64,000 nucleotides of DNA. It comes from Methanosarcina acetivorans C2A. Its GTDB lineage: Archaea > Halobacteriota > Methanosarcinia > Methanosarcinales > Methanosarcinaceae. Each line of letters starts with the position of its first letter. Positions within the stretch are counted from its first letter, which is position 1. Positions 1-64,000 of the stretch are shown piece by piece. Both the position numbers and the translations under genes were made by a program. Location: positions 4,588,001 to 4,652,000 of the forward strand of contig NC_003552.1 in NCBI RefSeq assembly GCF_000007345.1. The letters are read 5' to 3'. Under the pieces are notes generated by a model. The model did no database searches and was not told the origin of the DNA. It worked only from the letters and a program-made list of their open reading frames with translations.

Positions 1-600
1 AAGCAACATGTGGTGGGCAGGCAGGTTTTCGGAAGAGAGGCTGTCCACGGAAAAACCATCGATTCCTACTGTTTTGAACCCATTCCGGACAATCCAGGCT
101 GCACCGCTTGCATCAAGGTAAGCAGAATTCTCTGGTGACTCCTCAAGTTCCCTTCTCTTATCGCTTTTTTCGGCCTGAGAGCCTGAAATTTCGGAATCTT
201 CCTCTTTTCGGAAAGAAACCTTTGTTTTCAAGAGGAGAATAGGAATATTTGAACTGCTTTCAATGACTTCCTTTACCGGATAAGCTTCATCAAGAATGGA
301 GCCGGTCAATGCCCCGAATATCCCGGAAAAATCCAGAACAATTGCCTCACCCATAAGGCTTCCAATGTCCAGGCTGTCAACCGGAAGGCCACCTTTCAGG
401 ACGTGAGAAGGAGCATCAACGTGTGTGCCCGTATGGCTTCCGAAACCCAAGCTGGAAACTGCACAGCCGTCCTTTTCGAGAGTGAGAAACTTTTCGATTG
501 AAGGCTCCGGGTCTCCGGGAAAGACGGAAGTAAAAGGAGAAATAGGAACTGTAACATCAATGATTTTTCCCTTAACCGGTATTTTTTCAGAGGAAAACAT
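1..600 (-). CDS. cyclase family protein (partial, C-terminus off the left edge)
   Basis: About 200 codons are visible, starting at an ATG at 598-600 and running off the window edge. Residues 56-64 read HTGTHVDAP, the metal-binding signature of the cyclase/kynurenine formamidase-like family (PF04199), whose members hydrolyse amides or lactones with a divalent metal. The N-terminus (DVTVPISPF, then FPGDPEP) fits the usual family opening. Substrate cannot be read from sequence, and kynurenine formamidase activity should not be assumed in a methanogen. A second family member with the same HTGTHVD motif lies at 34223-34900. The next gene upstream on this strand is a small ferredoxin about 210 bases away. 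Confidence 0.85.
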   Translation of the reverse strand, partial: MFSSEKIPVKGKIIDVTVPISPFTSVFPGDPEPSIEKFLTLEKDGCAVSSLGFGSHTGTHVDAPSHVLKGGLPVDSLDIGSLMGEAIVLDFSGIFGALTGSILDEAYPVKEVIESSSNIPILLLKTKVSFRKEEDSEISGSQAEKSDKRRELEESPENSAYLDASGAAWIVRNGFKTVGIDGFSVDSLSSENLPAHHMLL

Positions 601-809
601 CTCTTCCGACCTTTTCTAATTTTGTTATTGTTATGACCTCATTCTGATTTTGCGCTGATTTTATTCCGATTTCGAGTTCGTCTCATTACGACTTTGTTCC
701 TATTTGATTCCTACTTTGAGTCCATGTCATGACTTCATATTTATATCATTACGACTTCGGGCTCATTTCATTCCGGATTATTTCCGATGCCTTCAGCTCA
801 ATTCTCAGC

Positions 810-995
810 TCATTCCATGTAAATAATGGATCTGTTAGTACACTCATCTATACATTTCATGCAAAGGTTACACTTTTTAGGATCAATTTTTGCAAGTTCG
901 TTTTCTTCGTAAATAGCGCCCACAGGACATATGTCCTTGCACTTGCCGCACCTTTTGCAGCCGAAGACTACAACATATCCATCCTTCTCTGACAT
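810..995 (-). CDS. 2x[4Fe-4S] ferredoxin, 61 aa
   Basis: A 61-residue protein with two complete C-x2-C-x2-C-x3-C clusters: C13, C16, C19, C23 and C42, C45, C48, C52, each motif followed by a short hydrophobic stretch as in bacterial-type dicluster ferredoxins. It should carry single electrons in the cytoplasm, and its partner is unknown. The ATG at 993-995 is chosen because the protein then has the family's usual short N-terminus; an in-frame ATG at 1014-1016 would add seven residues. Neither start has a convincing ribosome-binding site. It is divergent from the radical SAM gene at 1153, which may be an electron recipient, although that link is inference only. Confidence 0.85.
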   Translation of the reverse strand: MSEKDGYVVVFGCKRCGKCKDICPVGAIYEENELAKIDPKKCNLCMKCIDECTNRSIIYME

Positions 996-1118
996 CAGTG
1001 AATCTTTGGCATACATGGATATATTAGTTTCTGAGCCCTGAATTTCCAGTCCGTACCCGGAAAAATTCTTTTTCGTTGCGTTTCTTCATAGACATAAAAG
1101 AAATCACAGGAAACAAGC

Positions 1119-1127
1119 CTTATATAG
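1119..1127 (+). promoter_or_regulatory. putative TATA box of the radical SAM gene
   Basis: The motif CTTATATAG lies about 26-34 bases before the ATG at 1153. An archaeal TATA box places transcription start roughly 25 bases downstream, so the message would begin almost at the start codon. No Shine-Dalgarno is seen before 1153, which fits a leaderless transcript. Confidence 0.4.
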
Positions 1128-1152
1128 GACAAAAGAATATGCAGTCTCAGGC

Positions 1153-2214
1153 ATGGAAAAGTTCACTGAGGATCAGACAGGCTCTTTTTGCAGCTACCTT
1201 TCCGAAGGCTGCAGGTTCTGCCAGCAGGGCGCCAAAATGGTGCTCTTTGTAACAGGGCTCTGCCCTAAAAGCTGTTTTTACTGCCCACTTTCGGACGAAA
1301 GGCGGGGAAAAGACCTGGTTTTTGCAAACGAAAGGCCTGTAAAAAGCGATGAGGATTTACTGAAGGAAGCCGGGCTTATGGACGCCCTGGGGACAGGAAT
1401 TACCGGAGGAGAGCCCCTGATAAAAGTAGAGAGAGTCCTGTACTACATCCGCCTGTTAAAGTCCTCTTTTGGAAAAGAACACCATATTCATCTTTATACC
1501 TCGCTTGCCCCGGACCGGGAAATCCTTGAAAAGTTAGCAGAAGCGGGCCTTGACGAAATTCGCTTTCACCCTCCACAGGTTGTATGGGGAGAGCTCAGGC
1601 ACAGCCCCTATGCGGACTCCCTGAAAAATGCAAAAGCCCTGGGCATGGAAACAGGAATCGAAATCCCTTCCCTTGAAGGGGCTGAAATAGTTGCGGCTTT
1701 TGCAGAGGAAATGGGAATCTTTCTCAACCTGAACGAACTGGAATTTTCCGATAATAACTCGGATGCTCTTCTTGAAAACGGATTTTCCCTGGAATCAGAC
1801 ACCTCCTGTGCTGCTGCAGGTTCACATACGCATTCTGAAAAGGCTTTTCAGGTGTGCAAACGGGTGCATTTCTGTTCCTCGACCTATAAGGATGCAGTCC
1901 AGCTGCGCAAAAGGTTTCAGAGGATTGCAAAAAATACAGCAAGAGAATTTGATGAAATCACGGAAGACGGCACCCTTATCTATGGGGTCATCAACGGCGG
2001 GAACCAGGCACTTGCAGAAGAGATTCTCAGGGAGATCGAAATTCCTGATGAACTTTTCGAAGTGAAGGAAGGAAAAATCGAGATCGCATGGTGGGTGCTT
2101 GAAGACCTTAAGGACGGACTCAAAGAAGAGCTCGAACCCCTCGGGACAAGAATTTTCATAGTCGAAAGGCATCCTTTTGAAGACGGACTGCTTGTAGAAC
2201 TGATCCCTCTCTAA
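1153..2214 (+). CDS. radical SAM protein, COG2108 type
   Basis: A 353-residue protein. C37, C41 and C44 form the C-x3-C-x2-C site (CPKSCFYC) that binds the radical SAM [4Fe-4S] cluster. Upstream C20 and C23 (CRFCQQG) form an extra cysteine pair common in the archaeal COG2108 group, which is related to pyruvate formate-lyase activating enzyme. GGEPL at about residues 79-83 is the usual S-adenosylmethionine-binding GGE segment. The family is conserved in methanogens but its substrate is unknown. The divergent ferredoxin at 810-995 could supply electrons, by inference from proximity. Translation seems to start at or near the transcription start. Confidence 0.85.
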   Translation: MEKFTEDQTGSFCSYLSEGCRFCQQGAKMVLFVTGLCPKSCFYCPLSDERRGKDLVFANERPVKSDEDLLKEAGLMDALGTGITGGEPLIKVERVLYYIRLLKSSFGKEHHIHLYTSLAPDREILEKLAEAGLDEIRFHPPQVVWGELRHSPYADSLKNAKALGMETGIEIPSLEGAEIVAAFAEEMGIFLNLNELEFSDNNSDALLENGFSLESDTSCAAAGSHTHSEKAFQVCKRVHFCSSTYKDAVQLRKRFQRIAKNTAREFDEITEDGTLIYGVINGGNQALAEEILREIEIPDELFEVKEGKIEIAWWVLEDLKDGLKEELEPLGTRIFIVERHPFEDGLLVELIPL

Positions 2215-2424
2215 ATATTTTGCCCTGAAGAGATCTGGACTTTTGTCCGTTCCATTTTAAAGAAACAGGGAGAGTTTTTCCAGCGGACCAATGAGAAAGA
2301 AAATTTTGTAGGAGATAGGGTAATAGAGTTTAAGAGGTAATAATCTCCTCCCGGATTTGATCAGAGATGGGAGCTCGGAATACTCAAATCCGTTTTACGT
2401 GGGAGAAACACGTAGGGGAAACAC

Positions 2425-3030
2425 GATAAATTGGAAAAAGGATCCTCATGCCATATCCTGTTGTACATGTTCTGTTTTCTGGTTTTGCATCAGCGCCGCA
2501 GCCGTATATGCCATAGCAAAAGCGATATCTCGCAGAGAACTTTCATTAAAAGACTCAAAGAAGCTACTGTTGCTGATGTTAGTCGGGGGTTTATGTCACT
2601 TTATTTCCGGATGTAACGTCTGTGTATAATCTGTTCGTAAACGGCAATCTGAACCACTGCTTGATTGGCCCGGTCCCGACACACTCACTTCTGTTCAGTT
2701 TCACTGCGATCCTCTTCGGAATGCTTGTAGGATATGCGGCATACAGGAAACTCGATAAGGCACTGTCATGGCAATTTTTGCAGGGGCAGCTTTCCTAACG
2801 CACCTGCTGTTAGACGATATCTCAGAAGACGGCTCGCTTATCTCTATCCTCTGTACAACGCACGCATCAGCATATTCTCAATGATGGATACAGGGTTTGC
2901 GGAGGCTGGCCTATTTAAGTACCTTATAGTATCTTTTGTATCCGTTTTCTGTGTTTTTGTTGTGATATTAATGACACTGTTCGCATTGAACAAATTCGGG
3001 TTTGGGCTCGGGTACGGGGCTGAAAAATAA
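2425..3030 (+). pseudogene. frameshifted LexA-binding/YdjM-like membrane metal-dependent hydrolase
   Basis: Reading in three frames gives one continuous membrane protein. Segments are WKKDPHA at about 2430, a frame change, then AVYAIAKAISRRE and LLLMLVGGLCHFIS up to 2610, another shift into DVTSVYNLFVNG and GPVPTHSLLFSF up to about 2770, a third into IFAGAAFLTHLLLDD at about 2775-2830, and a final shift into LYPLYNARISIFS through the end at 3030. The HF(I)SD, PTHSLL and THLLLDD histidine/aspartate motifs are typical of the YdjM/DUF457 family of membrane-bound putative metal hydrolases. At least three frameshifts mean it is dead unless the assembly is at fault. Confidence 0.7.
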
Positions 3031-3862
3031 AATTTCCTCAAGCAGATTAAAATCCAGGTTTTCTGACCCGTACAATCATATCCGCTGTACGAGGTCGCTC
3101 CTTTCCCGGGAGAGTTGCACTACCCGAATTTCACATCGGGATCATAAGAAAATCAAAGATTTTCCGGAAGTTGCGATGTAATCGCAACAGCCCACTGTCC
3201 TTTTCGCTCCACTTCGTTTCGCTCGAGGACTACTTGACGGTTTTAGCAATGAACTGAGCTCAAGAGGATTAAATTGAAGATACCTCTGACCGTTCAACGT
3301 TATTCACTACATCATGTCGTTCATGTCCCGCTCGACGCAGGAGAGCGGTCTTTCCCAAAAAGACTGAAAAGAAGAGAGATGAGAAAAAGTCCAAAAACAA
3401 AAACGAATGATGACACCACAAGAAACTAACATGTAATATTTGCCAGGGAAAACAATAATTTTCTGCTTCTTTTTACTTCCGTTCTGCTTTTTGGGAAGAA
3501 CTGCCAGGCAGCTGGTGGGAGCGTTAATAAATACAATAATTGAAAAACTGCTTCCGGACTTAAGGGCAGCTTTCTCAGCCCTGAGGATATTTCTTCGGTA
3601 TATTGTATCTCTTAATTTCGGTACTGACTTTCAAATCGTTAATTATCTTGCTTGCGGACCGGCATAGGTTCTGCGCGGCGTAGGAAGAGAACACTGAAGG
3701 ATGTTCTCTCCGGAATTCCGAAGTGGGCCAACTGATATAGTCAGGAAGCACCAGAAGTAAAAACTAATGAACAAAAAGAATCGCTCATCAATGAGAAAAA
3801 AATGGAAATAGTAAGGAATATGCAACAGAATGAAGAAGGAAAAAACAAATAAAAACCTGTAA
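3031..3862. other. 830-bp spacer with hairpins and no convincing gene
   Basis: The spacer holds three consecutive small hairpins at 3123-3188 and another at 3685-3708 with an 8-bp stem (AGAGAACA/TGTTCTCT). An open frame at 3440-3667 gives a 75-residue hydrophobic peptide, but it has no ribosome-binding site or recognisable family, so it is not called as a gene. The whole stretch may be decayed sequence linked to the adjacent pseudogene. Confidence 0.4.
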
Positions 3863-3863
3863 A

Positions 3864-4397
3864 TCAGGTTTGAAGCTCGCCTACTCCATCGAGCTTTTTA
3901 ATAACTTTAGCCGGATAACCCAGAGCAAGGCTGTTCGGAGAAATATTACGAGAAACTACTGATCCGACGCCGATTATCGAGTTATCTCCGATCTCGACTC
4001 CCTGGGTGATTATACATCCGGGATTTACGGAAACCCCGCGCCCTATTTTTATGGGAGCTATACTCCTCGGATAAGCCTGCCTTGTGGTAAGGCTGCCTCT
4101 CGAATGGGCGGACAGGATACAGCGGTCCCCAATTTCAGCATAGTCCCCCACTGTGATCATCTCGGGGTGAATCCTGTCAAAAATCACATCATAGCCGATG
4201 TACACATTCTCCCCGATGTTTACACCCCTCATTTTATGCAGCTTAGCTCTCCAGGAAGGGACAGGAGCGCAGGAAGCGAGGCGTTCAAGAGCCCAGTTTT
4301 TCAGGAACTTAATTCCAAAGATGATTTTATTACTATGATAATGATCAGCCACTTCATGAAAATTTATTTTATCTCTGTTAGATACAACAGCAGTCAT
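3864..4397 (-). CDS. hexapeptide-repeat acyltransferase
   Basis: A 177-residue protein with a left-handed beta-helix region from about residue 65 to 160: repeated hydrophobic-GxN/D hexapeptides such as VNIGEN, ITVGDY, IEIGDN and IIGVGS, ending LALGYPAKVIKKL, as in maltose/galactoside/serine O-acetyltransferase relatives. It probably acetylates a sugar or similar acceptor from acyl-CoA, and the acceptor is unknown. The ATG at 4395-4397 is preferred because a GGGGGG ribosome-binding site precedes it by about seven bases; an upstream in-frame ATG at 4410-4412 overlaps that site. A TATA-like ATATATTT lies near 4463-4474 on the coding strand's upstream side. It stands alone between two pseudogenes. 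Confidence 0.8.
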   Translation of the reverse strand: MTAVVSNRDKINFHEVADHYHSNKIIFGIKFLKNWALERLASCAPVPSWRAKLHKMRGVNIGENVYIGYDVIFDRIHPEMITVGDYAEIGDRCILSAHSRGSLTTRQAYPRSIAPIKIGRGVSVNPGCIITQGVEIGDNSIIGVGSVVSRNISPNSLALGYPAKVIKKLDGVGELQT

Positions 4398-4734
4398 GGT
4401 AATGCCCCCCATTTTGCGGTGAAAAACACCTGAAACCTACTTTTCATTACTCTCCCACCGATAAATATATTTCCTATAAAACTTGAAAGAGAAATTAATT
4501 GAAGTTTGAACCGTAGTAATGGAGATTTTCGAGATATAATTTCGAAAGAAACTTAATTTTATGATAATCTATCAGGTGAATTATTATCGGTAATGTCAAT
4601 AGTTATCTATCTGGTAATATTATTATCTATTGTGTGAATGATTACATCAAGGGACCGATTATAGGTCACGGAACGGTTCCTGGCATGTGATGGGTTTATC
4701 AGGTTCTGTTTCGGGTTACAATTTTCATGAGTAA

Positions 4735-5837
4735 AGACTTTTTTATTTCTATGCATCATTCGGGCACAGTTCACGACAGCAGTAGCACCGAATACACTTT
4801 TACTGGTTGATTTTGAGGGCCCTGCCCACTTTCTCAATCGCATGCGTTGAACAGTCCATAACACCGGCTTTGCAAAATGCACATTTTGAGGTGTTGATGA
4901 AGGGTTTTACTGTGAGCTGTTTCCGAAGGGCTCTCATCAGAAGTGAGGCACCATCGCGGTGACTCCGCCTTCGGGCATTTTAAACCTTAGATTAAATTCC
5001 TGCAGAGTCACACCTGCAATTTCAGGATTTTGTGTCCCGAACCCTCTCGAAAGCGCGGCTTTGTTTGTGGGCACTTTTAGCGGATCAATCCCTATCAGTT
5101 CGGAAGCAACAATGTCAAAGGCTACACAATCGTAACTTGCCAGGACCACTCCTGAAGCAATGGGTGTCCCATTGGCAGGGCCGCTTCCCTCCATCCCGAC
5201 TACTCCGTCAATAACTGCGAGACAGGGTTTGACTACCGAATATATATCGACAACGGTCTCCCAAAGCGGTCACGGCCTTCAAGGGCATGGGCCTGCTTTC
5301 GGATTTTCTGAGGGACAGCCCCAAAGAAGTTTTTTACAGCCCCGGTGTAGAGAGTAAGTTCATGGGTCTTGAGGTTCGGAAGTGAGATTACCAATTACCA
5401 CATCAGCCTTAAGGACTGCTTTTGCGATGTACAGGCTCGGAAACTGTCTGGCATTGGAAACAGCGACCTCGGTGTAACCTGAGGTCTCGAAATTGATAAG
5501 TTCTGCACCGCAGGCGGATGCAATCCCTTCAATTCCCGATGCACGAAAAGCCTCCGAAGTCGTCGTAGACCCCGGTTTCGCAATCCCGGACCCGTCTCCT
5601 ATAACAGGGATACCCCCTGCCTCCCGGACAAGCTCACACATGGCAGCCACTACTGCAGGATGAGGGGTGACAGCAGCTTCCGGAGCCCGGATAGCGAGCA
5701 CGTTAGGTTTAAGGAGTACGCTATTTCCCGGAGATATCAATACTCTCAAGCCCGCCTATCAGAGTAAGAGCCTCCTGAATCGCAACTTTTACACCAGAAT
5801 AGTCGAAACAGCGTACTATGTAAACTCTGGAGTTCAT
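4735..5837 (-). pseudogene. DUF362 / dicluster-ferredoxin protein, multiply frameshifted
   Basis: Reading across frames reconstructs a full DUF362 protein with a C-terminal ferredoxin domain. The N-terminus starts at the ATG at 5835-5837 (MNSRVYIVRCFDYSG) and breaks near 5750. The main domain (LLKPNVLAIRAPEAAVTPHP, GDGSGIAKPGST) runs to about 5360. Another frame carries KTHELTLYTGAVKNFFG, and VVKPCLAVIDGV through FNLRFKMPEGG ends at 4937. A further frame gives CAFCKAGVMDCSTHAIEK and CIRCYCCRELCPNDA, two [4Fe-4S] motifs, with two in-frame stops. The damage comprises at least four frameshifts and two nonsense codons, so it is not functional as read. DUF362 proteins are widespread in methanogens but of unproved function. 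Confidence 0.75.
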
Positions 5838-6023
5838 GCTTATCAACCGGAATTACTGATAGATTAATATTGAAGGATTAATGTTGACTCGAATGCCGGG
5901 ATTGTTACCTTTCAGAGGAAAAACATCTTAAGAGAAAGTGCCTCTTAAGACAAAAACCTCAACGCATTTCTGACAGGAATAGAGGCCTATTTTTATTTAA
6001 CAATTTACTCTATACCTGCCCTT

Positions 6024-6140
6024 ATGCAGCTACCTCCGTATATGCAGCTACCTCCGTATATGCAGCTATCTCCGTATATGCAGCTATCTCCGTATATGCA
6101 GCTACCTCCGTATATGCAGCTACCTCCGTATATGCAGCTT
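6024..6140. repeat. 18-bp tandem repeat, six and a half copies
   Basis: The unit ATGCAGCTACCTCCGTAT occurs six times in perfect register plus a half copy. Copies three and four share a C-to-T change at one position. The last half copy overlaps the TAA stop codon of the minus-strand NAD-synthetase-like gene (6139-6141). Because 18 is a multiple of three, the repeat makes an artificial plus-strand open frame. Confidence 0.95.
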
Positions 6141-7203
6141 ACCTGTCCAGATAGAAGACCGGGGGTACAGCCCGTATATACTCAGTGGTGTCCTTTACCC
6201 GGTCGATATGCCTCCAGGCTTTTTCGATGGTATCTCTGGGAAGCCCGGTGTTCTTTTCAGTTACCTCTAAAGACATGTTGTGTTCTCGAGAATACAGGAG
6301 CTGGTCTATAATGTGCATGGGCATACGCCAGTAAAACTCCTCGTCAGTTGTATAATGGCTCCAGGTGTCGGCACTTGGAGGGCGTTTTATGATCGCCTCA
6401 TTTACTCCGAGGTGCTTTGCCAGAGCATAGACCTGGGTCTTATAGCAGTCTGCAAGCGGTTCGAGGTCTACGCCGCCGTCCCCATATTTGACATATTGAC
6501 CCAGGACAACCTCGGTCTTGTTTGTTGTGCCGCAAACAACGTAATTCATTTTTTCGGCATACATATACTGGACTAACATTCTTGACCTCTGTTTGACCCC
6601 CTGCAGCCCGATAAGTTCCAGATAATCGGCTGCCTTCAACCTGTGTTTGGCAACCGTTTCCCCGTCTTTTATCAGCCGGATATAAGGAACATTCAAAAGT
6701 TCCCGGTCAAGGAAATCAGGCAAAACCAGTGAGGTTTTGTGTATTTCGGGATCATATTCGGGACAGGCTCTCTTTAAAACCTGATCTTTCTTCTCATAAA
6801 TATTAAGGGCTTCCAGGATTGGAGAAATCGGGACCTCCTCGTACGAAACCCCAAGGCTTTCACAGATTTCTGCTCCAAGGGTCTTGCTTGAAGGAGCCGA
6901 TTCTTTTTCCGGGAGAAGAAGACCGTATACTTTTTCCTTGCCGAACTCCTGTACGCAAAGCGTAAGGGTTACGGCGGAGTCAACACCTCCGGAAACCCCC
7001 AGAACCACTCCTTTTTTCTTAAAAGCCGTGACCTGCTCCCGTATAAAGCCCCTGAGGCTTGCAGCAAGCTTATCAATATCTCTGTTCAGTTCCTCAAGAA
7101 TTTGAACGTTGCCAGTGTCCACTAACTTTCCGGCGTTATTTTTAGTTAACTGCCCTGCATTATTCTCCATAGTTTGCGTTACACTACCTTCAGTTATCTG
7201 CAT
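6139..7203 (-). CDS. divergent NAD-synthetase-like amide synthase
   Basis: A 354-residue adenine-nucleotide alpha-hydrolase protein. Residues 71-76 are SGGVDS, the pyrophosphate-binding P-loop. The segments GTTNKTEVVLGQYVKYGDGG and KTQVYALAKHLGV match ammonia-dependent NAD synthetase. Differences from canonical NadE are an N-terminal extension of about 60 residues with a small internal duplication (ENNAG/KNNAG), a long insertion between the P-loop and the TNKTE motif, and YTTDEEFYWRMP in place of the usual QTDEDELG segment. The ATG at 7201-7203 has AGGGGAA eight bases upstream; an upstream TTG lacks this. It is the last gene of the PPTase-ACP-ligase-PP-loop set, so it may amidate another carboxylate through an acyl-adenylate rather than make NAD. 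A role as the cell's NadE remains possible. Confidence 0.8.
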   Translation of the reverse strand: MQITEGSVTQTMENNAGQLTKNNAGKLVDTGNVQILEELNRDIDKLAASLRGFIREQVTAFKKKGVVLGVSGGVDSAVTLTLCVQEFGKEKVYGLLLPEKESAPSSKTLGAEICESLGVSYEEVPISPILEALNIYEKKDQVLKRACPEYDPEIHKTSLVLPDFLDRELLNVPYIRLIKDGETVAKHRLKAADYLELIGLQGVKQRSRMLVQYMYAEKMNYVVCGTTNKTEVVLGQYVKYGDGGVDLEPLADCYKTQVYALAKHLGVNEAIIKRPPSADTWSHYTTDEEFYWRMPMHIIDQLLYSREHNMSLEVTEKNTGLPRDTIEKAWRHIDRVKDTTEYIRAVPPVFYLDR

Positions 7204-7318
7204 AATATTATTCCCCTGATCGATTATTTGTTTGATAATTAGGTATTCGTTCAAACTGCCGGCAACTATGTATCAAATCACCGGATTTCTTACTAAATGA
7301 CCTTTCACTGAGATAATA

Positions 7319-7378
7319 TCTGAGCAAATTTTATCTGAGCAAATTTTATCTGAGCAAATTTTACCTGAGCAAATTTTC
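7319..7378. repeat. 15-bp tandem repeat, four copies
   Basis: The unit TGAGCAAATTTTATC is repeated four times in the spacer between the PP-loop gene's stop codon (7383) and the NAD-synthetase-like gene. One C/T change is seen in the last copies. It lies within the probable operon. Confidence 0.9.
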
Positions 7379-7382
7379 AGCA

Positions 7383-8405
7383 TTATTTTTGCAAATTATT
7401 GAGCTTCATATCCAGCTTCTCTGCTGCGTCCTTTATAAGCGGCTGTGAGAGTTCCTTGTGAAGTTTATCCAACCCTTCTTCCCTTGACATTTCCCCGCTT
7501 CGGACAAGCCCTGCTATATCAAATGCATACGGATGGAAGCCGTACTTTTCCAGGTGGTTATAACATGCAAAAGAATTCAAGGTACAGTTGGTTGAATTAC
7601 TGTCATTGAGAGCAGGAGATTTCCACCCGAGATTCACTACGGTCTCAAGTACTCTATCTTCACTATAATCCCATAGGCAGAGCGGGTGTAGAATAGAGGG
7701 GGCAACCTCACCTATATTTTTGATTACCTCATTTTTAACAAGGAACTGTTCATCCCTGTCCTCAACACCTATTTTTTGAAGCTGCTTTTCAAAAAGGTTC
7801 CTTGACCACTGTATGAAATTAGCTGACAGTTTGATTATGGGATTTGGCGACTGCCCTGCCGTAAAAGCAAAAACGATAAAAGGCGCTTTCTGGATTATGG
7901 CCTGTTCAATCAGTTTCTGTTTGATGATACCGATGCAGATATTACAGATGTCGCTTGCCCTGTACTTGGCAAACTTCGGAAACGCATCACAGGATTCGGC
8001 TGCCTTTCGGAAGAGATCGTAGAGGACATCCTTTTCCATTGTCAGCTTAAAATAATCGCATCCCGTAATTTCGCACATTTTCTTTGCGTTTTCCACGGCA
8101 TAATCCGAGATAAAACCGTTATCAAACTGGACAGCAAGGACTCTCAGGAAGGGATAGTCTTTTTTGAGTTTGTAAAGTGTATATGAAGAGTCTTTTCCAC
8201 CTGAAAGTGCAAATATAACATCATAATTGCCCCTGCCACTATATTCTTTGAAGAGTTCTTCAATCCTGTTAAGATACTGCTCCTTCTCCTGAGAAGAAAG
8301 AGGAACATAGGTCTCACAGAAATGGCAGAGCCCGTTTTCTTCGTTGATTTCTATGCCTGGAATATCCGAGTCCAGAACACATTTTTTACATACTAGCTTT
8401 GACAT
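7383..8405 (-). CDS. PP-loop ATPase, N-acetyl sugar amidotransferase-like
   Basis: A 340-residue protein. The N-terminus has a zinc ribbon, C6-x2-C9 and C27-x2-C30 (CKKC, CHFC), followed by the PP-loop SGGKDS at residues 68-73. This order and spacing match WbpG/PseA-type sugar amidotransferases, which adenylate an N-acetyl group and replace its oxygen with nitrogen to give an acetamidino group. Two more cysteine clusters (CNIC near residue 153 and C-x6-C near 275) could bind metal. The ATG has a GAGGAG site eight bases upstream, and the start overlaps the ligase gene by 20 bases, implying coupled translation. No HisF/HisH-like ammonia-channel partner is adjacent, unlike bacterial WbpG loci. 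Substrate is unknown. Confidence 0.8.
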   Translation of the reverse strand: MSKLVCKKCVLDSDIPGIEINEENGLCHFCETYVPLSSQEKEQYLNRIEELFKEYSGRGNYDVIFALSGGKDSSYTLYKLKKDYPFLRVLAVQFDNGFISDYAVENAKKMCEITGCDYFKLTMEKDVLYDLFRKAAESCDAFPKFAKYRASDICNICIGIIKQKLIEQAIIQKAPFIVFAFTAGQSPNPIIKLSANFIQWSRNLFEKQLQKIGVEDRDEQFLVKNEVIKNIGEVAPSILHPLCLWDYSEDRVLETVVNLGWKSPALNDSNSTNCTLNSFACYNHLEKYGFHPYAFDIAGLVRSGEMSREEGLDKLHKELSQPLIKDAAEKLDMKLNNLQK

Positions 8406-9864
8406 GCTGATACTCCTCTATAATGGACCTGTTGGAGATTTTCCCGTTCTCGCTCAGCGGAAGATGGTCAATGAAGAGGATCTCTCTGGGATACAGGTAG
8501 CCTGGCAGGTTCTTCCTGCAAAAAGCAAGAATCGTATCGACGTCAGTTTCCTGATTTGATATGACCATGAGGCTGATCGCACTGCCCATAAGCTCGTGGA
8601 ATACGGGCACAACAAAAACGCTGGAAACCTCATTGTTCATCTCGATCTCTTTCTCGATTTCCCTCGGGTTAACCCGGTGGTCACCTATTTTGATGAGGTC
8701 GTCCTTACGACCAAGCAGCCTGAGGTATCCGCAAGGAAGTTTCTGCGCCAGATCTCCCGTATGCATCCACCCGTCGATGATCTTCATTTCAGTTGCTTCC
8801 TCATCATTAAGGTAACCCAGCAGGATATTGTCCCCCCGGGCAACAAGCTCGCCTGTGATACCAGGTTCTACTGGCCTGTTTTCAGAGTCAAAGACATCCA
8901 GGGTAACCCCTGGAATCGCCTTTCCTATCGTATCGAAAAATTCGTCCACATCCTCTGTCGGCAGGTAGGCAAGCCTTGCTGTAGCTTCCGTCTGACCGTA
9001 CATTGGCAGAATCTGCATACCCGGACTTAACTCCCTGATACTCCGTACGATAGACATGTCCATGGCTCCGCCGGCCGACGCAGCGGTCCTGACATTCGCA
9101 AAGGCTTTTTTGAACCTTTCAGGGTATCTGAGAAGAATACGATAGGTACTGGGCACTCCATAGAAGATGGATACTCCGGATTCAATGAGATTAAAAACCG
9201 GATCCATGAAATTCATCGTTCCCGTACGGACCGACCCTCCGGCCATCAGGTGGGAATTGATTATCGAGTTCCCGAAGGCATGATGCGGAGAGATTACCAG
9301 TGCTCCTTTATCTTTTGAGCTTATGTTCAGAACCTCGATTATCGACCTGGCGTTTGCTACCAGGTTTTTGTCGCTCAACATAACCCCCTTGGGAGTGCCT
9401 GTTGTACCCGAGGTATAAAGAACCAGCCTCAGTTCGGGATTGTTTCTCTCGCATACCACCCTTTTGCTGAGGACCTCCACTGCTGTATCATCAGAAACAA
9501 CGATCACGGTTCCAAAACGTTCAAAAAATCCGTTTCCGAACCTTAAGTATTGTTTTTTCGTTGCAATTATGTTATTGATGCGTGCAGCGTCAAGAATTCG
9601 TTCAAGGCTTAACCCTGGCAATTCGATTGGCAGAGGGATTGCAATGTTACCTGATCGGTATACTGCCATAAGCATTTTTATGTACTGTATGCCGGACTCC
9701 GCGAGTATTGCAAATCCGCAGTGCTCAAAGTCGGTCAGAAATGAGGCAATTGTGCTTATATCCTCATCAAGGCAGCTGTAAGAAATGGACTTTTTCCCCT
9801 CTTCTAGTGCGGTCTGGTGAGGAGTATTTCTGGCATGTTCAGCGATATAAGCATCAATTCTCAT
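8386..9864 (-). CDS. adenylate-forming acyl/aminoacyl ligase
   Basis: A 492-residue member of the acyl-CoA synthetase/NRPS-adenylation superfamily with all core motifs: YTSGTTGTPKG at residues 150-160 (A3), MYGQTEATAR (A5), HTGDL (A7), GRKDDLIKIGDHRVNPREIE (A8), and LSENGKI near the C-terminus carrying the catalytic lysine (A10). It activates a carboxylic acid as acyl-AMP and should load it on a thiol. The next gene upstream, ending five bases before the ATG at 9862-9864, is a free-standing carrier protein, so that is the likely acceptor rather than CoA. A GTG nine bases earlier would overlap the carrier gene stop. The carboxylate substrate cannot be inferred from sequence by eye. Confidence 0.85.
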   Translation of the reverse strand: MRIDAYIAEHARNTPHQTALEEGKKSISYSCLDEDISTIASFLTDFEHCGFAILAESGIQYIKMLMAVYRSGNIAIPLPIELPGLSLERILDAARINNIIATKKQYLRFGNGFFERFGTVIVVSDDTAVEVLSKRVVCERNNPELRLVLYTSGTTGTPKGVMLSDKNLVANARSIIEVLNISSKDKGALVISPHHAFGNSIINSHLMAGGSVRTGTMNFMDPVFNLIESGVSIFYGVPSTYRILLRYPERFKKAFANVRTAASAGGAMDMSIVRSIRELSPGMQILPMYGQTEATARLAYLPTEDVDEFFDTIGKAIPGVTLDVFDSENRPVEPGITGELVARGDNILLGYLNDEEATEMKIIDGWMHTGDLAQKLPCGYLRLLGRKDDLIKIGDHRVNPREIEKEIEMNNEVSSVFVVPVFHELMGSAISLMVISNQETDVDTILAFCRKNLPGYLYPREILFIDHLPLSENGKISNRSIIEEYQHVKASM

Positions 9865-9869
9865 ACACT

Positions 9870-10115
9870 TCACTTCGCCAGTCTGTTTATCAGGGTAGTG
9901 ATTCCCTCCAGAGAATCGAAATTCTCCGGAGTCAGCATTTCTTCAGGAATTTCGATAGAGTATGTTTCACAGATGTAGTCTATCAATTCAAGTAAACCGA
10001 TAGAGTCCATGATGCCATTCTGGGTGAGCGAATCATTATCTCCAAGAACAGCTTCTCGTTCCATGAAAGAATTTTCCTTCAAATAATCAAGTATATTATC
10101 CCTTACTTGTTCCAT
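9870..10115 (-). CDS. acyl/peptidyl carrier protein
   Basis: An 81-residue four-helix carrier protein. GIMDSIGLLEL at about residues 34-44 contains Ser38, the expected 4'-phosphopantetheine attachment site, in the standard DSxxxxEL context. Length and acidity are typical of free-standing ACP or PCP. Archaea lack type II fatty-acid synthesis, so a dedicated carrier protein here points to a specialised pathway. The stop codon lies just ahead of the ligase start, and a phosphopantetheinyl transferase is encoded about 200 bases upstream on the same strand. Together these give a self-contained priming, loading and carrying module. Confidence 0.85.
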   Translation of the reverse strand: MEQVRDNILDYLKENSFMEREAVLGDNDSLTQNGIMDSIGLLELIDYICETYSIEIPEEMLTPENFDSLEGITTLINRLAK

Positions 10116-10316
10116 ACAATCTTACCCCTTATTCAAATTAGATTATTATGTAAGTAACACACACACCTTGCCCATATTAGTTGAAAGCCCACATATAACT
10201 ATGCGATAGAACTATATAAATAATTTGAAACAATTGGTTGCCGTAGAAAACACTGAAAAGAAGAAATTCAGAAGAGTTAAACAGCATCTGGAGACAAAAG
10301 TATTGAACATCCTATT

Positions 10317-10997
10317 TCAATCAGAACTGATTTTCCCGAGGCGGCTGATCTTAATAGTATGTGAGTCCGAATCAGTAATGAGGGAAAAGATGTATTTATT
10401 GTCCAGTAAATAGCTTGAATAAAAAGTATTATTGAAGTCCGGCTCTTTACTGAGAACGGATAACATAGGCTTATTGGAAAACTTGCAATAAGCCTCTCTC
10501 AAAGTCCACTCAATCAGAACGTAGGTGTCACTTTCCGATTTACCAGAAAACGGAGATGCAGGTTGTAGGTATTTCAAAGTATTTTTCAGTGCCATCGGTC
10601 TTTTAATTTCGACATCAATACCAACCTTAACCTTTGAAACTGAAAGAGTTGCGATATTTTCAGAATAAGAGAGACAGATATGCAGCTCATTGTGGTTGAG
10701 TATATGCACTTCCCCAAACTCATCTTTGTAAGTAGCGATCTGAAGGACAGAATTTTTGTTGAGGAGCTGGCATAGGATATGTTTCAAAACCGTTCTGGAG
10801 ACAACATATCTTTTTTTGAAATATGCTGTTTTAAGTTTTTCAAAATGTTCTCTTTCACTGTTGTTGAGACATTCCATACTCAGCGTATCATAATCACCCA
10901 GATCAATAAGAAAGATGAGAACATCGTTTTGTGCCCATAAGTTAGGGAGGTTTTTCAGAGGAACGGAGGAGAGTATAATCGAATTCTCTGTGTACAT
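10317..10997 (-). CDS. Sfp-type 4'-phosphopantetheinyl transferase
   Basis: A 226-residue protein with the two Sfp-family signatures: VGIDVEIKRP (magnesium-binding GxDxE) and, about 45 residues on, WTLREAYCKF (the W-(T/S)-x-(K/R)-E-A-x-x-K motif). It transfers phosphopantetheine from CoA to a serine on a carrier protein, almost certainly the adjacent ACP. The ATG at 10995-10997 is chosen. A GTG 57 bases upstream (11052-11054) lies inside the end hairpin of the neighbouring IS200/IS605 element and would make the N-terminus transposon-derived. That insertion sits only about 50 bases from the start, so native upstream promoter sequence may have been displaced. Confidence 0.8.
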   Translation of the reverse strand: MYTENSIILSSVPLKNLPNLWAQNDVLIFLIDLGDYDTLSMECLNNSEREHFEKLKTAYFKKRYVVSRTVLKHILCQLLNKNSVLQIATYKDEFGEVHILNHNELHICLSYSENIATLSVSKVKVGIDVEIKRPMALKNTLKYLQPASPFSGKSESDTYVLIEWTLREAYCKFSNKPMLSVLSKEPDFNNTFYSSYLLDNKYIFSLITDSDSHTIKISRLGKISSD

Positions 10998-11050
10998 GCA
11001 ACTCACGGCATATTTACTATAGTTACTACAATTGACTGTTATGTGAACTA

Positions 11051-11073
11051 CCACTCAGCTAAAGACTGAGTGG
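11051..11073. repeat. IS200/IS605 end hairpin next to tnpB 3' end
   Basis: CCACTCAG and CTGAGTGG form an 8-bp stem around a seven-base loop. It lies 67 bases past the tnpB stop codon. In related elements this end forms the 3' part of the TnpB guide RNA scaffold, with the guide read from the flanking DNA (here toward 11030). Confidence 0.65.
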
Positions 11074-11139
11074 CTTCCTGATTCATTCCTCCCTCCATTG
11101 AGGGCAAGTCCTCAAGCTCTTCCCCACGTTCCGTAGGTG

Positions 11140-12252
11140 TTACAATCCAATTAGATTTTGATCTATAAGAGCAAATTTCTTGATATTGATAGCGGCATTA
11201 ATATCTCTATCATGTTTTGTTTTACAATCAGGGCAAGTCCATTCTCTGTCTTTTAATTGAAGCTCTTTATTGTAATATCCGCAAACACTACAGAGTTTAG
11301 AAGATGGTTCAAATTGTCCTATTCTCAAGACAGTTTTCCCTAACCATTCAGCCTTATATTCTAACTTTGTACCGAAGCTACTCCATGCCGAATCACTAAT
11401 AGCCTGTGCTAAATGATGATTCTTAACCATGCCTTTAACATTCAGAGTTTCCAGAGCTACGGCTTGGTTTTCGCTAACAAGTCTGAAAGAAAGTTTGTTC
11501 TGAAAATCATTACTCTGATTCGTTATTTTGTCATAGAGTACAGCAAGCCTCTTTTTGGCTTTTGCCCTGTTCTTAGAGCCATTCTGTTTCCTTGATACTC
11601 TTTTCTGAAGTACTTTAAGCCTTTGAAGTGAGTTTTTCAGGTATTTAGGATTCTCTATTTTTTCACCTGTAGAAAGGACTGCAAAATCTCTGATACCTAC
11701 ATCTATACCTACCGTAGTTGATTCTGAAAAAGATTGCTTTGTTGGAAGCTCTCTACCATCTTCAACAAGAATACTGATGTAGTAATGTCCTTTACAAGTC
11801 CTTGAAACGGTAGCTGTTTTAAGCTCGCCTTCAAACTTCCTATGAAGAACCGCTTTAATTTCCCCGATTTTGGGAAGTTTTACGGTATTATTTTCAAAGT
11901 TCACAAAATAGTGTTGAGGTACAGGGAACGATTGTATAGGATTCTTTTTTGACCTGAACTTAGGAAAACCGTTCTTTTCTCTGAAAAATCGAGTGAAAGC
12001 GGATTCAACCTGTTTAGTCATTCCCTGCAATGATTGTGAATTTACTTCTCCTAACCATTCATTAGAAGCCTTCAGAGTAGGAATTAATTTGTTTAAGTCA
12101 AATCTGGAAATTGATTTCCCTGTTTGTTCGTAAGTTTTGATTTTCTGATCAAGTGCCCAATTATAAACAAACCTGCAGCTACCTATATGCTGATTCAATT
12201 GAACAGATTGTGCAGTTGTAGGATAAAGTCTAAATTTGAACGTTTTCATCAT
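11140..12252 (-). CDS. tnpB: TnpB RNA-guided nuclease (OrfB of IS200/IS605)
   Basis: A 370-residue protein with an N-terminal helix-turn-helix-like OrfB segment (KTFKFRLYPTTAQ), a RuvC-like domain with the three acidic residues seen as GIDVGIRDF near residue 183, ALETLNVKGM near residue 270 and DRDINAAINI near residue 347, and a zinc finger CSVCG...CPDC between the last two. TnpB proteins are programmable nucleases guided by an RNA from the element's right end, and they help the transposon persist. All catalytic motifs are present and the frame is intact, so it may still be active although its tnpA partner is not. Confidence 0.9.
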   Translation of the reverse strand: MMKTFKFRLYPTTAQSVQLNQHIGSCRFVYNWALDQKIKTYEQTGKSISRFDLNKLIPTLKASNEWLGEVNSQSLQGMTKQVESAFTRFFREKNGFPKFRSKKNPIQSFPVPQHYFVNFENNTVKLPKIGEIKAVLHRKFEGELKTATVSRTCKGHYYISILVEDGRELPTKQSFSESTTVGIDVGIRDFAVLSTGEKIENPKYLKNSLQRLKVLQKRVSRKQNGSKNRAKAKKRLAVLYDKITNQSNDFQNKLSFRLVSENQAVALETLNVKGMVKNHHLAQAISDSAWSSFGTKLEYKAEWLGKTVLRIGQFEPSSKLCSVCGYYNKELQLKDREWTCPDCKTKHDRDINAAINIKKFALIDQNLIGL

Positions 12253-12305
12253 TCAAAGGTATCATATGATTTAACAAAATATATAGCTTTTGATAAACAA
12301 GAAAT

Positions 12306-12716
12306 ATGAAACAAGAAATCATAGCAAATTTTTGTTAATGTATCATGTTATCTTTGTTTGCAAATACCGAAAAGTCATACTTGAACCGATTAGCGAAGAA
12401 CTCAAACAGATTATGATTGAGATTTCAAAAGAGTCTATTTGAAATTCTTGAAATGGAAGCCGACAAAGATCATATACATTTCTTAATCAAGAGTGAACCG
12501 AAAGTTAGCGTCTTATCAATAGTCAGAAAATTGAAACAAGAATCTACTAACAGGTTATGGAAATCACAAAAGGAATATCTGGAAAAGTATTATTGGGGTG
12601 AAAATACATTATGGAGTGATGGATATTTTGCTTCTACTATCGGAAATGTTAGGAATCATCACAGAACAAACTATGCACGGGTTTCAATTGGGTGCCTTGA
12701 TTTTCAAGATCAATAG
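12306..12716 (+). pseudogene. tnpA: broken Y1 transposase tnpA of IS200/IS605
   Basis: Three frame segments together read as a TnpA. MKQEIIANF starts at 12306, then FLLMYHVIFVCKYRK and LEPISEELKQIMIE up to about 12430, then FEILEMEADKDHIHFLI through WSDGYFASTIGNV. The HIHFL segment (residues around the HUH motif, D-H-I-H-F) is the metal-binding site of Y1 transposases. Two frameshifts, near 12330 and 12432, and loss of the end with its catalytic tyrosine helix make it inactive. It is divergent from tnpB, as in IS605/IS608. Confidence 0.75.
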
Positions 12717-12718
12717 TA

Positions 12719-12845
12719 CTAAGGAATGGTTGAAATTTGACTTCAAGTTTTCACTTTGATAATGGCCCTATAATTGCACTTCCCAATATCATTAATGGCA
12801 ATACAGGGCATAAGTGTTTGAAATTAAATTTTCACCATTCCTAAG
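12719..12845. mobile_element. MITE-like element, 127 bp
   Basis: The stretch is bounded by imperfect terminal inverted repeats of about 25 bases. The left begins CTAAGGAATGGTTGAAATTT; the right, reversed, reads CTTAGGAATGGTGAAAATTT. It has no coding capacity. It sits directly after the broken tnpA and inside the IS200/IS605 element. No clear target duplication is seen. Confidence 0.55.
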
Positions 12846-12955
12846 TGAAAATCAACTTTATGAAAAATCTGCCTAATCTGTTTTGTGACAGTTACTTAGT
12901 AAAGAAGCTGCCGAATATTACATACGTAATCAGGGTTGAAGTTGACGCTTATATC

Positions 12956-12979
12956 CCCCTGAACTTAAAGACTCAGGGG
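12956..12979. repeat. IS200/IS605 end hairpin on the tnpA side
   Basis: CCCCTGA and TCAGGGG pair around a ten-base loop containing TTAAAGAC, the same core as the hairpin at 11051-11073. It marks the other end of the element. Confidence 0.6.
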
Positions 12980-13312
12980 TTTTACGCTTCTTCATATAAA
13001 AACTATGAGATTTTCAGCTTTTCTGAATTAATTAGGGGGAGCTGTATGACATATCTGCATATCCATAGTATACTCCAATATATTTATTCAAAAAAAAGTA
13101 ATCCTAAAATATATAAACGATAAGGATATAGGGTATTCGATTCTTAGCGCCCCTCTGTCAGGGTCGCACCTGTTTGGAAATAACAAACATAACGGGATAA
13201 ATACGGTATAAAGAGCAGATTCAAATCGGTATTAAAAAAGTATAATTCAAATTATCATCAAAAACTGAGGTGTCCGAAACTGCAGACTGCGGAAGAAAGG
13301 GTAAGAGCGAGA

Positions 13313-13582
13313 TTGATAAAGTATCTCGGCAGGGACGATAACGGGATACGCAAGGTTGTGCTCAATCTCTTCCTGACCGGAGACAAGTTCACCACCGGTG
13401 AAGTTTATGACTTCCTCGATAAAGGAAATTTCGAGGTAAGCTACCGGGGAGTGTCAGCCATGGTCGGGCTCATGAATACCAGGCTTGGAATCCTGAGCAT
13501 AAATGTCACAGGGGATCATAACGTATATTCCCTGAAAGAGAGTTATAAAAACATTGTCGGTTCTGTTCTTGAGAATTACTGA
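13313..13582 (+). CDS. DUF2551 protein
   Basis: At least 89 residues (KYLGRDDNGIRKVVLNLFL, then FTTGEVYDFL and YRGVSAMVGLMNTRLGIL) matching the DUF2551 family found in methanogens. It looks like a small winged-helix-type fold, so a regulatory role is plausible but unproved. The frame is open well upstream with no ATG: TTG at 13313 is the first common start, but residues before it (TAEERVRARL) look like genuine family sequence. CTG at 13280 follows GAGG by nine bases and could be the true start. It is a single gene between the IS element and a long spacer. Confidence 0.7.
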   Translation: MIKYLGRDDNGIRKVVLNLFLTGDKFTTGEVYDFLDKGNFEVSYRGVSAMVGLMNTRLGILSINVTGDHNVYSLKESYKNIVGSVLENY

Positions 13583-14143
13583 GCCATTTTCTGGTTGTAA
13601 ATCCTGTTTTTATGTGACAAGAAATATTCAAATCTCCTGTTCTGCTCTGTTGATGCTCTAGACAAAACTTAGCGAACTGTAGGTTTAAAAACTCTATAAA
13701 GATTTCTCATTCAGGAGGACAAAAACGGGCGTATAGAAAATAGTTTTCCGTAAAAATCAGTGTCGTTAATTAGAGCTCCCTTTCCAAGAAGAAATGACCT
13801 TTCTCTGGTTTTATCAAAACCGGGCGGCTAGCTCAATTCATTTAAAAAAGTTAATATAGTTAGGCATTATACTTAATTGTTATATTTAGTATCAAATGGC
13901 TTTTCTATCCACACATACATATTAGCCTAAAATACAACACTACCATCTCAATTTAGGGAATTTCAGAGAGTCTCAGCATAAAAGTTAAAAAGTTTGGGAA
14001 TAAATATGGACAGTAGAAAAAATTAAGGAAAAAAGGAATAATATTTTAATCTGAAAAATTGAATTCATACCGCAAAAAATGTATATTAATATTCCTGTTA
14101 CCTATCAATACTGCCAGGGGGAAAAAAGATTATTAGCCAAAAA
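13583..14143. other. 560-bp spacer without a recognisable gene
   Basis: This AT-rich stretch separates the DUF2551 gene and uppS. I see no open frame with a ribosome-binding site, no strong hairpin and no repeat. AGGGGG at about 14117 lies some 25 bases before the uppS ATG, which is too far for a normal Shine-Dalgarno. Confidence 0.5.
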
Positions 14144-15085
14144 ATGGTACCGTGGAATAAAGGAGCCTTCCGGGCAGGGCTTCGCTTTGTGAAAAATAGG
14201 ACGTTCAGCATGTTCTACCAAGAGTATGAACAGCTGCTTGAAAAAGAGATTTTAAGTTCCGAAATCCCTGACCACATAGCTGTAATCATGGACGGAAACC
14301 GCAGATATGCGGGACAGCGGGGAAGAACCCGAAGCTTCGGGCACGCTATGGGGGCAGAAGTTACAGAACAGGTTATTGAGTGGTGTTATGAGATCGGAGT
14401 AAAAGAGCTTACCCTCTATGCCTTTTCCACGGAAAATTTCCAGCGTTCGGAAGAAGAGGTCGATGGACTTTTCAACCTGATCAATGAGAAGTTTCTGAAA
14501 CTTTACAATGACAAAAGGACCTACGAAAAAGAGACACAGATCAGGGTAATAGGGGATAGAACAAAACTGCCGGCTTTTCTGAACAAGTCCATTGAAAAGA
14601 TTGAAAAAGCCACCGAAACCCATAGAAAGTTTAACCTGAATGTGGCTATTGCTTATGGCGGCAGGCAGGACATAATGCAGGCAGTCCGGGATATTGCAGC
14701 CTGCGTTTCAAGTGGAAAACTCTCGCTTGAAGATGTTGATGAAAACCTGATCTCAAAACACCTCTACCCAGCTCCAGGAGTGTCTGTCCCGAATGTGGAC
14801 CTGATCGTCCGCACCGGGGGCGATGAAAGAGTCTCCAACTTCCTGCCGTGGCAGGCTAACGGCAGCGAGTGTGCGACCTATTTCTGTGCTCCTTTCTGGC
14901 CGGAATTCCGAAAAATAGACCTTCTCCGCTCAATCAGAGTATATCAGGCCCGAAAAGACGAAAAAAAGCAGGAAAACTCATACCGGGTCTCAAAAGTTAT
15001 AAATTTCCTCGGAGTGGGAAAATACGGGGAAAAAAGCGAAGAGCTAGGACAGCTCCTGCCGTTAAAAAAGCAGGGAGTGGCCTGA
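14144..15085 (+). CDS. uppS: (di)trans,polycis-undecaprenyl-type diphosphate synthase
   Basis: A 313-residue cis-prenyltransferase. [16 protein letters not shown] near residues 41-56 holds the catalytic Asp of the first conserved region, [14 protein letters not shown] the second, and [20 protein letters not shown] the RTGGExRxSNFLPWQ region (Asp replaces the usual Glu). It elongates an allylic diphosphate with isopentenyl diphosphate to a long cis-polyprenol, the membrane glycan carrier used in archaea for N-glycosylation and S-layer assembly. This links it functionally to the aglB/glycan locus at 38-64 kb. The chain has about 40 more residues at the N-terminus than bacterial UppS, as is common in archaea. 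Upstream in-frame codons contain no better start. Confidence 0.9.
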
Positions 15086-15110
15086 AGTCTTAAATACCTG
15101 TGGATACAGA

Positions 15111-15189
15111 CTTAATAATCTTTTTTTTGCACTGCACGAACTCAATAATTCCTTTTTTTGCACTGCATGGACTCAATAATCCTTTTTTT
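15111..15189. repeat. about 32-bp direct repeat, two and a half copies
   Basis: The unit CTTTTTTTGCACTGCATGG followed by ACTCAATAATC occurs twice, with a partial copy before it. It directly follows uppS and its T-runs could act as an archaeal transcription terminator. Confidence 0.8.
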
Positions 15190-15382
15190 AAAAAATTGCC
15201 ATCCTGGATCTCAGCCATCGGAAAAAACTCCTTAAAGTACCGATATATTGATATTCCGGTGACGACTATGTAAATTGGGGAAAGTTTGGCCATATCTAAT
15301 TTTTCAGTTCCCGGGGATATCAGATACCCTGTGAACTTATCGCACACCCGGGAAAATGAAAATTTCTTAATGGGATTAAAGC

Positions 15383-15433
15383 TATCCGGTAAGGTTATCC
15401 GGTAAGGTTATCCGGTAAGGTTATCCGGTAAAG
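15383..15433. repeat. 13-bp tandem repeat, four copies
   Basis: The unit TATCCGGTAAGGT is repeated three times perfectly plus a ten-base partial copy. It lies about 45 bases before the small open frame at 15478. Confidence 0.9.
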
Positions 15434-15477
15434 GATTTAATATTTGGTAGCTACTGATTCAGATACGGGGAGTTTTA

Positions 15478-15663
15478 ATGGGTGCTTTCAGGAAGTTAAA
15501 TCCTTGCTCCTGCAGAGCATGTATTTCAGGATTTAAACTGCAGGCGTATAAGGCTGCTCAGGAGAGGTTCAGCTCCCGCCCGGAACTTCTCAAAGGCTGC
15601 AAATATATAATGAATGAAAAAAATCTTTTCAGGGCCGGGGGAAGAGAAAAAGATGCTTTTTAA
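15478..15663 (+). CDS. small cysteine-containing protein, unknown
   Basis: A 61-residue basic protein. It is supported mainly by a good ribosome-binding site, GGGGAG seven bases before the ATG, and by its position just upstream of the DUF255 gene on the same strand. The N-terminus has three cysteines (NPCSCRACISG), a possible metal or redox site. The rest is charged with no membrane segment. I do not recognise a family. It could be a real small protein or a chance frame. Confidence 0.4.
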   Translation: MGAFRKLNPCSCRACISGFKLQAYKAAQERFSSRPELLKGCKYIMNEKNLFRAGGREKDAF

Positions 15664-15698
15664 ATTAGGATTTTATGTAAAAAGCAGGAGGGATTGTA

Positions 15699-17792
15699 TT
15701 GGGAAAAGAACAAAGAAAACCTAACCGCCTGATTAACGAAAAGAGTCCTTATCTTCTACAACACGCCTATAATCCTGTGGACTGGTATCCCTGGGGAGAA
15801 GAGGCTTTTGAAAAAGCCAGAAAAGAAAATAAGCCTATTTTTCTCTCAATAGGATACTCTACCTGCCACTGGTGCCATGTGATGGCACATGAGTCTTTTG
15901 AGGACGAAGAGATTGCAAGACTCATGAACGAAGCTTTTGTTTCCATAAAAGTGGACAGGGAAGAAAGGCCCGACATTGATAATATTTACATGACTGTCTG
16001 CCAGATTATCCTTGGTAGAGGGGGCTGGCCTCTAACGATAATTATGACTCCGGGTAAGAAACCTTTTTTTGCAGGCACCTATATCCCGAAAAAATCACGC
16101 TTCAACCAGACAGGAATGACGGAACTGATCCCCAGGATAAAAGAAATCTGGGACCAGCAACATGAAGAAGTGCTTGATTCAGCTGAGAAGATTACATCCA
16201 CCATCCAGAACATGATTGTAGAATCAACAGGTGAAGGGCTTGGAGAAGAGATAATCGAAGAAGCCTATAACGACCTGCTGAATTCATTTGATCCCGAGTA
16301 CGGAGGCTTTGGAAGGGCTCCGAAATTCCCGACCCCGCACAAAATTTCCTTTTTGCTCCGCTACTGGAAACGCAGCGGGGACCCGGAAGCCCTTGATATG
16401 GTAGAACATACCCTGGACAATATGCGCAGCGGAGGAATTTATGACCATCTGGGATCGGGCTTTCACCGCTATTCCACGGATAACATGTGGCTCCTGCCTC
16501 ACTTTGAGAAAATGTTATACGACCAGGCCCTTACCGCAATCGCATACATTGAAGCCTATCAGGTTAGCGGAAAAGACCTGTATAAAGAAACGGCAGAGGG
16601 AATCCTTGACTATGTTTTAAGGGACCTGACATCCCCGGAAGGTGGGTTTTACTGCGGAGAGGATGCCGATGTTGAAGGGGAAGAAGGAAAGTACTACCTG
16701 TGGACCATAGAAGAGGTCATGAGTATCCTTGGCCCTGAGGACTCCGAACTGATTATTAAAATGTTTAACTTGAAAAGGGGAGGCAACTTTGAAGAAGAGA
16801 TCAGAGGCAGAAAAACCGGAACAAACCTCTTCTATATGGTCCACTCGCCGGGTTCCCTTGCAGCCGAACTTGAGATCCCCGTAGAAGAAGTTGAAAGCAG
16901 GGTAAAAAGCGCCCGGGAGAAACTCCTTAAAGCCAGGTACGAGCGCAAAAGGCCTTCACTGGACGACAAGGTCCTGACCGACTGGAACGGGCTCATGATC
17001 GCCGCCTTTGCAAAAGGTTTCCAGGTTTTCGGGGAGGAAAAGTATCTGAAAGCCGCAGAAAAAGCCGCGGATTTTCTCCTGGAAACCCTTTACGGCCCCG
17101 AAAAAAGGCTGCATCACCGCTACAGGGACGGAGTTGCGGGAATTTCCGGAACTTCCGATGACTACGCTTTCCTGATACATGGGCTCCTGGAACTTTATGA
17201 GGCCGGGTTCGAGCTGCGCTACCTCAAATCAGCCGTTTCCCTGAACAGAGAGCTGCTTGAACATTTCTGGGATCCGGAGAACGGGGGGTTCTATTTCACA
17301 GCCAGCGATAGCGAAGTTCTGATCTTCAGAAAAAAGGAGTTTACGGATGCAGCAATCCCATCAGGGAACTCATTTGAAATGTTGAATCTTCTGCGCCTCT
17401 CCAGGCTAATTGCCGACCCCGGAATGGAAGAAACTGCTGACAGGCTCGAACGCGCATTTTCAAAGCTGATCAAAAAAACTCCTTCAGGGTATACTCAGTT
17501 TCTGTCTGCCTTTGATTTCAGACTGGGCCCTTCATACGAAGTAATTATTTCAGGAAAACGCGAGTCTCCGGATACAGTGAATATGCTCGAAGAGCTCTGG
17601 AGCTACTTCACACCCAATAAGGTGCTGGTTTTCAGGCCCGAAGGAGAAAATCCCGAAATTGCAGACCTTGCGGAATATACAAAAGAACAGCTCCCTATTG
17701 AAGGGAAAGCAACTGCATACGTCTGCCAGAACTATGAATGCCAGCTTCCTACCACCGAAACCAGAGAGATGTTAAAGCTGCTTAATGTCTGA
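15699..17792 (+). CDS. thioredoxin-domain protein, DUF255/YyaL (SPATA20) family
   Basis: A 697-residue protein of full family length. The N-terminal thioredoxin-like domain holds [10 protein letters not shown] near residues 52-61, the C-x-x-C of the family, preceded by the hallmark [21 protein letters not shown]. The C-terminal two thirds are an (alpha/alpha)6 barrel like those of N-acylglucosamine 2-epimerases and cellobiose epimerases, with [21 protein letters not shown] and [15 protein letters not shown]. The biochemical role is unknown; a redox or sugar-isomerase role is inferred from folds. The start is a TTG at 15699 with AGGAGGG seven bases upstream. The gene is monocistronic or follows the small frame at 15478. 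Confidence 0.9.
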
Positions 17793-17820
17793 GTTCCGCA
17801 CTCCGTTGATACGAGCCTCA

Positions 17821-17887
17821 GGATGAGATCAAAACTCGGATTGGATGAGATCAAAACTCGGACTTGATGAGATGAAAACTCAAATTA
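17821..17887. repeat. about 22-bp tandem repeat, three copies
   Basis: The unit GATGAGATCAAAACTCGGA plus a short variable linker occurs three times, the last copy diverged. It lies between the DUF255 gene and the cytochrome b5-like gene. Confidence 0.8.
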
Positions 17888-17921
17888 ATATTGTAAAGTC
17901 AAAGAAAGGGGAAAACCGAAA

Positions 17922-18155
17922 ATGAAAGAGTATACACTTGAAGAACTTTCAGAGTACAACGGGAAGAACGGCAAGATTTACATCGCCTATGACGGGCAGG
18001 TATACGACGTATCAGACAGTTACATGTGGGAAGACGGGACTCACCAGGGGCTCCATGATTCAGGGCAGGATCTCTCGGACGCTATGGACAACGAAGCGCC
18101 CCACGGCCCTGAGGTTTTTAAGGATTACCCGGTTGTCGGAACTTTGAAAAAATAA
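17922..18155 (+). CDS. cytochrome b5-like heme/steroid-binding domain protein
   Basis: A 77-residue soluble protein made only of the cytochrome b5 fold: YTLEELSEYNGKNGKIYIAYDGQVYDVSDS, WEDGTHQGLHDSGQDLSDAM and APHGPEVFKDYPVVGTL. Histidines in the THQGLH and APHG segments fall where the family has heme or ligand contacts. Archaeal single-domain members may bind heme or another planar ligand, which sequence alone cannot settle. The ATG follows AAGAAAGGGG by about seven bases. It is followed after 70 bases by a PNPOx-like gene, possibly co-transcribed. Confidence 0.85.
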   Translation: MKEYTLEELSEYNGKNGKIYIAYDGQVYDVSDSYMWEDGTHQGLHDSGQDLSDAMDNEAPHGPEVFKDYPVVGTLKK

Positions 18156-18225
18156 AAGGCATTGTGACGAATGGATAAAAGGTTTCAGGAAAAAGCAGGA
18201 TAACAGATAAGAGGGGGTTGTGAGT

Positions 18226-18747
18226 ATGAAAGATGAGATTGCATCCGCTGTTCCTCAGGAACTGGAAGAAAAGGAAGGGGAAAAACCTGTAGAAAAGAAA
18301 GGGCTCGAAAAAAAAGAACTGCTTGAACAACTGAAAGAATTTTTTGAATCCCAGCTTCTTGCCGTCCTGGCAACACAAAACGGAACAGCACCTTACGTGA
18401 GCCTTGTTGCATTTGCCTCGGATGAAAAGCTGAAATATATTCTTTTTTCTACCACGAAAGCAACCAGAAAATACTCAAATCTGTCAGAAAATCATTCTGT
18501 CTCCCTGTTGATTGACAACAGGAAGAACGCAATCGAAGATTTTAGAGATGCAATGGCTGTGACAGTGCTCGGGAAAGTCGAACCCGTCGAGGACTTCGAA
18601 CACAGCATAATGGAAAAAATCTATCTGATGAAGCACCCGCATCTCGTGGATTTTTTGCAGTCGCCTACAACGGTTTTTCTGAAAATACGGGCGGAAAAAT
18701 ATATTGTTGTGACCCGTTTCCAGCACGTTGTTGAAGTTTCGGTTTAA
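18226..18747 (+). CDS. pyridoxamine 5'-phosphate oxidase-like flavin-binding protein
   Basis: A 173-residue protein with a charged N-terminal segment of about 35 residues (EEKEGEKPVEKKGLEKKELL, likely coiled coil) followed by a PNPOx-like split barrel: LLAVLATQNGTAPYVSLVAFASDE, LKYILFSTTKATRKYSNLSEN and VSLLIDNRKN. The AVLATQ and KYSNL segments are typical of FMN- or F420-binding members. The reaction is unknown, and PNPOx-fold proteins in methanogens are often flavin reductases. The ATG at 18226 is preferred over the GTG at 18220 because GAGGGGG lies eight bases ahead. Confidence 0.8.
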   Translation: MKDEIASAVPQELEEKEGEKPVEKKGLEKKELLEQLKEFFESQLLAVLATQNGTAPYVSLVAFASDEKLKYILFSTTKATRKYSNLSENHSVSLLIDNRKNAIEDFRDAMAVTVLGKVEPVEDFEHSIMEKIYLMKHPHLVDFLQSPTTVFLKIRAEKYIVVTRFQHVVEVSV

Positions 18748-18879
18748 TCTGCTTATTCGGCCTGGGATATTTGCCTGGATTGATATCTATAACGCAATCA
18801 AGCATTTTTCGAGGTAATCAGGCTTTATTTTTATTCAAGCTGTGTGTTTCTGTTCAAACCTGAAATTAATAGAGGAGGT

Positions 18880-19407
18880 TGATTACGGGAAGGTGGCTCG
18901 TACCTATCGGAGATACCCGGGAAATACCGGAAAAGTCTGCGGAGGAAAAGCTTCTGCCCCTGGGACCCTGCACAGGGAAGGTCTGACTGTTCCCGGGTGA
19001 AGACAGTGCAAAGACCTCTTTTGCAGGGGGTGCACACCTCATATGTCAATATATGCGGAGCCCAGGCTGCCCTGCGGCATCTCCGCCTTATCCGGGCTTT
19101 CCCCTGGGCGAATATGACTCTCCTGTATCGAAAAGAAATAGGGCTCGATATTCTCGACAGTGCAATGGCTGTTCTGGTCCAGGAAATGATAGATGGCAAA
19201 GTATCGGGGGTTGCTTTCGGAAAAAATCCCGATAAAGAAGCTGAAGCCGTTGTCGAAGCCGTATACGGACTTAACCGGGGGATTGTTGATAGCACTGTGG
19301 AGCCTGACAGCTGGACTCTTCCCACAGCAGAAAAAACATCCCGGACTGGCTCAACCGGGATTAAGTATAACTGCGATAAAACCTTATCTTCCTCTCCATG
19401 CTCATAG
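18880..19407 (+). pseudogene. phosphoenolpyruvate synthase-like remnant
   Basis: The fragments match the N-terminal ATP-grasp domain of PEP synthase/PEP-utilising enzymes. GGKASAPGTLHREGLTVPG lies near 18930-18985, ending in a stop. After an internal deletion come HTSYVNICGAQAALRHLRL, LLYRKEIGLDILDSAMAVLV, QEMIDGKVSGVAFGKNPD and AVYGLNRGIVDSTVEPDSW through about 19320. The rest of the enzyme (nucleotide-binding half, swivelling histidine domain and barrel) is missing, and a kinase gene follows at 19398. It is a decayed truncated copy. Confidence 0.7.
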
Positions 19408-19958
19408 GACTTACGGGCACGCCTGGTACGGGAAAGACCTCGGTAAGCAAGCTTCTCGAAAAAAAAAGGCAGTGGAAGATAATTCACCTTAACGAATTGA
19501 TCAAAGAAGAACACCTCTATACCGAGGTTGATGAAAAAAGGGATTCGGTAGTTGCGGATATGGAACTTGTCCGAAGCCGTCTTCCTGAGCTCATTAATGA
19601 AATGGAAAAGGAGCCGGCAAACAAAGTGGTAATTCTTGAGAGCCACCTTGCCCACTACATAACCGATATCGTAATCGTGCTAAGGGCTTATCCGCCCGAG
19701 CTGAAAAAAAGGCTGGAAAAACGCGGATATTCCGAAGAAAAGGTAAACGAAAACGCAGAAGCCGAATCGATAGATTTGATCCTGGCAGAAGCTTTTGAAT
19801 GGTGTGACAAAGTTTTTGAAATAAACACGACTGGCAGAACTGCGGAAGAGACCGCAGGAGATGTGGAAAAAATCATAGATTCTCTCCTGAGCGGAAAAGA
19901 AGAACAACTGCAGGAATACGGCCCGGGTTCCCTTGACTGGATAGATTCGGTACCCTGA
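19398..19958 (+). CDS. AK6/Fap7-type adenylate kinase
   Basis: A 186-residue P-loop kinase. GLTGTPGTGKTSVSK at residues 4-18 is the Walker A motif, HLNELIKEEHLY and VILESHLAHYI match the NMP-binding and Walker B regions of the AK6 group, and LRAYPPELKKRLEKRGYSEEKVNENAEAE is the lid/arginine region. Archaeal AK6 homologues have adenylate kinase or ATPase activity and, by analogy with eukaryotic Fap7, may act in small ribosomal subunit maturation. The ATG lacks a clear ribosome-binding site. It is convergent with nadM, whose end lies 39 bases further on. Confidence 0.85.
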   Translation: MLIGLTGTPGTGKTSVSKLLEKKRQWKIIHLNELIKEEHLYTEVDEKRDSVVADMELVRSRLPELINEMEKEPANKVVILESHLAHYITDIVIVLRAYPPELKKRLEKRGYSEEKVNENAEAESIDLILAEAFEWCDKVFEINTTGRTAEETAGDVEKIIDSLLSGKEEQLQEYGPGSLDWIDSVP

Positions 19959-19996
19959 AAGGAATTAATGAGAAGAAAAGTATTGCCCAGACCGAA

Positions 19997-20518
19997 TTAT
20001 AAAGAAAAGTTGCTATCGCTTGCAGAAACATTCCTCAGACGGGTTATTCCGTCAATATCTTTGATTGTTTCCGCAACGGGCTTCGGAACAAGGTGCTCCC
20101 ATTTTTCTCCGGCAATCATCCTTCTCCTGATTTCAGTCCCGGAGTACCTTTCCCTGACATAAAGGGGAGACTCCTTAACGCAGAACCCGGCTTCCCGGAA
20201 AAGCTGGATAACGAGAGGATTGTTCGAGTACACCACGTCAAAACGAGGGGTTCTGGATGCGACGTGGTGGACCCAGATAGAGTTATACCTGACATCTTCG
20301 ATAGGAAGGACGTAATGACGGACGGGAAGGTTCTCAAGCGCATTATAGAGCATCAGTACCCTTTCCCCTGCCGTGAACGGATCGGTGGCTTCATGGCTCT
20401 TCTGGGCACTTCCTATACCTATGACCAGTTCGTCCACCTCTTCGGCAATCCGCGTAATTACGGCATGGTGCCCGAAATGATACGGCTGAAAACGTCCGAT
20501 ATAGAAAGCTCGCATCAT
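19997..20518 (-). CDS. nadM: nicotinamide-nucleotide adenylyltransferase, archaeal type
   Basis: A 173-residue nucleotidyltransferase. MMRAFYIGRFQPYHFGHHAVI carries GRFQPxHxGH, the HxGH-type active site that defines archaeal NMN adenylyltransferase, and YSGTEIRRRM matches the C-terminal (I/Y)SGT-x-x-R motif. It joins NMN and ATP to give NAD. The double ATG at 20513-20518 follows GAGGTGG by about eight bases; a GTG at 20528-20530 is less well placed. It lies 65 bases downstream of fpoF on the same strand, so the mer-fpoF-nadM order may be one transcript. Confidence 0.9.
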   Translation of the reverse strand: MMRAFYIGRFQPYHFGHHAVITRIAEEVDELVIGIGSAQKSHEATDPFTAGERVLMLYNALENLPVRHYVLPIEDVRYNSIWVHHVASRTPRFDVVYSNNPLVIQLFREAGFCVKESPLYVRERYSGTEIRRRMIAGEKWEHLVPKPVAETIKDIDGITRLRNVSASDSNFSL

Positions 20519-20583
20519 CCCGGATTCCACCTCGAATTTGTACTGGTTATCTTTTTGGATATATCTGGATATATCTTCTGGTC

Positions 20584-21624
20584 TCAGATCGTTTCATTGC
20601 GGATTCCGGTCTCAAAGCTGAACTTCTCACAAACTTCAAGGAAATGTTCAGCATTACCCTTACGCTTCATCCCGATAAGCTTTTCGACAAGTTCGAGGCC
20701 CGGCTTGGGGTCTTCCATGATCTCCATATCCTCGCGGACCATATCGAAGTACTTCTCTCCGATTTCGGTTCTTATGAAGACCGAGTTCCACCCGTCAGGA
20801 GCCCCGACCGAACCTACCGAGATATCGGCAAAGACCGATGTATAATCACAGCAGTGGTGGCAGGGGTTTCTGGCAAACTTGGCCACGTCTTTGATGGGCA
20901 CGGAGTGGACCTCCCCGTCCTTAGTGTAGACCCAGAACTTACCCTTGGTGAACTCCATCTTCCGGATGTCTTCGAGCTTTACCTTGAGAATTTCAGGAAT
21001 GATCTTTTCGAGCATGACATCATGATGGAAACTTTCCATACAGAGCAGTCCGATAATGAGCACGATCTTTTCGTTTACATTTTCCCGGATTAAATGTGCA
21101 GCATGAGCCTGGCAGGGGACTCCGATAACTGCAATCCGGTCGTACTTTTCGAAGGCTTCCCTGAGCGCTGCGAGCACGGGGTCCGAGGTGTACTTTGTCC
21201 CTCTTGTCCGTTCCACGTCTTCCGCACTTGTCAGCAGGACAACTTCAGGTTCCCATTTCTCATTTCTGGTAATTCCGACTGCACAGTCGATTTTACCCTG
21301 CTTGAAGAGAGATTTGAGGATGCCGCTGGCTACTCCACCGTCCTGGCTGCCTACATTGTCCTTTGACCTTGCACCGAAGAACTTGCGCACATTTGTAAGT
21401 TCGTCCTGGATGAAACCGTCAACTACCGGACAGACCCGGCTACAGGTTAAGCAACCTTCACAAACCTGGTATCCGCCTCCTTTCTCATACAGGCTCAGAT
21501 CGTTCGGATCTCGAATTCCTGCCGCCTTCTTTACGGTAACAGCCCCGATGGGACATACGGCCTCGCATGCCCCGCAGGCTGCGCATACGTCATAATCAAT
21601 GACTTCTGCAATCTTTGGTGGCAA
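20584..21624 (-). CDS. fpoF: F420H2 dehydrogenase subunit FpoF
   Basis: A 346-residue iron-sulfur flavoprotein of the F420-hydrogenase beta-subunit (FrhB) family. Two [4Fe-4S] motifs lie at the N-terminus, CAACGACEAVCPIGA and CEGCLTCSRVCP, followed by the FrhB core (DGGVASGILKSLF, GTKYTSDPVLAAL, GVPCQAHAAHLI, and NPCHHCCDYTSVFADISVG with extra cysteines). FpoF oxidises F420H2 and feeds electrons to the membrane Fpo complex that reduces methanophenazine. In Methanosarcina it is encoded apart from the other fpo genes and beside mer, exactly as here. The start is a TTG at 21622-21624 with GGAGGT upstream. Confidence 0.92.
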   Translation of the reverse strand: MPPKIAEVIDYDVCAACGACEAVCPIGAVTVKKAAGIRDPNDLSLYEKGGGYQVCEGCLTCSRVCPVVDGFIQDELTNVRKFFGARSKDNVGSQDGGVASGILKSLFKQGKIDCAVGITRNEKWEPEVVLLTSAEDVERTRGTKYTSDPVLAALREAFEKYDRIAVIGVPCQAHAAHLIRENVNEKIVLIIGLLCMESFHHDVMLEKIIPEILKVKLEDIRKMEFTKGKFWVYTKDGEVHSVPIKDVAKFARNPCHHCCDYTSVFADISVGSVGAPDGWNSVFIRTEIGEKYFDMVREDMEIMEDPKPGLELVEKLIGMKRKGNAEHFLEVCEKFSFETGIRNETI

Positions 21625-21731
21625 TCAGTTACCTCCAATGCCTCGATAAGCTTGCCTTAACGGCAAGATGTTTTTTAAAAGTTTTTAAAAATATAACGTA
21701 AAAAAAATGATTATGCAAGATGTAATAAAAA

Positions 21732-22724
<993 letters not shown>

Positions 22725-22771
22725 TTACTCCTTTAACTACTGCTTAGTGGCTAGATGGGCCTGTTTTCGTC

Positions 22772-22788
22772 CCATATAAAAATATCTT
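22772..22788 (-). promoter_or_regulatory. putative TATA box of mer
   Basis: On the minus strand the motif TTTTTATATGG lies about 55-65 bases upstream of the mer ATG, leaving a leader of about 30-40 bases with the AAGGAG site. Confidence 0.35.
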
Positions 22789-22789
22789 T

Positions 22790-23436
22790 TAAATTATAAT
22801 TAACATCCGTTACAATCAATGTTAATTACAACCCTAACTAGAATTCACATAACAGTATTTAAGAATCTATATATAATTAACTGTATTAAATGAATTGTAT
22901 ATAAAAAGACTGATAAAATGTATTCTCAAACAGTCCTTTAGAGTGAAGACCTATTAAATACCTGACCCATTCAAAAGAAATAATCAAACCTTATAAACCT
23001 TTTCCAGAATAGGGTAGTTCCATGCCGGATTTCAGGCGGTAAGGATAGGATGCAGAAAAAAGACTGAATAGCTTATTTTAGCGAAAGTTTATCATCAGGA
23101 AGCAGGAAAAGATTTATATTGTAAAAATGTGGGATGTCGAAATTTGCAGACCTTTCCATGCTTGGCAGGGGAAAAATTGAGGCCATTAGCAGTGAAAAGA
23201 GGAGAAGAAATGCCCTGAAACCCCGGACAGAAATGTATGAAAAAAATAAGACATACCCGAATAGAAGGAAAAAATTTATGTTACTTTTTAAAAAGTCCTT
23301 ACAATTATATACAAAGAATGGTTAACATGTATGAGTGTTGGTGAAACCCGGAGTAATTTCGGGATTACAGGGAAGGGGAAAGCCCGCTTGAAAGTTTTGA
23401 GGTATTTAAATTCAGAAGCAAGGAGGTGAAGTAGCT
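22790..23436. other. spacer between mer and desulforedoxin
   Basis: This AT-rich stretch separates two divergent transcription units. A frame at 23134-23325 (63 residues, very basic) has no ribosome-binding site or family and is not called. AATTATATAC near 23301-23311 may be the TATA box of the desulforedoxin gene. No strong repeat or RNA gene is seen. Confidence 0.4.
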
Positions 23437-23562
23437 ATGGCTGTATCCAGAAAAGGAGAAAAGTACCGCTGCGAGATCTGCGGCAACGAAGTCGTTGTAA
23501 CAGAAGTAGGAGGCGGAACACTTGTTTGCTGCGGAGAAGATATGACTCTCATTGAAGAATAA
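23437..23562 (+). CDS. desulforedoxin-like protein, 41 aa
   Basis: A 41-residue protein. CEICGN at residues 13-18 and CCGEDM at residues 31-36 form the C-x2-C plus C-C site that holds a single Fe(Cys)4, the desulfoferrodoxin N-terminal domain standing alone. It can pass electrons to superoxide reductase; the separate superoxide reductase domain is encoded at 24744, so the two halves of a class I desulfoferrodoxin are split in this cluster. AGGAGGTG lies about nine bases before the ATG, one of the strongest sites in the window. Confidence 0.9.
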   Translation: MAVSRKGEKYRCEICGNEVVVTEVGGGTLVCCGEDMTLIEE

Positions 23563-23672
23563 CAAAAAAGTAAGAAATTCTCTCTATATGTATGGGTTTA
23601 TGATATCTCAGACCTGAAAATATGCGGATAAAATTCGGATAAAACAGGATTTCCTGATTTGGAGGGAAAGTA

Positions 23673-23903
23673 ATGAAGTGTTACGAATGTGCCAGAGAGG
23701 GCAAAGATACGGATGCTGTGGGAATTTGTATCGTATGTGGAAGAGGAGTTTGCAAAGAACACCTTATCCATGAGGAAACACCTGCGTGGGAAGGCGACTA
23801 TCCTATCGAACTTAAGCCTGACAAGGAACACATTAAAAGGATCGTCTGTGTCCCCTGCCATGAAGCTCTGAAGGAGAACTGTCTGTTTAATGAGGTTTGC
23901 TGA
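23673..23903 (+). CDS. DUF2180 cysteine-rich protein
   Basis: A 76-residue protein with MKCYECAREGK, GICIVCGRGVCKEH and VCVPCHEAL: three C-x2-C pairs plus histidine, a zinc-ribbon or B-box-like arrangement, of the archaeal DUF2180 family. Function is unknown. Its place between desulforedoxin and superoxide reductase suggests a role in oxidative stress, perhaps as a metal- or thiol-based sensor or adaptor, but that is inference. GGAGGGAAAGT precedes the ATG. It is followed at 23915 by a close paralogue. Confidence 0.8.
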   Translation: MKCYECAREGKDTDAVGICIVCGRGVCKEHLIHEETPAWEGDYPIELKPDKEHIKRIVCVPCHEALKENCLFNEVC

Positions 23904-23914
23904 GGTGGTCAAAT

Positions 23915-24139
23915 ATGCTGAAATGTTACGATTGCCTTGAAGAGGGTAAAGACAGCGAAGCCGTAGGTGTTTGCATCGTCTGCGGGAAAGGGCTCTGCAT
24001 GGAACATATCCAGCAGGTAGAATTCCCAATGAAGGGAGGAGGGTACCCGCTGCCCCACAAAACTCTAAAGAAAGGGCTTCCCAGGATGATGTGTAAGGAA
24101 TGCATCAGTTCTATTCTCGGGGACGGGTTCTGCGTTTGA
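23915..24139 (+). CDS. DUF2180 cysteine-rich protein, second copy
   Basis: A 74-residue paralogue of the preceding gene: MLKCYDCLEEGKDSEAVGV, CIVCGKGLCMEH and MMCKECISSIL keep the same cysteine and histidine spacing. The ATG at 23915 has GAGGTGG seven bases upstream; a longer reading from 23897 would overlap the previous gene. The 11-base gap between the two genes implies co-translation and a local duplication. Function is unknown. Confidence 0.8.
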   Translation: MLKCYDCLEEGKDSEAVGVCIVCGKGLCMEHIQQVEFPMKGGGYPLPHKTLKKGLPRMMCKECISSILGDGFCV

Positions 24140-24315
24140 AAAAATTATTGTGCAGCCCATAACAAAGGATGCGGACTTTAATAAAGGGCCTTTGGACAGG
24201 AATGAGGAAGTAAAAGGCCTGAACACAGATTTGAGAAATATTAATTAATAATAAATATAAATAACCAATATAAATATCAACAGCTGGTAGTTATCGGAGT
24301 AAGGAGACTGGAAAA

Positions 24316-24669
24316 ATGACAGAGCATGAAGAGATACTGGAGAGTATGGGAGAAAAAATGGGATTCACTCCGCAAGTTCTGGAGACGCTGGGGGATCTTG
24401 ATCCGGAATTCCTGCACAAATACAGGAGATGCGATCACAAAATACTGACGGACGGAGCTCTTCCATCCAAAGTGAAAATTCTCATGGCTCTTGCAGTTGT
24501 GGCATCAAAGCAGTGCGAATCCTGTACCGTAGCCCAGATGAAAAGTGCGCTTAAAAACGGAGCTACCAAAGAAGAGATCATGGAGACAATGGAAGTCATC
24601 TTCATCACCTCAGGTGCTCCTGCCGTAGCTGCATGCAGGAATGCTCTTAAAATGCTGAAAGATATGTAA
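24316..24669 (+). CDS. carboxymuconolactone decarboxylase/AhpD-like protein
   Basis: A 117-residue all-helical protein. [24 protein letters not shown] carries the C-x-x-C of AhpD-like alkylhydroperoxidases, followed by the usual G-A-T-x-x-E-I helix. Such proteins reduce organic peroxides or act as thiol relays. True decarboxylase activity is unlikely because the CxxC is the AhpD hallmark. The family's second-helix histidine near the CxxC is replaced by other residues here, so peroxidase activity is uncertain. AAGGAG precedes the ATG. It sits amid other oxygen-defence genes. Confidence 0.8.
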
Positions 24670-24743
24670 AGCCGCATTTGAGAACAAATAAAAACTACAT
24701 TTAAAAACTACATTTTTAAAACAAAATAGTGATGGGGAAGAAA

Positions 24744-25109
24744 ATGGCGGAAGAAAAAATAAACAAGCCTGCGGATCCTAACAACCTTACCGACGGCGAG
24801 AAAAAGCACATCCCAATAATAAACGTACCGGAAACTATCGTTGCAGGAGAGCCTTTTGATGTGACCGTGGAAGTGGGGATAATTCCTCATGTAATGGAGG
24901 AAAAGCATCACATTGAATGGATCGAACTCTACCTCAACGACAAAAAAATAAGGAGAGCGGAACTCTCCTTAGAAAACAAGAAGGCTGAAGCCACATTCAC
25001 GGTTGAGGCCGACAAATCTCTGGCAGGAAAAGAGAGCAAACTCCGGGCTCTTGAAAACTGCAATATCCATGGGCTCTGGGAAGAGTTCATGACTATCAAG
25101 ATGAGCTAA
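24744..25109 (+). CDS. superoxide reductase (neelaredoxin-type)
   Basis: A 121-residue class II superoxide reductase. Iron ligands are visible: H22 in EKKHIPII, H49 in IPHVMEEKHHIEWIEL, H55 or H56 in the same segment, and C106 and H109 in ENCNIHGLW, giving the Fe(His)4Cys site. It reduces superoxide to peroxide in the cytoplasm without making O2, suited to a strict anaerobe. It lacks the N-terminal desulforedoxin domain, which is a separate gene at 23437. GGGGAAG precedes the ATG at 24744; an upstream ATG at 24729 is less well placed. Confidence 0.9.
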   Translation: MAEEKINKPADPNNLTDGEKKHIPIINVPETIVAGEPFDVTVEVGIIPHVMEEKHHIEWIELYLNDKKIRRAELSLENKKAEATFTVEADKSLAGKESKLRALENCNIHGLWEEFMTIKMS

Positions 25110-25146
25110 AGAGAAACTGACATAGAAAAGAGGAAGCTAGCTGGGG

Positions 25147-25279
25147 CCTGCTGCCTGAGGGACAGTGAGAACTATAGAGTCTGAAGAGTAAACTTGCAGG
25201 AGGCTACGGAGAAGAAAATCCGTAACAGTAAACCTGCGTACCTGAGAGAACAGCAACACTCACGCGGCCTCAGGGCAGG
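25147..25279 (+). ncRNA. candidate structured leader RNA of the cytochrome gene
   Basis: Four nested pairings are visible. An outer stem joins 25147-25160 (CCTGC, two-base bulge, CCTGAGG) to 25268-25279 (CCTCAGGGCAGG), 12 bp. Inside, GTGAG 25165-25169 pairs with CTCAC 25259-25263, GCAGG 25196-25200 with CCTGC 25233-25237, and TACGGA 25205-25210 with TCCGTA 25219-25224. All nest without conflict. It lies in the 260-base leader of the pentaheme cytochrome gene, ending about 90 bases before its GTG. It could be a riboswitch-like leader or a small RNA. I do not recognise a known class. Confidence 0.45.
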
Positions 25280-25371
25280 TTTCCAGTAAGTCGAGAATAT
25301 CCGGGGGAGAAAAGGCAAACGTGCACCTGGGAGACCTAAAAACCGGAGGGTAACGTCTGGAGGGAACGTCA

Positions 25372-26754
25372 GTGAAAAGCACGGGACTTTTGATTAGCAT
25401 TTTTTTGTTTACAGGAATCTGGACATCCTCTGCCCTGGCAGACCCGAGCGGGCCCGGGGACTTTACCTCGAGCCAGTTTTCCAAGTCCGGTCTTTGTTCG
25501 AACTGCCATGGGAGCAGTTTCGGGGAATGGGACGGCTCGATGCATTCGAATGCGGACAGCGACTTCTTTTACCAAGCAATGCTTCAGGAATACGGGGTAG
25601 CTGCAGAAGCCCAGGGGCTTCCTCCGGAGTTTTGTTCTCGCTGCCATACGCCCATAGGAATGGTTTCGGCCGAAATTCCCCCCCTCGACGGCTCTAACCT
25701 CAGCGAAGTTGCAAAAGAAGGGGTCCAGTGTGATTTCTGCCACTCTATTGCCGAAAGCGAGGGGATAGGAAACGCCCCTTATGTCCTTGAGCCCGGAGAT
25801 GTAAAATGGGGAAGCAGGAAGGATTCTGAGTCCCCTTCCCATGAGACAGAAGCACATGAGTTCTATAATGAGTCAGCATACTGCGGCATGTGCCATAATA
25901 TCTACCACCCGGTAAATAACCTGACTCTTGCAGCCACTTATACCGAATGGGAAGAAAGCCCATATGCCGAAGAAGGAGTGAACTGTCAGGCCTGCCATAT
26001 GACCCCGGGAATTGTCGGTTTCGAAGAAAACCCCGGAAAAGCTGCCTCAACAGGTCCGGAAAGGGCACATGTGTATACCCATTACTTTGTGGGTGCAAAC
26101 GCTTTCGTAACAGGCATCATGGGCGAAGGAAGACACGAAAAAAGGGCTATTGAGTACCTTCAGCACGCCGCAGAAATCGAGGTAAAGGCTCCCGATTCGG
26201 CAGAACCGGGTGAGAATGTGGAAGTGGAAGTAGAAATTACTAACACAGGGGCAGGACACAAAATTCCAACCGGGGTCACCGAAGACAGAGAGATGTGGCT
26301 TGAACTTATTGCACTGGATGCTGAAGGAAAGGAAATTTACCATTCAGGAGCCCTTGACGGTGAAGGCAACATTGACCCCGAAGCAACGGTCTATCACACG
26401 GTTTTTGCCGACTCCGAAGGAAACCCCACAGTAAAAGTTTGGGAAGCAGAAAGCATCCTTTCAGACAACAGGATCGGCCCTAAATCCTCAGTTGTTGAAA
26501 AACATTCCTTTTCAATGCCTCAAGATGCTTCCAATCCCATCAGTGCAAAGGCAGTACTTCACTACCGGTCAGCCTCTCAGGAACATATAGACGAGCTTTT
26601 CGGAGAAGGAGTCTATCCGGTGCCTGTAATTGATATGGCAGCTTATCCGGAGGAAGAAAAAGCCTCAACTCCCGGCCTTGGGACCACAGGAACGCTTATT
26701 GCCCTCACTCTGGGAAGCTTTTACAAAAAGCATAGAAAAAGACAAAAGGCATGA
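25372..26754 (+). CDS. pentaheme c-type cytochrome, membrane-anchored
   Basis: A 460-residue exported protein. Residues 1-23 are a signal peptide (LLISIFLFTGIW, cut near SALAD). Five CxxCH heme sites follow: CSNCH 42-46, CSRCH 88-92, CDFCH 120-124, CGMCH 171-175 and CQACH 205-209, with extra histidines for bis-His ligation, in a cytochrome c554-like layout. From about residue 265 comes a beta-rich Ig-like domain (GENVEVEVEITNTGAGHKIP). The tail TPGLGTTGTLIALTLGSF then KKHRKRQK is a PGF-CTERM-like anchor. It should move electrons outside the membrane. The start is GTG with GGAGGGAA upstream. Methanosarcina multiheme cytochromes are rare and linked to extracellular electron transfer; the role here is inferred. 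Confidence 0.88.
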   Translation: MKSTGLLISIFLFTGIWTSSALADPSGPGDFTSSQFSKSGLCSNCHGSSFGEWDGSMHSNADSDFFYQAMLQEYGVAAEAQGLPPEFCSRCHTPIGMVSAEIPPLDGSNLSEVAKEGVQCDFCHSIAESEGIGNAPYVLEPGDVKWGSRKDSESPSHETEAHEFYNESAYCGMCHNIYHPVNNLTLAATYTEWEESPYAEEGVNCQACHMTPGIVGFEENPGKAASTGPERAHVYTHYFVGANAFVTGIMGEGRHEKRAIEYLQHAAEIEVKAPDSAEPGENVEVEVEITNTGAGHKIPTGVTEDREMWLELIALDAEGKEIYHSGALDGEGNIDPEATVYHTVFADSEGNPTVKVWEAESILSDNRIGPKSSVVEKHSFSMPQDASNPISAKAVLHYRSASQEHIDELFGEGVYPVPVIDMAAYPEEEKASTPGLGTTGTLIALTLGSFYKKHRKRQKA

Positions 26755-26880
26755 AAAAAGGGCAAAATGAAAAAATAAGGGCATCCAGATTACGGAGCAT
26801 AAAATTATGTGCCCAAAAGACATACCAACGTATATATCAAGATATGATTAATTTTTAAAAAGGGATGTCGGAGATGGGAC

Positions 26881-27570
26881 ATGCAAGAAACTGAAACCAA
26901 ACCGATAAAAATTCTGGGAATATCGGGAAGTCCCAGAAATATGGCGACTGATTTTCTGGTCCGGGAAGCTTTGAGGATTGCAAGGGAGAAGTACGGGGCA
27001 GAAACCGACTATTTCTCTGCCAAAGGGAAAAAGTTAAACTTCTGCATCCACTGCGATTTCTGTATAAGGAAAAAAGAAGGTTGTATCCACAAAGATGACA
27101 TTTCGGCTGAACTGTATGACAAAATGATCTGGGCCGATGCCTGGATCATAGGGACTCCTGTCTATCAGGGAACCTTAAGTGCCCAGACAAAAACGATTAT
27201 GGACCGCTGCAGAGCAGTCGTTGCAAAAGACCCAAAAGTATTTTTGAACAAGGTAGGGATGGGGATCGCAGACGGAGGAGATCGGATGGGAGGACAGGAA
27301 CCGGCTATCCAGACCATTCTGAACTTTTACGTGATCAATGAAATGATCCCTGTCGGAGGAGGCTCTTTCGGAGCAAATCTGGGCGGGACTTTCTGGTCAC
27401 AGGACAGGGGAGCTGAAGGGGTTTCCGAGGACCCGGAAGGTATGAGGAGCCTTAGAAAAACCCTGAAGAAACTTATTCAGACAACTCAGCTGATAAGAAA
27501 AGCCAGTTCCGGAGCGGATCCCGAAGCTCAAAAGCCGGAAATTCCGGGAAAAGAAACAAATAAGCAATGA
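26881..27570 (+). CDS. iron-sulfur flavoprotein (Isf)
   Basis: A 229-residue flavodoxin-like protein of the NADPH-dependent FMN reductase superfamily. ILGISGSPRNMATD is the FMN phosphate loop. CIHCDFCIRKKEGC near residues 54-67 is the compact cysteine motif that binds one [4Fe-4S] cluster in Methanosarcina Isf. GTPVYQGTLSAQTKTIMDRC lines the FMN site. Isf accepts electrons from ferredoxin and is thought to reduce O2 or peroxide. The next gene encodes archaeoflavoprotein, a known electron partner type. The C-terminal 25 residues are polar and probably disordered. GGAG lies eight bases before the ATG. Confidence 0.88.
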   Translation: MQETETKPIKILGISGSPRNMATDFLVREALRIAREKYGAETDYFSAKGKKLNFCIHCDFCIRKKEGCIHKDDISAELYDKMIWADAWIIGTPVYQGTLSAQTKTIMDRCRAVVAKDPKVFLNKVGMGIADGGDRMGGQEPAIQTILNFYVINEMIPVGGGSFGANLGGTFWSQDRGAEGVSEDPEGMRSLRKTLKKLIQTTQLIRKASSGADPEAQKPEIPGKETNKQ

Positions 27571-27728
27571 GTTAAGAAGCAGCGAAACAAATAAGCAGCG
27601 AAATAAATGATAGTAAACCGTTAGGACTGGAAATAAAGGATTGGAAGTTCAGAAATCCGATTAAAAGTCAGATAATCAGGATAATAAGGCATCAGAGATT
27701 GGATTAAAACCTTAAGGAGGGTGTTATT

Positions 27729-28352
27729 TTGGTAGAACCGTTAGGCAAGAAAGTTAAACGTATAGCATGGGGGATTACAGGTTCCGGAGACCAGATGATT
27801 GAGACATATAGTATTCTGGTAGATATTAAGGACCGAACAGGCGTTGAAACAATGGTTTTCCTGTCCAAAGAGGGCGAAACCGTAATGAAATGGTATCATC
27901 TCTGGGACAAAATCCAGAAAGATTTCCCTAACTTCAAAGTAGATGCAGGCCCCAATTCCCCGTTCATTGCAGGCCCATTACAGATGGGGTATTATGATTT
28001 CCTGCTCATAGCTCCGGCAACTGCCAATACGGTGGCAAAGATCGTGTACGGGATTGCAGATACTCTTGTTACGAATGCGGTTTCCCAGACTGCAAAAGGA
28101 AAAACGCCTATTTTCATCCTGCCGGTAGACCAGAAAAGGGGAACTGTGAAAACCGCTGCACCCAGCGGTAAAGCATTTGAGCTGAGTATGCGCGAAGTAG
28201 ACGTTACAAATTCGGAAAAACTTGCGCAGATGGAAAACATAAGCGTACTTGCCAGTCCCTATGACATTTATGATATATTTGGACTTGAAAAGCCTTCTGA
28301 AGATATAACCATAAAAGTGAAAGAGAGAAAGAAATCCAAAACTAGGAAGTAA
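27729..28352 (+). CDS. archaeoflavoprotein AfpA-like
   Basis: A 207-residue flavoprotein of the HFCD (DmrB/UbiX/AfpA) fold: RIAWGITGSGDQMIET at the N-terminus, FLLIAPATANTVAKIVYGIADTLVTNA in the FMN-binding middle, and PIFILPVDQKRGTVKT. AfpA from Archaeoglobus carries FMN and exchanges electrons with ferredoxin and iron-sulfur flavoprotein; here an Isf gene lies directly upstream. A dihydromethanopterin reductase role is an alternative because the DmrX/DmrB group is similar. The start is a TTG at 27729 with AAGGAGGGT about seven bases ahead. The basic tail KVKERKKSKTRK is unusual. Confidence 0.8.
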   Translation: MVEPLGKKVKRIAWGITGSGDQMIETYSILVDIKDRTGVETMVFLSKEGETVMKWYHLWDKIQKDFPNFKVDAGPNSPFIAGPLQMGYYDFLLIAPATANTVAKIVYGIADTLVTNAVSQTAKGKTPIFILPVDQKRGTVKTAAPSGKAFELSMREVDVTNSEKLAQMENISVLASPYDIYDIFGLEKPSEDITIKVKERKKSKTRK

Positions 28353-28418
28353 ACAGGGAATTAAACTCTTAAAAGGAAGGGAAATCTGAGAAAAATAGTC
28401 CCATAGGGGGTAAGCGGT

Positions 28419-28925
28419 ATGAAAAGCGCGTATAAGGAAACAATTGAAGAAGTAAGAAATCTTAAAGGAATTGAAGAAGCTATAGCTCTTGCAATTGATA
28501 GGGAAAAAGAAGCAAGGGAATTCTATCTACAGCAGGCTGGCTTAATGGAAAACCCAAAGTTCAAGGAACTTTATGAGGAGCTGGCGGCTGAGGAAATGAA
28601 GCATCTTGGCTACCTTGAAAATTACCGTGACAAAAAAGAACTGCCTGAAATCAGCACGGAAGTTCCCAGCGGGCAGTCCTTCAGCCCTGAATTCGATGCC
28701 AGCCGAACAAAAGTAGGGGAGATCACTCTCGGCGATGCAGGCATTCTTCTGGCAGCCATGAGGCATGAAAGGAAGAGTGAGGACTTTTATTCGGAAATGG
28801 CAAAAAGAGTCGAAGACGAAACTCAGAAAAAATTCTTTGAAATGCTGTCAAGGTACGAAAGGGGCCACTACGAGGTTATTGATAGCTACCTTGAATATAT
28901 CACTCAGTTCAGGATGCAGACCTGA
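28419..28925 (+). CDS. ferritin-like/rubrerythrin-type diiron protein
   Basis: A 168-residue four-helix protein. Two E-x-x-H sets are visible, EEMKHLGYLE near residues 58-67 and the ERGHYEVID segment near residue 149, with partner glutamates in REKEAREFY and HERKSEDFY, the pattern of a diiron site in rubrerythrin-like proteins. It lacks the C-terminal rubredoxin domain. It probably reduces peroxide or stores iron; placement 13-20 bases before the FprA gene and after the Isf and AfpA genes supports peroxide or O2 defence. GGGGGTAAGCGGT precedes the ATG. Confidence 0.85.
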   Translation: MKSAYKETIEEVRNLKGIEEAIALAIDREKEAREFYLQQAGLMENPKFKELYEELAAEEMKHLGYLENYRDKKELPEISTEVPSGQSFSPEFDASRTKVGEITLGDAGILLAAMRHERKSEDFYSEMAKRVEDETQKKFFEMLSRYERGHYEVIDSYLEYITQFRMQT

Positions 28926-28946
28926 AAACTGAGAGGGTTGGGAGAT

Positions 28947-30155
28947 ATGGAAACAGAAAAAACTGACGGAGCCGTCGAAATTGCCAGGGGAGTTTACTGG
29001 GTAGGAGCAATCGACTGGAACGGCAGGGATTTTCACGGGTTCACCACGCCTGGTGGGACGACCTACAACTCCTATCTTGTTGTGGGGGAAAAAACTGCCC
29101 TTATCGATACCGTAAAGGCTCCCTTTGCAGGGGAGATGCTCAGGCGTATTACCCAGATAATCGATCCTTCAAAGCTCGATTACATTGTAGTAAACCATAT
29201 GGAACTTGACCACGCAGGTTCTCTGGCCGAGCTCAAAAAACAAACCGATGCAAAGATTTTCATTACAAAACGGGGCGTTGACATCCTTAACGGCTATTTC
29301 AGAGGCCTGGGCAGTGAGAACTGGGATCTTGAGGTTGTGCAGACCGGAGATGAACTGGACCTTGGAGGCAAGACCCTCATGTTCCTTGAAGCCACAATGC
29401 TTCACTGGCCTGACAGCATGGAAACTTTCCTGAAAGAAGACCGGATCCTCTTCTCAAACGATGGTTTCGGGCAGCACATAGCCACCTCAAAGAGGTATGA
29501 CTTCGAAGTAGGGGATGTTATCCCGGATGCTGCCGAGTATTATGCAAACATACTGATGCCGTTTCACATGCCTCTGCTTCGTTTTATGGGAGTACTGGAC
29601 AAAATGGGAGTGGACCCTCTGCAGATCGCCCCTTCCCACGGGATCATCTGGAAACAGGACCTCAAAAAAATCCTTGAGGCATACAGGGCATGGGCTAATG
29701 GGGAAGTAAATGAAAAGGTGCTTGTCATATACGACACTATGTGGGGAAGCACGGAAATAATGGCAACCGAGATTGCAGAAGCGGTCCGGGCGGCGGGAGT
29801 TGAGGTCAAACTTCTTAACCTTCGGAAAAACACCCGGAACCATATAATGAAAGAGATGCTCGATGCAGCTGCCTTTGCAGTGGGATCCCCAACTCTTAAT
29901 AACGGGCTTTTCCCAACAGTAGGAGACTTCCTGGTATATCTCAAAGGCCTTCGCCCCCAGAAGAAAAAAGCTGTGGCTTTCGGATCATACGGATGGGGCG
30001 GAGGAGCAGTAAAAACAGTAGAAAAAGAATTAAAAGATACAGGAATCGAAGTGCTGGAACCCGGACTGCAGATTAGGTACAGACCATATGAAAAAGAGCT
30101 GGAAAGATGCAGAAAACTCGGGGAGCAGCTTGCGGCTGTTGCAAAAGAGCAGTAA
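28947..30155 (+). CDS. fprA: FprA-type F420H2 oxidase (flavodiiron protein)
   Basis: A 402-residue A-type flavoprotein. The metallo-beta-lactamase-like domain has the diiron motif H84-x-E86-x-D88-H89 (NHMELDHAG), and further ligands in HWPDSMETF and the SHG segment near residue 230. The flavodoxin domain begins near residue 255 with VIYDTMWGSTEIMATEIAEA, the FMN loop. In methanogens this enzyme takes electrons from F420H2 and reduces O2 to water. The ATG at 28947 is preferred to an in-frame TTG at 28938; GAGAGGG precedes it. It closes the redox-stress cluster and follows the ferritin-like gene directly. Confidence 0.9.
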   Translation: METEKTDGAVEIARGVYWVGAIDWNGRDFHGFTTPGGTTYNSYLVVGEKTALIDTVKAPFAGEMLRRITQIIDPSKLDYIVVNHMELDHAGSLAELKKQTDAKIFITKRGVDILNGYFRGLGSENWDLEVVQTGDELDLGGKTLMFLEATMLHWPDSMETFLKEDRILFSNDGFGQHIATSKRYDFEVGDVIPDAAEYYANILMPFHMPLLRFMGVLDKMGVDPLQIAPSHGIIWKQDLKKILEAYRAWANGEVNEKVLVIYDTMWGSTEIMATEIAEAVRAAGVEVKLLNLRKNTRNHIMKEMLDAAAFAVGSPTLNNGLFPTVGDFLVYLKGLRPQKKKAVAFGSYGWGGGAVKTVEKELKDTGIEVLEPGLQIRYRPYEKELERCRKLGEQLAAVAKEQ

Positions 30156-30167
30156 ACCAGTCTCCCT

Positions 30168-30200
30168 ACAACTTTTTTATTTTAAACTCTCTTTTTTGAC
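30168..30200 (+). terminator. T-rich putative terminator after fprA
   Basis: Two T-runs (CTTTTTTATTTT and CTCTTTTTTGAC) lie within 45 bases of the fprA stop. Archaeal transcription ends at T-runs without a needed hairpin. This is a plausible end for the redox-stress transcript. Confidence 0.35.
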
Positions 30201-30406
30201 ATAATTTCAGCCCTTGATATAATTTCAGCCCGATCTCTTGAAATTTTCAGTTATAGGGTTACAGCCTGTAGAGAGAGATTTTCAGGTACGTTAGCCATAT
30301 AGATATTGAAGTTTCTACCTCCGGAACCCCATCAAATAATACTTTCACCCTGCTTGGCGGAGCTTAATAAGTACTGGAGTAGTTTTTGGGAATAGAGGTG
30401 AATACA

Positions 30407-30550
30407 ATGGAAGAGATATTCAAAGGATTAGTTGAACGTGCTCAGTACTATGAACAGTTTGAAAACTTCAGAAACACTTACATTTCCGGACAGTTTGGGG
30501 AGATACCGGGAATGGACCTGAAGATGAAAGTTTCAGTACCGAACATGTAA
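30407..30550 (+). CDS. 47-residue protein, paralogue of the one at 33897
   Basis: MEEIFKGLVERAQYYEQFEN then FRNTYISGQFGEIPG continues to a 47-residue protein. GAGGTG lies six bases before the ATG. A second small gene at 33897-34043 gives the same N-terminal pattern, M-(D/E)-E-x-F-K-x-L-V-E-R-A-x-Y-Y-x-x-F-E-x-F-R-N-x-Y, with diverged tails. Conservation between two loci supports a real gene. It is helical and amphipathic with no cysteine or membrane segment. The family is unknown to me. Confidence 0.65.
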   Translation: MEEIFKGLVERAQYYEQFENFRNTYISGQFGEIPGMDLKMKVSVPNM

Positions 30551-30625
30551 AGACCGGAATCCGGTTAACATTTGTAGGGAATAGTAAAACAAGATAGTAA
30601 ATAAAGAATAGCAAATCAATATGAA

Positions 30626-30775
30626 AAATTGGGAATAGTAAATTGGGAATAGTAAATTGGGAATAGTAAATTGGGAATAGTAAATTGGGAATAGTAAATT
30701 GGGAATAGTAAATTGGGAATAGTAAATTGGGAATAGTAAATTGGGAATAGTAAATTGGGAATAGTAAATTGGGAA
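30626..30775. repeat. 14-bp tandem repeat, ten and a half copies
   Basis: The unit AAATTGGGAATAGT is repeated ten times without visible change and then partially. It lies between the small gene at 30407 and the disrupted acetolactate decarboxylase gene. The surrounding 600 bases contain no gene, only AT-rich sequence with related degenerate GGAATA and AAATAA words. Confidence 0.95.
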
Positions 30776-31165
30776 CATATACAAGGAATACCAGATTGGG
30801 AATAAAAAATCAGGATAGTAAAAGCTGCAAAACCTCTATGAACTGGCGGAATGTTGAGATGCGAATCTCAACAAAAATTCATGAGGAGAAGAAAAAAGAA
30901 ACAAATTAAGAAATAAAGCAAGTAAGATAAAGCAACAGACCTAAAAATATGTAAGAATTAGGAAGGGAAAAACGAAAAATAAAATTAAGAAGAAGTAAAG
31001 GGAGATAAAATAAAAAAATTAGATGGAAGTGAGGGAAAAGTAAAGGCAAAATTAATAAGAAGTAACGAGAATAAAACAAAAAACGGGAATAAAACAAAAA
31101 TAAGGGGAGAAGGGGGGAATTTGTCTTCCAAAAGCAAAGAAAGCATTAAAAGTGAGAATTGAAGA

Positions 31166-31566
31166 TCACTTTTCAACCTTTTCCATATCAGCCTGGAGGT
31201 CCTGGCCCAGTTCCACGTTATAGAAATCTCCGCTTGTGGGGAGCTCCATGAAGAACGCATTTGTAATGTCGAGGGAAGATTCCCCGTTTTCCATCTCGAT
31301 GTCCAGGACATGCCCGCCAGCGCTTCTATCCTCTGTAATAAAGTGAAGGTGATATCCAGGCACGTTCACGCCTTTCACATATTCAGGGGTTCTGAAACCT
31401 ACCAGTGTGCCGCTTATGTTTTCAAATTCGAAGACAGATTGGGAGGATACGGCATCCGCAAGTTTGGGATAGGGTTTTTCCTGCCTGGGCACACTTCGTG
31501 CTTTTATGTAAGAGAAATTGCCATCGACCCGAACCGCGTAAAAAAGGTTTTCCGAAGGCAGATTAA
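31166..31566 (-). pseudogene. budA: acetolactate decarboxylase, 3' fragment
   Basis: The C-terminal part of alpha-acetolactate decarboxylase. Reading from the insertion point gives LPSENLFYAVRVDGNFSYIK, then ARSVPRQEKPYPKL, and later GTLVGFRTPEYVKGVNVPGYHLHFITEDRSAGGH, with the HxH and distant His that bind the catalytic zinc. It joins in frame to the N-terminal part at 33286-33751 if the IS element and one copy of the 6-bp duplication are removed. The enzyme converts acetolactate to acetoin. The gene is inactive as it stands. Confidence 0.9.
31561..31566. repeat. target-site duplication GATTAA (left copy)
   Basis: GATTAA directly precedes the IS left end CCTAGATTCGGCAGG and recurs at 33286-33291 directly after the right end. 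This is a 6-bp duplication typical of IS1634-type insertion. Confidence 0.8.
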
Positions 31567-33285
31567 CCTAGATTCGGCAGGTAAACAAATATCTTAATAT
31601 TATTAATTTTATATCTTTGTCCTGGTTTTCCCATGGCAGAAAAAGACAGCAGTAGAAGAGTTGAATCCTCCCTAAAACGTACAAGGTTCTTAGGTCACCT
31701 TGGTCTGATAGTTGGAGTGTTCCGAGAACTTGAGGTTGACAATCTGATCGATGAAAAACTTCCCAAAGAAAGGGATCATACTGTCCCTCACTCAGTCTGC
31801 ATCCTTGCCATGTTGCTCAATGGTCTTGGTTTCGTAGGGCAACGTCTGTACCTGTTTCCTGATTTTTTTAAAAACATTTCTACGGAAAGGCTTTTCGGAG
31901 ACGGTATAACAAGAGAGGATCTGAATCAATACGTTATCGGAGAGACTCTTGACAGAATCGTAAAATATGGCCCTACAAAACTGTTTACGGAAATTGCTCT
32001 TCACATCATGACTCATCTACCTATTCCTGTTCATTGTTTACACGCTGACACTACAAGTGTCAGCGTTTATGGGGATTATGATGACGAAGAAACTGAGTCT
32101 ATTGACATTACTTTTGGAATTCCCAAAAACGGAAGATGGGACCTCAAACAATTTGTACTTAGCTTGATTGTTAATCAGCATGGGATACCTCTTTTCATGA
32201 ACACACATTCAGGAAATTCTTCCGACAAAAACACAATTCTGGAAGCGATCCAGTCTCTCAAATCAGTTTTAAGACCTGAAAGCGAAGTTTACTACGTCGC
32301 TGATAGTTCCTTTTACACAGACAATAATATCAAGAACATGGGAAAGTCATTCTGGATCAGTCGTGTTCCCGCAACAATTACCGAGGCAAAGGAACTGCTA
32401 ACTGCAAATCTGAACCTGAAAACGCTAAAAAGCGACGAAAGATACTCATTTTATCAAACCTTTGTGGAATATGGTGGAGTCAAACAAAAGTGGGTTTTGC
32501 TGCTTTCTCACAAGATGAAAGAGAAGAAAGAGCAAACTCTCAGGACGAAGCTTGAAAAAGAGGTTGAAAAAGCAGAGAAGTCTTTTAAAAAACTGAAAGG
32601 AGAGGACTTTTTTTGCGAAGAGGATGCATTAAAAGCTGCAGAAAAATGGATTCAAGATTTCCCTTCTGTCTCATTTGAAAAAGTAGATGTGAAATCCATT
32701 AAAAAACGTGAGTTGGGGAAAAGAGGCAGACCTTCAAAAGATGAGCAATTAAAGACTTATTGCAGGATTAATGGAATCATAAAGGTTAATGATGCTTTTG
32801 TTTTAAATGAAATGGATAAAATGGGACTTTTTATTCTTGCAAGTAATGATATCAATCTTTCTCCTGAGGATATGCTGAAGTATTACAAAGGGCAGGATAA
32901 CGTGGAAAAAGGATTCAGATTCTTGAAAAGTAACACCTTTAGCATATCGAAAGTTTACCTCAAGAACAAAAAGAGAATTGAAGCGATGACTATGATAATG
33001 GTTCTCTGCTTAATGATTTATTCAATTGCAGAATGGAAATTAAGGACAAAATTAGAAGAAGAAAATGAAACGATTCCAGATCAAAAAGGGAAACCAACAA
33101 AAAGACCTACAATGAGATGGATATTTTTCAATTTTCAGGGAATTACAGAACTTATTTCTCAGAACAAAGGACAAATGAAGTCAGAAATATTGAATATGGA
33201 GGAGATTCACTGGAAGATACTGGGTCTAATGGGAGAGAAATATGAAAATATCTATCTCTAATTACGTTAACCTGCCGAATCTAGG
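31567..33285. mobile_element. IS1634-type insertion sequence, 1,719 bp
   Basis: Terminal inverted repeats match: left CCTAGATTCGGCAGGTAAAC and right, reversed, CCTAGATTCGGCAGGTTAAC. Both ends abut GATTAA duplications. A single intact transposase fills the element. It has split the acetolactate decarboxylase gene. Intact transposase, near-perfect repeats and perfect duplication imply a recent insertion. Confidence 0.9.
31633..33261 (+). CDS. IS1634-family DDE transposase
   Basis: A 542-residue DDE transposase of the IS4/IS1634 group. The first Asp is in LHADTTSVSVYGDYDD near residue 138, the second in YYVADSSFYTDNN near residue 220, and the Glu in YYKGQDNVEKGFRFLK near residue 424, which keeps the Y-x-x-R/N-x-x-x-E-x6-K pattern. 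Length matches the family (about 530-560). The frame is complete, so the element may still move. The ATG is 66 bases inside the left repeat. Confidence 0.9.
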   Translation: MAEKDSSRRVESSLKRTRFLGHLGLIVGVFRELEVDNLIDEKLPKERDHTVPHSVCILAMLLNGLGFVGQRLYLFPDFFKNISTERLFGDGITREDLNQYVIGETLDRIVKYGPTKLFTEIALHIMTHLPIPVHCLHADTTSVSVYGDYDDEETESIDITFGIPKNGRWDLKQFVLSLIVNQHGIPLFMNTHSGNSSDKNTILEAIQSLKSVLRPESEVYYVADSSFYTDNNIKNMGKSFWISRVPATITEAKELLTANLNLKTLKSDERYSFYQTFVEYGGVKQKWVLLLSHKMKEKKEQTLRTKLEKEVEKAEKSFKKLKGEDFFCEEDALKAAEKWIQDFPSVSFEKVDVKSIKKRELGKRGRPSKDEQLKTYCRINGIIKVNDAFVLNEMDKMGLFILASNDINLSPEDMLKYYKGQDNVEKGFRFLKSNTFSISKVYLKNKKRIEAMTMIMVLCLMIYSIAEWKLRTKLEEENETIPDQKGKPTKRPTMRWIFFNFQGITELISQNKGQMKSEILNMEEIHWKILGLMGEKYENIYL

Positions 33286-33751
33286 GATTAAGGTCAAGGA
33301 AGGCTTCGAGCTCTGTAAGGTTTACAGGCTCCTCAAGCCGGAGATTTTCATCGGCCTCAAAGTAGGTGACTGTGGCAAAAGGAGTTGTCATTTCCCCTGA
33401 TACGGGATAGGCAATTCCATCGGTTTTTATCTGATAGTAATTTCCATCAAGGGCAAGCATTTCCCCTTCGAGCCCGTCAAAGGTTCCTATCCCAAAGTCT
33501 CCGTGGGTTTCAAGTTCCGCAACTGGCAGAATTCCGTCATAAACACCCTGCAACAGGGCATCGATTGTTGAGACCTGATAGAGAACGTCGATATCACCAT
33601 TGCCAATATCTGAACCCGAGTTCTCAACGCTCTCAGGATTGACATCGGTGGTGCCGGAATTCCCGGAAAAGTTGTCGGCAGAGCTACTGCAACCGGAAAC
33701 TAAAGTAACCGATAAAAGAATAAAAACAATCAAAAGACTTTTTTTATTCAT
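33286..33751 (-). pseudogene. budA: acetolactate decarboxylase, 5' fragment with lipoprotein signal
   Basis: The N-terminal 155 residues of acetolactate decarboxylase. MNKKSLLIVFILLSVTLVSGC ends in a lipobox-like SGC, so the enzyme would have been exported and perhaps lipid-anchored, which is seen in some archaeal and bacterial homologues. A Ser/Gly/Asn linker follows, then LYQVSTIDALLQGVYDG, GDFGIGTFDGLEGEMLALDG and PFATVTYFEAD, the usual first half of the fold. The frame ends after LDLNP in the IS right end. A short truncated product without zinc ligands would be inactive. Confidence 0.9.
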
Positions 33752-33896
33752 ACATGTTCCTCACATATTCCTCACAGGATGTTTGATGAAAATTCTTAGC
33801 ATTTATACTATAAATTTTTTTAGTAGTTAATCCGATAAACTTGCAAATATTTATCAAATATGAGGTAGAAGTACTGTACGGGGAAAGGGAAAAATT

Positions 33897-34043
33897 ATGG
33901 ATGAATATTTCAAATACCTTGTTGAGAGAGCCTTCTATTATGCATTGTTCGAATCTTTTAGAAATGAATACCAGCAAAGTTCAGGTGGAATTGAACAGGA
34001 GTGGATAAGTCTGGAAGTAGCGGAAAAAACAATCCAAAATTAA
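33897..34043 (+). CDS. 48-residue protein, paralogue of the one at 30407
   Basis: MDEYFKYLVERAFYYALFES then FRNEYQQSSGGIEQEW, 48 residues in all. It shares the N-terminal 25-residue pattern with the protein at 30407-30550; the tails differ. GGGAAAGGGA lies about five bases before the ATG. Both small genes lie on the plus strand and flank the budA region, so they may be a local duplication that predates the IS insertion. Function is unknown. Helical, soluble. Confidence 0.65.
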   Translation: MDEYFKYLVERAFYYALFESFRNEYQQSSGGIEQEWISLEVAEKTIQN

Positions 34044-34222
34044 ATAAAAAGATATAAGAAAAAACATGAAAAAATGTTGGATACTGATAAATATGGAGAG
34101 AGTCTGTAAGGACAGAAACAGCAATCTCTCGAATTTCTTTTCTAACTTTTATAAATATAATCGAGTTTACTGCGTCTTTAATTTACTGTAATTTTTCGTA
34201 ATTTTACTGTGATTTTCCGTAA

Positions 34223-34900
34223 TTATTCTTTGATCAATATGATTCTTGCCGGAGCTACCCCCGCATCTATATGAAGAGGCAAGCCCAGGATCGTATACTC
34301 TCCTTCGTGCACGCCCGCAAGGTTGAGGCCTTCAAACAGGGTCATGTTATTGAGAAGCAGTTCATGAACCTCGTCATCCCCTTCAAGCTTTTTGACTCTG
34401 AAGTAGTCGAATCCCAGGGTTTTGACTCCTGCACTGACAGGGTATTCGACTGCATCCATTTTCAGGTGTACGTAGTTCTCAAGGAATTTTATGTATCCAA
34501 GAGCAGAGTTTCTTGTCTTGAGAAACACTATGTCTCCGGGATCGATTTGGAACCCTTCAAGATCCTGCCTGTGGATCTCTTCTTCCACATGGACAAGGTC
34601 AAAAACCCTGCATTTCCCATAAAAGCTTTCAAGAGGAAGGGATGAAACTCCTTCTTTTCCTTCTCTAAGATGTAGCCTTGAGTCAACGTGCGTGCCTGTG
34701 TGACATCCAGGAGTCAGAACAGACTCATTTACCCCGTCCTTCGGTAAGGAGGCATACCTCTCGATCGAAGGTCCGGGATTTCCGGGATATACAACCATCT
34801 CCTCTGTAATAAGCTTTGAAACATCAAAAACTCCGGCAGAATGAACCCCCCATTCATTCGCTAGCAATGGATTAAAATCTATTGCAATTATATTATGCAA
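34223..34900 (-). CDS. cyclase family protein, second paralogue
   Basis: Up to 225 residues with HTGTHVDSRLHLREG near residues 67-81, the metal site of the PF04199 cyclase family, and PGDIVFLKTRNSALG, TLGFDYFRVKKLEGDDEVHELLL and GLPLHIDAGVAPARIILI. It is a putative metal-dependent hydrolase of unknown substrate. It is a diverged paralogue of the partial gene at 1-600. The start is uncertain: the open frame begins with ATG at 34898-34900, but the family fold begins at about FDVSKLI (residue 25), and GGGGGG at about 34846 precedes no standard start codon. Confidence 0.8.
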   Translation of the reverse strand: MHNIIAIDFNPLLANEWGVHSAGVFDVSKLITEEMVVYPGNPGPSIERYASLPKDGVNESVLTPGCHTGTHVDSRLHLREGKEGVSSLPLESFYGKCRVFDLVHVEEEIHRQDLEGFQIDPGDIVFLKTRNSALGYIKFLENYVHLKMDAVEYPVSAGVKTLGFDYFRVKKLEGDDEVHELLLNNMTLFEGLNLAGVHEGEYTILGLPLHIDAGVAPARIILIKE

Positions 34901-35060
34901 CTGCAGAACTGTATGCCTTTAACAGCAAAATATGCCAGTAATAAAAGGAATTTTAAAATATTAAAATTCCCCTGAGGAAAGAAAAAGACAGAGAATCAGC
35001 GGGAGATCCGCTATTTAGTTGCAGATCCCTGTTTATGGATCTCTGTTTACGAATCCCTTT

Positions 35061-36056
35061 TTAAAGATTCTGCATTACATACTTCGCTACCGTCTGCCCG
35101 ACTTCTGCTGTGGTGCTGACGCCCCCGAGGTCAGGAGTGATGAGCTTCTTTTCCAGTATGTAACTGATAGCTCTGTCAATAAGAGCAGCTTCTTTCCCCC
35201 TGCCACTCCATTCAAGCAGCATCTTCACGCAGAGGATTGCCGCAAGAGGGTTTGCAATACCTTTTCCTGCGATGTCCGGAGCGCTCCCGTGTACGGGCTC
35301 GAAAAAGGCGTATTTCTCCCCTATATTGGCGCTCGGGACAAGCCCCAGGCTTCCCACAAGGGCTGCGCACATGTCGCTCAGGATATCTCCAAAAATGTTT
35401 GTAGTAACCACAACATCGTACTTATCGGGGCGCATCATAAGGCTATAAGCCATAGAATCGACCAGCATGTCGCCATATTCCACCCCATGGGAGCTGGCAA
35501 CCTGCCGGCAGACATCAAGGAAGAGTTTGTCGGACTTCAGGACGTTGGATTTGTGGACAATGGTAAGTTTGTTCTTTCTCTGTTTTGCAAGCTTGCAGGC
35601 GTATTCTGCAACCCTCTCAGAGCCTTTTCGGGTAACTACTCTTTTTGTCCAGGAAAGGTCAGGGCCTATTTCCTCAATCCCGGAGTAGAGTCCTTCCGTA
35701 TTTTCCCTGACAATAATAAAATCGAAATCATTTCTCCCGGTAACGCCCGTTATGCCGGGGAGAGGTTTTACGGGCCTCACATTGGCATAGAGGTCAAGTT
35801 CCTTTCGGATTGTCAGAAGCACACTTTTGTAACTCGGGTCAGGTACTGTGGTAACCGCCCCGAAAAGAACAGCGTCGCACCCTTTTATTGTGGCTATATC
35901 TTCTTCCGAGATCGCACTCCCTGTCCGTTCCCATCTTGCATAGCCCAGTTCCAGAGACACTTTCTCAAGCTCAAGTCCGAACGCGTCCAGGACTTCAACA
36001 GCTGCGGGAATTACTTCCCTGCCGATCCCATCACCTTCGATTACCGCGAGTTTCAT
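35061..36056 (-). CDS. aksF: homoisocitrate/3-isopropylmalate dehydrogenase family (AksF/LeuB)
   Basis: A 331-residue beta-decarboxylating dehydrogenase. [18 protein letters not shown] opens the fold, [12 protein letters not shown] carries the catalytic tyrosine, HKSNVLKSD the lysine, and [14 protein letters not shown] and [14 protein letters not shown] the metal and NAD sites. Features such as [27 protein letters not shown] and VTRKGSERV resemble the methanogen coenzyme B enzyme AksF (homoisocitrate dehydrogenase) more than LeuB, and a small subunit with the homoaconitase-type YLRT loop is encoded at 37867. Both pathways use the same chemistry, so LeuB or dual use remains possible. It is followed, on the same strand upstream, by mntP 65 bases away. 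Confidence 0.75.
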
Positions 36057-36121
36057 GGTACTGCATCTATGCTTGAGGTATATGAATCTGGCGTAACTTT
36101 TTCAGACCCTAAGGAGATGTT

Positions 36122-36682
36122 TCAGATCCAGAGCATATGTTCGGCAAGGATTTTTCCGCCTAGCCCGATCAGAATGAGCCCGCCAAGAATTTCGACTTCG
36201 TGTTCAAAGAAATGTCCCAGCCGGTATCCCAGAATTGCGCCGCAAAATGACATGACAAAAGTTACACAGCCTATGATAATTACGGGCTCAAGAATGGGTG
36301 TCCCCAGAAAAGCAAAACTCATGCCCACTGCAAGTGCGTCTATGCTCGTTGCAACAGCTAACAGGAAAAGCACGGAATAGTTAAGGGAGTTTACTTTTCC
36401 ATCCTGATCTCCGTAAAGAGCCTCATAGATCATTTTGCACCCGATAAAAGCCAGAAGCAAAAATGCAATCCAGGGAGCATAATCCGAAACAAAACTACTT
36501 ACCGTACTTCCTCCAATCCAGCCCAGTACCGGCATCATGGCCTGAAAACTCCCGAAAAAAACAGCCAGCTTAAGAGCATCACTGACCCGAAAAGGCCTGA
36601 TTGTGGTGCCGCTTGACATGGAAACTGCAAAAGCATCCATTGCAAGCCCGAGCCCTAAAAGGAAATTGGTTAAAAAAGACAT
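36122..36682 (-). CDS. mntP: manganese efflux pump MntP
   Basis: A 186-residue inner-membrane protein with six hydrophobic segments arranged as a tandem repeat. LGLGLAMDAFAVSMSSG in the first half and ATSIDALAVGMSFAFLG in the second carry the conserved Asp-Ala motifs of MntP, which exports Mn2+. Intact family length. No yybP-ykoY-like riboswitch was recognised upstream; that spacer holds only degenerate AATTTAAAGG repeats near 36756-36816. It is neighbour to the AksF-type gene downstream, with no known functional link. Confidence 0.9.
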   Translation of the reverse strand: MSFLTNFLLGLGLAMDAFAVSMSSGTTIRPFRVSDALKLAVFFGSFQAMMPVLGWIGGSTVSSFVSDYAPWIAFLLLAFIGCKMIYEALYGDQDGKVNSLNYSVLFLLAVATSIDALAVGMSFAFLGTPILEPVIIIGCVTFVMSFCGAILGYRLGHFFEHEVEILGGLILIGLGGKILAEHMLWI

Positions 36683-36755
36683 CGAAAAATTGCTCCACCT
36701 TCGTTTTACACATGGGTTTTGGGGATAATGAATTTCCTGAAACTTAAAGATTCCC

Positions 36756-36816
36756 CAATTTAAAAAGTTTCCTAATTTAAAGGTCTCAATTTAAAGATTT
36801 CAATTTAAAGGTTCCC
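36756..36816. repeat. degenerate AATTTAAAGGTTTCC repeats
   Basis: Four to five imperfect copies of an A/T-rich word about 14-17 bases long lie in the spacer upstream of mntP. The copies differ by one to three bases. Confidence 0.6.
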
Positions 36817-36839
36817 CTGATAAGACATTCAGAATAATA

Positions 36840-37697
36840 TCACTCGGTTTTCCTCAGCCTGTTTACAAGGCTTCTGACCGCTTCAACAACCTGGTATTCG
36901 GATGCTCCCCAGTGGACGACAGCCCCTTCAAAGCCAGAAATATTTACAAGCCCTGATTTTTCGGACCTGCAGCAGCGCGTAATAAAGGTTTTTGAGGGTA
37001 CGACTACTTCGGACTTAAAAGGGCAGATATTTACGAAAGAATACTCAAGTTCCGGAAAACGCATCTCAAAAAGAGTTTTTGAGATCTCACACCCTACAAG
37101 CAGGTGCCCATGTTCGGTAAGAAAATCCGAGTCAAGGCATTTGCCTTCAAGTCCCGAGGCACTACAGGGGAAAACCGTGTTTTTCCCTTCGAACTGCCTG
37201 AGGTCAATTATCTTTTCAGTAAACCGGACCTGCAGGTCTCCAAAAATTCCACTTGCTTCAAGCCTCCTTACAACCTGCAAAAGCCAGGCAGGCTCAGGGG
37301 GGGCAACGTCAAGAATTTCGATTTCGAGAATTACGGAGGGATCAGGGTCATGCACAATTGTAACATGTCTGTCCACACCCGTAAAGATGACAGTGTTTAC
37401 CCTGCCTGTGCAGAGCTTTTCGGCAGTCTCTATAAGGAGGGCACGATCTTTTATATTTAATTCCCGGGCATACCTGACCACTTCATCGCCTGAGGCGATC
37501 AGCTCAAGGGCCTCAACCTTTCTGAGAAACCCGTCTCCACTTTTTTTCACGTGGTAAACTGCATACTCAGGATTTCCGGTTTCGGGATTTTCCCTTTCTT
37601 CGATCAGGTACTCCGTAAGGAAATAAATTAGCTGCTCGGTGCTTGTGGGAAGGACTTTTGTTACTCCCACATACTTGTATTCATCAGGAAAAATCAT
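36840..37697 (-). CDS. conserved methanogen protein of unknown function
   Basis: A 285-residue soluble protein that I do not place in a named family. It has no signal peptide or membrane segment. Visible features are an N-terminal YFLTEYLIEERENPETG segment, a central VNTVIFTGVDRHVTIVHDPDPSVILEIEILDVAPPEPAWL, and a cysteine-rich C-terminal half (PCSASGLEGKC, LVGCEIS, NICPFKSEVVVP, RCCRSEKSG). The tail FEGAVVHWGASEYQVVEAVRSLVNRL is well folded in appearance. Cysteine spacing hints at metal binding. It lies between mntP and the HacB-like gene, all on the minus strand, but spacings of 150 bases or more do not prove an operon. Confidence 0.75.
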   Translation of the reverse strand: MIFPDEYKYVGVTKVLPTSTEQLIYFLTEYLIEERENPETGNPEYAVYHVKKSGDGFLRKVEALELIASGDEVVRYARELNIKDRALLIETAEKLCTGRVNTVIFTGVDRHVTIVHDPDPSVILEIEILDVAPPEPAWLLQVVRRLEASGIFGDLQVRFTEKIIDLRQFEGKNTVFPCSASGLEGKCLDSDFLTEHGHLLVGCEISKTLFEMRFPELEYSFVNICPFKSEVVVPSKTFITRCCRSEKSGLVNISGFEGAVVHWGASEYQVVEAVRSLVNRLRKTE

Positions 37698-37866
37698 AGG
37701 AATCGACTGTTAAAATCAGCTGTATGAGTGGGTACTGAATCCGATCTGTTCGAATTTTATCCCGTTCTTTGTCAGCAACTCTTTCAAGCAGATCGTTACG
37801 ACCTATTAAGCAATTGTTTTTTCTGCTTGCTATCTATTTAACAATAACCTGTCTATTAAGCGGTTG

Positions 37867-38367
37867 TTATTCTTTCTGCTCGTTTTGCGCTTTTTTTCTA
37901 TGGGAAACAAGTCCGCCGTCTGTGAGTATATCGAGCAGGAAGTCAGGCAGTTTGTTTCCAACAAACACCCCTTTTCCGGGAACCCTGACCTCCCCTTTGA
38001 GCAGGTCGACTTCTATCTCGTCCCCCTCCTGACACTCAATATCAGCCTCCATCAGGGGCAGCCCCACGTTAATCGCATTTCTGAAAAAGATTCTTGCAAA
38101 GGACTTTGCCACAACGCAGGCTATTCCCGCATGTTTTATAGCAAGAGGAGCCTGTTCCCTTGAGGAACCGCACCCGAAATTCTCTCCTGCAACAATAATA
38201 TCTCCGGGCTTTGCCTTTTTCGTAAACTCAGGAGCAATACCTTCCATCGCATGAGCTGCAAAAATCTGCATATCCTTTGTCCGCAGGTATTTTCCCGGGA
38301 TAATCACATCAGTGTCTATGTCGTCTCCGAATTTCCAGACTCGGCCTATGATGGGGTTTTTCATCAC
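37867..38367 (-). CDS. hacB: homoaconitase/3-isopropylmalate dehydratase small subunit
   Basis: A 166-residue swivelling-domain subunit. [23 protein letters not shown] begins the fold, [23 protein letters not shown] carries the SSRE substrate-binding residues, and [19 protein letters not shown] follows. The YLRT loop is the one known to favour long homoaconitate-type substrates in the methanogen coenzyme B enzyme, whereas the isopropylmalate-specific subunit has a different loop, so HacB is preferred over LeuD. It needs a large subunit encoded elsewhere. A TATA-like motif lies about 32 bases before the ATG, giving a near-leaderless transcript. Confidence 0.8.
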
Positions 38368-38386
38368 ACATCACCTGTGAAGTAGG

Positions 38387-38416
38387 TTTTTTAATAGTAT
38401 ATCTAAGTGACGGATA
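38387..38416 (-). promoter_or_regulatory. hacB promoter, copy 1 of a shared 30-bp element
   Basis: On the minus strand the element reads TATCCGTCACTTAGATATAC then TATTAAAAAA. It matches the elements at 41479-41508 and 44411-44440 at 27 of 30 positions. The TTAGATATA core lies about 32 bases before the hacB ATG, as expected for an archaeal TATA box. Confidence 0.6.
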
Positions 38417-38520
38417 TTTAAGAAAAATGATGATAGATACGGACAGATATTTAAGAAAATGATGGGAAACTAAGAAAGATATTTAAGAAAATGATGGGAA
38501 ACTAAAGAAAGATATTAAGA
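38407..38520. repeat. direct repeats of about 36 bp upstream of hacB
   Basis: The unit GATATTTAAGAAAATGATGG followed by GAAACTAAGAAA occurs twice in nearly identical form, with a diverged third copy nearer the promoter. Confidence 0.75.
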
Positions 38521-38626
38521 AGATGCACAGCAAAGAAAAGAGTAAAAATTAGAAGAAAAGCAGATGTGCAGAAGGATATAATGCACATCTTACACTTTGA
38601 CTTTACTTCTAACTGCAGATCTTCCT

Positions 38627-41149
38627 TTATACCTTCACTTCTTCTCCATTTAACACGGCTTCCTCACTGACCCTTACTTCCTTAGTCGTATCCCCGTAGC
38701 TTACGACGTACGGGCCCGTGGGCGCGGTATCGAACTGGGTTTCCCCGGAAATAGAACCCTCGGTAGAATAGGGGACAGTAAATTCATACCTGCCTTCGGA
38801 ATCCGAAGTTGTCGACTGGGAATACTCGAAAGTCCGACCCTGATTGGTAAGAATTGTCGTACTTATTTTGACTGTTTCATTAGGGGAAGCGGTTCCGGTT
38901 ATATTTGCTCCCTTAACATACTCGAAGATTTTGACATAACCCGTATCGACTTCGGAGATGTTGCCTCCGTACAGGTAATTGTAAACCTGTTTGTAGGTGG
39001 TTTCCTGAGTCTGATAAGCCCAGGTCTCGTGCACAAGACGGTACTGCTTAAGGCCGTTTCCGTCAAGAATATGCAGCCTTGACTCCATTGATTTGAAGTA
39101 ACGTTCGGAAGGAAGATACTGGTATCCGCTCCCTGTCCAGTAAGGCTGATAGTATCCGTCGGAATCAAGAGTCCAGGCAGTCATTGCATAGAACTTGCCT
39201 GTTGCCATTTCAACATCCGATACTACATAACGGGCTCCGGCTTTATCCGGGTCAGGGTCAACGGCTTCAAGCACTTCGGTTGCTTCTTCTTCGGATTGGG
39301 CCGTAAAGAATGTAGAAGCTCCCGGCTGGTTCTCGTCTTCAATGCTTCCTCTGCGCCCCCCAATTCCAGCCTGGAAAGGATTGGCATTGGGCATACGGTG
39401 CCCGATAGTTTCAATCCAGTGCCCGTAGTCCCACCAGGACATGACTCCGTAAGCAGTATCAGGATAATCGAAAGTTTCCCCGTCTTCAGGACCCTCGTAG
39501 ACTGCATTGTAGTCCATACCAGGGTCAGGAGTATTGGATTTGAGCCACAGACAAGCTTCAATCCAGGTCCCGTCAGGACCACCTGTGCCTGTTGTCTGTT
39601 TCATAGAGAGACCGTATACTGGGTAAATAAGGACAACTGCTATAACCAGAACCGCAATAACCTGTTCTACCTTAACGAATTTCAAAAATCCCGGGATATC
39701 GGCAGGAGATTTCACGCTGGATCTAAACTTCTCATTGAGCTGTCCCCACTTTACTTTTTCAAGCAGCAGGCCTCCTACATAGGCACTGAGAACCGCAACA
39801 TTTACTGAATAGTAGTACGCAAAACGATTCTGGCCGTAGATGGTAAGGAGGATCAAAAAACTCCAGACAAGAACCAGTACTTCTTCAGGCTTCGGTTTTC
39901 TGAAAAGATTTACAGCCAGTATTAACATTCCAAGGAGAGAAGCAAAGAAACCTGAGGCTGTAAAGTTTCCAAAGACTTTTGACAGGGTAAAAGCTTCACT
40001 CTCGTAAAATATCGAAGACACTTCAGCAATTGTGGCTGCTCCGCCCGTCTGAACTCCAAACACGGTATTTGGAGCATTTATAACCAGGGAGAAAATGGAT
40101 GGAGATACGATTTTTAGTACTAGCATGCCCAGAACGACAATTCCGAGTATAGTCAGAGGGTAGTAGTAAGCTTTTATATTTTTGCTTTTGAACTCCCGCT
40201 CGATAAAACTCAAAACTACAAAACCTGCCATTGATCCAATAGCTGTAGCAAGATGGAACCAGGAGTAATAGTACATCGAGAATCCCATATCGGGATGGAC
40301 GAACGGAAGTATAATTATTGTACTTACCAAAAATGCGACTATACCCGTAAATCCCAGATAGTCACTTGATTCCCCACGGAAGTTATCAAGTACATACTGG
40401 ACCACAGCATAAACCAGAACAATCAATAAGAAAAGAGGAGCTCCGGGCCACGAAAGCTGGTAAGCCGAATACATGACACCGGCCATAATGGAATATATAA
40501 GTGGCTCTTTCAGGACATTGAGATTTTTGGTAATTACATGCTCGAAACGCAATCCTTTTTCTTTTGCAGAAATCAAAGCCAGCATGAAAAACATCATGAA
40601 GAAAGTACTGAATAGAGATTCGGCTATATGATGGTCCGTAAAACCAATAATTGAACGTGAAAAAAACTGCCCTGGAGCAAAAGCAATCAAAATTGCAGCA
40701 AGTATGCCTGTTTTATGGCCTCCGAGATGTTTTCCGATATAATAAACAGGAATGACCGTAAGGGCTCCGAGAACGGCAGGAAAATAGACCCCTACGGTAT
40801 TAACCATGTCCTGACCGGGACTTCCCAGTCCAAGGACCAGAGAGGTTATAGCCATCATCTGGTCAAACAGAGGACCGAAATGGATGTAACTCCCGTTAGG
40901 ATAGTTGGTCATAGGATTGTAAAACATCCTGTTAGGATAGTTTTCAAGGAGAACATTTAGGGTCCGCATATGATACCAGGGATCATTGCCTCCAAACCTT
41001 ACAAACCCATTGGATAGGAACACCGTGCCTGATGGAAGTGTTCTGATCCAGAAAGCTATAAAACCGATTACTGCAACTGCCAGAGTATAAGGCAAGCTGG
41101 ATTTTAGTTTAGACTTAAACGTTGATACAGGGCGATCCTGAGAACTCAT
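38627..41149 (-). CDS. aglB: dolichyl-phosphooligosaccharide-protein glycotransferase AglB, copy 1
   Basis: An 840-residue STT3/AglB oligosaccharyltransferase. The N-terminal half holds about 13 membrane segments, with the DxD-like GGNDPWYHMR in the first external loop and ITDHHI-type GFTDHHIAESLFSTFF. WWDYGHWIETIG is the catalytic-signature WWDYG loop at the start of the external domain, followed by GRRGSIEDENQPGAS. A C-terminal beta-sandwich (ITGTASPNETVKISTT) ends it. It moves a lipid-linked glycan to asparagine in N-x-S/T. The ATG at 41147-41149 follows AGGAGATT. It is one of three tandem paralogues and differs most from the others in its N-terminal half. Confidence 0.92.
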   Translation of the reverse strand: MSSQDRPVSTFKSKLKSSLPYTLAVAVIGFIAFWIRTLPSGTVFLSNGFVRFGGNDPWYHMRTLNVLLENYPNRMFYNPMTNYPNGSYIHFGPLFDQMMAITSLVLGLGSPGQDMVNTVGVYFPAVLGALTVIPVYYIGKHLGGHKTGILAAILIAFAPGQFFSRSIIGFTDHHIAESLFSTFFMMFFMLALISAKEKGLRFEHVITKNLNVLKEPLIYSIMAGVMYSAYQLSWPGAPLFLLIVLVYAVVQYVLDNFRGESSDYLGFTGIVAFLVSTIIILPFVHPDMGFSMYYYSWFHLATAIGSMAGFVVLSFIEREFKSKNIKAYYYPLTILGIVVLGMLVLKIVSPSIFSLVINAPNTVFGVQTGGAATIAEVSSIFYESEAFTLSKVFGNFTASGFFASLLGMLILAVNLFRKPKPEEVLVLVWSFLILLTIYGQNRFAYYYSVNVAVLSAYVGGLLLEKVKWGQLNEKFRSSVKSPADIPGFLKFVKVEQVIAVLVIAVVLIYPVYGLSMKQTTGTGGPDGTWIEACLWLKSNTPDPGMDYNAVYEGPEDGETFDYPDTAYGVMSWWDYGHWIETIGHRMPNANPFQAGIGGRRGSIEDENQPGASTFFTAQSEEEATEVLEAVDPDPDKAGARYVVSDVEMATGKFYAMTAWTLDSDGYYQPYWTGSGYQYLPSERYFKSMESRLHILDGNGLKQYRLVHETWAYQTQETTYKQVYNYLYGGNISEVDTGYVKIFEYVKGANITGTASPNETVKISTTILTNQGRTFEYSQSTTSDSEGRYEFTVPYSTEGSISGETQFDTAPTGPYVVSYGDTTKEVRVSEEAVLNGEEVKV

Positions 41150-41478
41150 AGTAATCTCCTTCAGGAGGTACATTTTTTCAATAAAATATATAATTTGTGT
41201 TAGAAGAAAATTAAGTAGATTTAATAAACTCAAATGCAACTATTTCAGATTAATTTTACATTTAACTTTTAGTAGAACTTCAATACCCTCGCCGCAAGAT
41301 TAACTCCGATGACCTTCAGGATGAATCCACCAATCCTGCAGGAACAAAAAGTTCCTTTACAGTGACTTCATAATGACCATTGATTTTTCAAGCCGTCCCC
41401 CTCAGAGATAATAACACGTCTTCAAAAAACGTGCAAGATACGTAATACACTTAAGAAACCCTAGACCTGTACAATAAC
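41150..41478 (-). other. long leader of aglB copy 1
   Basis: About 310 bases lie between the promoter element and the ATG. The promoter-proximal part is homologous to the leader of copy 2 and has a hairpin AGGAAC/GTTCCT at 41341-41357 (loop of five). An extra stretch of about 170 AT-rich bases sits between a conserved CATCCTGAAGG and the CTGAAGGAGATT ribosome-binding site. Confidence 0.5.
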
Positions 41479-41508
41479 TTTTTTAATAGTATATCTAAAT
41501 AACGGATA
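41479..41508 (-). promoter_or_regulatory. aglB copy 1 promoter element (shared 30-bp, copy 2)
   Basis: On the minus strand it reads TATCCGTTATTTAGATATAC then TATTAAAAAA, identical to 44411-44440. It is a TATA-type promoter by analogy with the hacB copy, although it lies some 330 bases before the ATG. Confidence 0.55.
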
Positions 41509-41671
41509 GGCAGGAGAAATAAAGAGGATTTCTGCAAAAAAAGACAGGATTTTTCAGTAAAACCCAGATTAGAGCATCCATAAAAAAGGAAAGAAAAAGA
41601 AGGAAATAAAAATTCAGTAGAAAGCCAAAAAATATGCTCCAGAATAATTCAGATTTTCATTTCTTCTCCAT

Positions 41672-44224
41672 TTAGATCTTCACTTCTTCTCCATTTAACA
41701 CGGCTTCCTCGGTAACCCTTACTTCCTTAGTCGTATCTCCGTAGCTTACGACATACGGGCCTGTGGGCGCAGTATCAAACCGGGTTTCCCCGGAAATAGG
41801 ACCTTCGGTTGAATAGGGAACAGTAAATTCATACCTGCCATCAGAATCCGAAGTTGTAGACTGGGAATATCCAAAAGTCCGGCCCTGACCGGTCTGAATT
41901 GTAGTACTTATTTTGACTGTTTCATCTGGAGAAACAGTCCCGGTTATGTTTGCCCCCTTTACATACTCGAAGATTTTGACATAACCCGTATTGTCTTCGG
42001 AGATATTACCTCCGTACATGTAATTGTAAACCTGTTTGTGCCAGGTTTCCTGAGTTTGATAAGCCCATGTCTCGTGCACAAGACGGTACTGCTTAAGGCC
42101 ATTTCCGTCAAAAATATGCAGCCTTGATTCCATTGAGTTAAAATAACGGTCGGAGGGGAAGTACTGATATCCACTCCCTGTCCAGTAAGCCTGAGTGTAT
42201 CCGTCGGAATCAAGAGTCCAGGAAGTCATAGCCCCAAATTTTGGATTTACTCCCTCTCCAAATAAAGAAGCCATTTCGATGTCCGAAACAATATAACGAG
42301 CCCCTGCTTTATCCGGGTCAGGGTCAACAGCCTCAAGCACTTCGGTTGCCTCTTCTTCGGATTGAGCCGTAAAGAACGGGGAAGCACCGGGCTGGTTTTC
42401 GTCTTCAATACTTCCTCTGCGTCCCCCAATTCCAGCCTGGAAGGGGTTGGCGTTGGGCATTCGGTATCCGATAGTTTCAATCCAGTGTCCATAGTCCCAC
42501 CAGGACATGACTCCGTAAGCGGTTTCAGGGTAATCGAAAAGTTCTCCATCCTCAGGAGCTTCGTAGACTGAATTGTAGTCCATGCCCGGATCAGGAGTAT
42601 TGGATTGGAGCCACAGACAGGCTTCAATCCAGGGACCATTGGGGCCTCCGGTGCCGATTGTTTGTCCCATTGCAGAGCTATACTCTGGAAGAACGAGCAC
42701 CGCGAATATGGCAAGGACTGCAAAGATCTGTTCTATTTTTACGGATTTGAAGAAACCTGGGAAATCCTTAAGCGATTTTACATTGGTCCCGAAGTTTTCT
42801 TCAAGCCTGTCCCATTTTACAAGTTCAAGGAGTCTCCCTCCCAGATAAGCCCCCATAACCGCAATATTTACCGAATAGTAATATGCAAAGCGGTTCTGAC
42901 CATAGATTGCCATGAACATTAAAAGTCCCCATACCAGAGTCAGAAGTTCTTCAGGTTTCGGTTTCCTGACGATATTTGCCGTCAGGAGGATCATTCCGGC
43001 GATTGAGGCGAAAAAAGCGGGAGCTGTAAAATACTCATACACTCTTGAAAATGAAAATCCTGCAATTTTTCCATTGGGGTAAAATATGGAGTAAACTTCT
43101 GCAATTGTAGAGGGGCCACCAGTCTGGATTCCGAAAATAGAATGAGGAGCGTTTATGACCAGCGAATAAAGAGATGGAACCATAATTTTTGCTGCAATAA
43201 GCCCAAAAATAAAAGCTCCGAATATTACCAGAGGAAAATAATAAGCCTTTAAGTTTCTTTTTTTGAACTCCCTTCCAATGAAACCTAAAACTGCAAAAAT
43301 CACCAATGCTCCCAAAGCTGTAATTACGTGGAACCAGGAGTAATAATACATTGAAAAGCCCATTTCAGGATGAACAAAGGGGAGGATAAGGATCGAACTT
43401 ACAAGAAATGTAACCGTTCCTACAATCCCAAGGTAGTCACTTGACTCACCACGGAAATTATCAAGGACATACTGGATCACGGCATAAACCAGAGTGATCA
43501 ATAAGAAAAGAGACGCTCCGGGCCACGAAAGCTGGTAAGCCGAATACATGACACCAGCCATGATGGAATATATAAGTGGCTCTTTAAGGGCATCGAGATT
43601 TTTGGTAATTACATGCTCGAAACGCAACCCTTTTTCCTTTGCAGAAATCAAAGCCAGCATGAAAAACATCATGAAAAAAGTACTGAATAAAGTCTCAGAT
43701 ACATGATGATCCGTGAAACCTATGATGGAACGGTGCAAAAATTGCCCCGGAGCAAAAGCTATCAGGATTGCAGCAAGTATCCCGGTTTTATGACCTCCGA
43801 GATATTTTCCGATATAATAAACAGGAATTACCGTAAGGGCTCCGAGAACTGCAGGAAAATAGGCTCCTAAGGTATTAACCAGTTCCTGACTGGGATTGCC
43901 CATTCCCAGGAATAGAGAGGTTATAGCCATCATCTGGTCAAACAACGGACCGAAATGGATGTAACTCCCGTTAGGGTAGTTGGTCATGGGGTTGAAAAAC
44001 ATCCTGCTGGGATAGTTTTCGAGGAGAAAATTTAGGGTCCGCATGTGGTACCAGGGGTCGTTGCCCCCAAACCTTACAAACCCATTGGATAGGAAAACTG
44101 AATCAGAGGGGCGTATTCTGATCAAAAAAGCTATAAAACCGATTATCGAAACTACCAGAGTAAAAGGCAAGCTGGATTTTATTTTGGACCTAAACGTTGA
44201 TGTGGGACTATTCTGAGAACTCAT
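41672..44224 (-). CDS. aglB: AglB oligosaccharyltransferase, copy 2
   Basis: An 850-residue paralogue with the same layout: GGNDPWYHMR, GFTDHHVSETLFSTFF, SWWDYGHWIETIGYRMPN and GRRGSIEDENQPGAS. It has two small insertions relative to copy 1: NGKIAG near the middle, and SLFGEGVNPKFG after the WWDYG domain. The N-terminal half is almost identical to copy 3, whereas the C-terminal external domain (WTGSGYQYFPSDRYF, HETWAYQTQET) resembles copy 1. The ATG at 44222-44224 follows AGGAGATT. The duplication may allow different acceptor or glycan preferences. Confidence 0.92.
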   Translation of the reverse strand: MSSQNSPTSTFRSKIKSSLPFTLVVSIIGFIAFLIRIRPSDSVFLSNGFVRFGGNDPWYHMRTLNFLLENYPSRMFFNPMTNYPNGSYIHFGPLFDQMMAITSLFLGMGNPSQELVNTLGAYFPAVLGALTVIPVYYIGKYLGGHKTGILAAILIAFAPGQFLHRSIIGFTDHHVSETLFSTFFMMFFMLALISAKEKGLRFEHVITKNLDALKEPLIYSIMAGVMYSAYQLSWPGASLFLLITLVYAVIQYVLDNFRGESSDYLGIVGTVTFLVSSILILPFVHPEMGFSMYYYSWFHVITALGALVIFAVLGFIGREFKKRNLKAYYFPLVIFGAFIFGLIAAKIMVPSLYSLVINAPHSIFGIQTGGPSTIAEVYSIFYPNGKIAGFSFSRVYEYFTAPAFFASIAGMILLTANIVRKPKPEELLTLVWGLLMFMAIYGQNRFAYYYSVNIAVMGAYLGGRLLELVKWDRLEENFGTNVKSLKDFPGFFKSVKIEQIFAVLAIFAVLVLPEYSSAMGQTIGTGGPNGPWIEACLWLQSNTPDPGMDYNSVYEAPEDGELFDYPETAYGVMSWWDYGHWIETIGYRMPNANPFQAGIGGRRGSIEDENQPGASPFFTAQSEEEATEVLEAVDPDPDKAGARYIVSDIEMASLFGEGVNPKFGAMTSWTLDSDGYTQAYWTGSGYQYFPSDRYFNSMESRLHIFDGNGLKQYRLVHETWAYQTQETWHKQVYNYMYGGNISEDNTGYVKIFEYVKGANITGTVSPDETVKISTTIQTGQGRTFGYSQSTTSDSDGRYEFTVPYSTEGPISGETRFDTAPTGPYVVSYGDTTKEVRVTEEAVLNGEEVKI

Positions 44225-44410
44225 AATAATCTCCTTCAGGATGGACACACCAATCCCGCAGGAACAAAAGTTCCTTTACAGTGATTTCATAATGAACATT
44301 GATTCTTCAAGCCGTCTCCCTCAGAGATAATAACACATTTTCAAAAACGTGCAAGATACATAATACACTTAATAAACTACACTTAATAAACCCTAGACTT
44401 ATAAAATAAG
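44225..44410 (-). other. leader of aglB copy 2 with conserved hairpin
   Basis: This region of about 185 bases between the shared promoter element and the ATG is homologous to the copy 1 leader. The hairpin AGGAAC/GTTCCT at 44260-44275 is kept with a loop one base shorter. The ribosome-binding site CTGAAGGAG follows directly after the conserved block. Confidence 0.5.
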
Positions 44411-44440
44411 TTTTTTAATAGTATATCTAAATAACGGATA
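44411..44440 (-). promoter_or_regulatory. aglB copy 2 promoter element (shared 30-bp, copy 3)
   Basis: It is identical over 30 bases to 41479-41508, and 27 of 30 to the hacB copy. Position is about 190 bases before the ATG of aglB copy 2. Confidence 0.55.
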
Positions 44441-44523
44441 AATCAGATAAATAAAGAGATATCCTGTAAAAAATTACCGGCTTTTTTAGTAAAACTCAGA
44501 TTAGAGCATCCATAGAGATTAAA

Positions 44524-44676
44524 GATGGAAGATAAAAATAGAAGATAAAAATGAAGATAAAAATGAAGATAAAAATAGAAGATAAAAATGAAGATAAAAA
44601 TAGAAGATAAAAATAGAAGATAAAAATAGAAGATAAAAATAGAAGATAAAAATAGAAGATAAAAATAGAAGAAGTT
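44524..44676. repeat. 12-13 bp tandem repeat, about 12 copies
   Basis: Alternating units GAAGATAAAAAT and AGAAGATAAAAAT fill the spacer between aglB copies 2 and 3. The one-base length differences among units point to slippage. The purine-rich strand is the plus strand. Confidence 0.9.
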
Positions 44677-44719
44677 AAAAAAATCAAACTGCTTCCTCAA
44701 ACATATGCTTCAGACGTAT

Positions 44720-47251
44720 TCAAACCTTCACTTCTTCTCCATTTAACACGGCTTCCTCATTAACCCTTACTTCCTTAGTCGTATTCCCGTAGCTTACGAC
44801 ATACGGACCTGTGGGTGCGGTATCGAACCGGGTTTCCCCGGAAGTAGGACCTTCGCTAGAATAGGGAACGGTAAACTTATACCTGCCTTCAGAGTCCGAA
44901 GTTGTAGACTGGGAGTACTCAAAAGTCCTGCCCTGATTGGTCAGAATTGTTGTATTTATTTTTACCGTTTCATTAGGAGCAGCGGTCCCGGTTATATTTG
45001 CACCTTTTACATATTCAAAGATTTTAACATACCCGCTATCCTCTTCGGAAACGTTGCCTCCGTAAAAGAGATTATAGATCTTCTTGTACGCCACCTCGTT
45101 ACTCTGACCCGCCCAGGACTCGTGAACCAGTCGATACTGCTTTAAACCATTTCCGTCAAGGAAGTGAAGTCTGGATTCCATCGAGTTGTAATAACGCATT
45201 GTAGGCAGGATTTGAGAGTTACCTTCTATCTGGTACTGGGCATAGTACCCTTCGGAATCAAGGGTCCAGGTAGCCATAGCCAAAAATTTCCCATCATATA
45301 AAGCAGCCATTTCTATGTCTGAGATCACATAACGAGCCCCGGATTTATCCGGATCAGGATCAACGGCTTCAAGCACTTCGGTTGCTTCTTCTTCGGATTG
45401 GGCCGTAAAGAATGTAGAAGCTCCTGGCTGGTTCTCGTCTTCAATACTTCCTCTGCGCCCCCCAATTCCAGCCTGGAAGGGGTTGGCGTTGGGCATCCTG
45501 TGCCCGATAGTTTCAATCCAGTGCCCGTAGTCCCACCAGGACATGACTCCGTAAGCGGTTTCAGGGTAATCGAAAGTTTCTCCGTCCTCAGGAGCCTCGT
45601 AGATTGCATTGTAATCCATGCCCGGATCAGGAGTATTGGATTGAAGCCACAGGCAGGTTTCAATCCATGGTCCGTTGGGACCTCCAGTGCCTGTTGTCTG
45701 TGCCATTGAAGAGGAGTACTCCGGGAAAACGAGCACCACGAATATGACAAGAACTGCAAAGACCTGTTCTATTTTTACGGATTTGAAGAAACCTGGGAAA
45801 TCCTTAAGCGATTTTACATTGGTCCCGAAGCTTTCTTCGAGCCTGCCCCATTTTACAAGTTCAAGGAACCTCCCTGCCAGATACGCCCCCATAACCGCAA
45901 CATTTACTGAATAGTAGTATGCAAAACGGTTCTGGCCATAGATTGCCATGAAAATTAAAAAGCCCCATACCAGAGCCAGCAGCTCTTCAGGTCTTGGTTT
46001 CCTGACGATATTTGCCGTCAGGAGGATCATTCCGGCGATTGAGGCGAAAAAAGCGGGAGCTGTAAAATACTCATACACTCTTGAAAATGAAAATCCCCCC
46101 TCGGGGTAAAATATGGAGGTAACTTCCCTAATTGTAGAGGGGCCCCCTGTCTGGATCCCAAAAATTGAATGAGGAGCGTTTATGATTAGCGAATAAAGAG
46201 ATGGAACCGTAATTTTTGCTGCAATAAGCCCAAAAATAAAAGCTCCGAATATTACCAGAGGTAAATAATAAGCCTTCAAGTTTCTTTTTTTGAACTCCCT
46301 TTCAATAAAACTTAAAACTTCAAAAATCCCCAACGCTCCTAAAGCTGTAACTACGTGGAACCAGGAGTAATAATACATTGAAAAGCCCATTTCAGGATGA
46401 ACAAAGGGAAGGATAAGGATTGAACTTACAAGAAATGTAACCGTTCCTACAATCCCAAGGTAGTCACTTGACTCACCACGGAAATTATCAAGGACATACT
46501 GGATCACAGCATAAACCAGAGTGATCAATAAGAAAAGAGACGCTCCGGGCCACGAAAGCTGGTAAGCCGAATACATGACACCAGCCATGATGGAATATAT
46601 AAGTGGCTCTTTAAGGGCATCGAGATTTTTGGTAATTACATGCTCGAAACGCAACCCTTTTTCCTTTGCAGAAATCAAAGCCAGCATGAAAAACATCATG
46701 AAAAAAGTACTGAATAAAGTCTCAGATACATGATGATCCGTGAAACCTATGACGGAACGGTGCAAAAATTGCCCCGGAGCAAAAGCTATCAGGATTGCAG
46801 CAAGTATCCCGGTTTTATGACCTCCGAGATATTTTCCGATATAATAAACAGGAATGACAGTAAGGGCTCCAAGCACTGCAGGGAAATAAGCTCCCACAGT
46901 AGTAATCAGATTCTGATCGGGACTTCCCATTCCAAGGAGCAGAGAGGTTATAGCCATCATCTGGTCAAACAGAGGACCGAAATGGATGTAACTCCCATAA
47001 GGATAGTTGGTCATGGGATTGTAAAACACCCTGCTGGGATAGTTTTCAAGGAGAAAATTTAAGGTCCGCATGTGGTACCAAGGGTCGTTACCCCCGAACC
47101 TTACAAACCCGTTGGAGAGGAAAACCGAATTTGAGGGGCGTATTCTGATCAAAAAAGCTATAAAACCGATTATCGAAACTACCAGAGTACAAGGCAATCT
47201 GGATTTTATTTTAGACTTAAACGTTGATGTGGGACGATCCTGAGAACTCAT
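44720..47251 (-). CDS. aglB: AglB oligosaccharyltransferase, copy 3
   Basis: An 843-residue paralogue with GGNDPWYHMR, GFTDHHVSETLFSTFF, SWWDYGHWIETIGHRMPN and GRRGSIEDENQPGAS. Its membrane half is nearly identical to copy 2 over long stretches of DNA (for example 46440-46720 against 43420-43700), but the external domain has its own sequence (YQIEGNSQILPTMRYYNSM, HESWAGQSNEVAYKKIYNLF). The C-terminal sandwich again matches the others. The ATG follows AGGGGATT. It lacks the shared promoter element; the glycosyltransferase gene 113 bases upstream on the same strand may provide its transcript. Confidence 0.92.
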   Translation of the reverse strand: MSSQDRPTSTFKSKIKSRLPCTLVVSIIGFIAFLIRIRPSNSVFLSNGFVRFGGNDPWYHMRTLNFLLENYPSRVFYNPMTNYPYGSYIHFGPLFDQMMAITSLLLGMGSPDQNLITTVGAYFPAVLGALTVIPVYYIGKYLGGHKTGILAAILIAFAPGQFLHRSVIGFTDHHVSETLFSTFFMMFFMLALISAKEKGLRFEHVITKNLDALKEPLIYSIMAGVMYSAYQLSWPGASLFLLITLVYAVIQYVLDNFRGESSDYLGIVGTVTFLVSSILILPFVHPEMGFSMYYYSWFHVVTALGALGIFEVLSFIEREFKKRNLKAYYLPLVIFGAFIFGLIAAKITVPSLYSLIINAPHSIFGIQTGGPSTIREVTSIFYPEGGFSFSRVYEYFTAPAFFASIAGMILLTANIVRKPRPEELLALVWGFLIFMAIYGQNRFAYYYSVNVAVMGAYLAGRFLELVKWGRLEESFGTNVKSLKDFPGFFKSVKIEQVFAVLVIFVVLVFPEYSSSMAQTTGTGGPNGPWIETCLWLQSNTPDPGMDYNAIYEAPEDGETFDYPETAYGVMSWWDYGHWIETIGHRMPNANPFQAGIGGRRGSIEDENQPGASTFFTAQSEEEATEVLEAVDPDPDKSGARYVISDIEMAALYDGKFLAMATWTLDSEGYYAQYQIEGNSQILPTMRYYNSMESRLHFLDGNGLKQYRLVHESWAGQSNEVAYKKIYNLFYGGNVSEEDSGYVKIFEYVKGANITGTAAPNETVKINTTILTNQGRTFEYSQSTTSDSEGRYKFTVPYSSEGPTSGETRFDTAPTGPYVVSYGNTTKEVRVNEEAVLNGEEVKV

Positions 47252-47364
47252 AGTAATCCCCTTCAGGAAGTGAAACTAATATGTAGCTACAGAAAACACA
47301 TATCTTTCGAATAGCAAGCACAAATAATGAAAATAATTGCAAGTACCTTTATGCCAAAAGAAAA

Positions 47365-48519
47365 TTAAATAGATTGTATTAATTCGATGTAACGGTTTAT
47401 AATTTTATCCCATTTTTGATCCGGAGCTTCATAACACTCGTTCTTTCCAAGAAGATTCAGAATAGTTTGCCGGATGGATTCTACATCTCCGGGGGGAACA
47501 AAAAAAGTACCTTCATATCCAGCCATAGATTCTTTCAGGCCGCCTACCTCAGAAACCACAACCGGTTTTCCAAAAGACATGGCTATATGCGCAATTCCGC
47601 TCTGGGAAGCTCTAAGGTAGGGCAAGACCACCACATCTGCAGCGCTGAAGTAAAGGCTTACTTTTTCATCGGGGACATATTCGTCCACAATCGTAATCCT
47701 GCCGGAGTAAGGGGAAGCTTCGATCTGGTCAAGAAGTTCTTTGCGGTCTTCCCAGATTTCTCCGACAATCAGTAGTTTGCTTTTCTCAAGGATTTCAGCA
47801 GGAAGCTGTTCGAAAGCCCTGATAAGATAAGGGATACCTTTGTATTTGCGAATTAAACCGAAAGAAAGGATAACAAATTCTTCTTTTATTGAGAGAGTTT
47901 TTTTTGCTTCTTTACTGTCAAGCACTTTCCCATACTGGTCATAGAGGCCGTGAGGAATTACATGGATTTTTTCAGGGGCAATTGCATACCTTTCTGCAAC
48001 AAGCTTTTTGTCAGATTCGGAATGGGTAATATATGCATCAAGGTTTTTACGGAGCAATTTTCCCGTTATTTTTGAGTATAAACGGATAGGTAGTATAGAC
48101 TCTTCAAAAGGGTCCACGACTTCATGGAACTCAATGATTATTTTAGGTTTGTTAAGTACACTTGCAAAGAACTTAAGCAAAAGGTGCATGTGCGCAACTG
48201 AAGAAGTCCACCACTGTAAAACTATGACATCAGGTTTATGTAATTGAATAAAATTGTATGCTCGGACCCACGTCAAAGGATTATTATAGTCCATTCCATC
48301 AAAAACGGAAATTTCAGGTGAAAAACTCAGGTCTGAAATGTCTTTTCCTACATGAGATTTACCTGGGAAAAGAAAGGTTGGCAGGAGCTGCCGAAAGCAG
48401 ACAACAGAGACATCTTTTTCCGCAGACATCGCGTTTGCCAGACGAATTGTATAATAACTGATACCACTTAAAAAACGCTTAGAAGGTCCGACTATGCAAA
48501 TGCTTTTGTGGGATGCCAT
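47365..48519 (-). CDS. glycosyltransferase family 4
   Basis: A 384-residue GT-B enzyme. KSICIVGPSKRFLSGISYYTIRLANAM is the Rossmann start with a donor-side loop, LSFGLIRKYKGIPYLIRAFEQL the GT4 hinge segment, and SQSGIAHIAMSFGKPVVVSEVGGLKE the nucleotide-sugar site, where the usual first Glu of the E-x7-E motif is Ser. It probably adds a sugar to a lipid-linked glycan from the cytoplasmic side. It lies just upstream of aglB copy 3 and is divergent from the next glycosyltransferase. Donor and acceptor are unknown. Confidence 0.85.
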   Translation of the reverse strand: MASHKSICIVGPSKRFLSGISYYTIRLANAMSAEKDVSVVCFRQLLPTFLFPGKSHVGKDISDLSFSPEISVFDGMDYNNPLTWVRAYNFIQLHKPDVIVLQWWTSSVAHMHLLLKFFASVLNKPKIIIEFHEVVDPFEESILPIRLYSKITGKLLRKNLDAYITHSESDKKLVAERYAIAPEKIHVIPHGLYDQYGKVLDSKEAKKTLSIKEEFVILSFGLIRKYKGIPYLIRAFEQLPAEILEKSKLLIVGEIWEDRKELLDQIEASPYSGRITIVDEYVPDEKVSLYFSAADVVVLPYLRASQSGIAHIAMSFGKPVVVSEVGGLKESMAGYEGTFFVPPGDVESIRQTILNLLGKNECYEAPDQKWDKIINRYIELIQSI

Positions 48520-48597
48520 TGACCTTAACTATCACATTATCTTTATATTAAGCTAATGCATTAGACTGTATAAGTACCTGGATAGAGAGGTTCAGTT

Positions 48598-49701
48598 TTG
48601 AAAATAGCCCAGATTTGCCCCCGCTATTTCCCTGATATTGGAGGAGTAGAAACGCATGTCAAAGAGATTAGCGAGAGGTTGGCCAAGGCAGGGCACGACG
48701 TTGAGGTCATAACGACAGACCCGACGGGAAAATTGAACAAAAGGGACACCATAAACGGGGTAAAGATTATCAGGTTCAGGTCTTTTGCCCCCGGCAATGC
48801 ATACTATTTTGCTCCTCAGATCTATTTTTATCTTAAAAAACACAATTATGACGTGATTCACGCACATAGCTATCACGCACTTCCGGCGTTATTTGCAGCC
48901 CTGGGAAAACGTAAAAGAAGATTTGTGTTTACCCCACATTATCACCGGAGCGGGCATACCGCTTTTAGAAACCTGCTGCATAAGCCGTACAGATTTTTAG
49001 GAAATATTATTTTTTCACGGGCAGACACGATAATTTGTGTGTCTGAGTACGAAAAAAAACTTGTTGAATCCGATTTCAGGGTTCAGGGAAAAACGGTAAA
49101 AATTCCAAACGGGATTAACTTTAAAGAGTTTGAACACCTGAAGCGCCATCAAAAGAAAGATGAAGAGAAAATCCTCCTATATGTGGGCCGCCTGGAAGAA
49201 TATAAAGGAGTACAGTACATTATTCAAAGTCTGCCTGAGCTCCGGGATTTCAGGCTAAGGGTTGTTGGAAAGGGACCCTATGAAGAAGAACTCCACGAGA
49301 TGGCAAAGGACCTGGGGGTATCTGAGAGGGTTGAGTGGTTAAAAAACCTGTCAAGAAGAGAACTGCTTGAATGTTATGCATCATCTGATGTGTTTTTGAT
49401 GCTTTCTTCTCATGAAGCATATGGAATAACAGTTGCAGAGGCGCTGGCTGCAGGGACTCCCTGTGTGGTTGCAAAAGGAAGTGCGCTTGAAGAGTTTGTG
49501 GATGGGAAGAACTGTGTGGGGATTGAAAACCCGGTAACAGTAAAAAAAGTGATAAAAGTGATAGAAACTCTTCAAAAACTTGAGATAAATGAAGGAGAAT
49601 GGAATTCTGGAAGACTGAAAGGAATAGTTGACTGGAATGATATTTCAGTGAGAATCGAGAAACTATACAAAGACATTGAAATAATTATTCAGAATAAATA
49701 A
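48598..49701 (+). CDS. glycosyltransferase family 4
   Basis: A 367-residue GT-B enzyme of the GT4 group. PRYFPDIGGVETHVKEISERLAKAGHDVEVIT is the acceptor-side N-terminus, ILLYVGRLEEYKGVQYIIQSL the hinge region, and SSHEAYGITVAEALAAGTPCVVAKGSALEEF carries the E-x7-E donor motif. It is most like mannosyl/glucosyltransferases of lipid-linked glycan assembly. The start is a TTG at 48598 directly followed by KIAQICPRYFP; GAGAGG lies about ten bases before. The 78-base divergent spacer to the minus-strand glycosyltransferase must hold both promoters. Confidence 0.85.
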   Translation: MKIAQICPRYFPDIGGVETHVKEISERLAKAGHDVEVITTDPTGKLNKRDTINGVKIIRFRSFAPGNAYYFAPQIYFYLKKHNYDVIHAHSYHALPALFAALGKRKRRFVFTPHYHRSGHTAFRNLLHKPYRFLGNIIFSRADTIICVSEYEKKLVESDFRVQGKTVKIPNGINFKEFEHLKRHQKKDEEKILLYVGRLEEYKGVQYIIQSLPELRDFRLRVVGKGPYEEELHEMAKDLGVSERVEWLKNLSRRELLECYASSDVFLMLSSHEAYGITVAEALAAGTPCVVAKGSALEEFVDGKNCVGIENPVTVKKVIKVIETLQKLEINEGEWNSGRLKGIVDWNDISVRIEKLYKDIEIIIQNK

Positions 49702-49763
49702 TATATTATTTAGTTAGGGAAGAAATTTTATGAATTATTCCCAGGTTTTAGAGGAAACGAAAT

Positions 49764-50819
49764 ATGGAAATAGATTATATAAACGGCCTGAAAACAGATG
49801 AGATATTCGGGATGTCAAAATATCAAAGTGAGATTCATAAGAGGTTAGAAAATGTAAAATTAAATCGGATAGAATATCCTAATATATCAAAAGTAACTGG
49901 AATTAATAAAATTGTAGAATATTCTGTATATCCATTTATTGTAAAAAAAAAAGTAATTAAGAATAATATTAAGCATGTGACCCGTCAAGATCTAGCATTT
50001 CTCCTAGTATTGATGAAATTAAAAAGAACCATCGTTACTTGCCACGACATCATACCGATATCATATTATAAGACCCAGAGCCCTGTTTGGAAACTTAATG
50101 GAAAAGGATTAAGGAAAGCAGAAAAAATAATAACTGTATCAGAATTCTCCAAAAAGGAAATTGGTAAATATATAAAATATCCGGAAGAAAATATTGAGAT
50201 CATACATCCCGCAGTGGATCATAATTTGTACTATCGAAATAGAAACAAAATGATTTTAAAAAAATATGGGATAAAGGATAACGAGAAAGTAATTCTCTAT
50301 GTTGGAGCCGAAGAGCCGAGAAAAAACGTTCAATTTATAATAAACTCATTCAGCAACTTAAAGAAAAGAATTCCAGAAGTAAAATTATTAAAAGTTGGGA
50401 TGCCAAATTATCCTGGAGTAAGAAGAAAACTCATTCAACAAATAGAGTCTTTAAACCTGCAGAAAGACATTATCTTTGCAGGGTATGTATCGGAACTCGC
50501 ATTGGCAGAAATATACAATGCTGTAGACTTGTTCGTATTTCCATCTTTGTATGAGGGATTCGGAATACCTCCTTTAGAAGCAATGGCTTGCGGAACCCCC
50601 GTCATAACCTCAAACACATCCTCACTACCTGAAGTTGTGGGAGATGCTGCAATTCAGATAAACCCTTATGATGTTGAGAAATTTGCTGAAGAGATGTATG
50701 AAGTACTGACCAATGAGAGACTCAAAGAAGAAATGATCAGAAAAGGACTGGAAAGGTCGAAAATGTTTAGCTGGGAGAATTCAGCAAAAAAAACATTGAA
50801 AGTTTACAGAGAAATGTAA
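49764..50819 (+). CDS. glycosyltransferase family 4
   Basis: A 351-residue GT4 enzyme. [23 protein letters not shown] is the central acceptor/donor-loop region, [22 protein letters not shown] the hinge, and [32 protein letters not shown] the E-x7-E donor site, all typical of the WbaZ/rhamnosyl or mannosyltransferase subgroup. It follows the previous glycosyltransferase by 62 bases on the same strand and likely shares its transcript. Base composition from here on is markedly richer in A and T than in the aglB genes. Confidence 0.85.
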
Positions 50820-50821
50820 CC

Positions 50822-51850
50822 TCAGGTCATAATTCCATCTCTAATCCCCTTAAAGAATGAAATAAGAGATGGCAACATTTCCTTAGTTCTTTGACGATAA
50901 AAAATGCCACCAACAACAAGCCACATTCGAAATCCAAAAAAATAAATTAGGCAAGAGACATACTGGCTCTTTGATGCATGCTTTTTCATGAACCAAAATC
51001 GATTTCTTGTGTAATGATAAAGAGTAAAACCAGTTATTTTATTACTTGTGGCTCCACCTTTGTGCCATATCTTCCCTATTGGTACGTAAACTATTCTATA
51101 GGATGCTTTATGAGCACGTACGCACCACTCAGATTCTTCCAGATATGCAAAATAATCTTTATTCAGATACCCAATTTTATGGAATAATTCAGTTTTTGCA
51201 AGTAATGCACAACCTATTACACTGTCGACATCCTCTGGCTCGTCAGAATATTTACTTTCACGTGATGTCAGATTAACTACTTCACCCTTGTTCCAATAAA
51301 TTTTTGCACCAGCAGACTGAACTTCAAAAGGGTTTTTATATTCGTATACAGTTGGCCCTAGTACTCCTATATGCGAATCGTTCTCTGCCACCTTTATCAT
51401 TTCATTTAAAAAATAAGGATCAACAACGGTATCGTTATTAAGTAAGAGAATGTAATCTGGATTGAGATTGTTTAAAGTAAATCTAATACCAATATTATTT
51501 CCTTCAGCAAAACCATAATTATTATCATTTTTTATAAGAATCAAATTTTTTCTTGAAACTGGATTTGTAATTGTTTCTTTTATTGGAACTGAGTTTTCCA
51601 GCTCAGCCTTAGAATATTCTTTGACATAAATTGGTTTATTTTCCTGGGAAAACTTAAAGAATGTAGATTTAACTTTAGTTTTTCCATCAGCATAGTTTTT
51701 TATTTTTTGAATAGAGCCATCTTTTGAGCCATTATCGACTACTATAACTTCGTAAAGGGGATACTCGATTTGATAAACAGACTCTAAACATTCTACGGTG
51801 TCTTCCCAACCATTCCAGTTGAGAATTATGATGGCGACTTTTGGGTTCAT
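50822..51850 (-). CDS. glycosyltransferase family 2
   Basis: A 342-residue GT-A enzyme. VAIIILNWNGWEDTVECLESV is the nucleotide-binding start, EVIVVDNGSKDGS and LLLNNDTVVDPYFL carry the first Asp and the DxD-equivalent NND, and YLEESEWCVRAHKASYRIVY holds the catalytic ED. The group resembles rhamnosyltransferases. An insertion of about 35 residues (TKVKSTFFKFSQENKPIYVK onward) separates the first two motifs. A C-terminal hydrophobic stretch may associate with the membrane. It is convergent with the preceding glycosyltransferase, with stops three bases apart. Confidence 0.85.
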   Translation of the reverse strand: MNPKVAIIILNWNGWEDTVECLESVYQIEYPLYEVIVVDNGSKDGSIQKIKNYADGKTKVKSTFFKFSQENKPIYVKEYSKAELENSVPIKETITNPVSRKNLILIKNDNNYGFAEGNNIGIRFTLNNLNPDYILLLNNDTVVDPYFLNEMIKVAENDSHIGVLGPTVYEYKNPFEVQSAGAKIYWNKGEVVNLTSRESKYSDEPEDVDSVIGCALLAKTELFHKIGYLNKDYFAYLEESEWCVRAHKASYRIVYVPIGKIWHKGGATSNKITGFTLYHYTRNRFWFMKKHASKSQYVSCLIYFFGFRMWLVVGGIFYRQRTKEMLPSLISFFKGIRDGIMT

Positions 51851-51928
51851 TTTTCAAATCTCTAATATCTATATAATCTCCATTATGTTTAAAATTTCAT
51901 ATACTTGTTGATTAATTATTACTCTGAC

Positions 51929-51961
51929 GATAACCTTATAAAACCAACATTTGAGGTTATC
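51929..51961. repeat. inverted repeat with 8-bp stem
   Basis: GATAACCT and AGGTTATC flank a 17-base loop in the 250-base spacer between the GT2 gene and the IS21 element. It could be an operator or a remnant end, with nothing to decide between them. Confidence 0.35.
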
Positions 51962-52189
51962 TTCGAGCTATAAAAATATTTAAACTAATATTCTATCGTT
52001 ATCAGAAAATATAATTCATGGAAATCACAATAATCATAATTAACACAAAGAGATAGGTATATATAGTCACCATTTAAATAGTATGGCATTTTGTGTATAA
52101 ATGTCAAGGGCGGTTAAGAATCTTCCAATTTCGGCGGTTTAAAAACTTCCAATTCTCAATCCTTGTGAAAAGTTCGAGGATTGTAGATA

Positions 52190-53434
52190 ATGCTGAAAAC
52201 GGAGGAATGGCTATTGATACGAGATTTGTATTCACAAGGCTTCAGCATCAGTGAGATCTCTAGAAGAACAGGTTATGCTAGGGAAACTGTGAGGAAATAT
52301 CTTAAAAAGAAAACTGCCCCAGAACCTCAGAAACGTCCGCCAAAACCGAGTAAACTTGATCCTTTCAAACCTTACATACAAGAAAAACTCAAAGAAGGTC
52401 CTTATACTGCTGTTCGCCTTTATAGGGAAATCAAAGAAATGGGTTTTGATGGAGGAAAAACCATAGTCAAGGACTTCGTAAGAGAAGTCCGACCTAAACA
52501 GGGAGTCCCTGCTGTACTCCGCTATGAAACAAAACCAGGTGTACAGGCTCAGGTTGACTGGGCAGAGATGGGAACAGTTGAGGTTGATGGAAAGGTAAAG
52601 AAACTCTTTTGCTTCAACATGATTCTTGGATATTCAAGAATGAGATATGTTGAATTTACACTGAGCATAGACACTCCCACTCTTATTCAGTGTCATCTGA
52701 ACGCTTTTGAGTACTTTGGAGGATTTACACAGGAGATCCTCTATGATAACATGAAACAGGTTGTTATCAAAAGAGCCTTAAAATCATCAGATTCCGAATG
52801 GAACCCACAGTTTGAGGATTTCTTCAAATGCTTTGGTTTTATTCCAAGGTTATGCAGGCCTTACAGGCCTCAGACAAAAGGGAAAATTGAAAATACAGTC
52901 GGTTTCGTCAAGAGGGATTTCTTCCTTGGAAGAAGGTTTACCTCTCTCGAAGACCTGAACGCCCAAGTTCACAGATGGTTGGAAAGGGTAAATTCAACTG
53001 TCCACGGAACAACCTATCAAATCCCTCTTGAACGCTTTAAGGAGGAGAAACTGAGCCCTCTGGATCAGGTTCCTCCTTACAAAGTTGTCCATAAGGAGAC
53101 CAGAAAGGTCTCCAGAGACTGTTATATTTCGTTCCTTGGAAATAAGTATTCTGTTCCTTACAGGTTTGCAGGGAGAACTGCAGAGCTTCAGATCCTTGAA
53201 GGAATATTCGAGGTCTATGTTGATTATGAGAAAGTCTGTGAACATGAAATCCTTCCTGGAAACTGCAGAGTTTCAAGGAAAAAGGAACATTTCCAGGGTC
53301 TCCTGAGTGAGATTCTTAAAGAGAACTCAAAATGCAAAAAAGATTCACAGATCCCGTTGAAGTTCTCAGATCCCGAAGTTGAAAAAAGGTCTCTTGATGT
53401 CTATGAAATATTTAGTGAAGGTGGTTTTGAATGA
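52190..53434 (+). CDS. istA: IS21 transposase IstA
   Basis: A 414-residue DDE transposase. An N-terminal helix-turn-helix (FSISEISRRTGYARETVRKYL, residues 18-38) binds the ends. Catalytic acidic residues appear in QVDWAEMGTVEVDG, EILYDNMKQVVIKR and KTKGKIENTVGFVKRDFFLG (as D, D, E of an RNase H-like fold). The gene's end overlaps the istB start by four bases (ATGA), the usual translational coupling of this family. Complete frame. Confidence 0.92.
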   Translation: MLKTEEWLLIRDLYSQGFSISEISRRTGYARETVRKYLKKKTAPEPQKRPPKPSKLDPFKPYIQEKLKEGPYTAVRLYREIKEMGFDGGKTIVKDFVREVRPKQGVPAVLRYETKPGVQAQVDWAEMGTVEVDGKVKKLFCFNMILGYSRMRYVEFTLSIDTPTLIQCHLNAFEYFGGFTQEILYDNMKQVVIKRALKSSDSEWNPQFEDFFKCFGFIPRLCRPYRPQTKGKIENTVGFVKRDFFLGRRFTSLEDLNAQVHRWLERVNSTVHGTTYQIPLERFKEEKLSPLDQVPPYKVVHKETRKVSRDCYISFLGNKYSVPYRFAGRTAELQILEGIFEVYVDYEKVCEHEILPGNCRVSRKKEHFQGLLSEILKENSKCKKDSQIPLKFSDPEVEKRSLDVYEIFSEGGFE

Positions 53435-54204
53435 ACAACTTCACCTATGAGAGACTTCACAATAACCTGCAATACCTGAAACTTAATTCTATCGAAGAGC
53501 TTCTGGATAACTACCTTGAAATTGCTGCAAGGGACAACAAGACAACAATGGAAGTCCTTGATTACTTGTTTGAACAGGAAAAGAAACACAGAGAAGCTGT
53601 TGCAATTGAGAGAAGGATGAAAAGTGCAGTTTTTCCCGTTAAAAAGACTCTTGAGGAATTCGATTTTGAATTTCAGAAATCCATTGATAAAAAAGCAATC
53701 GAAGACCTTGCAACCTTGAGATTTGTTCATAATTCAGAGAATGTCGTTTTCCTTGGTCCTCCCGGAGTTGGAAAGTCTCATCTTGCAATCGCTCTTGGGA
53801 TTGAAGTAGCAAAAGCAGGGATTTCGGTTTACTTTACCAATACAGGAAACCTTATCGAGAAGTTGAAAATAGCAAATCGAGAAGGAATGCTTGAAAAGAA
53901 ACTAAGGGACTTGATGAAATATAAAGTGCTGATAATTGACGAAATAGGGTATCTCCCATTTGACGAAGAAGGAGCTCACTGCCTATTTCAGCTGATCTCA
54001 AGACGGTATGAAAAGAGTTCAACGATCTTGACATCAAATAAATCATATGGAGAATGGGGAGAGATATTCAAGGACCATGTAATAGCGGCTGCTGTACTTG
54101 ATAGGATTCTCCACCATTCAACTACGATTAACATCAAAGGGGAAAGTTACAGGCTGAAAGAAAGGAAGAAACAGGGAATAAAAACAGGAAATATATGCCA
54201 GTAA
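53431..54204 (+). CDS. istB: IS21 helper ATPase IstB
   Basis: A 257-residue AAA+ protein related to DnaC. FLGPPGVGKSHLAIALG near residues 109-125 is Walker A and KVLIIDEIGYLPFDEEG near residues 165-181 Walker B, with STILTSNKSYGEWGEIF carrying sensor 1. IstB oligomers choose the target and activate IstA. Both IS21 genes are intact, although the right terminus is separated from them by the inner insertion. Confidence 0.93.
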   Translation: MNNFTYERLHNNLQYLKLNSIEELLDNYLEIAARDNKTTMEVLDYLFEQEKKHREAVAIERRMKSAVFPVKKTLEEFDFEFQKSIDKKAIEDLATLRFVHNSENVVFLGPPGVGKSHLAIALGIEVAKAGISVYFTNTGNLIEKLKIANREGMLEKKLRDLMKYKVLIIDEIGYLPFDEEGAHCLFQLISRRYEKSSTILTSNKSYGEWGEIFKDHVIAAAVLDRILHHSTTINIKGESYRLKERKKQGIKTGNICQ

Positions 54205-54277
54205 TTTCTAAAAGTTTATGAAAAATTGAGTAAAATTTATATTAAAAGGTTGGCAAATTCTAAACCGCCCAAAATGG

Positions 54278-54285
54278 AAAAAAGT
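54278..54285. repeat. target-site duplication AAAAAAGT (left copy)
   Basis: AAAAAAGT precedes the left end of the inner IS and recurs at 55883-55890 after its right end. Eight bases is the usual duplication size for MULE/IS256-like elements. Confidence 0.75.
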
Positions 54286-55882
54286 GAGTCTTTTTAATTT
54301 TTTCTGGTTTTTCTTCAATCTCAAGACAACCACAAAATTTTATCCCAATTTGAGCAAATCAATTCACTCATTTAAAAATGTTGATTCATTCACACAAGCA
54401 TCCACCAAAATTTTCCAAATTGTGGAACTATTTTTGTGGGAATTTCCGACAGCTACAGCTATAAGCCATCAAGTTTAAGAACTAATTATTCTCCAATTCT
54501 AGCATTATCCATATTGGAATCTTGCTCTCATTAAAGGTGAGAAACCTTTCCATTTTCCAGTGCTGAAACACCGTTTGTTGAAAAAAGTAAATAGATTGTA
54601 ACAAAAATTAGTTAGTCCATTATCGGTTTTGAATGACCTTACTTTGTCTACTATATCACATATCAAAGAAAATATTTGTTCCATTGTATTATCTGTCTCA
54701 GGTGTAAAACCTTTTTTCAAGAAGCTCACATTCTTGCTGAAAATCTCTTCGGCATAAGAAATCGCTTTATGAGACGCTTCAGAAAGTTCAAGATCAGAGT
54801 TAAATTCTCGTATCTTCTGAATATGCGCAACAGCACTGATAACCGTATCAGAAAGTATCAATTGAGATATCTCATTGTAGGTAATCTTATCGTTATCTGG
54901 AATCTCTTCAACAGAACTGAATTCCTCATAATACCTCTTACTAACGTTTTTTAATTGATGAAACACACAAAAAGAATGAGTCACTTCAGGAAAGACCATT
55001 TTTACGGCTCCAATGATCGCTTTATCCTCATCAGAAACAATCTTTTTGATTTTATCTTCAGGAAATCGGTTCTTTATTCGTATAAAAAGAGGCATCAGAG
55101 CCTCAATTGTTGGTAACCTCTCAGTTACTTCAAAATCTAAAATGACCTTCTCTTTGGTAGCAACAACGTAAACAGATTTATATCGCATTTTTTTCCATTC
55201 TTTCTTTGTGAGTTTCGTTCCAATAAATTCTTCAAGCTTTTTTTTCCATCCATTCTTGATCCAATTCCCATCAACATACAATGTTTCTTCAAAGCTAACT
55301 CCTTGGTTCAAAAGTTCTTGCTTTGAAAGTTTTGCTAGTTTCTGTTCATATAACCACAATGAAGTGGGACAAGGAGCTCTTCCACAGACATTTATTACTC
55401 CTTCTGTATATGTTTCCCCAATTCGCCGAGAATTGTGCAGACTGCATCGTCCATCGTATCTGACATTTATTTGTGTATCATAATATTCAGAACTGTAATT
55501 TGCAGAACCCTGAACACCAATAACCCGATCATGATAATGTTTCTTACAAGTGGGACAAAGCCAGTATGTAACATTGAGAGATATAGTGCCGTAACGTGAT
55601 ATAATAAAACGAGTGTGATGAGAGTTAACATGTAATTTACTTCCACAACTATCACACTGAGTAGGGGAGAATATAGAGAACATAGGATAGTATCGATTTT
55701 CAACCAAAACTTTTGGCAAAGGAATTATTATTTTGCCGTCAACTATCGTTTTTATCATTGATTTATCTATTGCAATGTTTCCTTTTCCCATAAATAGAAA
55801 AAATATATCAATATAATTAAAATTTTATTGTTTTGCACGATATAGAGGGAAAACGAAAAACCAGAAAATAATAAAAAGTCTC
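54286..55882. mobile_element. MULE/IS256-like insertion sequence nested in IS21
   Basis: About 1.6 kb with imperfect inverted ends: left GAGTCTTTTTAATTTTTTCT then GGTTTTTC, right (reversed) GAGACTTTTTATTATTTTCT then GGTTTTTC. It carries one transposase on the minus strand. It has landed between the inner and outer end repeats of the IS21 element, only 15 bases from the IS21 right terminal repeat. Confidence 0.82.
54505..55791 (-). CDS. MULE-type DDE transposase
   Basis: A 428-residue transposase. The N-terminal domain has a zinc ribbon, CDSCGSKLHVNSHH and LCPTCKKHYHD. LYVDGNWIKNGW holds the first Asp, IVSDEDKAIIGAVKMVFPEVTHSFCVFHQLKNV the second Asp plus the C-x-x-H seen after it in MULE/IS256-superfamily enzymes, and the Glu lies in the TDNTMEQIFSLIC segment. 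Complete frame, about 90 bases inside the right-hand repeat. It is likely still functional. Confidence 0.85.
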   Translation of the reverse strand: MGKGNIAIDKSMIKTIVDGKIIIPLPKVLVENRYYPMFSIFSPTQCDSCGSKLHVNSHHTRFIISRYGTISLNVTYWLCPTCKKHYHDRVIGVQGSANYSSEYYDTQINVRYDGRCSLHNSRRIGETYTEGVINVCGRAPCPTSLWLYEQKLAKLSKQELLNQGVSFEETLYVDGNWIKNGWKKKLEEFIGTKLTKKEWKKMRYKSVYVVATKEKVILDFEVTERLPTIEALMPLFIRIKNRFPEDKIKKIVSDEDKAIIGAVKMVFPEVTHSFCVFHQLKNVSKRYYEEFSSVEEIPDNDKITYNEISQLILSDTVISAVAHIQKIREFNSDLELSEASHKAISYAEEIFSKNVSFLKKGFTPETDNTMEQIFSLICDIVDKVRSFKTDNGLTNFCYNLFTFFNKRCFSTGKWKGFSPLMRARFQYG

Positions 55883-55910
55883 AAAAAAGTTAACCGCCCT
55901 TGACAATAAA

Positions 55911-56381
55911 TGTACGTCTCTGCCAGAAGTCATCCAGTTCTTGTTTCAATACTTTAATATTTTTGAATGATTTGAGGTTCTACCAAAATTGATAAAAATA
56001 CTCTAAAAGCAAAAAAATCGGTCAAAATCACTTATTTTGATAAAAAATTACCTTTAAAGCCTCTAAAATAATACTTCAAAATGTCTTTGAATACGAGTTA
56101 AGCTCAAAAATTGATATAATATTACATTTACTTCAAAAATTAGAATTTATTGCAACTTATTTCCATAAATTACATAAAAACATAAATACTTATTATGTTT
56201 TGAAAGCTTAAATGAAGTTTATTTCCTAATTAATGAGTTATTTATTACTTCAATTTTAATTATAGATAAAAATAACAAATTAAATGGATTTTAAGTTGTT
56301 ATTAGGTAAATTTTTTACGAGATAAGCTATGCTGTTAAATATTAGCGGAAATAAAGGGATTATGTGAAAAATGGCAAAACC
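55911..56381. other. 470-bp AT-rich spacer
   Basis: No open frame with a ribosome-binding site, strong hairpin or RNA gene is seen. Words such as AAAATTGATAAAA are simply AT-rich. The stretch separates the IS21 element from an IS630 remnant. Confidence 0.5.
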
Positions 56382-56598
56382 TCATTTTATTGATGTTATC
56401 TTTTCTCTTGTTGTTTTCCGGCAAAATTCTTTTGGGTTTCTATCTGGAGCAGCTGGAGGGAAAAATAGTATTTTCAACCACTGCTTGTTATTTTGATAAA
56501 ATTCCTTTGCCTTTTTGGATCTACGCCATGTAGTTCTGTTCGGTATAAGGAATATCTTTACCCCTATATCTCTCTTAAAATCGAATAATGATTTTAGA
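56382..56598 (-). pseudogene. IS630-type transposase 3' remnant
   Basis: About 70 codons give GVKIFLIPNRTTWRRSKKAKEF, then NNKQWLKILFFPPAAPDRNP, then KEFCRKTTREKI. Compared with the IS630 consensus (…DNxxxHxSKxxxEF…LPPYxPxLNPIExxW…K), the catalytic DN has become PN and the W after the NP-(I/M)-E motif has changed to R, so it is dead. At about 56599 the reading runs into a sequence identical to the end of the inner MULE-like IS. Confidence 0.6.
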
Positions 56599-56770
56599 GT
56601 CTTTTTAATTTTTTCTGGTTTTTCTTTGATTTCAAAAAGAATCACAAAATTTCATTCGAAATTAAGTAAAAAATCCAGTCTACTTGAAAAGTTGATCCAT
56701 TCAGATTGGTACTTTCAAAATATATTCCACTATTGGGGAGATTCTTGTGCATTAGTCATCTGTTAAAGAA
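56599..56770. repeat. orphan end of the MULE-like IS
   Basis: The sequence GAGTCTTTTTAATTTTTTCT then GGTTTTTC at 56599 is identical to the left end of the nested IS at 54286. Weaker similarity continues for roughly 150 bases (GTTGATxCATTCA, TTCCAxxATTGxGG). No transposase follows, so it appears to be a truncated, diverged end of a related element. Confidence 0.45.
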
Positions 56771-56916
56771 TTTTCATACTCAAAGGCTATTGATTTTGCA
56801 CCAGAAGCCGCATTAAGTTTTGGCCTATTTACATGAAATCAATACCAGTTCAAGTCTACAACAGGAGTGAACGTTTGGTAAATATTATATAAGTTGAAGT
56901 AATTTCTCATGATTTA

Positions 56917-58104
56917 TCACTTAACCGGAGACACATGAATGTCAATTGTTATTTCTTCTAAAGTTTTGAAACAAACAATATTTCCAAATAAATTTTTGAA
57001 CTCTGTTCTGGAAACATCTAATAGAGGATCTTTTGTTTTTTTCATTAATTTATCAATAATGCTAACAGAAAAAACGTTATAAAAAATTTTGGCTGTGACT
57101 AATGCCGTGCTGGTAAAACCAACAACCAGATTTGGATGCAGATACAATATTTTTTCTAAAGAAATGCTTTTATCTAACAGAATAGTATTTTCATTTTCAG
57201 AAATTATCATATCATATTTAAAAATATCTTCTCTTGGATGCGGTTTTATTATGCATATAATTCCTTTTTGTCTTAGAAATGTTATCGTTTCATTTATACA
57301 TTCTATATAATCGTTAATGTCAACCTGATTATATTCCACAAACGGTTGAGTCGCAATAATCGCCCAGTTATTATTAGATAAAATTTGCTCCATCTCTGGA
57401 CTAGTATATTTATTTAATGATAGTACATTTTGATAGGATTCAATTACAGATCGATTTTGAATCAAACAATTTGAATTATGGGAAAATAAGCAACGATCTC
57501 CTACTTTCAATTTTTTTTCGAAAACTGCATTTAAAGCATGAAAAAACATTAATTGAAAAGAATCACTAACAACATCAGTTAGCCTCTTTTTTTCGACATT
57601 CTCTTGATCATATTTTGAAGTTAATGTCCAAAAATCTTTACTAAAATATGTTCCAATTCCCTCATCAATCAAAATGAACTGGGGAGAATATTTTTTTGCA
57701 ATACTTTCATTTTCAAAAGCTTCTAAAATTGTGTATGTAATGTTCATTACAGAAATAATATATATGTTTTTGCCCAAATTACATTTATCTCTTAATATTA
57801 TTTCTGACCCTTTTATTAATTTAATTGCAGTTCTGAACTGCTGGAAACAACTTAATTTTTCTGAGTTTTGCGCATAAATAAGCTTCACATCAGAAAAATT
57901 TGTGCATATAAAATGAGTTTCATCTACTAATATTCCATTTTTAGAATGTGGATAAACAACAATTAATCCATTCAATTTTCGATTATATTTAGTAAAAAGA
58001 TCATATGCAAAAGCATCTACCCCCAAAGCATGAAATGGTGAGATCACAAACGCTATAAAATCCAGATCATTATTTAATAATTCATTCATGACTTGTTCAT
58101 TCAT
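56917..58104 (-). CDS. polysialyltransferase-family (alpha-2,8) glycosyltransferase-like protein
   Basis: A 395-residue protein. The C-terminal segment IICIIKPHPREDIFKYDMIISE has the KPHPRE-x-x-x-K motif of bacterial polysialyltransferases/POLYST (PF07388), followed by VVGFTSTALVTAKIF, an STAL-type donor-site segment. The N-terminus FIAFVISPFHALGVDAFAYD fits that family's acceptor Rossmann start. In this context (CMP-sialate synthetase and NeuB homologues at 62.4-64 kb) it may transfer a nonulosonic acid from its CMP form. Donor and linkage are inference. The TGs of the start lie close to a 14-bp tandem repeat. Confidence 0.7.
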   Translation of the reverse strand: MNEQVMNELLNNDLDFIAFVISPFHALGVDAFAYDLFTKYNRKLNGLIVVYPHSKNGILVDETHFICTNFSDVKLIYAQNSEKLSCFQQFRTAIKLIKGSEIILRDKCNLGKNIYIISVMNITYTILEAFENESIAKKYSPQFILIDEGIGTYFSKDFWTLTSKYDQENVEKKRLTDVVSDSFQLMFFHALNAVFEKKLKVGDRCLFSHNSNCLIQNRSVIESYQNVLSLNKYTSPEMEQILSNNNWAIIATQPFVEYNQVDINDYIECINETITFLRQKGIICIIKPHPREDIFKYDMIISENENTILLDKSISLEKILYLHPNLVVGFTSTALVTAKIFYNVFSVSIIDKLMKKTKDPLLDVSRTEFKNLFGNIVCFKTLEEITIDIHVSPVK

Positions 58105-58114
58105 AATGCCCTCA

Positions 58115-58212
58115 ACTCAATATTGTAAACTCAATATTGTAAACTCAATATTGTAAACTCAATATTGTAAACTCAATATTGTAAACTCAATATTGTAAAC
58201 TCAATATTTTAA
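58115..58212. repeat. 14-bp tandem repeat, seven copies
   Basis: The unit ACTCAATATTGTAA occurs six times perfectly and a seventh time with two changes. It starts about ten bases upstream of the polysialyltransferase-like gene's ATG, where that gene's ribosome-binding site and leader should lie. Confidence 0.95.
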
Positions 58213-58742
58213 GCTATCACTCTTGTATTTTATCTTAGCTGGAATAGCTACTCATAGATTTGTGGAAAAAAAGAGATATACCGGATCAAATATAAGACTC
58301 TTCACTATAGTAACTATTTAAAAATGATTTTGAGATGGTAAATGTACTTTTTGGATAAATAAATAGCTATGATCTATTGGCTTTATAGAAAACCTATCTC
58401 AATCAGCGTCAAGAGACTGAAACTAACTATGAAAATATAGATAATATTATTCAGTTCAAATTAATGTAGATTTGTTGTTTCATAGGATTCTACAAAGCCG
58501 ATCTGTTTTTTACATTTAAAGAAGTTTGTCAATTCTGGCACAAGATCTATTAGAAGAAATTCTTATATAGATATGTTTAGGCATTAAATTTATTTATAAG
58601 TATGCGTATTGGACATAGTTTTCTTTGTTTAGACGGAAGTCATAACTGATGGCATCGATATCAAAGTTACTTTTAACATAATTTTGTTTCATAAATCTTC
58701 TACTTCGCCGTAGATCTCCTACTTCACGCTGGAAAGAATAAT
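58213..58742. other. 530-bp divergent spacer
   Basis: The AT-rich spacer between two divergent glycan genes should hold both promoters. TTATATAGATATG near 58563-58575 is a TATA-like motif pointing right. No gene or further repeat is seen. Confidence 0.4.
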
Positions 58743-60221
58743 ATGAATGAAAAAAAAATTAAAAGTAATAATGAAAATCTCCTGTTAGTTAAACGAATTG
58801 GACTAATAGGACTTACCAACTTCCTCCTAAGTTTTAGTGGAATTATTCTATTGCCGATTCTTACAAAAACTTTATCTATTGAAGAATACGGCTATTGGGT
58901 CCAGATTGGAGTTACTGTAGGAATAGTAACAGTATTAGCTATGCTTGGGTTGCCTTTTACATTAGTTAGATTTTTAGCTCCATTACATAAGAAGGAAGAA
59001 ATACTTGAAATATTTTATTCAATATACGTCATACAAATTCTAATAAGTATTCTGGTTAGTTCAATATTTTTTATTTTTTCCAAAGAAATAGCTTCAATAT
59101 TATTTGAAGGAAATAGTTTAATAGTAGAGATTATGGCATTGATTGTTTTTTTTGAGTGTTGTAGTTCTTTTCTTATTGGGTATCTTAGAGCAAGAGAACA
59201 AATAAAAAAATACTCAATATTAAATTTAATAAAAACAATATTGCAAATAACCTTAATTTCCTACCTGGTGCTTTCTGGAAAGGGAATAATAGGTGCAGAA
59301 ATAGGATTATTATGCAGTTCAGTATCAGTATTTCTTGTGTTAAATTATATAATCATTTCAGAAATTGGTGTGAAAATTCCAAGGTTTAAAAACATAAAGG
59401 AATATCTTAATTTTGGCATTCCCACGATTCCTGGCAATTTATCTAATTGGATAGTTAATGCAAGTGATCGCTATGTCATTAATTATTATCTGGGCCCTGC
59501 ATCAGTAGGTTATTATTCGCCAGGATATTCACTTGGAAGTATTTTAGATATGTTTTCTTTCCCTTTGAATTTCATATTACCAGCCACATTATCCAGGTAT
59601 TATGACAATAACAATATAGATGAAGTTAAGAACATATTAAGTAATTCACTTAAATACTATTTACTGATTGCAGTTCCTTCATTTTTTGGTATATCACTTC
59701 TATCTAAATCATTGCTTACTACTCTTACAACCCCTGAGATCGCATCAAGAGGATATTTAGTTACACCTTTTGTCGCATTAAGTTCTTTATTTTTAGGAAT
59801 TTATACAATACTCCAAAAAATTGTAGTCTTAGAAAAAAAAACAAGTATCGGCGCTAAAATTTGGTTAATCTCAGCCTTAATAAACATAGCATTAAATGTC
59901 GTGCTCATACCAAGTTTTGGAATAATAAGTGCTGCATTTACAACATTACTTGCCTTCACAGTCAGTTTAATCTTAATATTGAGATCAACACGTTCTTTTA
60001 AAATATATGTTGATTATAGATCTGTTTTAAAAATAATAGTATCTTCACTTATTATGTCAGTAATACTAGTTTTGAATAACCCATCAACACTTATCGAAAT
60101 ATTTTTTACAATAATAATATGTGCGATTGCATATTTTATAGTTCTACATATATTCAAAACATTTGAATATGAAGAAACAATTATTAAAAAAAAATTAGCG
60201 ATTATTAAAAAAAAATTGTAA
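58743..60221 (+). CDS. Wzx-type oligosaccharide flippase
   Basis: A 492-residue membrane protein with about 14 hydrophobic segments, of the MATE/MOP polysaccharide transporter superfamily. LTNFLLSFSGIILLPILTKTLSIEEYGYWVQIG is the typical first-helix and loop signature, and NFGIPTIPGNLSNWIVNASDRYVINYYLGPASVGYYSPGY the mid-protein one. It should flip lipid-linked glycan across the membrane for AglB or a polymer assembly route. The C-terminus ends in a short duplicated basic motif (IIKKKLAIIKKKL), coded by a 21-base direct repeat. It is the only plus-strand gene in this block. Confidence 0.88.
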   Translation: MNEKKIKSNNENLLLVKRIGLIGLTNFLLSFSGIILLPILTKTLSIEEYGYWVQIGVTVGIVTVLAMLGLPFTLVRFLAPLHKKEEILEIFYSIYVIQILISILVSSIFFIFSKEIASILFEGNSLIVEIMALIVFFECCSSFLIGYLRAREQIKKYSILNLIKTILQITLISYLVLSGKGIIGAEIGLLCSSVSVFLVLNYIIISEIGVKIPRFKNIKEYLNFGIPTIPGNLSNWIVNASDRYVINYYLGPASVGYYSPGYSLGSILDMFSFPLNFILPATLSRYYDNNNIDEVKNILSNSLKYYLLIAVPSFFGISLLSKSLLTTLTTPEIASRGYLVTPFVALSSLFLGIYTILQKIVVLEKKTSIGAKIWLISALINIALNVVLIPSFGIISAAFTTLLAFTVSLILILRSTRSFKIYVDYRSVLKIIVSSLIMSVILVLNNPSTLIEIFFTIIICAIAYFIVLHIFKTFEYEETIIKKKLAIIKKKL

Positions 60222-60378
60222 CTATTCAACCTCCCACAACAAATCGATTAATATTGATTTCTCTGAAAACGAAGTATCTGAGAAATGGAAAAACGTGATC
60301 AAACGCTAGCAATCAAAGAAAATAAATTAATAGAAATTTGTCTGTTGAACCTCAATAAAGATGGCTATTGGTGTTGTT

Positions 60379-62403
60379 TTATCCAGAATGAATAGTTACA
60401 ATATTTTTTATATAATCAACATTCTCCAACGTAATTTTATACAAATATTCTTGCTTTGCTTTAATTTTTTGGATAGTCTCATAATAATTTTCTTCCGAGT
60501 AAAAAAGTTCAAATCTCTTAATAATTTCTTGACATATAATTTCGATATTACTATCAAGGTCAATGTACAAATCTAAAAAATCGATATCTTCCAAAAACCA
60601 TCTCATTTTTTCGTGGCTTCCTAACGTAATTATTCCGCAATTTAATCCAAAAGGAATCATTTGAGCATGTCCTCTCATTCCAATAACTACATCCATTTTA
60701 TTGTAAAAATCAAACACTTTATCAGGGAATTCTCCACCTAGTAAAATTGTCTTGTAAGGAACAGCATGCTTTTGTAAAGATAAACCAAAAATCAAATCAT
60801 TATCTACGTGAGCCACGTTATATATTTTGTATCCTTTATTGCTAAGTTTTTTTGCAGCTAGTGCAATTTGATCAAGTACTGAATACATATTTCTTCCAAA
60901 TCTTCGTTCATATCTATCAAAAGCTATATTGAAAGCTATGTTTCTAGTTTTGTTTTTATCAGGTAATTCATACAATTTTCTTATCAATGTAGTCGGACAC
61001 GGTTGAAACACAATTTTGTTTTCTAAATTTTTTCCAACTATCGCTCTAACTTTTCCACAACTTCCATTGTTTCTTACTCCAAAAAAGCTAGCTCGAGTTA
61101 CCAGCTCTCTGAGATTGTCGATAAATAATTCTTCAGGTTCTTGCCCTTTGAAATAATTATATCCAATCGCAAAAACAATGATTTTTTTGTTAATATTTTT
61201 TAAATTCTCTTTACTACAAGCCCACTGCCAACCAGAAATCGAATTTTTATTTGTGTCAGGTAAAAGAAGACCACCACCCCCAATTAATAAAAACTCAGAT
61301 TTATTTATATTTTCAATAAGATTTTGATCTACAGGAGACCATACAGAATACAGGTTCCATTTTAGCTTATTACTACAGATCTTATTGAAAGTATCTCTCA
61401 CACATTTGGATAAAACTGTGTCTCCCACATTTCCTAATGTATATACCGATATATGAGAAACCGGAATTTTGTTTTTATTTTTCATTTCGTTTTTGACATA
61501 CAAAAAATAGTTAATTTTTTTAATTGTTATCGACTTAGCTTGTTTTAGAGATTGATATGGTTCCCTTAAAAGTGCTAGAGTAATTTTTTTCCCAAATAAA
61601 GGTACCAGCTTTGAGTTATTTAAAGAATACATACACCTAGAAGCAATTTTTAACTTTGTAAACGTAAGGGTGTTAAAGTTAGGTTTATTGTTATTTTTTT
61701 CTGCATATATGTACAAAGAATCCTGCTTTATGTCTAAGGCTAATACATTAAAATAAAGAGAAAATAAATAATAAATGCTAGTAAGACTGAAATAGTGAAT
61801 GTGAGGTTTCCAAATAAATTTATTTATATCGCCGTTCAAATGTATGTCTAAAGAGGGGCATTCAAATAATACTTTCCCATTGTTATCCAACAAATCAAAC
61901 ACTGATTTCAAAAATATATGTGGATTTTTAACATGTTCTATTACATGAAAACTAATTATCCCATCGTACTTATTTTTTGCCTCAAAGTTTTCTAGCAGAC
62001 TGGTAATTTGCTTAAATCCATATTGCTTTTCAGAATATGCAGAATAATCTGGATCGGGCTCTAATCCCGTTACGTTTTTTCCATAAATTTTTAAAAGGTT
62101 AACAAATGAACCAACATAACTCCCCACCTCAAGTATATTGTCCATTTTGTCCAAATAAGTTTTATAGAAATTGAATCGTGAAAATGCCATATTATCAAGC
62201 TGTTTCATTTTCTCAGAGGATGGCGCATTTCCATTTCTTGCAATGTTTGAGAACTCCCCCTCTGAATAAATATCCATATAATTCTCAATGGGTTGCCATA
62301 AATGACCACATTTTTTGCACCTTATCAATTCTATTTCACTATCGTCTCTTGAAACCATTTTTAGGGCATTAACATTTCGACTATTACAAATAATGCATTT
62401 CAA
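60379..62403 (-). CDS. fusion of SAM methyltransferase and polysaccharide pyruvyl transferase
   Basis: A 674-residue two-domain protein. Residues 1-30 have zinc-ribbon cysteines (CIIC, CKKCGHLW) as in sugar C-methyltransferases. ILEVGSYVGSFVNLLKIYGKNVTGLEPDPD at about residues 90-120 is SAM motif I, and IISFHVIEHVKNPHIFLKSV motif post-I/II. From about residue 320 a second domain starts with HISVYTLGNVGDTVLSKCVRDTF, then SEFLLIGGGGLLLPD, and MDVVIGMRGHAQMIPFGL, whose R-G-H matches the pyruvyltransferase/CsaB (WcaK, PF04230) family. It could methylate and ketalise sugars of one glycan. Fusion to a methyltransferase is unusual. Confidence 0.8.
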   Translation of the reverse strand: MKCIICNSRNVNALKMVSRDDSEIELIRCKKCGHLWQPIENYMDIYSEGEFSNIARNGNAPSSEKMKQLDNMAFSRFNFYKTYLDKMDNILEVGSYVGSFVNLLKIYGKNVTGLEPDPDYSAYSEKQYGFKQITSLLENFEAKNKYDGIISFHVIEHVKNPHIFLKSVFDLLDNNGKVLFECPSLDIHLNGDINKFIWKPHIHYFSLTSIYYLFSLYFNVLALDIKQDSLYIYAEKNNNKPNFNTLTFTKLKIASRCMYSLNNSKLVPLFGKKITLALLREPYQSLKQAKSITIKKINYFLYVKNEMKNKNKIPVSHISVYTLGNVGDTVLSKCVRDTFNKICSNKLKWNLYSVWSPVDQNLIENINKSEFLLIGGGGLLLPDTNKNSISGWQWACSKENLKNINKKIIVFAIGYNYFKGQEPEELFIDNLRELVTRASFFGVRNNGSCGKVRAIVGKNLENKIVFQPCPTTLIRKLYELPDKNKTRNIAFNIAFDRYERRFGRNMYSVLDQIALAAKKLSNKGYKIYNVAHVDNDLIFGLSLQKHAVPYKTILLGGEFPDKVFDFYNKMDVVIGMRGHAQMIPFGLNCGIITLGSHEKMRWFLEDIDFLDLYIDLDSNIEIICQEIIKRFELFYSEENYYETIQKIKAKQEYLYKITLENVDYIKNIVTIHSG

Positions 62404-63572
62404 GGCAACCGTCCCCCAATCACTAATTCCACAATTTCACGAATAGTTCCTTCTCCACCTTTCTTAGAAAGAACATAATCACAGACATCTTTCACTTCAT
62501 CTATAGCGTCATTCGGACAGAACGAAATTCCGGTTTTTTCTAAGACAGGGATGTCGTTTATATCATCACCAACATAAACTACTTCTGAATAGTCCAGGTT
62601 GTATTTTTTTCTCAATTCTTCAAAAACAATTAATTTATTATCAATTCCCTGATGAACATCATCGACCTTTAATTTCTTAGCCCTGCTCTCTACAATCTTT
62701 GTATTTTCTTTTGTAATTATCGCGGTTTTGATTCCATATTCTCTTAACAGCTGGATTCCCATTCCGTCTCTTGTGTTGAATTTCTTCAACTCGTCACCGT
62801 ATTCGGAATAGTACATTCCACAATCAGTAAGAACTCCATCAACATCAGTGATGAGTAATTTGATATTTTTTAATTTTGTTCCCAGGCTTTGATTTATCTT
62901 CTTTCTGGAAAGAAGCAATTTTTCGATAATTTCCCAATCCTCAGGCTCATCAATTTCGTAATAAGTATCTTCTGGCATTTTGTAATAGGTTATATTCCCT
63001 GAAATCCTACACTCGGTTTCTTGTAACAGTTTTTTAGAAGTAATATAAAATGCACCATTTTCAACCAGATAACCTTCAAAATTCTGCCTTCTGGGCCTAT
63101 TTAGTGGATCATAATTCAAAGGTTTTACAAGAGAATCTGAGGATTTCTTCCATATGAAGCGCTGCTGTTCAACCACTGACAAGAGAGAGTCAGCTTTACT
63201 ACCTTCAAATATTGCTATTGCCTCTTCCAATTCTTTTGCTGTTAAAAGAGGGGAAGTTGCCTGGATCAAAATTAGGTTTTCAAAGTCGTGAAAACTGGCA
63301 AATTCAAGCATAACAGATTCTGTACTTGCAGTATCTGTGGCAGTTTCAGGGCTCCGGCCTATAATTTCAAATTTTTTACTTTCAATCATTTTTGCCGTAT
63401 CAATAATTTTCTCTGAATCCGTGGATAGGTATACTTTGTCAATCTTACTACAATTAATTGCAGCTTCGATTGTCCAATAGATTAATGGTTTACCGGCAAT
63501 TTTTTTTATATTTTTCAAAGGTATGCTTTTACTTCCTCCTCTTGCCGGAATAAGCGCTATGTATTTTTTCAA
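62400..63572 (-). CDS. neuA: CMP-nonulosonate cytidylyltransferase fused to KdsC-like HAD phosphatase
   Basis: A 390-residue bifunctional protein. ALIPARGGSKSIPLKNIKKIAGKPLIYWTIEAA at residues 6-38 is the CTP-binding start of CMP-sialate/KDO synthetases, LIQATSPLLTAKELEEAI the mid-domain signature, and NGAFYITSKK the sugar site. From about residue 235 follows a HAD domain with LLITDVDGVLTDCGMYYS (nucleophile DVD), IITKENTKIVESRAKKL and VYVGDDINDIPVL, as in KdsC and NeuA-tail phosphatases. It should dephosphorylate a 9-phosphate precursor and activate the free acid. It overlaps the gene downstream by four bases and follows the NeuB-type gene by one. Confidence 0.9.
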   Translation of the reverse strand: MKKYIALIPARGGSKSIPLKNIKKIAGKPLIYWTIEAAINCSKIDKVYLSTDSEKIIDTAKMIESKKFEIIGRSPETATDTASTESVMLEFASFHDFENLILIQATSPLLTAKELEEAIAIFEGSKADSLLSVVEQQRFIWKKSSDSLVKPLNYDPLNRPRRQNFEGYLVENGAFYITSKKLLQETECRISGNITYYKMPEDTYYEIDEPEDWEIIEKLLLSRKKINQSLGTKLKNIKLLITDVDGVLTDCGMYYSEYGDELKKFNTRDGMGIQLLREYGIKTAIITKENTKIVESRAKKLKVDDVHQGIDNKLIVFEELRKKYNLDYSEVVYVGDDINDIPVLEKTGISFCPNDAIDEVKDVCDYVLSKKGGEGTIREIVELVIGGRLP

Positions 63573-63573
63573 G

Positions 63574-64000
63574 TCAGAACCTCTTTAGTTTATTTCTTTG
63601 AATTTCTTCGATATCCAAAATTTCTTTTTGCTTGTATGTCAGCGCTTTCGATACATTCCTCAAATCTCTTGCCAGCCTTCTCATACCATCTGGTTCAAGG
63701 CTTGCAGCGTGATCCGTTCCTTTCCAGGTCCTATCCAATGTGAAATGCCTCTCGAAATATTTCGCACCATATGCAAGAGCTGCTATATCCGCAGCAATAC
63801 CAAGATGGTGACCTGAAAAACCAATGCCTTTTACTCTTTTCTCGAATTTTGCCCTAATTCTTAGTATTTCCTTCAAACAAATGTCCTCGAAAGGAACGGG
63901 ATAACCTGAAGTGCAACTGTATATTATAAGGTCTTTTCCACGGCCTCGATCTTCAAAAAATGTTACAACTTTCTCTTCTTCTTCGTTTGTTGTCATTCCA
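63574..64000 (-). CDS. neuB: NeuB-family nonulosonic acid synthase (partial, N-terminus off the right edge)
   Basis: About 141 residues of the C-terminal half of the synthase barrel: the frame is open through the window edge, and G-MTTNEEEEKVV continues the STGM-x4-E motif of the family. YSCTSGYPVPFEDICLKEI matches the CTSxYPxPxE segment, IGFSGHHLGIAADIAALAYGA the GxSDHT-x-G segment (with G for D and H for T), and FERHFTLDRTWKGTDHAASLEPDGM the metal-binding HFTLD region. The C-terminal antifreeze-like (SAF) domain of bacterial NeuB is missing; the protein ends at KLKRF. It condenses phosphoenolpyruvate with a hexose derivative, precursor to a sialic-, legionaminic- or pseudaminic-type acid. 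An ATG at 63994-63996 is an internal methionine. Confidence 0.85.
   Translation of the reverse strand, partial: GMTTNEEEEKVVTFFEDRGRGKDLIIYSCTSGYPVPFEDICLKEILRIRAKFEKRVKGIGFSGHHLGIAADIAALAYGAKYFERHFTLDRTWKGTDHAASLEPDGMRRLARDLRNVSKALTYKQKEILDIEEIQRNKLKRF

Follow-up and report, generated by a model that had tools for sequence, protein, structure and literature searches.

Five minus-strand genes of the methanogen Methanosarcina acetivorans C2A, encoding a phosphopantetheinyl transferase, a carrier protein, an AMP-forming ligase, a PP-loop enzyme and a NadE-like enzyme, form a conserved cassette and not a chance cluster. They were found in a stretch of 64,000 nucleotides (the window; NC_003552.1, here C1, positions 4588001-4652000, on a single contig of 5,751,492 bases). 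The cassette lies outside fatty-acid synthesis and classical NRPS assembly lines, and is best read as a free-standing carrier-protein pathway that would amidate and probably thionate or amidinate a small acyl group and transfer it to a surface glycan or a small molecule; the probability of this whole reading is put at about 0.5. Archaea are usually treated as being without carrier-protein chemistry, and M. acetivorans is a genetically tractable model methanogen, so a conserved and complete carrier-protein pathway in this organism is of interest. The cassette also links two poorly understood groups, namely carrier-bound PP-loop enzymes and the "NAD synthetases" of PRK00876 type, and, since one locus encodes the carrier along with the enzymes that prime and load it, its substrate is directly testable.

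Table 1. Cassette genes in the window (window positions) and related operons of alphaproteobacterial plasmids (positions within each locus).
Feature	Coordinates	Strand	Remarks
Sfp-type 4'-phosphopantetheinyl transferase (PPTase)	10317..11054	-	alternative ATG start at 10997
Stand-alone acyl/peptidyl carrier protein (ACP)	9870..10115	-	PF00550; invariant Ser38 in DSIGL
AMP-forming acid ligase, expected carrier loader	8386..9873	-	PF00501 and PF13193; invariant catalytic Lys478
PP-loop (AANH) enzyme with N-terminal zinc ribbon	7383..8405	-	invariant C154, C157 and C274; AF2 model
NadE-like ammonia-dependent amide synthetase	6139..7254	-	NF002048/PRK00876; PF02540; conserved part from about residue 49
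Remnant of the cassette's DUF362 and 4Fe-4S gene	4937..5749	-	several broken frames
Left-handed beta-helix (LbH, hexapeptide) acyltransferase, intact, at the end of the cassette	3864..4412	-	PF00132
asnB-ACP-AMP ligase-nadE (PRK00876) operons, alphaproteobacterial plasmids (Sinorhizobium, Shinella, Nitratireductor; L170-L172)	L170 5275-10035; L171 5198-10008; L172 5250-9972

All five open reading frames were recovered by mapping the window, in the order and with the tight packing given in an initial annotation of this DNA; the ACP and ligase genes overlap by 4 bases, and the ligase and PP-loop genes by exactly 20. The five-gene extent proposed there held for these genes but proved too short, as the cassette also includes a DUF362 gene, an LbH acyltransferase gene and, in 22 other loci, a gene for a FabG-like reductase (about 246 aa) located 3' of the NadE-like gene, which is absent from the window copy. 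An IS605 OrfB/TnpB gene (11140-12252) lies directly upstream of the PPTase gene here and is absent from that position in most relatives. Two tandem repeats flank the NadE-like gene: one (18 bp × 6.7, 6023-6144) extends into its stop codon, and the other (15 bp × 4.1, 7317-7377) lies upstream of it.

The PP-loop protein was searched against 112 Methanosarcinaceae genomes, and the surroundings of most positives were retrieved and their genes mapped. A close relative (65-90% identity) was found in 51 of the genomes, the order PPTase-ACP-ligase-PP-loop-NadE-like was kept in about 45 of 54 loci, and the 20-base overlap of the ligase and PP-loop genes was retained in 46 loci. When the distribution of the PPTase, established by an independent profile search, was compared with that of the PP-loop gene in 86 near-complete Methanosarcinaceae genomes, both genes were present in 41, neither in 45 and one alone in none (Fisher p about 2e-25); the three discordant genomes were each 60-86% complete and fell outside the near-complete set. 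The recurrence of the gene order in other archaeal genomes, which the initial annotation had put forward as a check, is thus borne out. All cassette genes tested gave dN/dS values of 0.06-0.26, with a value of 0.07 for the LbH acyltransferase, whose downstream position is conserved in most Methanosarcina. The cassette is probably not essential, since it is missing from about half of the Methanosarcinaceae. A second, paralogous cassette was found in the same genome (locus L009, C1:1228492-1234371), containing an ACP, a ligase, a PP-loop protein 77-78% identical to that of the window, a NadE-like protein, an LbH acyltransferase and a DUF362 protein that is intact and has two 4Fe-4S motifs (L009 13573-14706). 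No PPTase was found beside this copy, and a profile search of the genome found none other than that of the window copy. In a tree of PP-loop proteins the second copy clustered with its counterpart, likewise a second copy, from another Methanosarcina species, indicating that the duplication predates the split of the two species.

The presence of a dedicated system for priming, loading and carrying, as claimed in the initial annotation, was supported by the families and motifs of its three proteins, and the predictions that the PPTase primes the ACP and that the ligase loads it are well supported. The best PDB match of the PPTase was Sfp (1qr0, E = 3.5e-9), and it has the motifs (I/V)G(I/V)D(I/V)E and WxxxEAxxK, of which the G-x-D-x-E and W-x3-E-x3-K positions were invariant in the alignment. 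The ACP scored 21.9 bits against PF00550 (cutoff 20.8), its attachment serine, Ser38 of the DS motif, was invariant, and its relatives in the PDB include PltL, PigG and DltC. PF00550 is a weak detector here, the sole ACP that it found in the genome being that of the second copy, and further carrier proteins are possible. The ligase is of ANL type by PF00501/PF13193, with the core motifs TSGTTGTPKG and YGQTE and an invariant catalytic C-terminal lysine (Lys478). At the putative equivalent of D235 of GrsA, which binds the alpha-amino group, it seems to have His instead of Asp (PHHAFGNS; read by eye from the alignment), so that a simple carboxylic acid may be a likelier substrate than an alpha-amino acid.

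Clear relatives outside the Methanosarcinaceae were found in only two genomes among 393 of the phylum (50-51% identity). A pattern scan of 84,980 species returned 46 loci, nearly all from Methanosarcinaceae and Methanomicrobiales methanogens, together with one Thermoplasmata-labelled bin and one Helicobacteraceae bin. In Campylobacterota one true member was found in 397 genomes, the remaining matches being partial ones of canonical WbpG-like type, and no relatives of the PP-loop protein were found in viral contigs. Methanophenazine biosynthesis was set aside as a role for the cassette, which occurs in Methanomicrobiales, methanogens without methanophenazine, and is absent from many Methanosarcinaceae genomes. 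All five families recur in the Methanomicrobiales loci, most of which also encode a GNAT-like protein; these loci mostly lie amid glycosyltransferases, a polysaccharide flippase and polysaccharide and PIG-L deacetylases; one of them (L104) additionally encodes a separate canonical WbpG followed by a GATase. The Helicobacteraceae member consists of ACP, PP-loop and GNAT genes inside an apparent nonulosonic-acid glycan locus. Kinship between the archaeal and bacterial GNAT neighbours was too weak to be claimed (hhalign E = 6e-4, probability 29). The surface modification considered possible in the initial annotation gains support from these glycan surroundings. The cassettes of Methanosarcinaceae lie outside glycan clusters, those of Methanosarcina having no glycan genes directly beside them. 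Elsewhere in the window (38627-47251), glycosyltransferase genes come after a row of three paralogous oligosaccharyltransferase genes, named AglB-like (STT3) by reading, and a protein about 50 kb from the cassette (62400-63572) can be read as a fusion of a CMP-sugar synthetase with a KdsC-like phosphatase, which suggests that nonulosonic-acid glycans may be encoded at that distance. The literature on S-layer glycan structure yielded no usable glycan masses.

Additional relatives of the PP-loop protein were found in bacterial assembly-line settings. In Roseovarius, an NRPS (L167 7220-15268) located in an apparent exopolysaccharide region with a CMP-sugar synthetase has a full PP-loop domain (aa 861-1175) inserted in its adenylation domain, after the core and before the C-terminal part. 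In Streptomyces NBC_01216 the relative is fused to a condensation domain and adjoins asnB and a gene for an A-PCP protein, and in Streptomyces NBC_00470 it lies beside an ACP and a KS. These NRPS-inserted, condensation-fused and ACP-adjacent forms support an action on carrier-bound groups. The NRPS-fused relatives, the precedent of closthioamide (PMC6772006) and the lack of directly adjoining glycan genes in Methanosarcina would also fit a product released as a free small molecule, such as a secondary metabolite of thioamide type, in place of a surface decoration. This is possible but somewhat doubtful, given the glycan surroundings of most Methanomicrobiales loci and of the Roseovarius and Helicobacteraceae relatives, the very broad and strongly constrained retention of the cassette, and the LbH or GNAT acyltransferases that belong to it.

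The zinc-ribbon PP-loop gene had been interpreted as a plain WbpG-like amidotransferase gene, an assignment that did not hold. Its protein scored 122.5 bits against TIGR03573 (WbuX N-acetyl sugar amidotransferase), below the cutoff of 203.2, as did two homologues with 50.8 and 98.6 bits. No HisH/HisF-type glutaminase/synthase partners were found in the neighbourhoods read or adjoining the PP-loop gene of the window. In an alignment of 25 homologues D72 and S73 of the PP-loop (SGGxDS), C154, C157 and C274 were invariant, and the three cysteines, which follow the motif of TtcA, TtuA and CtaC, were retained even in the Helicobacteraceae homologue, which lacks the zinc ribbon and whose gene adjoins that of an ACP. 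An NcsA-type thiolase from the same genome has its CxxC at the aligned position of C154 and C157, whereas all three cysteines were absent from the canonical WbpG compared. In a fold comparison with the AF2 model of the protein (pLDDT 93), the N-acetyl sugar amidotransferase of Legionella ranked first (8wex; 313 residues, Z 23), with the [4Fe-4S] thiolase NcsA next (6scy, Z 12.3). CtaC of the closthioamide pathway is a [4Fe-4S] enzyme that forms thioamides on carrier-bound substrates only, with D77 and S78 in its ATP site and C154, C157 and C284 as Fe-S cysteines (PMC6772006). The residues D72/S73, C154, C157 and C274 match this pattern in a comparison by published residue positions alone, and a carrier protein is encoded alongside the PP-loop gene, as expected of a CtaC-type enzyme. 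The enzyme is thus probably a carrier-dependent thionating or amidinating enzyme, and the missed TIGR03573 cutoff, the lack of a HisH/HisF partner and the three-cysteine motif make sulfur insertion at least as likely as amidation. The CxxC and a distal third cysteine also occur in a further WbpG-like PP-loop protein of the genome (385 aa; L013, C1:4459211-4459579), near which no carrier protein is known, and the motif by itself is therefore no proof of carrier-bound sulfur chemistry.

A chemistry of nitrogen only, in which both the NadE-like and the PP-loop enzymes would add nitrogen and convert a carrier-bound acid to an amide or, by WbpG chemistry, an amidine, is consistent with the Legionella amidotransferase, and not a thiolase, being closest in fold and family, with the ammonia dependence of the NadE-like partner by family, and with AsnB, an amide-forming enzyme, holding the place of the archaeal PP-loop gene in the rhizobial operons described below. 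It is nevertheless considered unlikely in view of the missed cutoff, the invariant cysteines absent from the canonical WbpG compared and the lack of HisH/HisF partners in the neighbourhoods read; moreover, Streptomyces NBC_01216 has both AsnB and a PP-loop relative, so the two are not simple substitutes for each other. The "amidation pathway" of the initial annotation accordingly stands as regards priming, loading and the presence of ATP-dependent carbonyl-modifying enzymes, and not as regards pure amidation, since the PP-loop enzyme carries the cysteine pattern of CtaC.

The NadE-like protein scored 500.7 bits against NF002048 (PRK00876, NAD(+) synthase; cutoff 313). The reading taken from that family name, that it is a true housekeeping NAD synthetase adjacent to unrelated genes by chance, is very improbable and was rejected, since a separate canonical NadE is encoded elsewhere in the genome (C1:4360949-4361677, 288 bits), the gene order is kept throughout the Methanosarcinaceae, and NadE-like genes are tied to ACP and ligase genes in alphaproteobacteria too. 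In the latter, relatives on plasmids of rhizobia and their kin are encoded in asnB-ACP-ligase-nadE operons with genes close together or overlapping, the Shinella operon adjoining exopolysaccharide genes. These associations suggest that the "NAD synthases" of PRK00876 may be carrier-pathway enzymes and that the "NAD synthetases" of this type may be widely misnamed.

The pathway proposed draws on the genes, motifs, conservation and co-occurrence observed; from these, the chemistry of every step and the identity of the metal, substrate and acceptor are predicted. The PPTase would prime the small ACP, and the ligase would adenylate a carboxylic acid, which is probably of another kind than the alpha-amino acids, and attach it to the ACP through a thioester bond. 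With free ammonia as its nitrogen source, the NadE-like enzyme would turn a carboxyl group of the loaded acid or of its precursor into an amide. The PP-loop enzyme, probably with a [4Fe-4S] cluster like those of CtaC and TtuA, would activate a carbonyl on the carrier-bound group and replace its oxygen with sulfur, giving a thioamide, or, less likely, with nitrogen, giving an amidine. Optional FabG-like and DUF362 proteins could reduce or otherwise tailor the carrier-bound group, and the LbH acyltransferase (GNAT in Methanomicrobiales) would finally hand it to an acceptor, for which genomic context makes a surface-glycan amino sugar the likeliest candidate. The most specific form of this proposal, that methanogens use a free-standing carrier, PPTase and PP-loop system, fixed in a large part of the Methanosarcinaceae, to place thioamide or amidine acyl groups on surface glycans, which would be the first archaeal pathway of its kind and a new glycan decoration, is quite unlikely to be correct in full.

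In the literature searched, the cassette matched no pathway and had no function assigned, and several known systems share parts of it. The overall fold and the N-terminal zinc ribbon of the PP-loop enzyme are common to the WbpG/WbuX N-acetyl sugar amidotransferases (TIGR03573; 8wex), from which it differs in its score below the family cutoff, its three extra cysteines, the lack of HisH/HisF partners in the neighbourhoods read and its pairing with a carrier protein. With the [4Fe-4S] tRNA thiolases TtcA, TtuA and NcsA it shares the PP-loop core and the position of the CxxC, but it is encoded in a carrier-protein cassette and has a WbpG-like C-terminal half. The XrtA/PEP-CTERM-associated ligase (TIGR03098) is related to that of the cassette, which scored far below the cutoff of this family (226.9 vs 592.35); XrtA/PEP-CTERM sets combine this ligase with a PP-loop amidotransferase (TIGR03108) in exopolysaccharide settings. 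The alphaproteobacterial asnB-ACP-ligase-nadE operons have the ACP, AMP ligase and NadE-like genes in the order of the cassette, together with a PP-loop amidotransferase and sometimes near exopolysaccharide genes, but in place of the three-cysteine PP-loop enzyme they encode an AsnB that has a glutaminase domain, and no PPTase gene is listed beside them. The closthioamide pathway of Ruminiclostridium cellulolyticum (CtaC and the PCPs CtaE and CtaH; PMC6772006) is alike in its NRPS-independent, carrier-bound chemistry and anaerobic host, and CtaC and the cassette PP-loop ATPase have the CxxC and a third cysteine at matching positions. None of the ATP-grasp beta-alanine loader, peptidyl transferase, transglutaminase and HBA/beta-alanine genes of closthioamide type was found among the genes, family-scanned or labelled, that make up or directly flank the cassette. 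The cassette differs further from that pathway in its archaeal host, its own PPTase, its NadE-like enzyme, the zinc ribbon of its PP-loop protein and its LbH or GNAT acyltransferase. The nearest known systems are carrier-bound thioamidation of closthioamide type and the rhizobial asnB-ACP-ligase-nadE operons, and the cassette is a member of neither.
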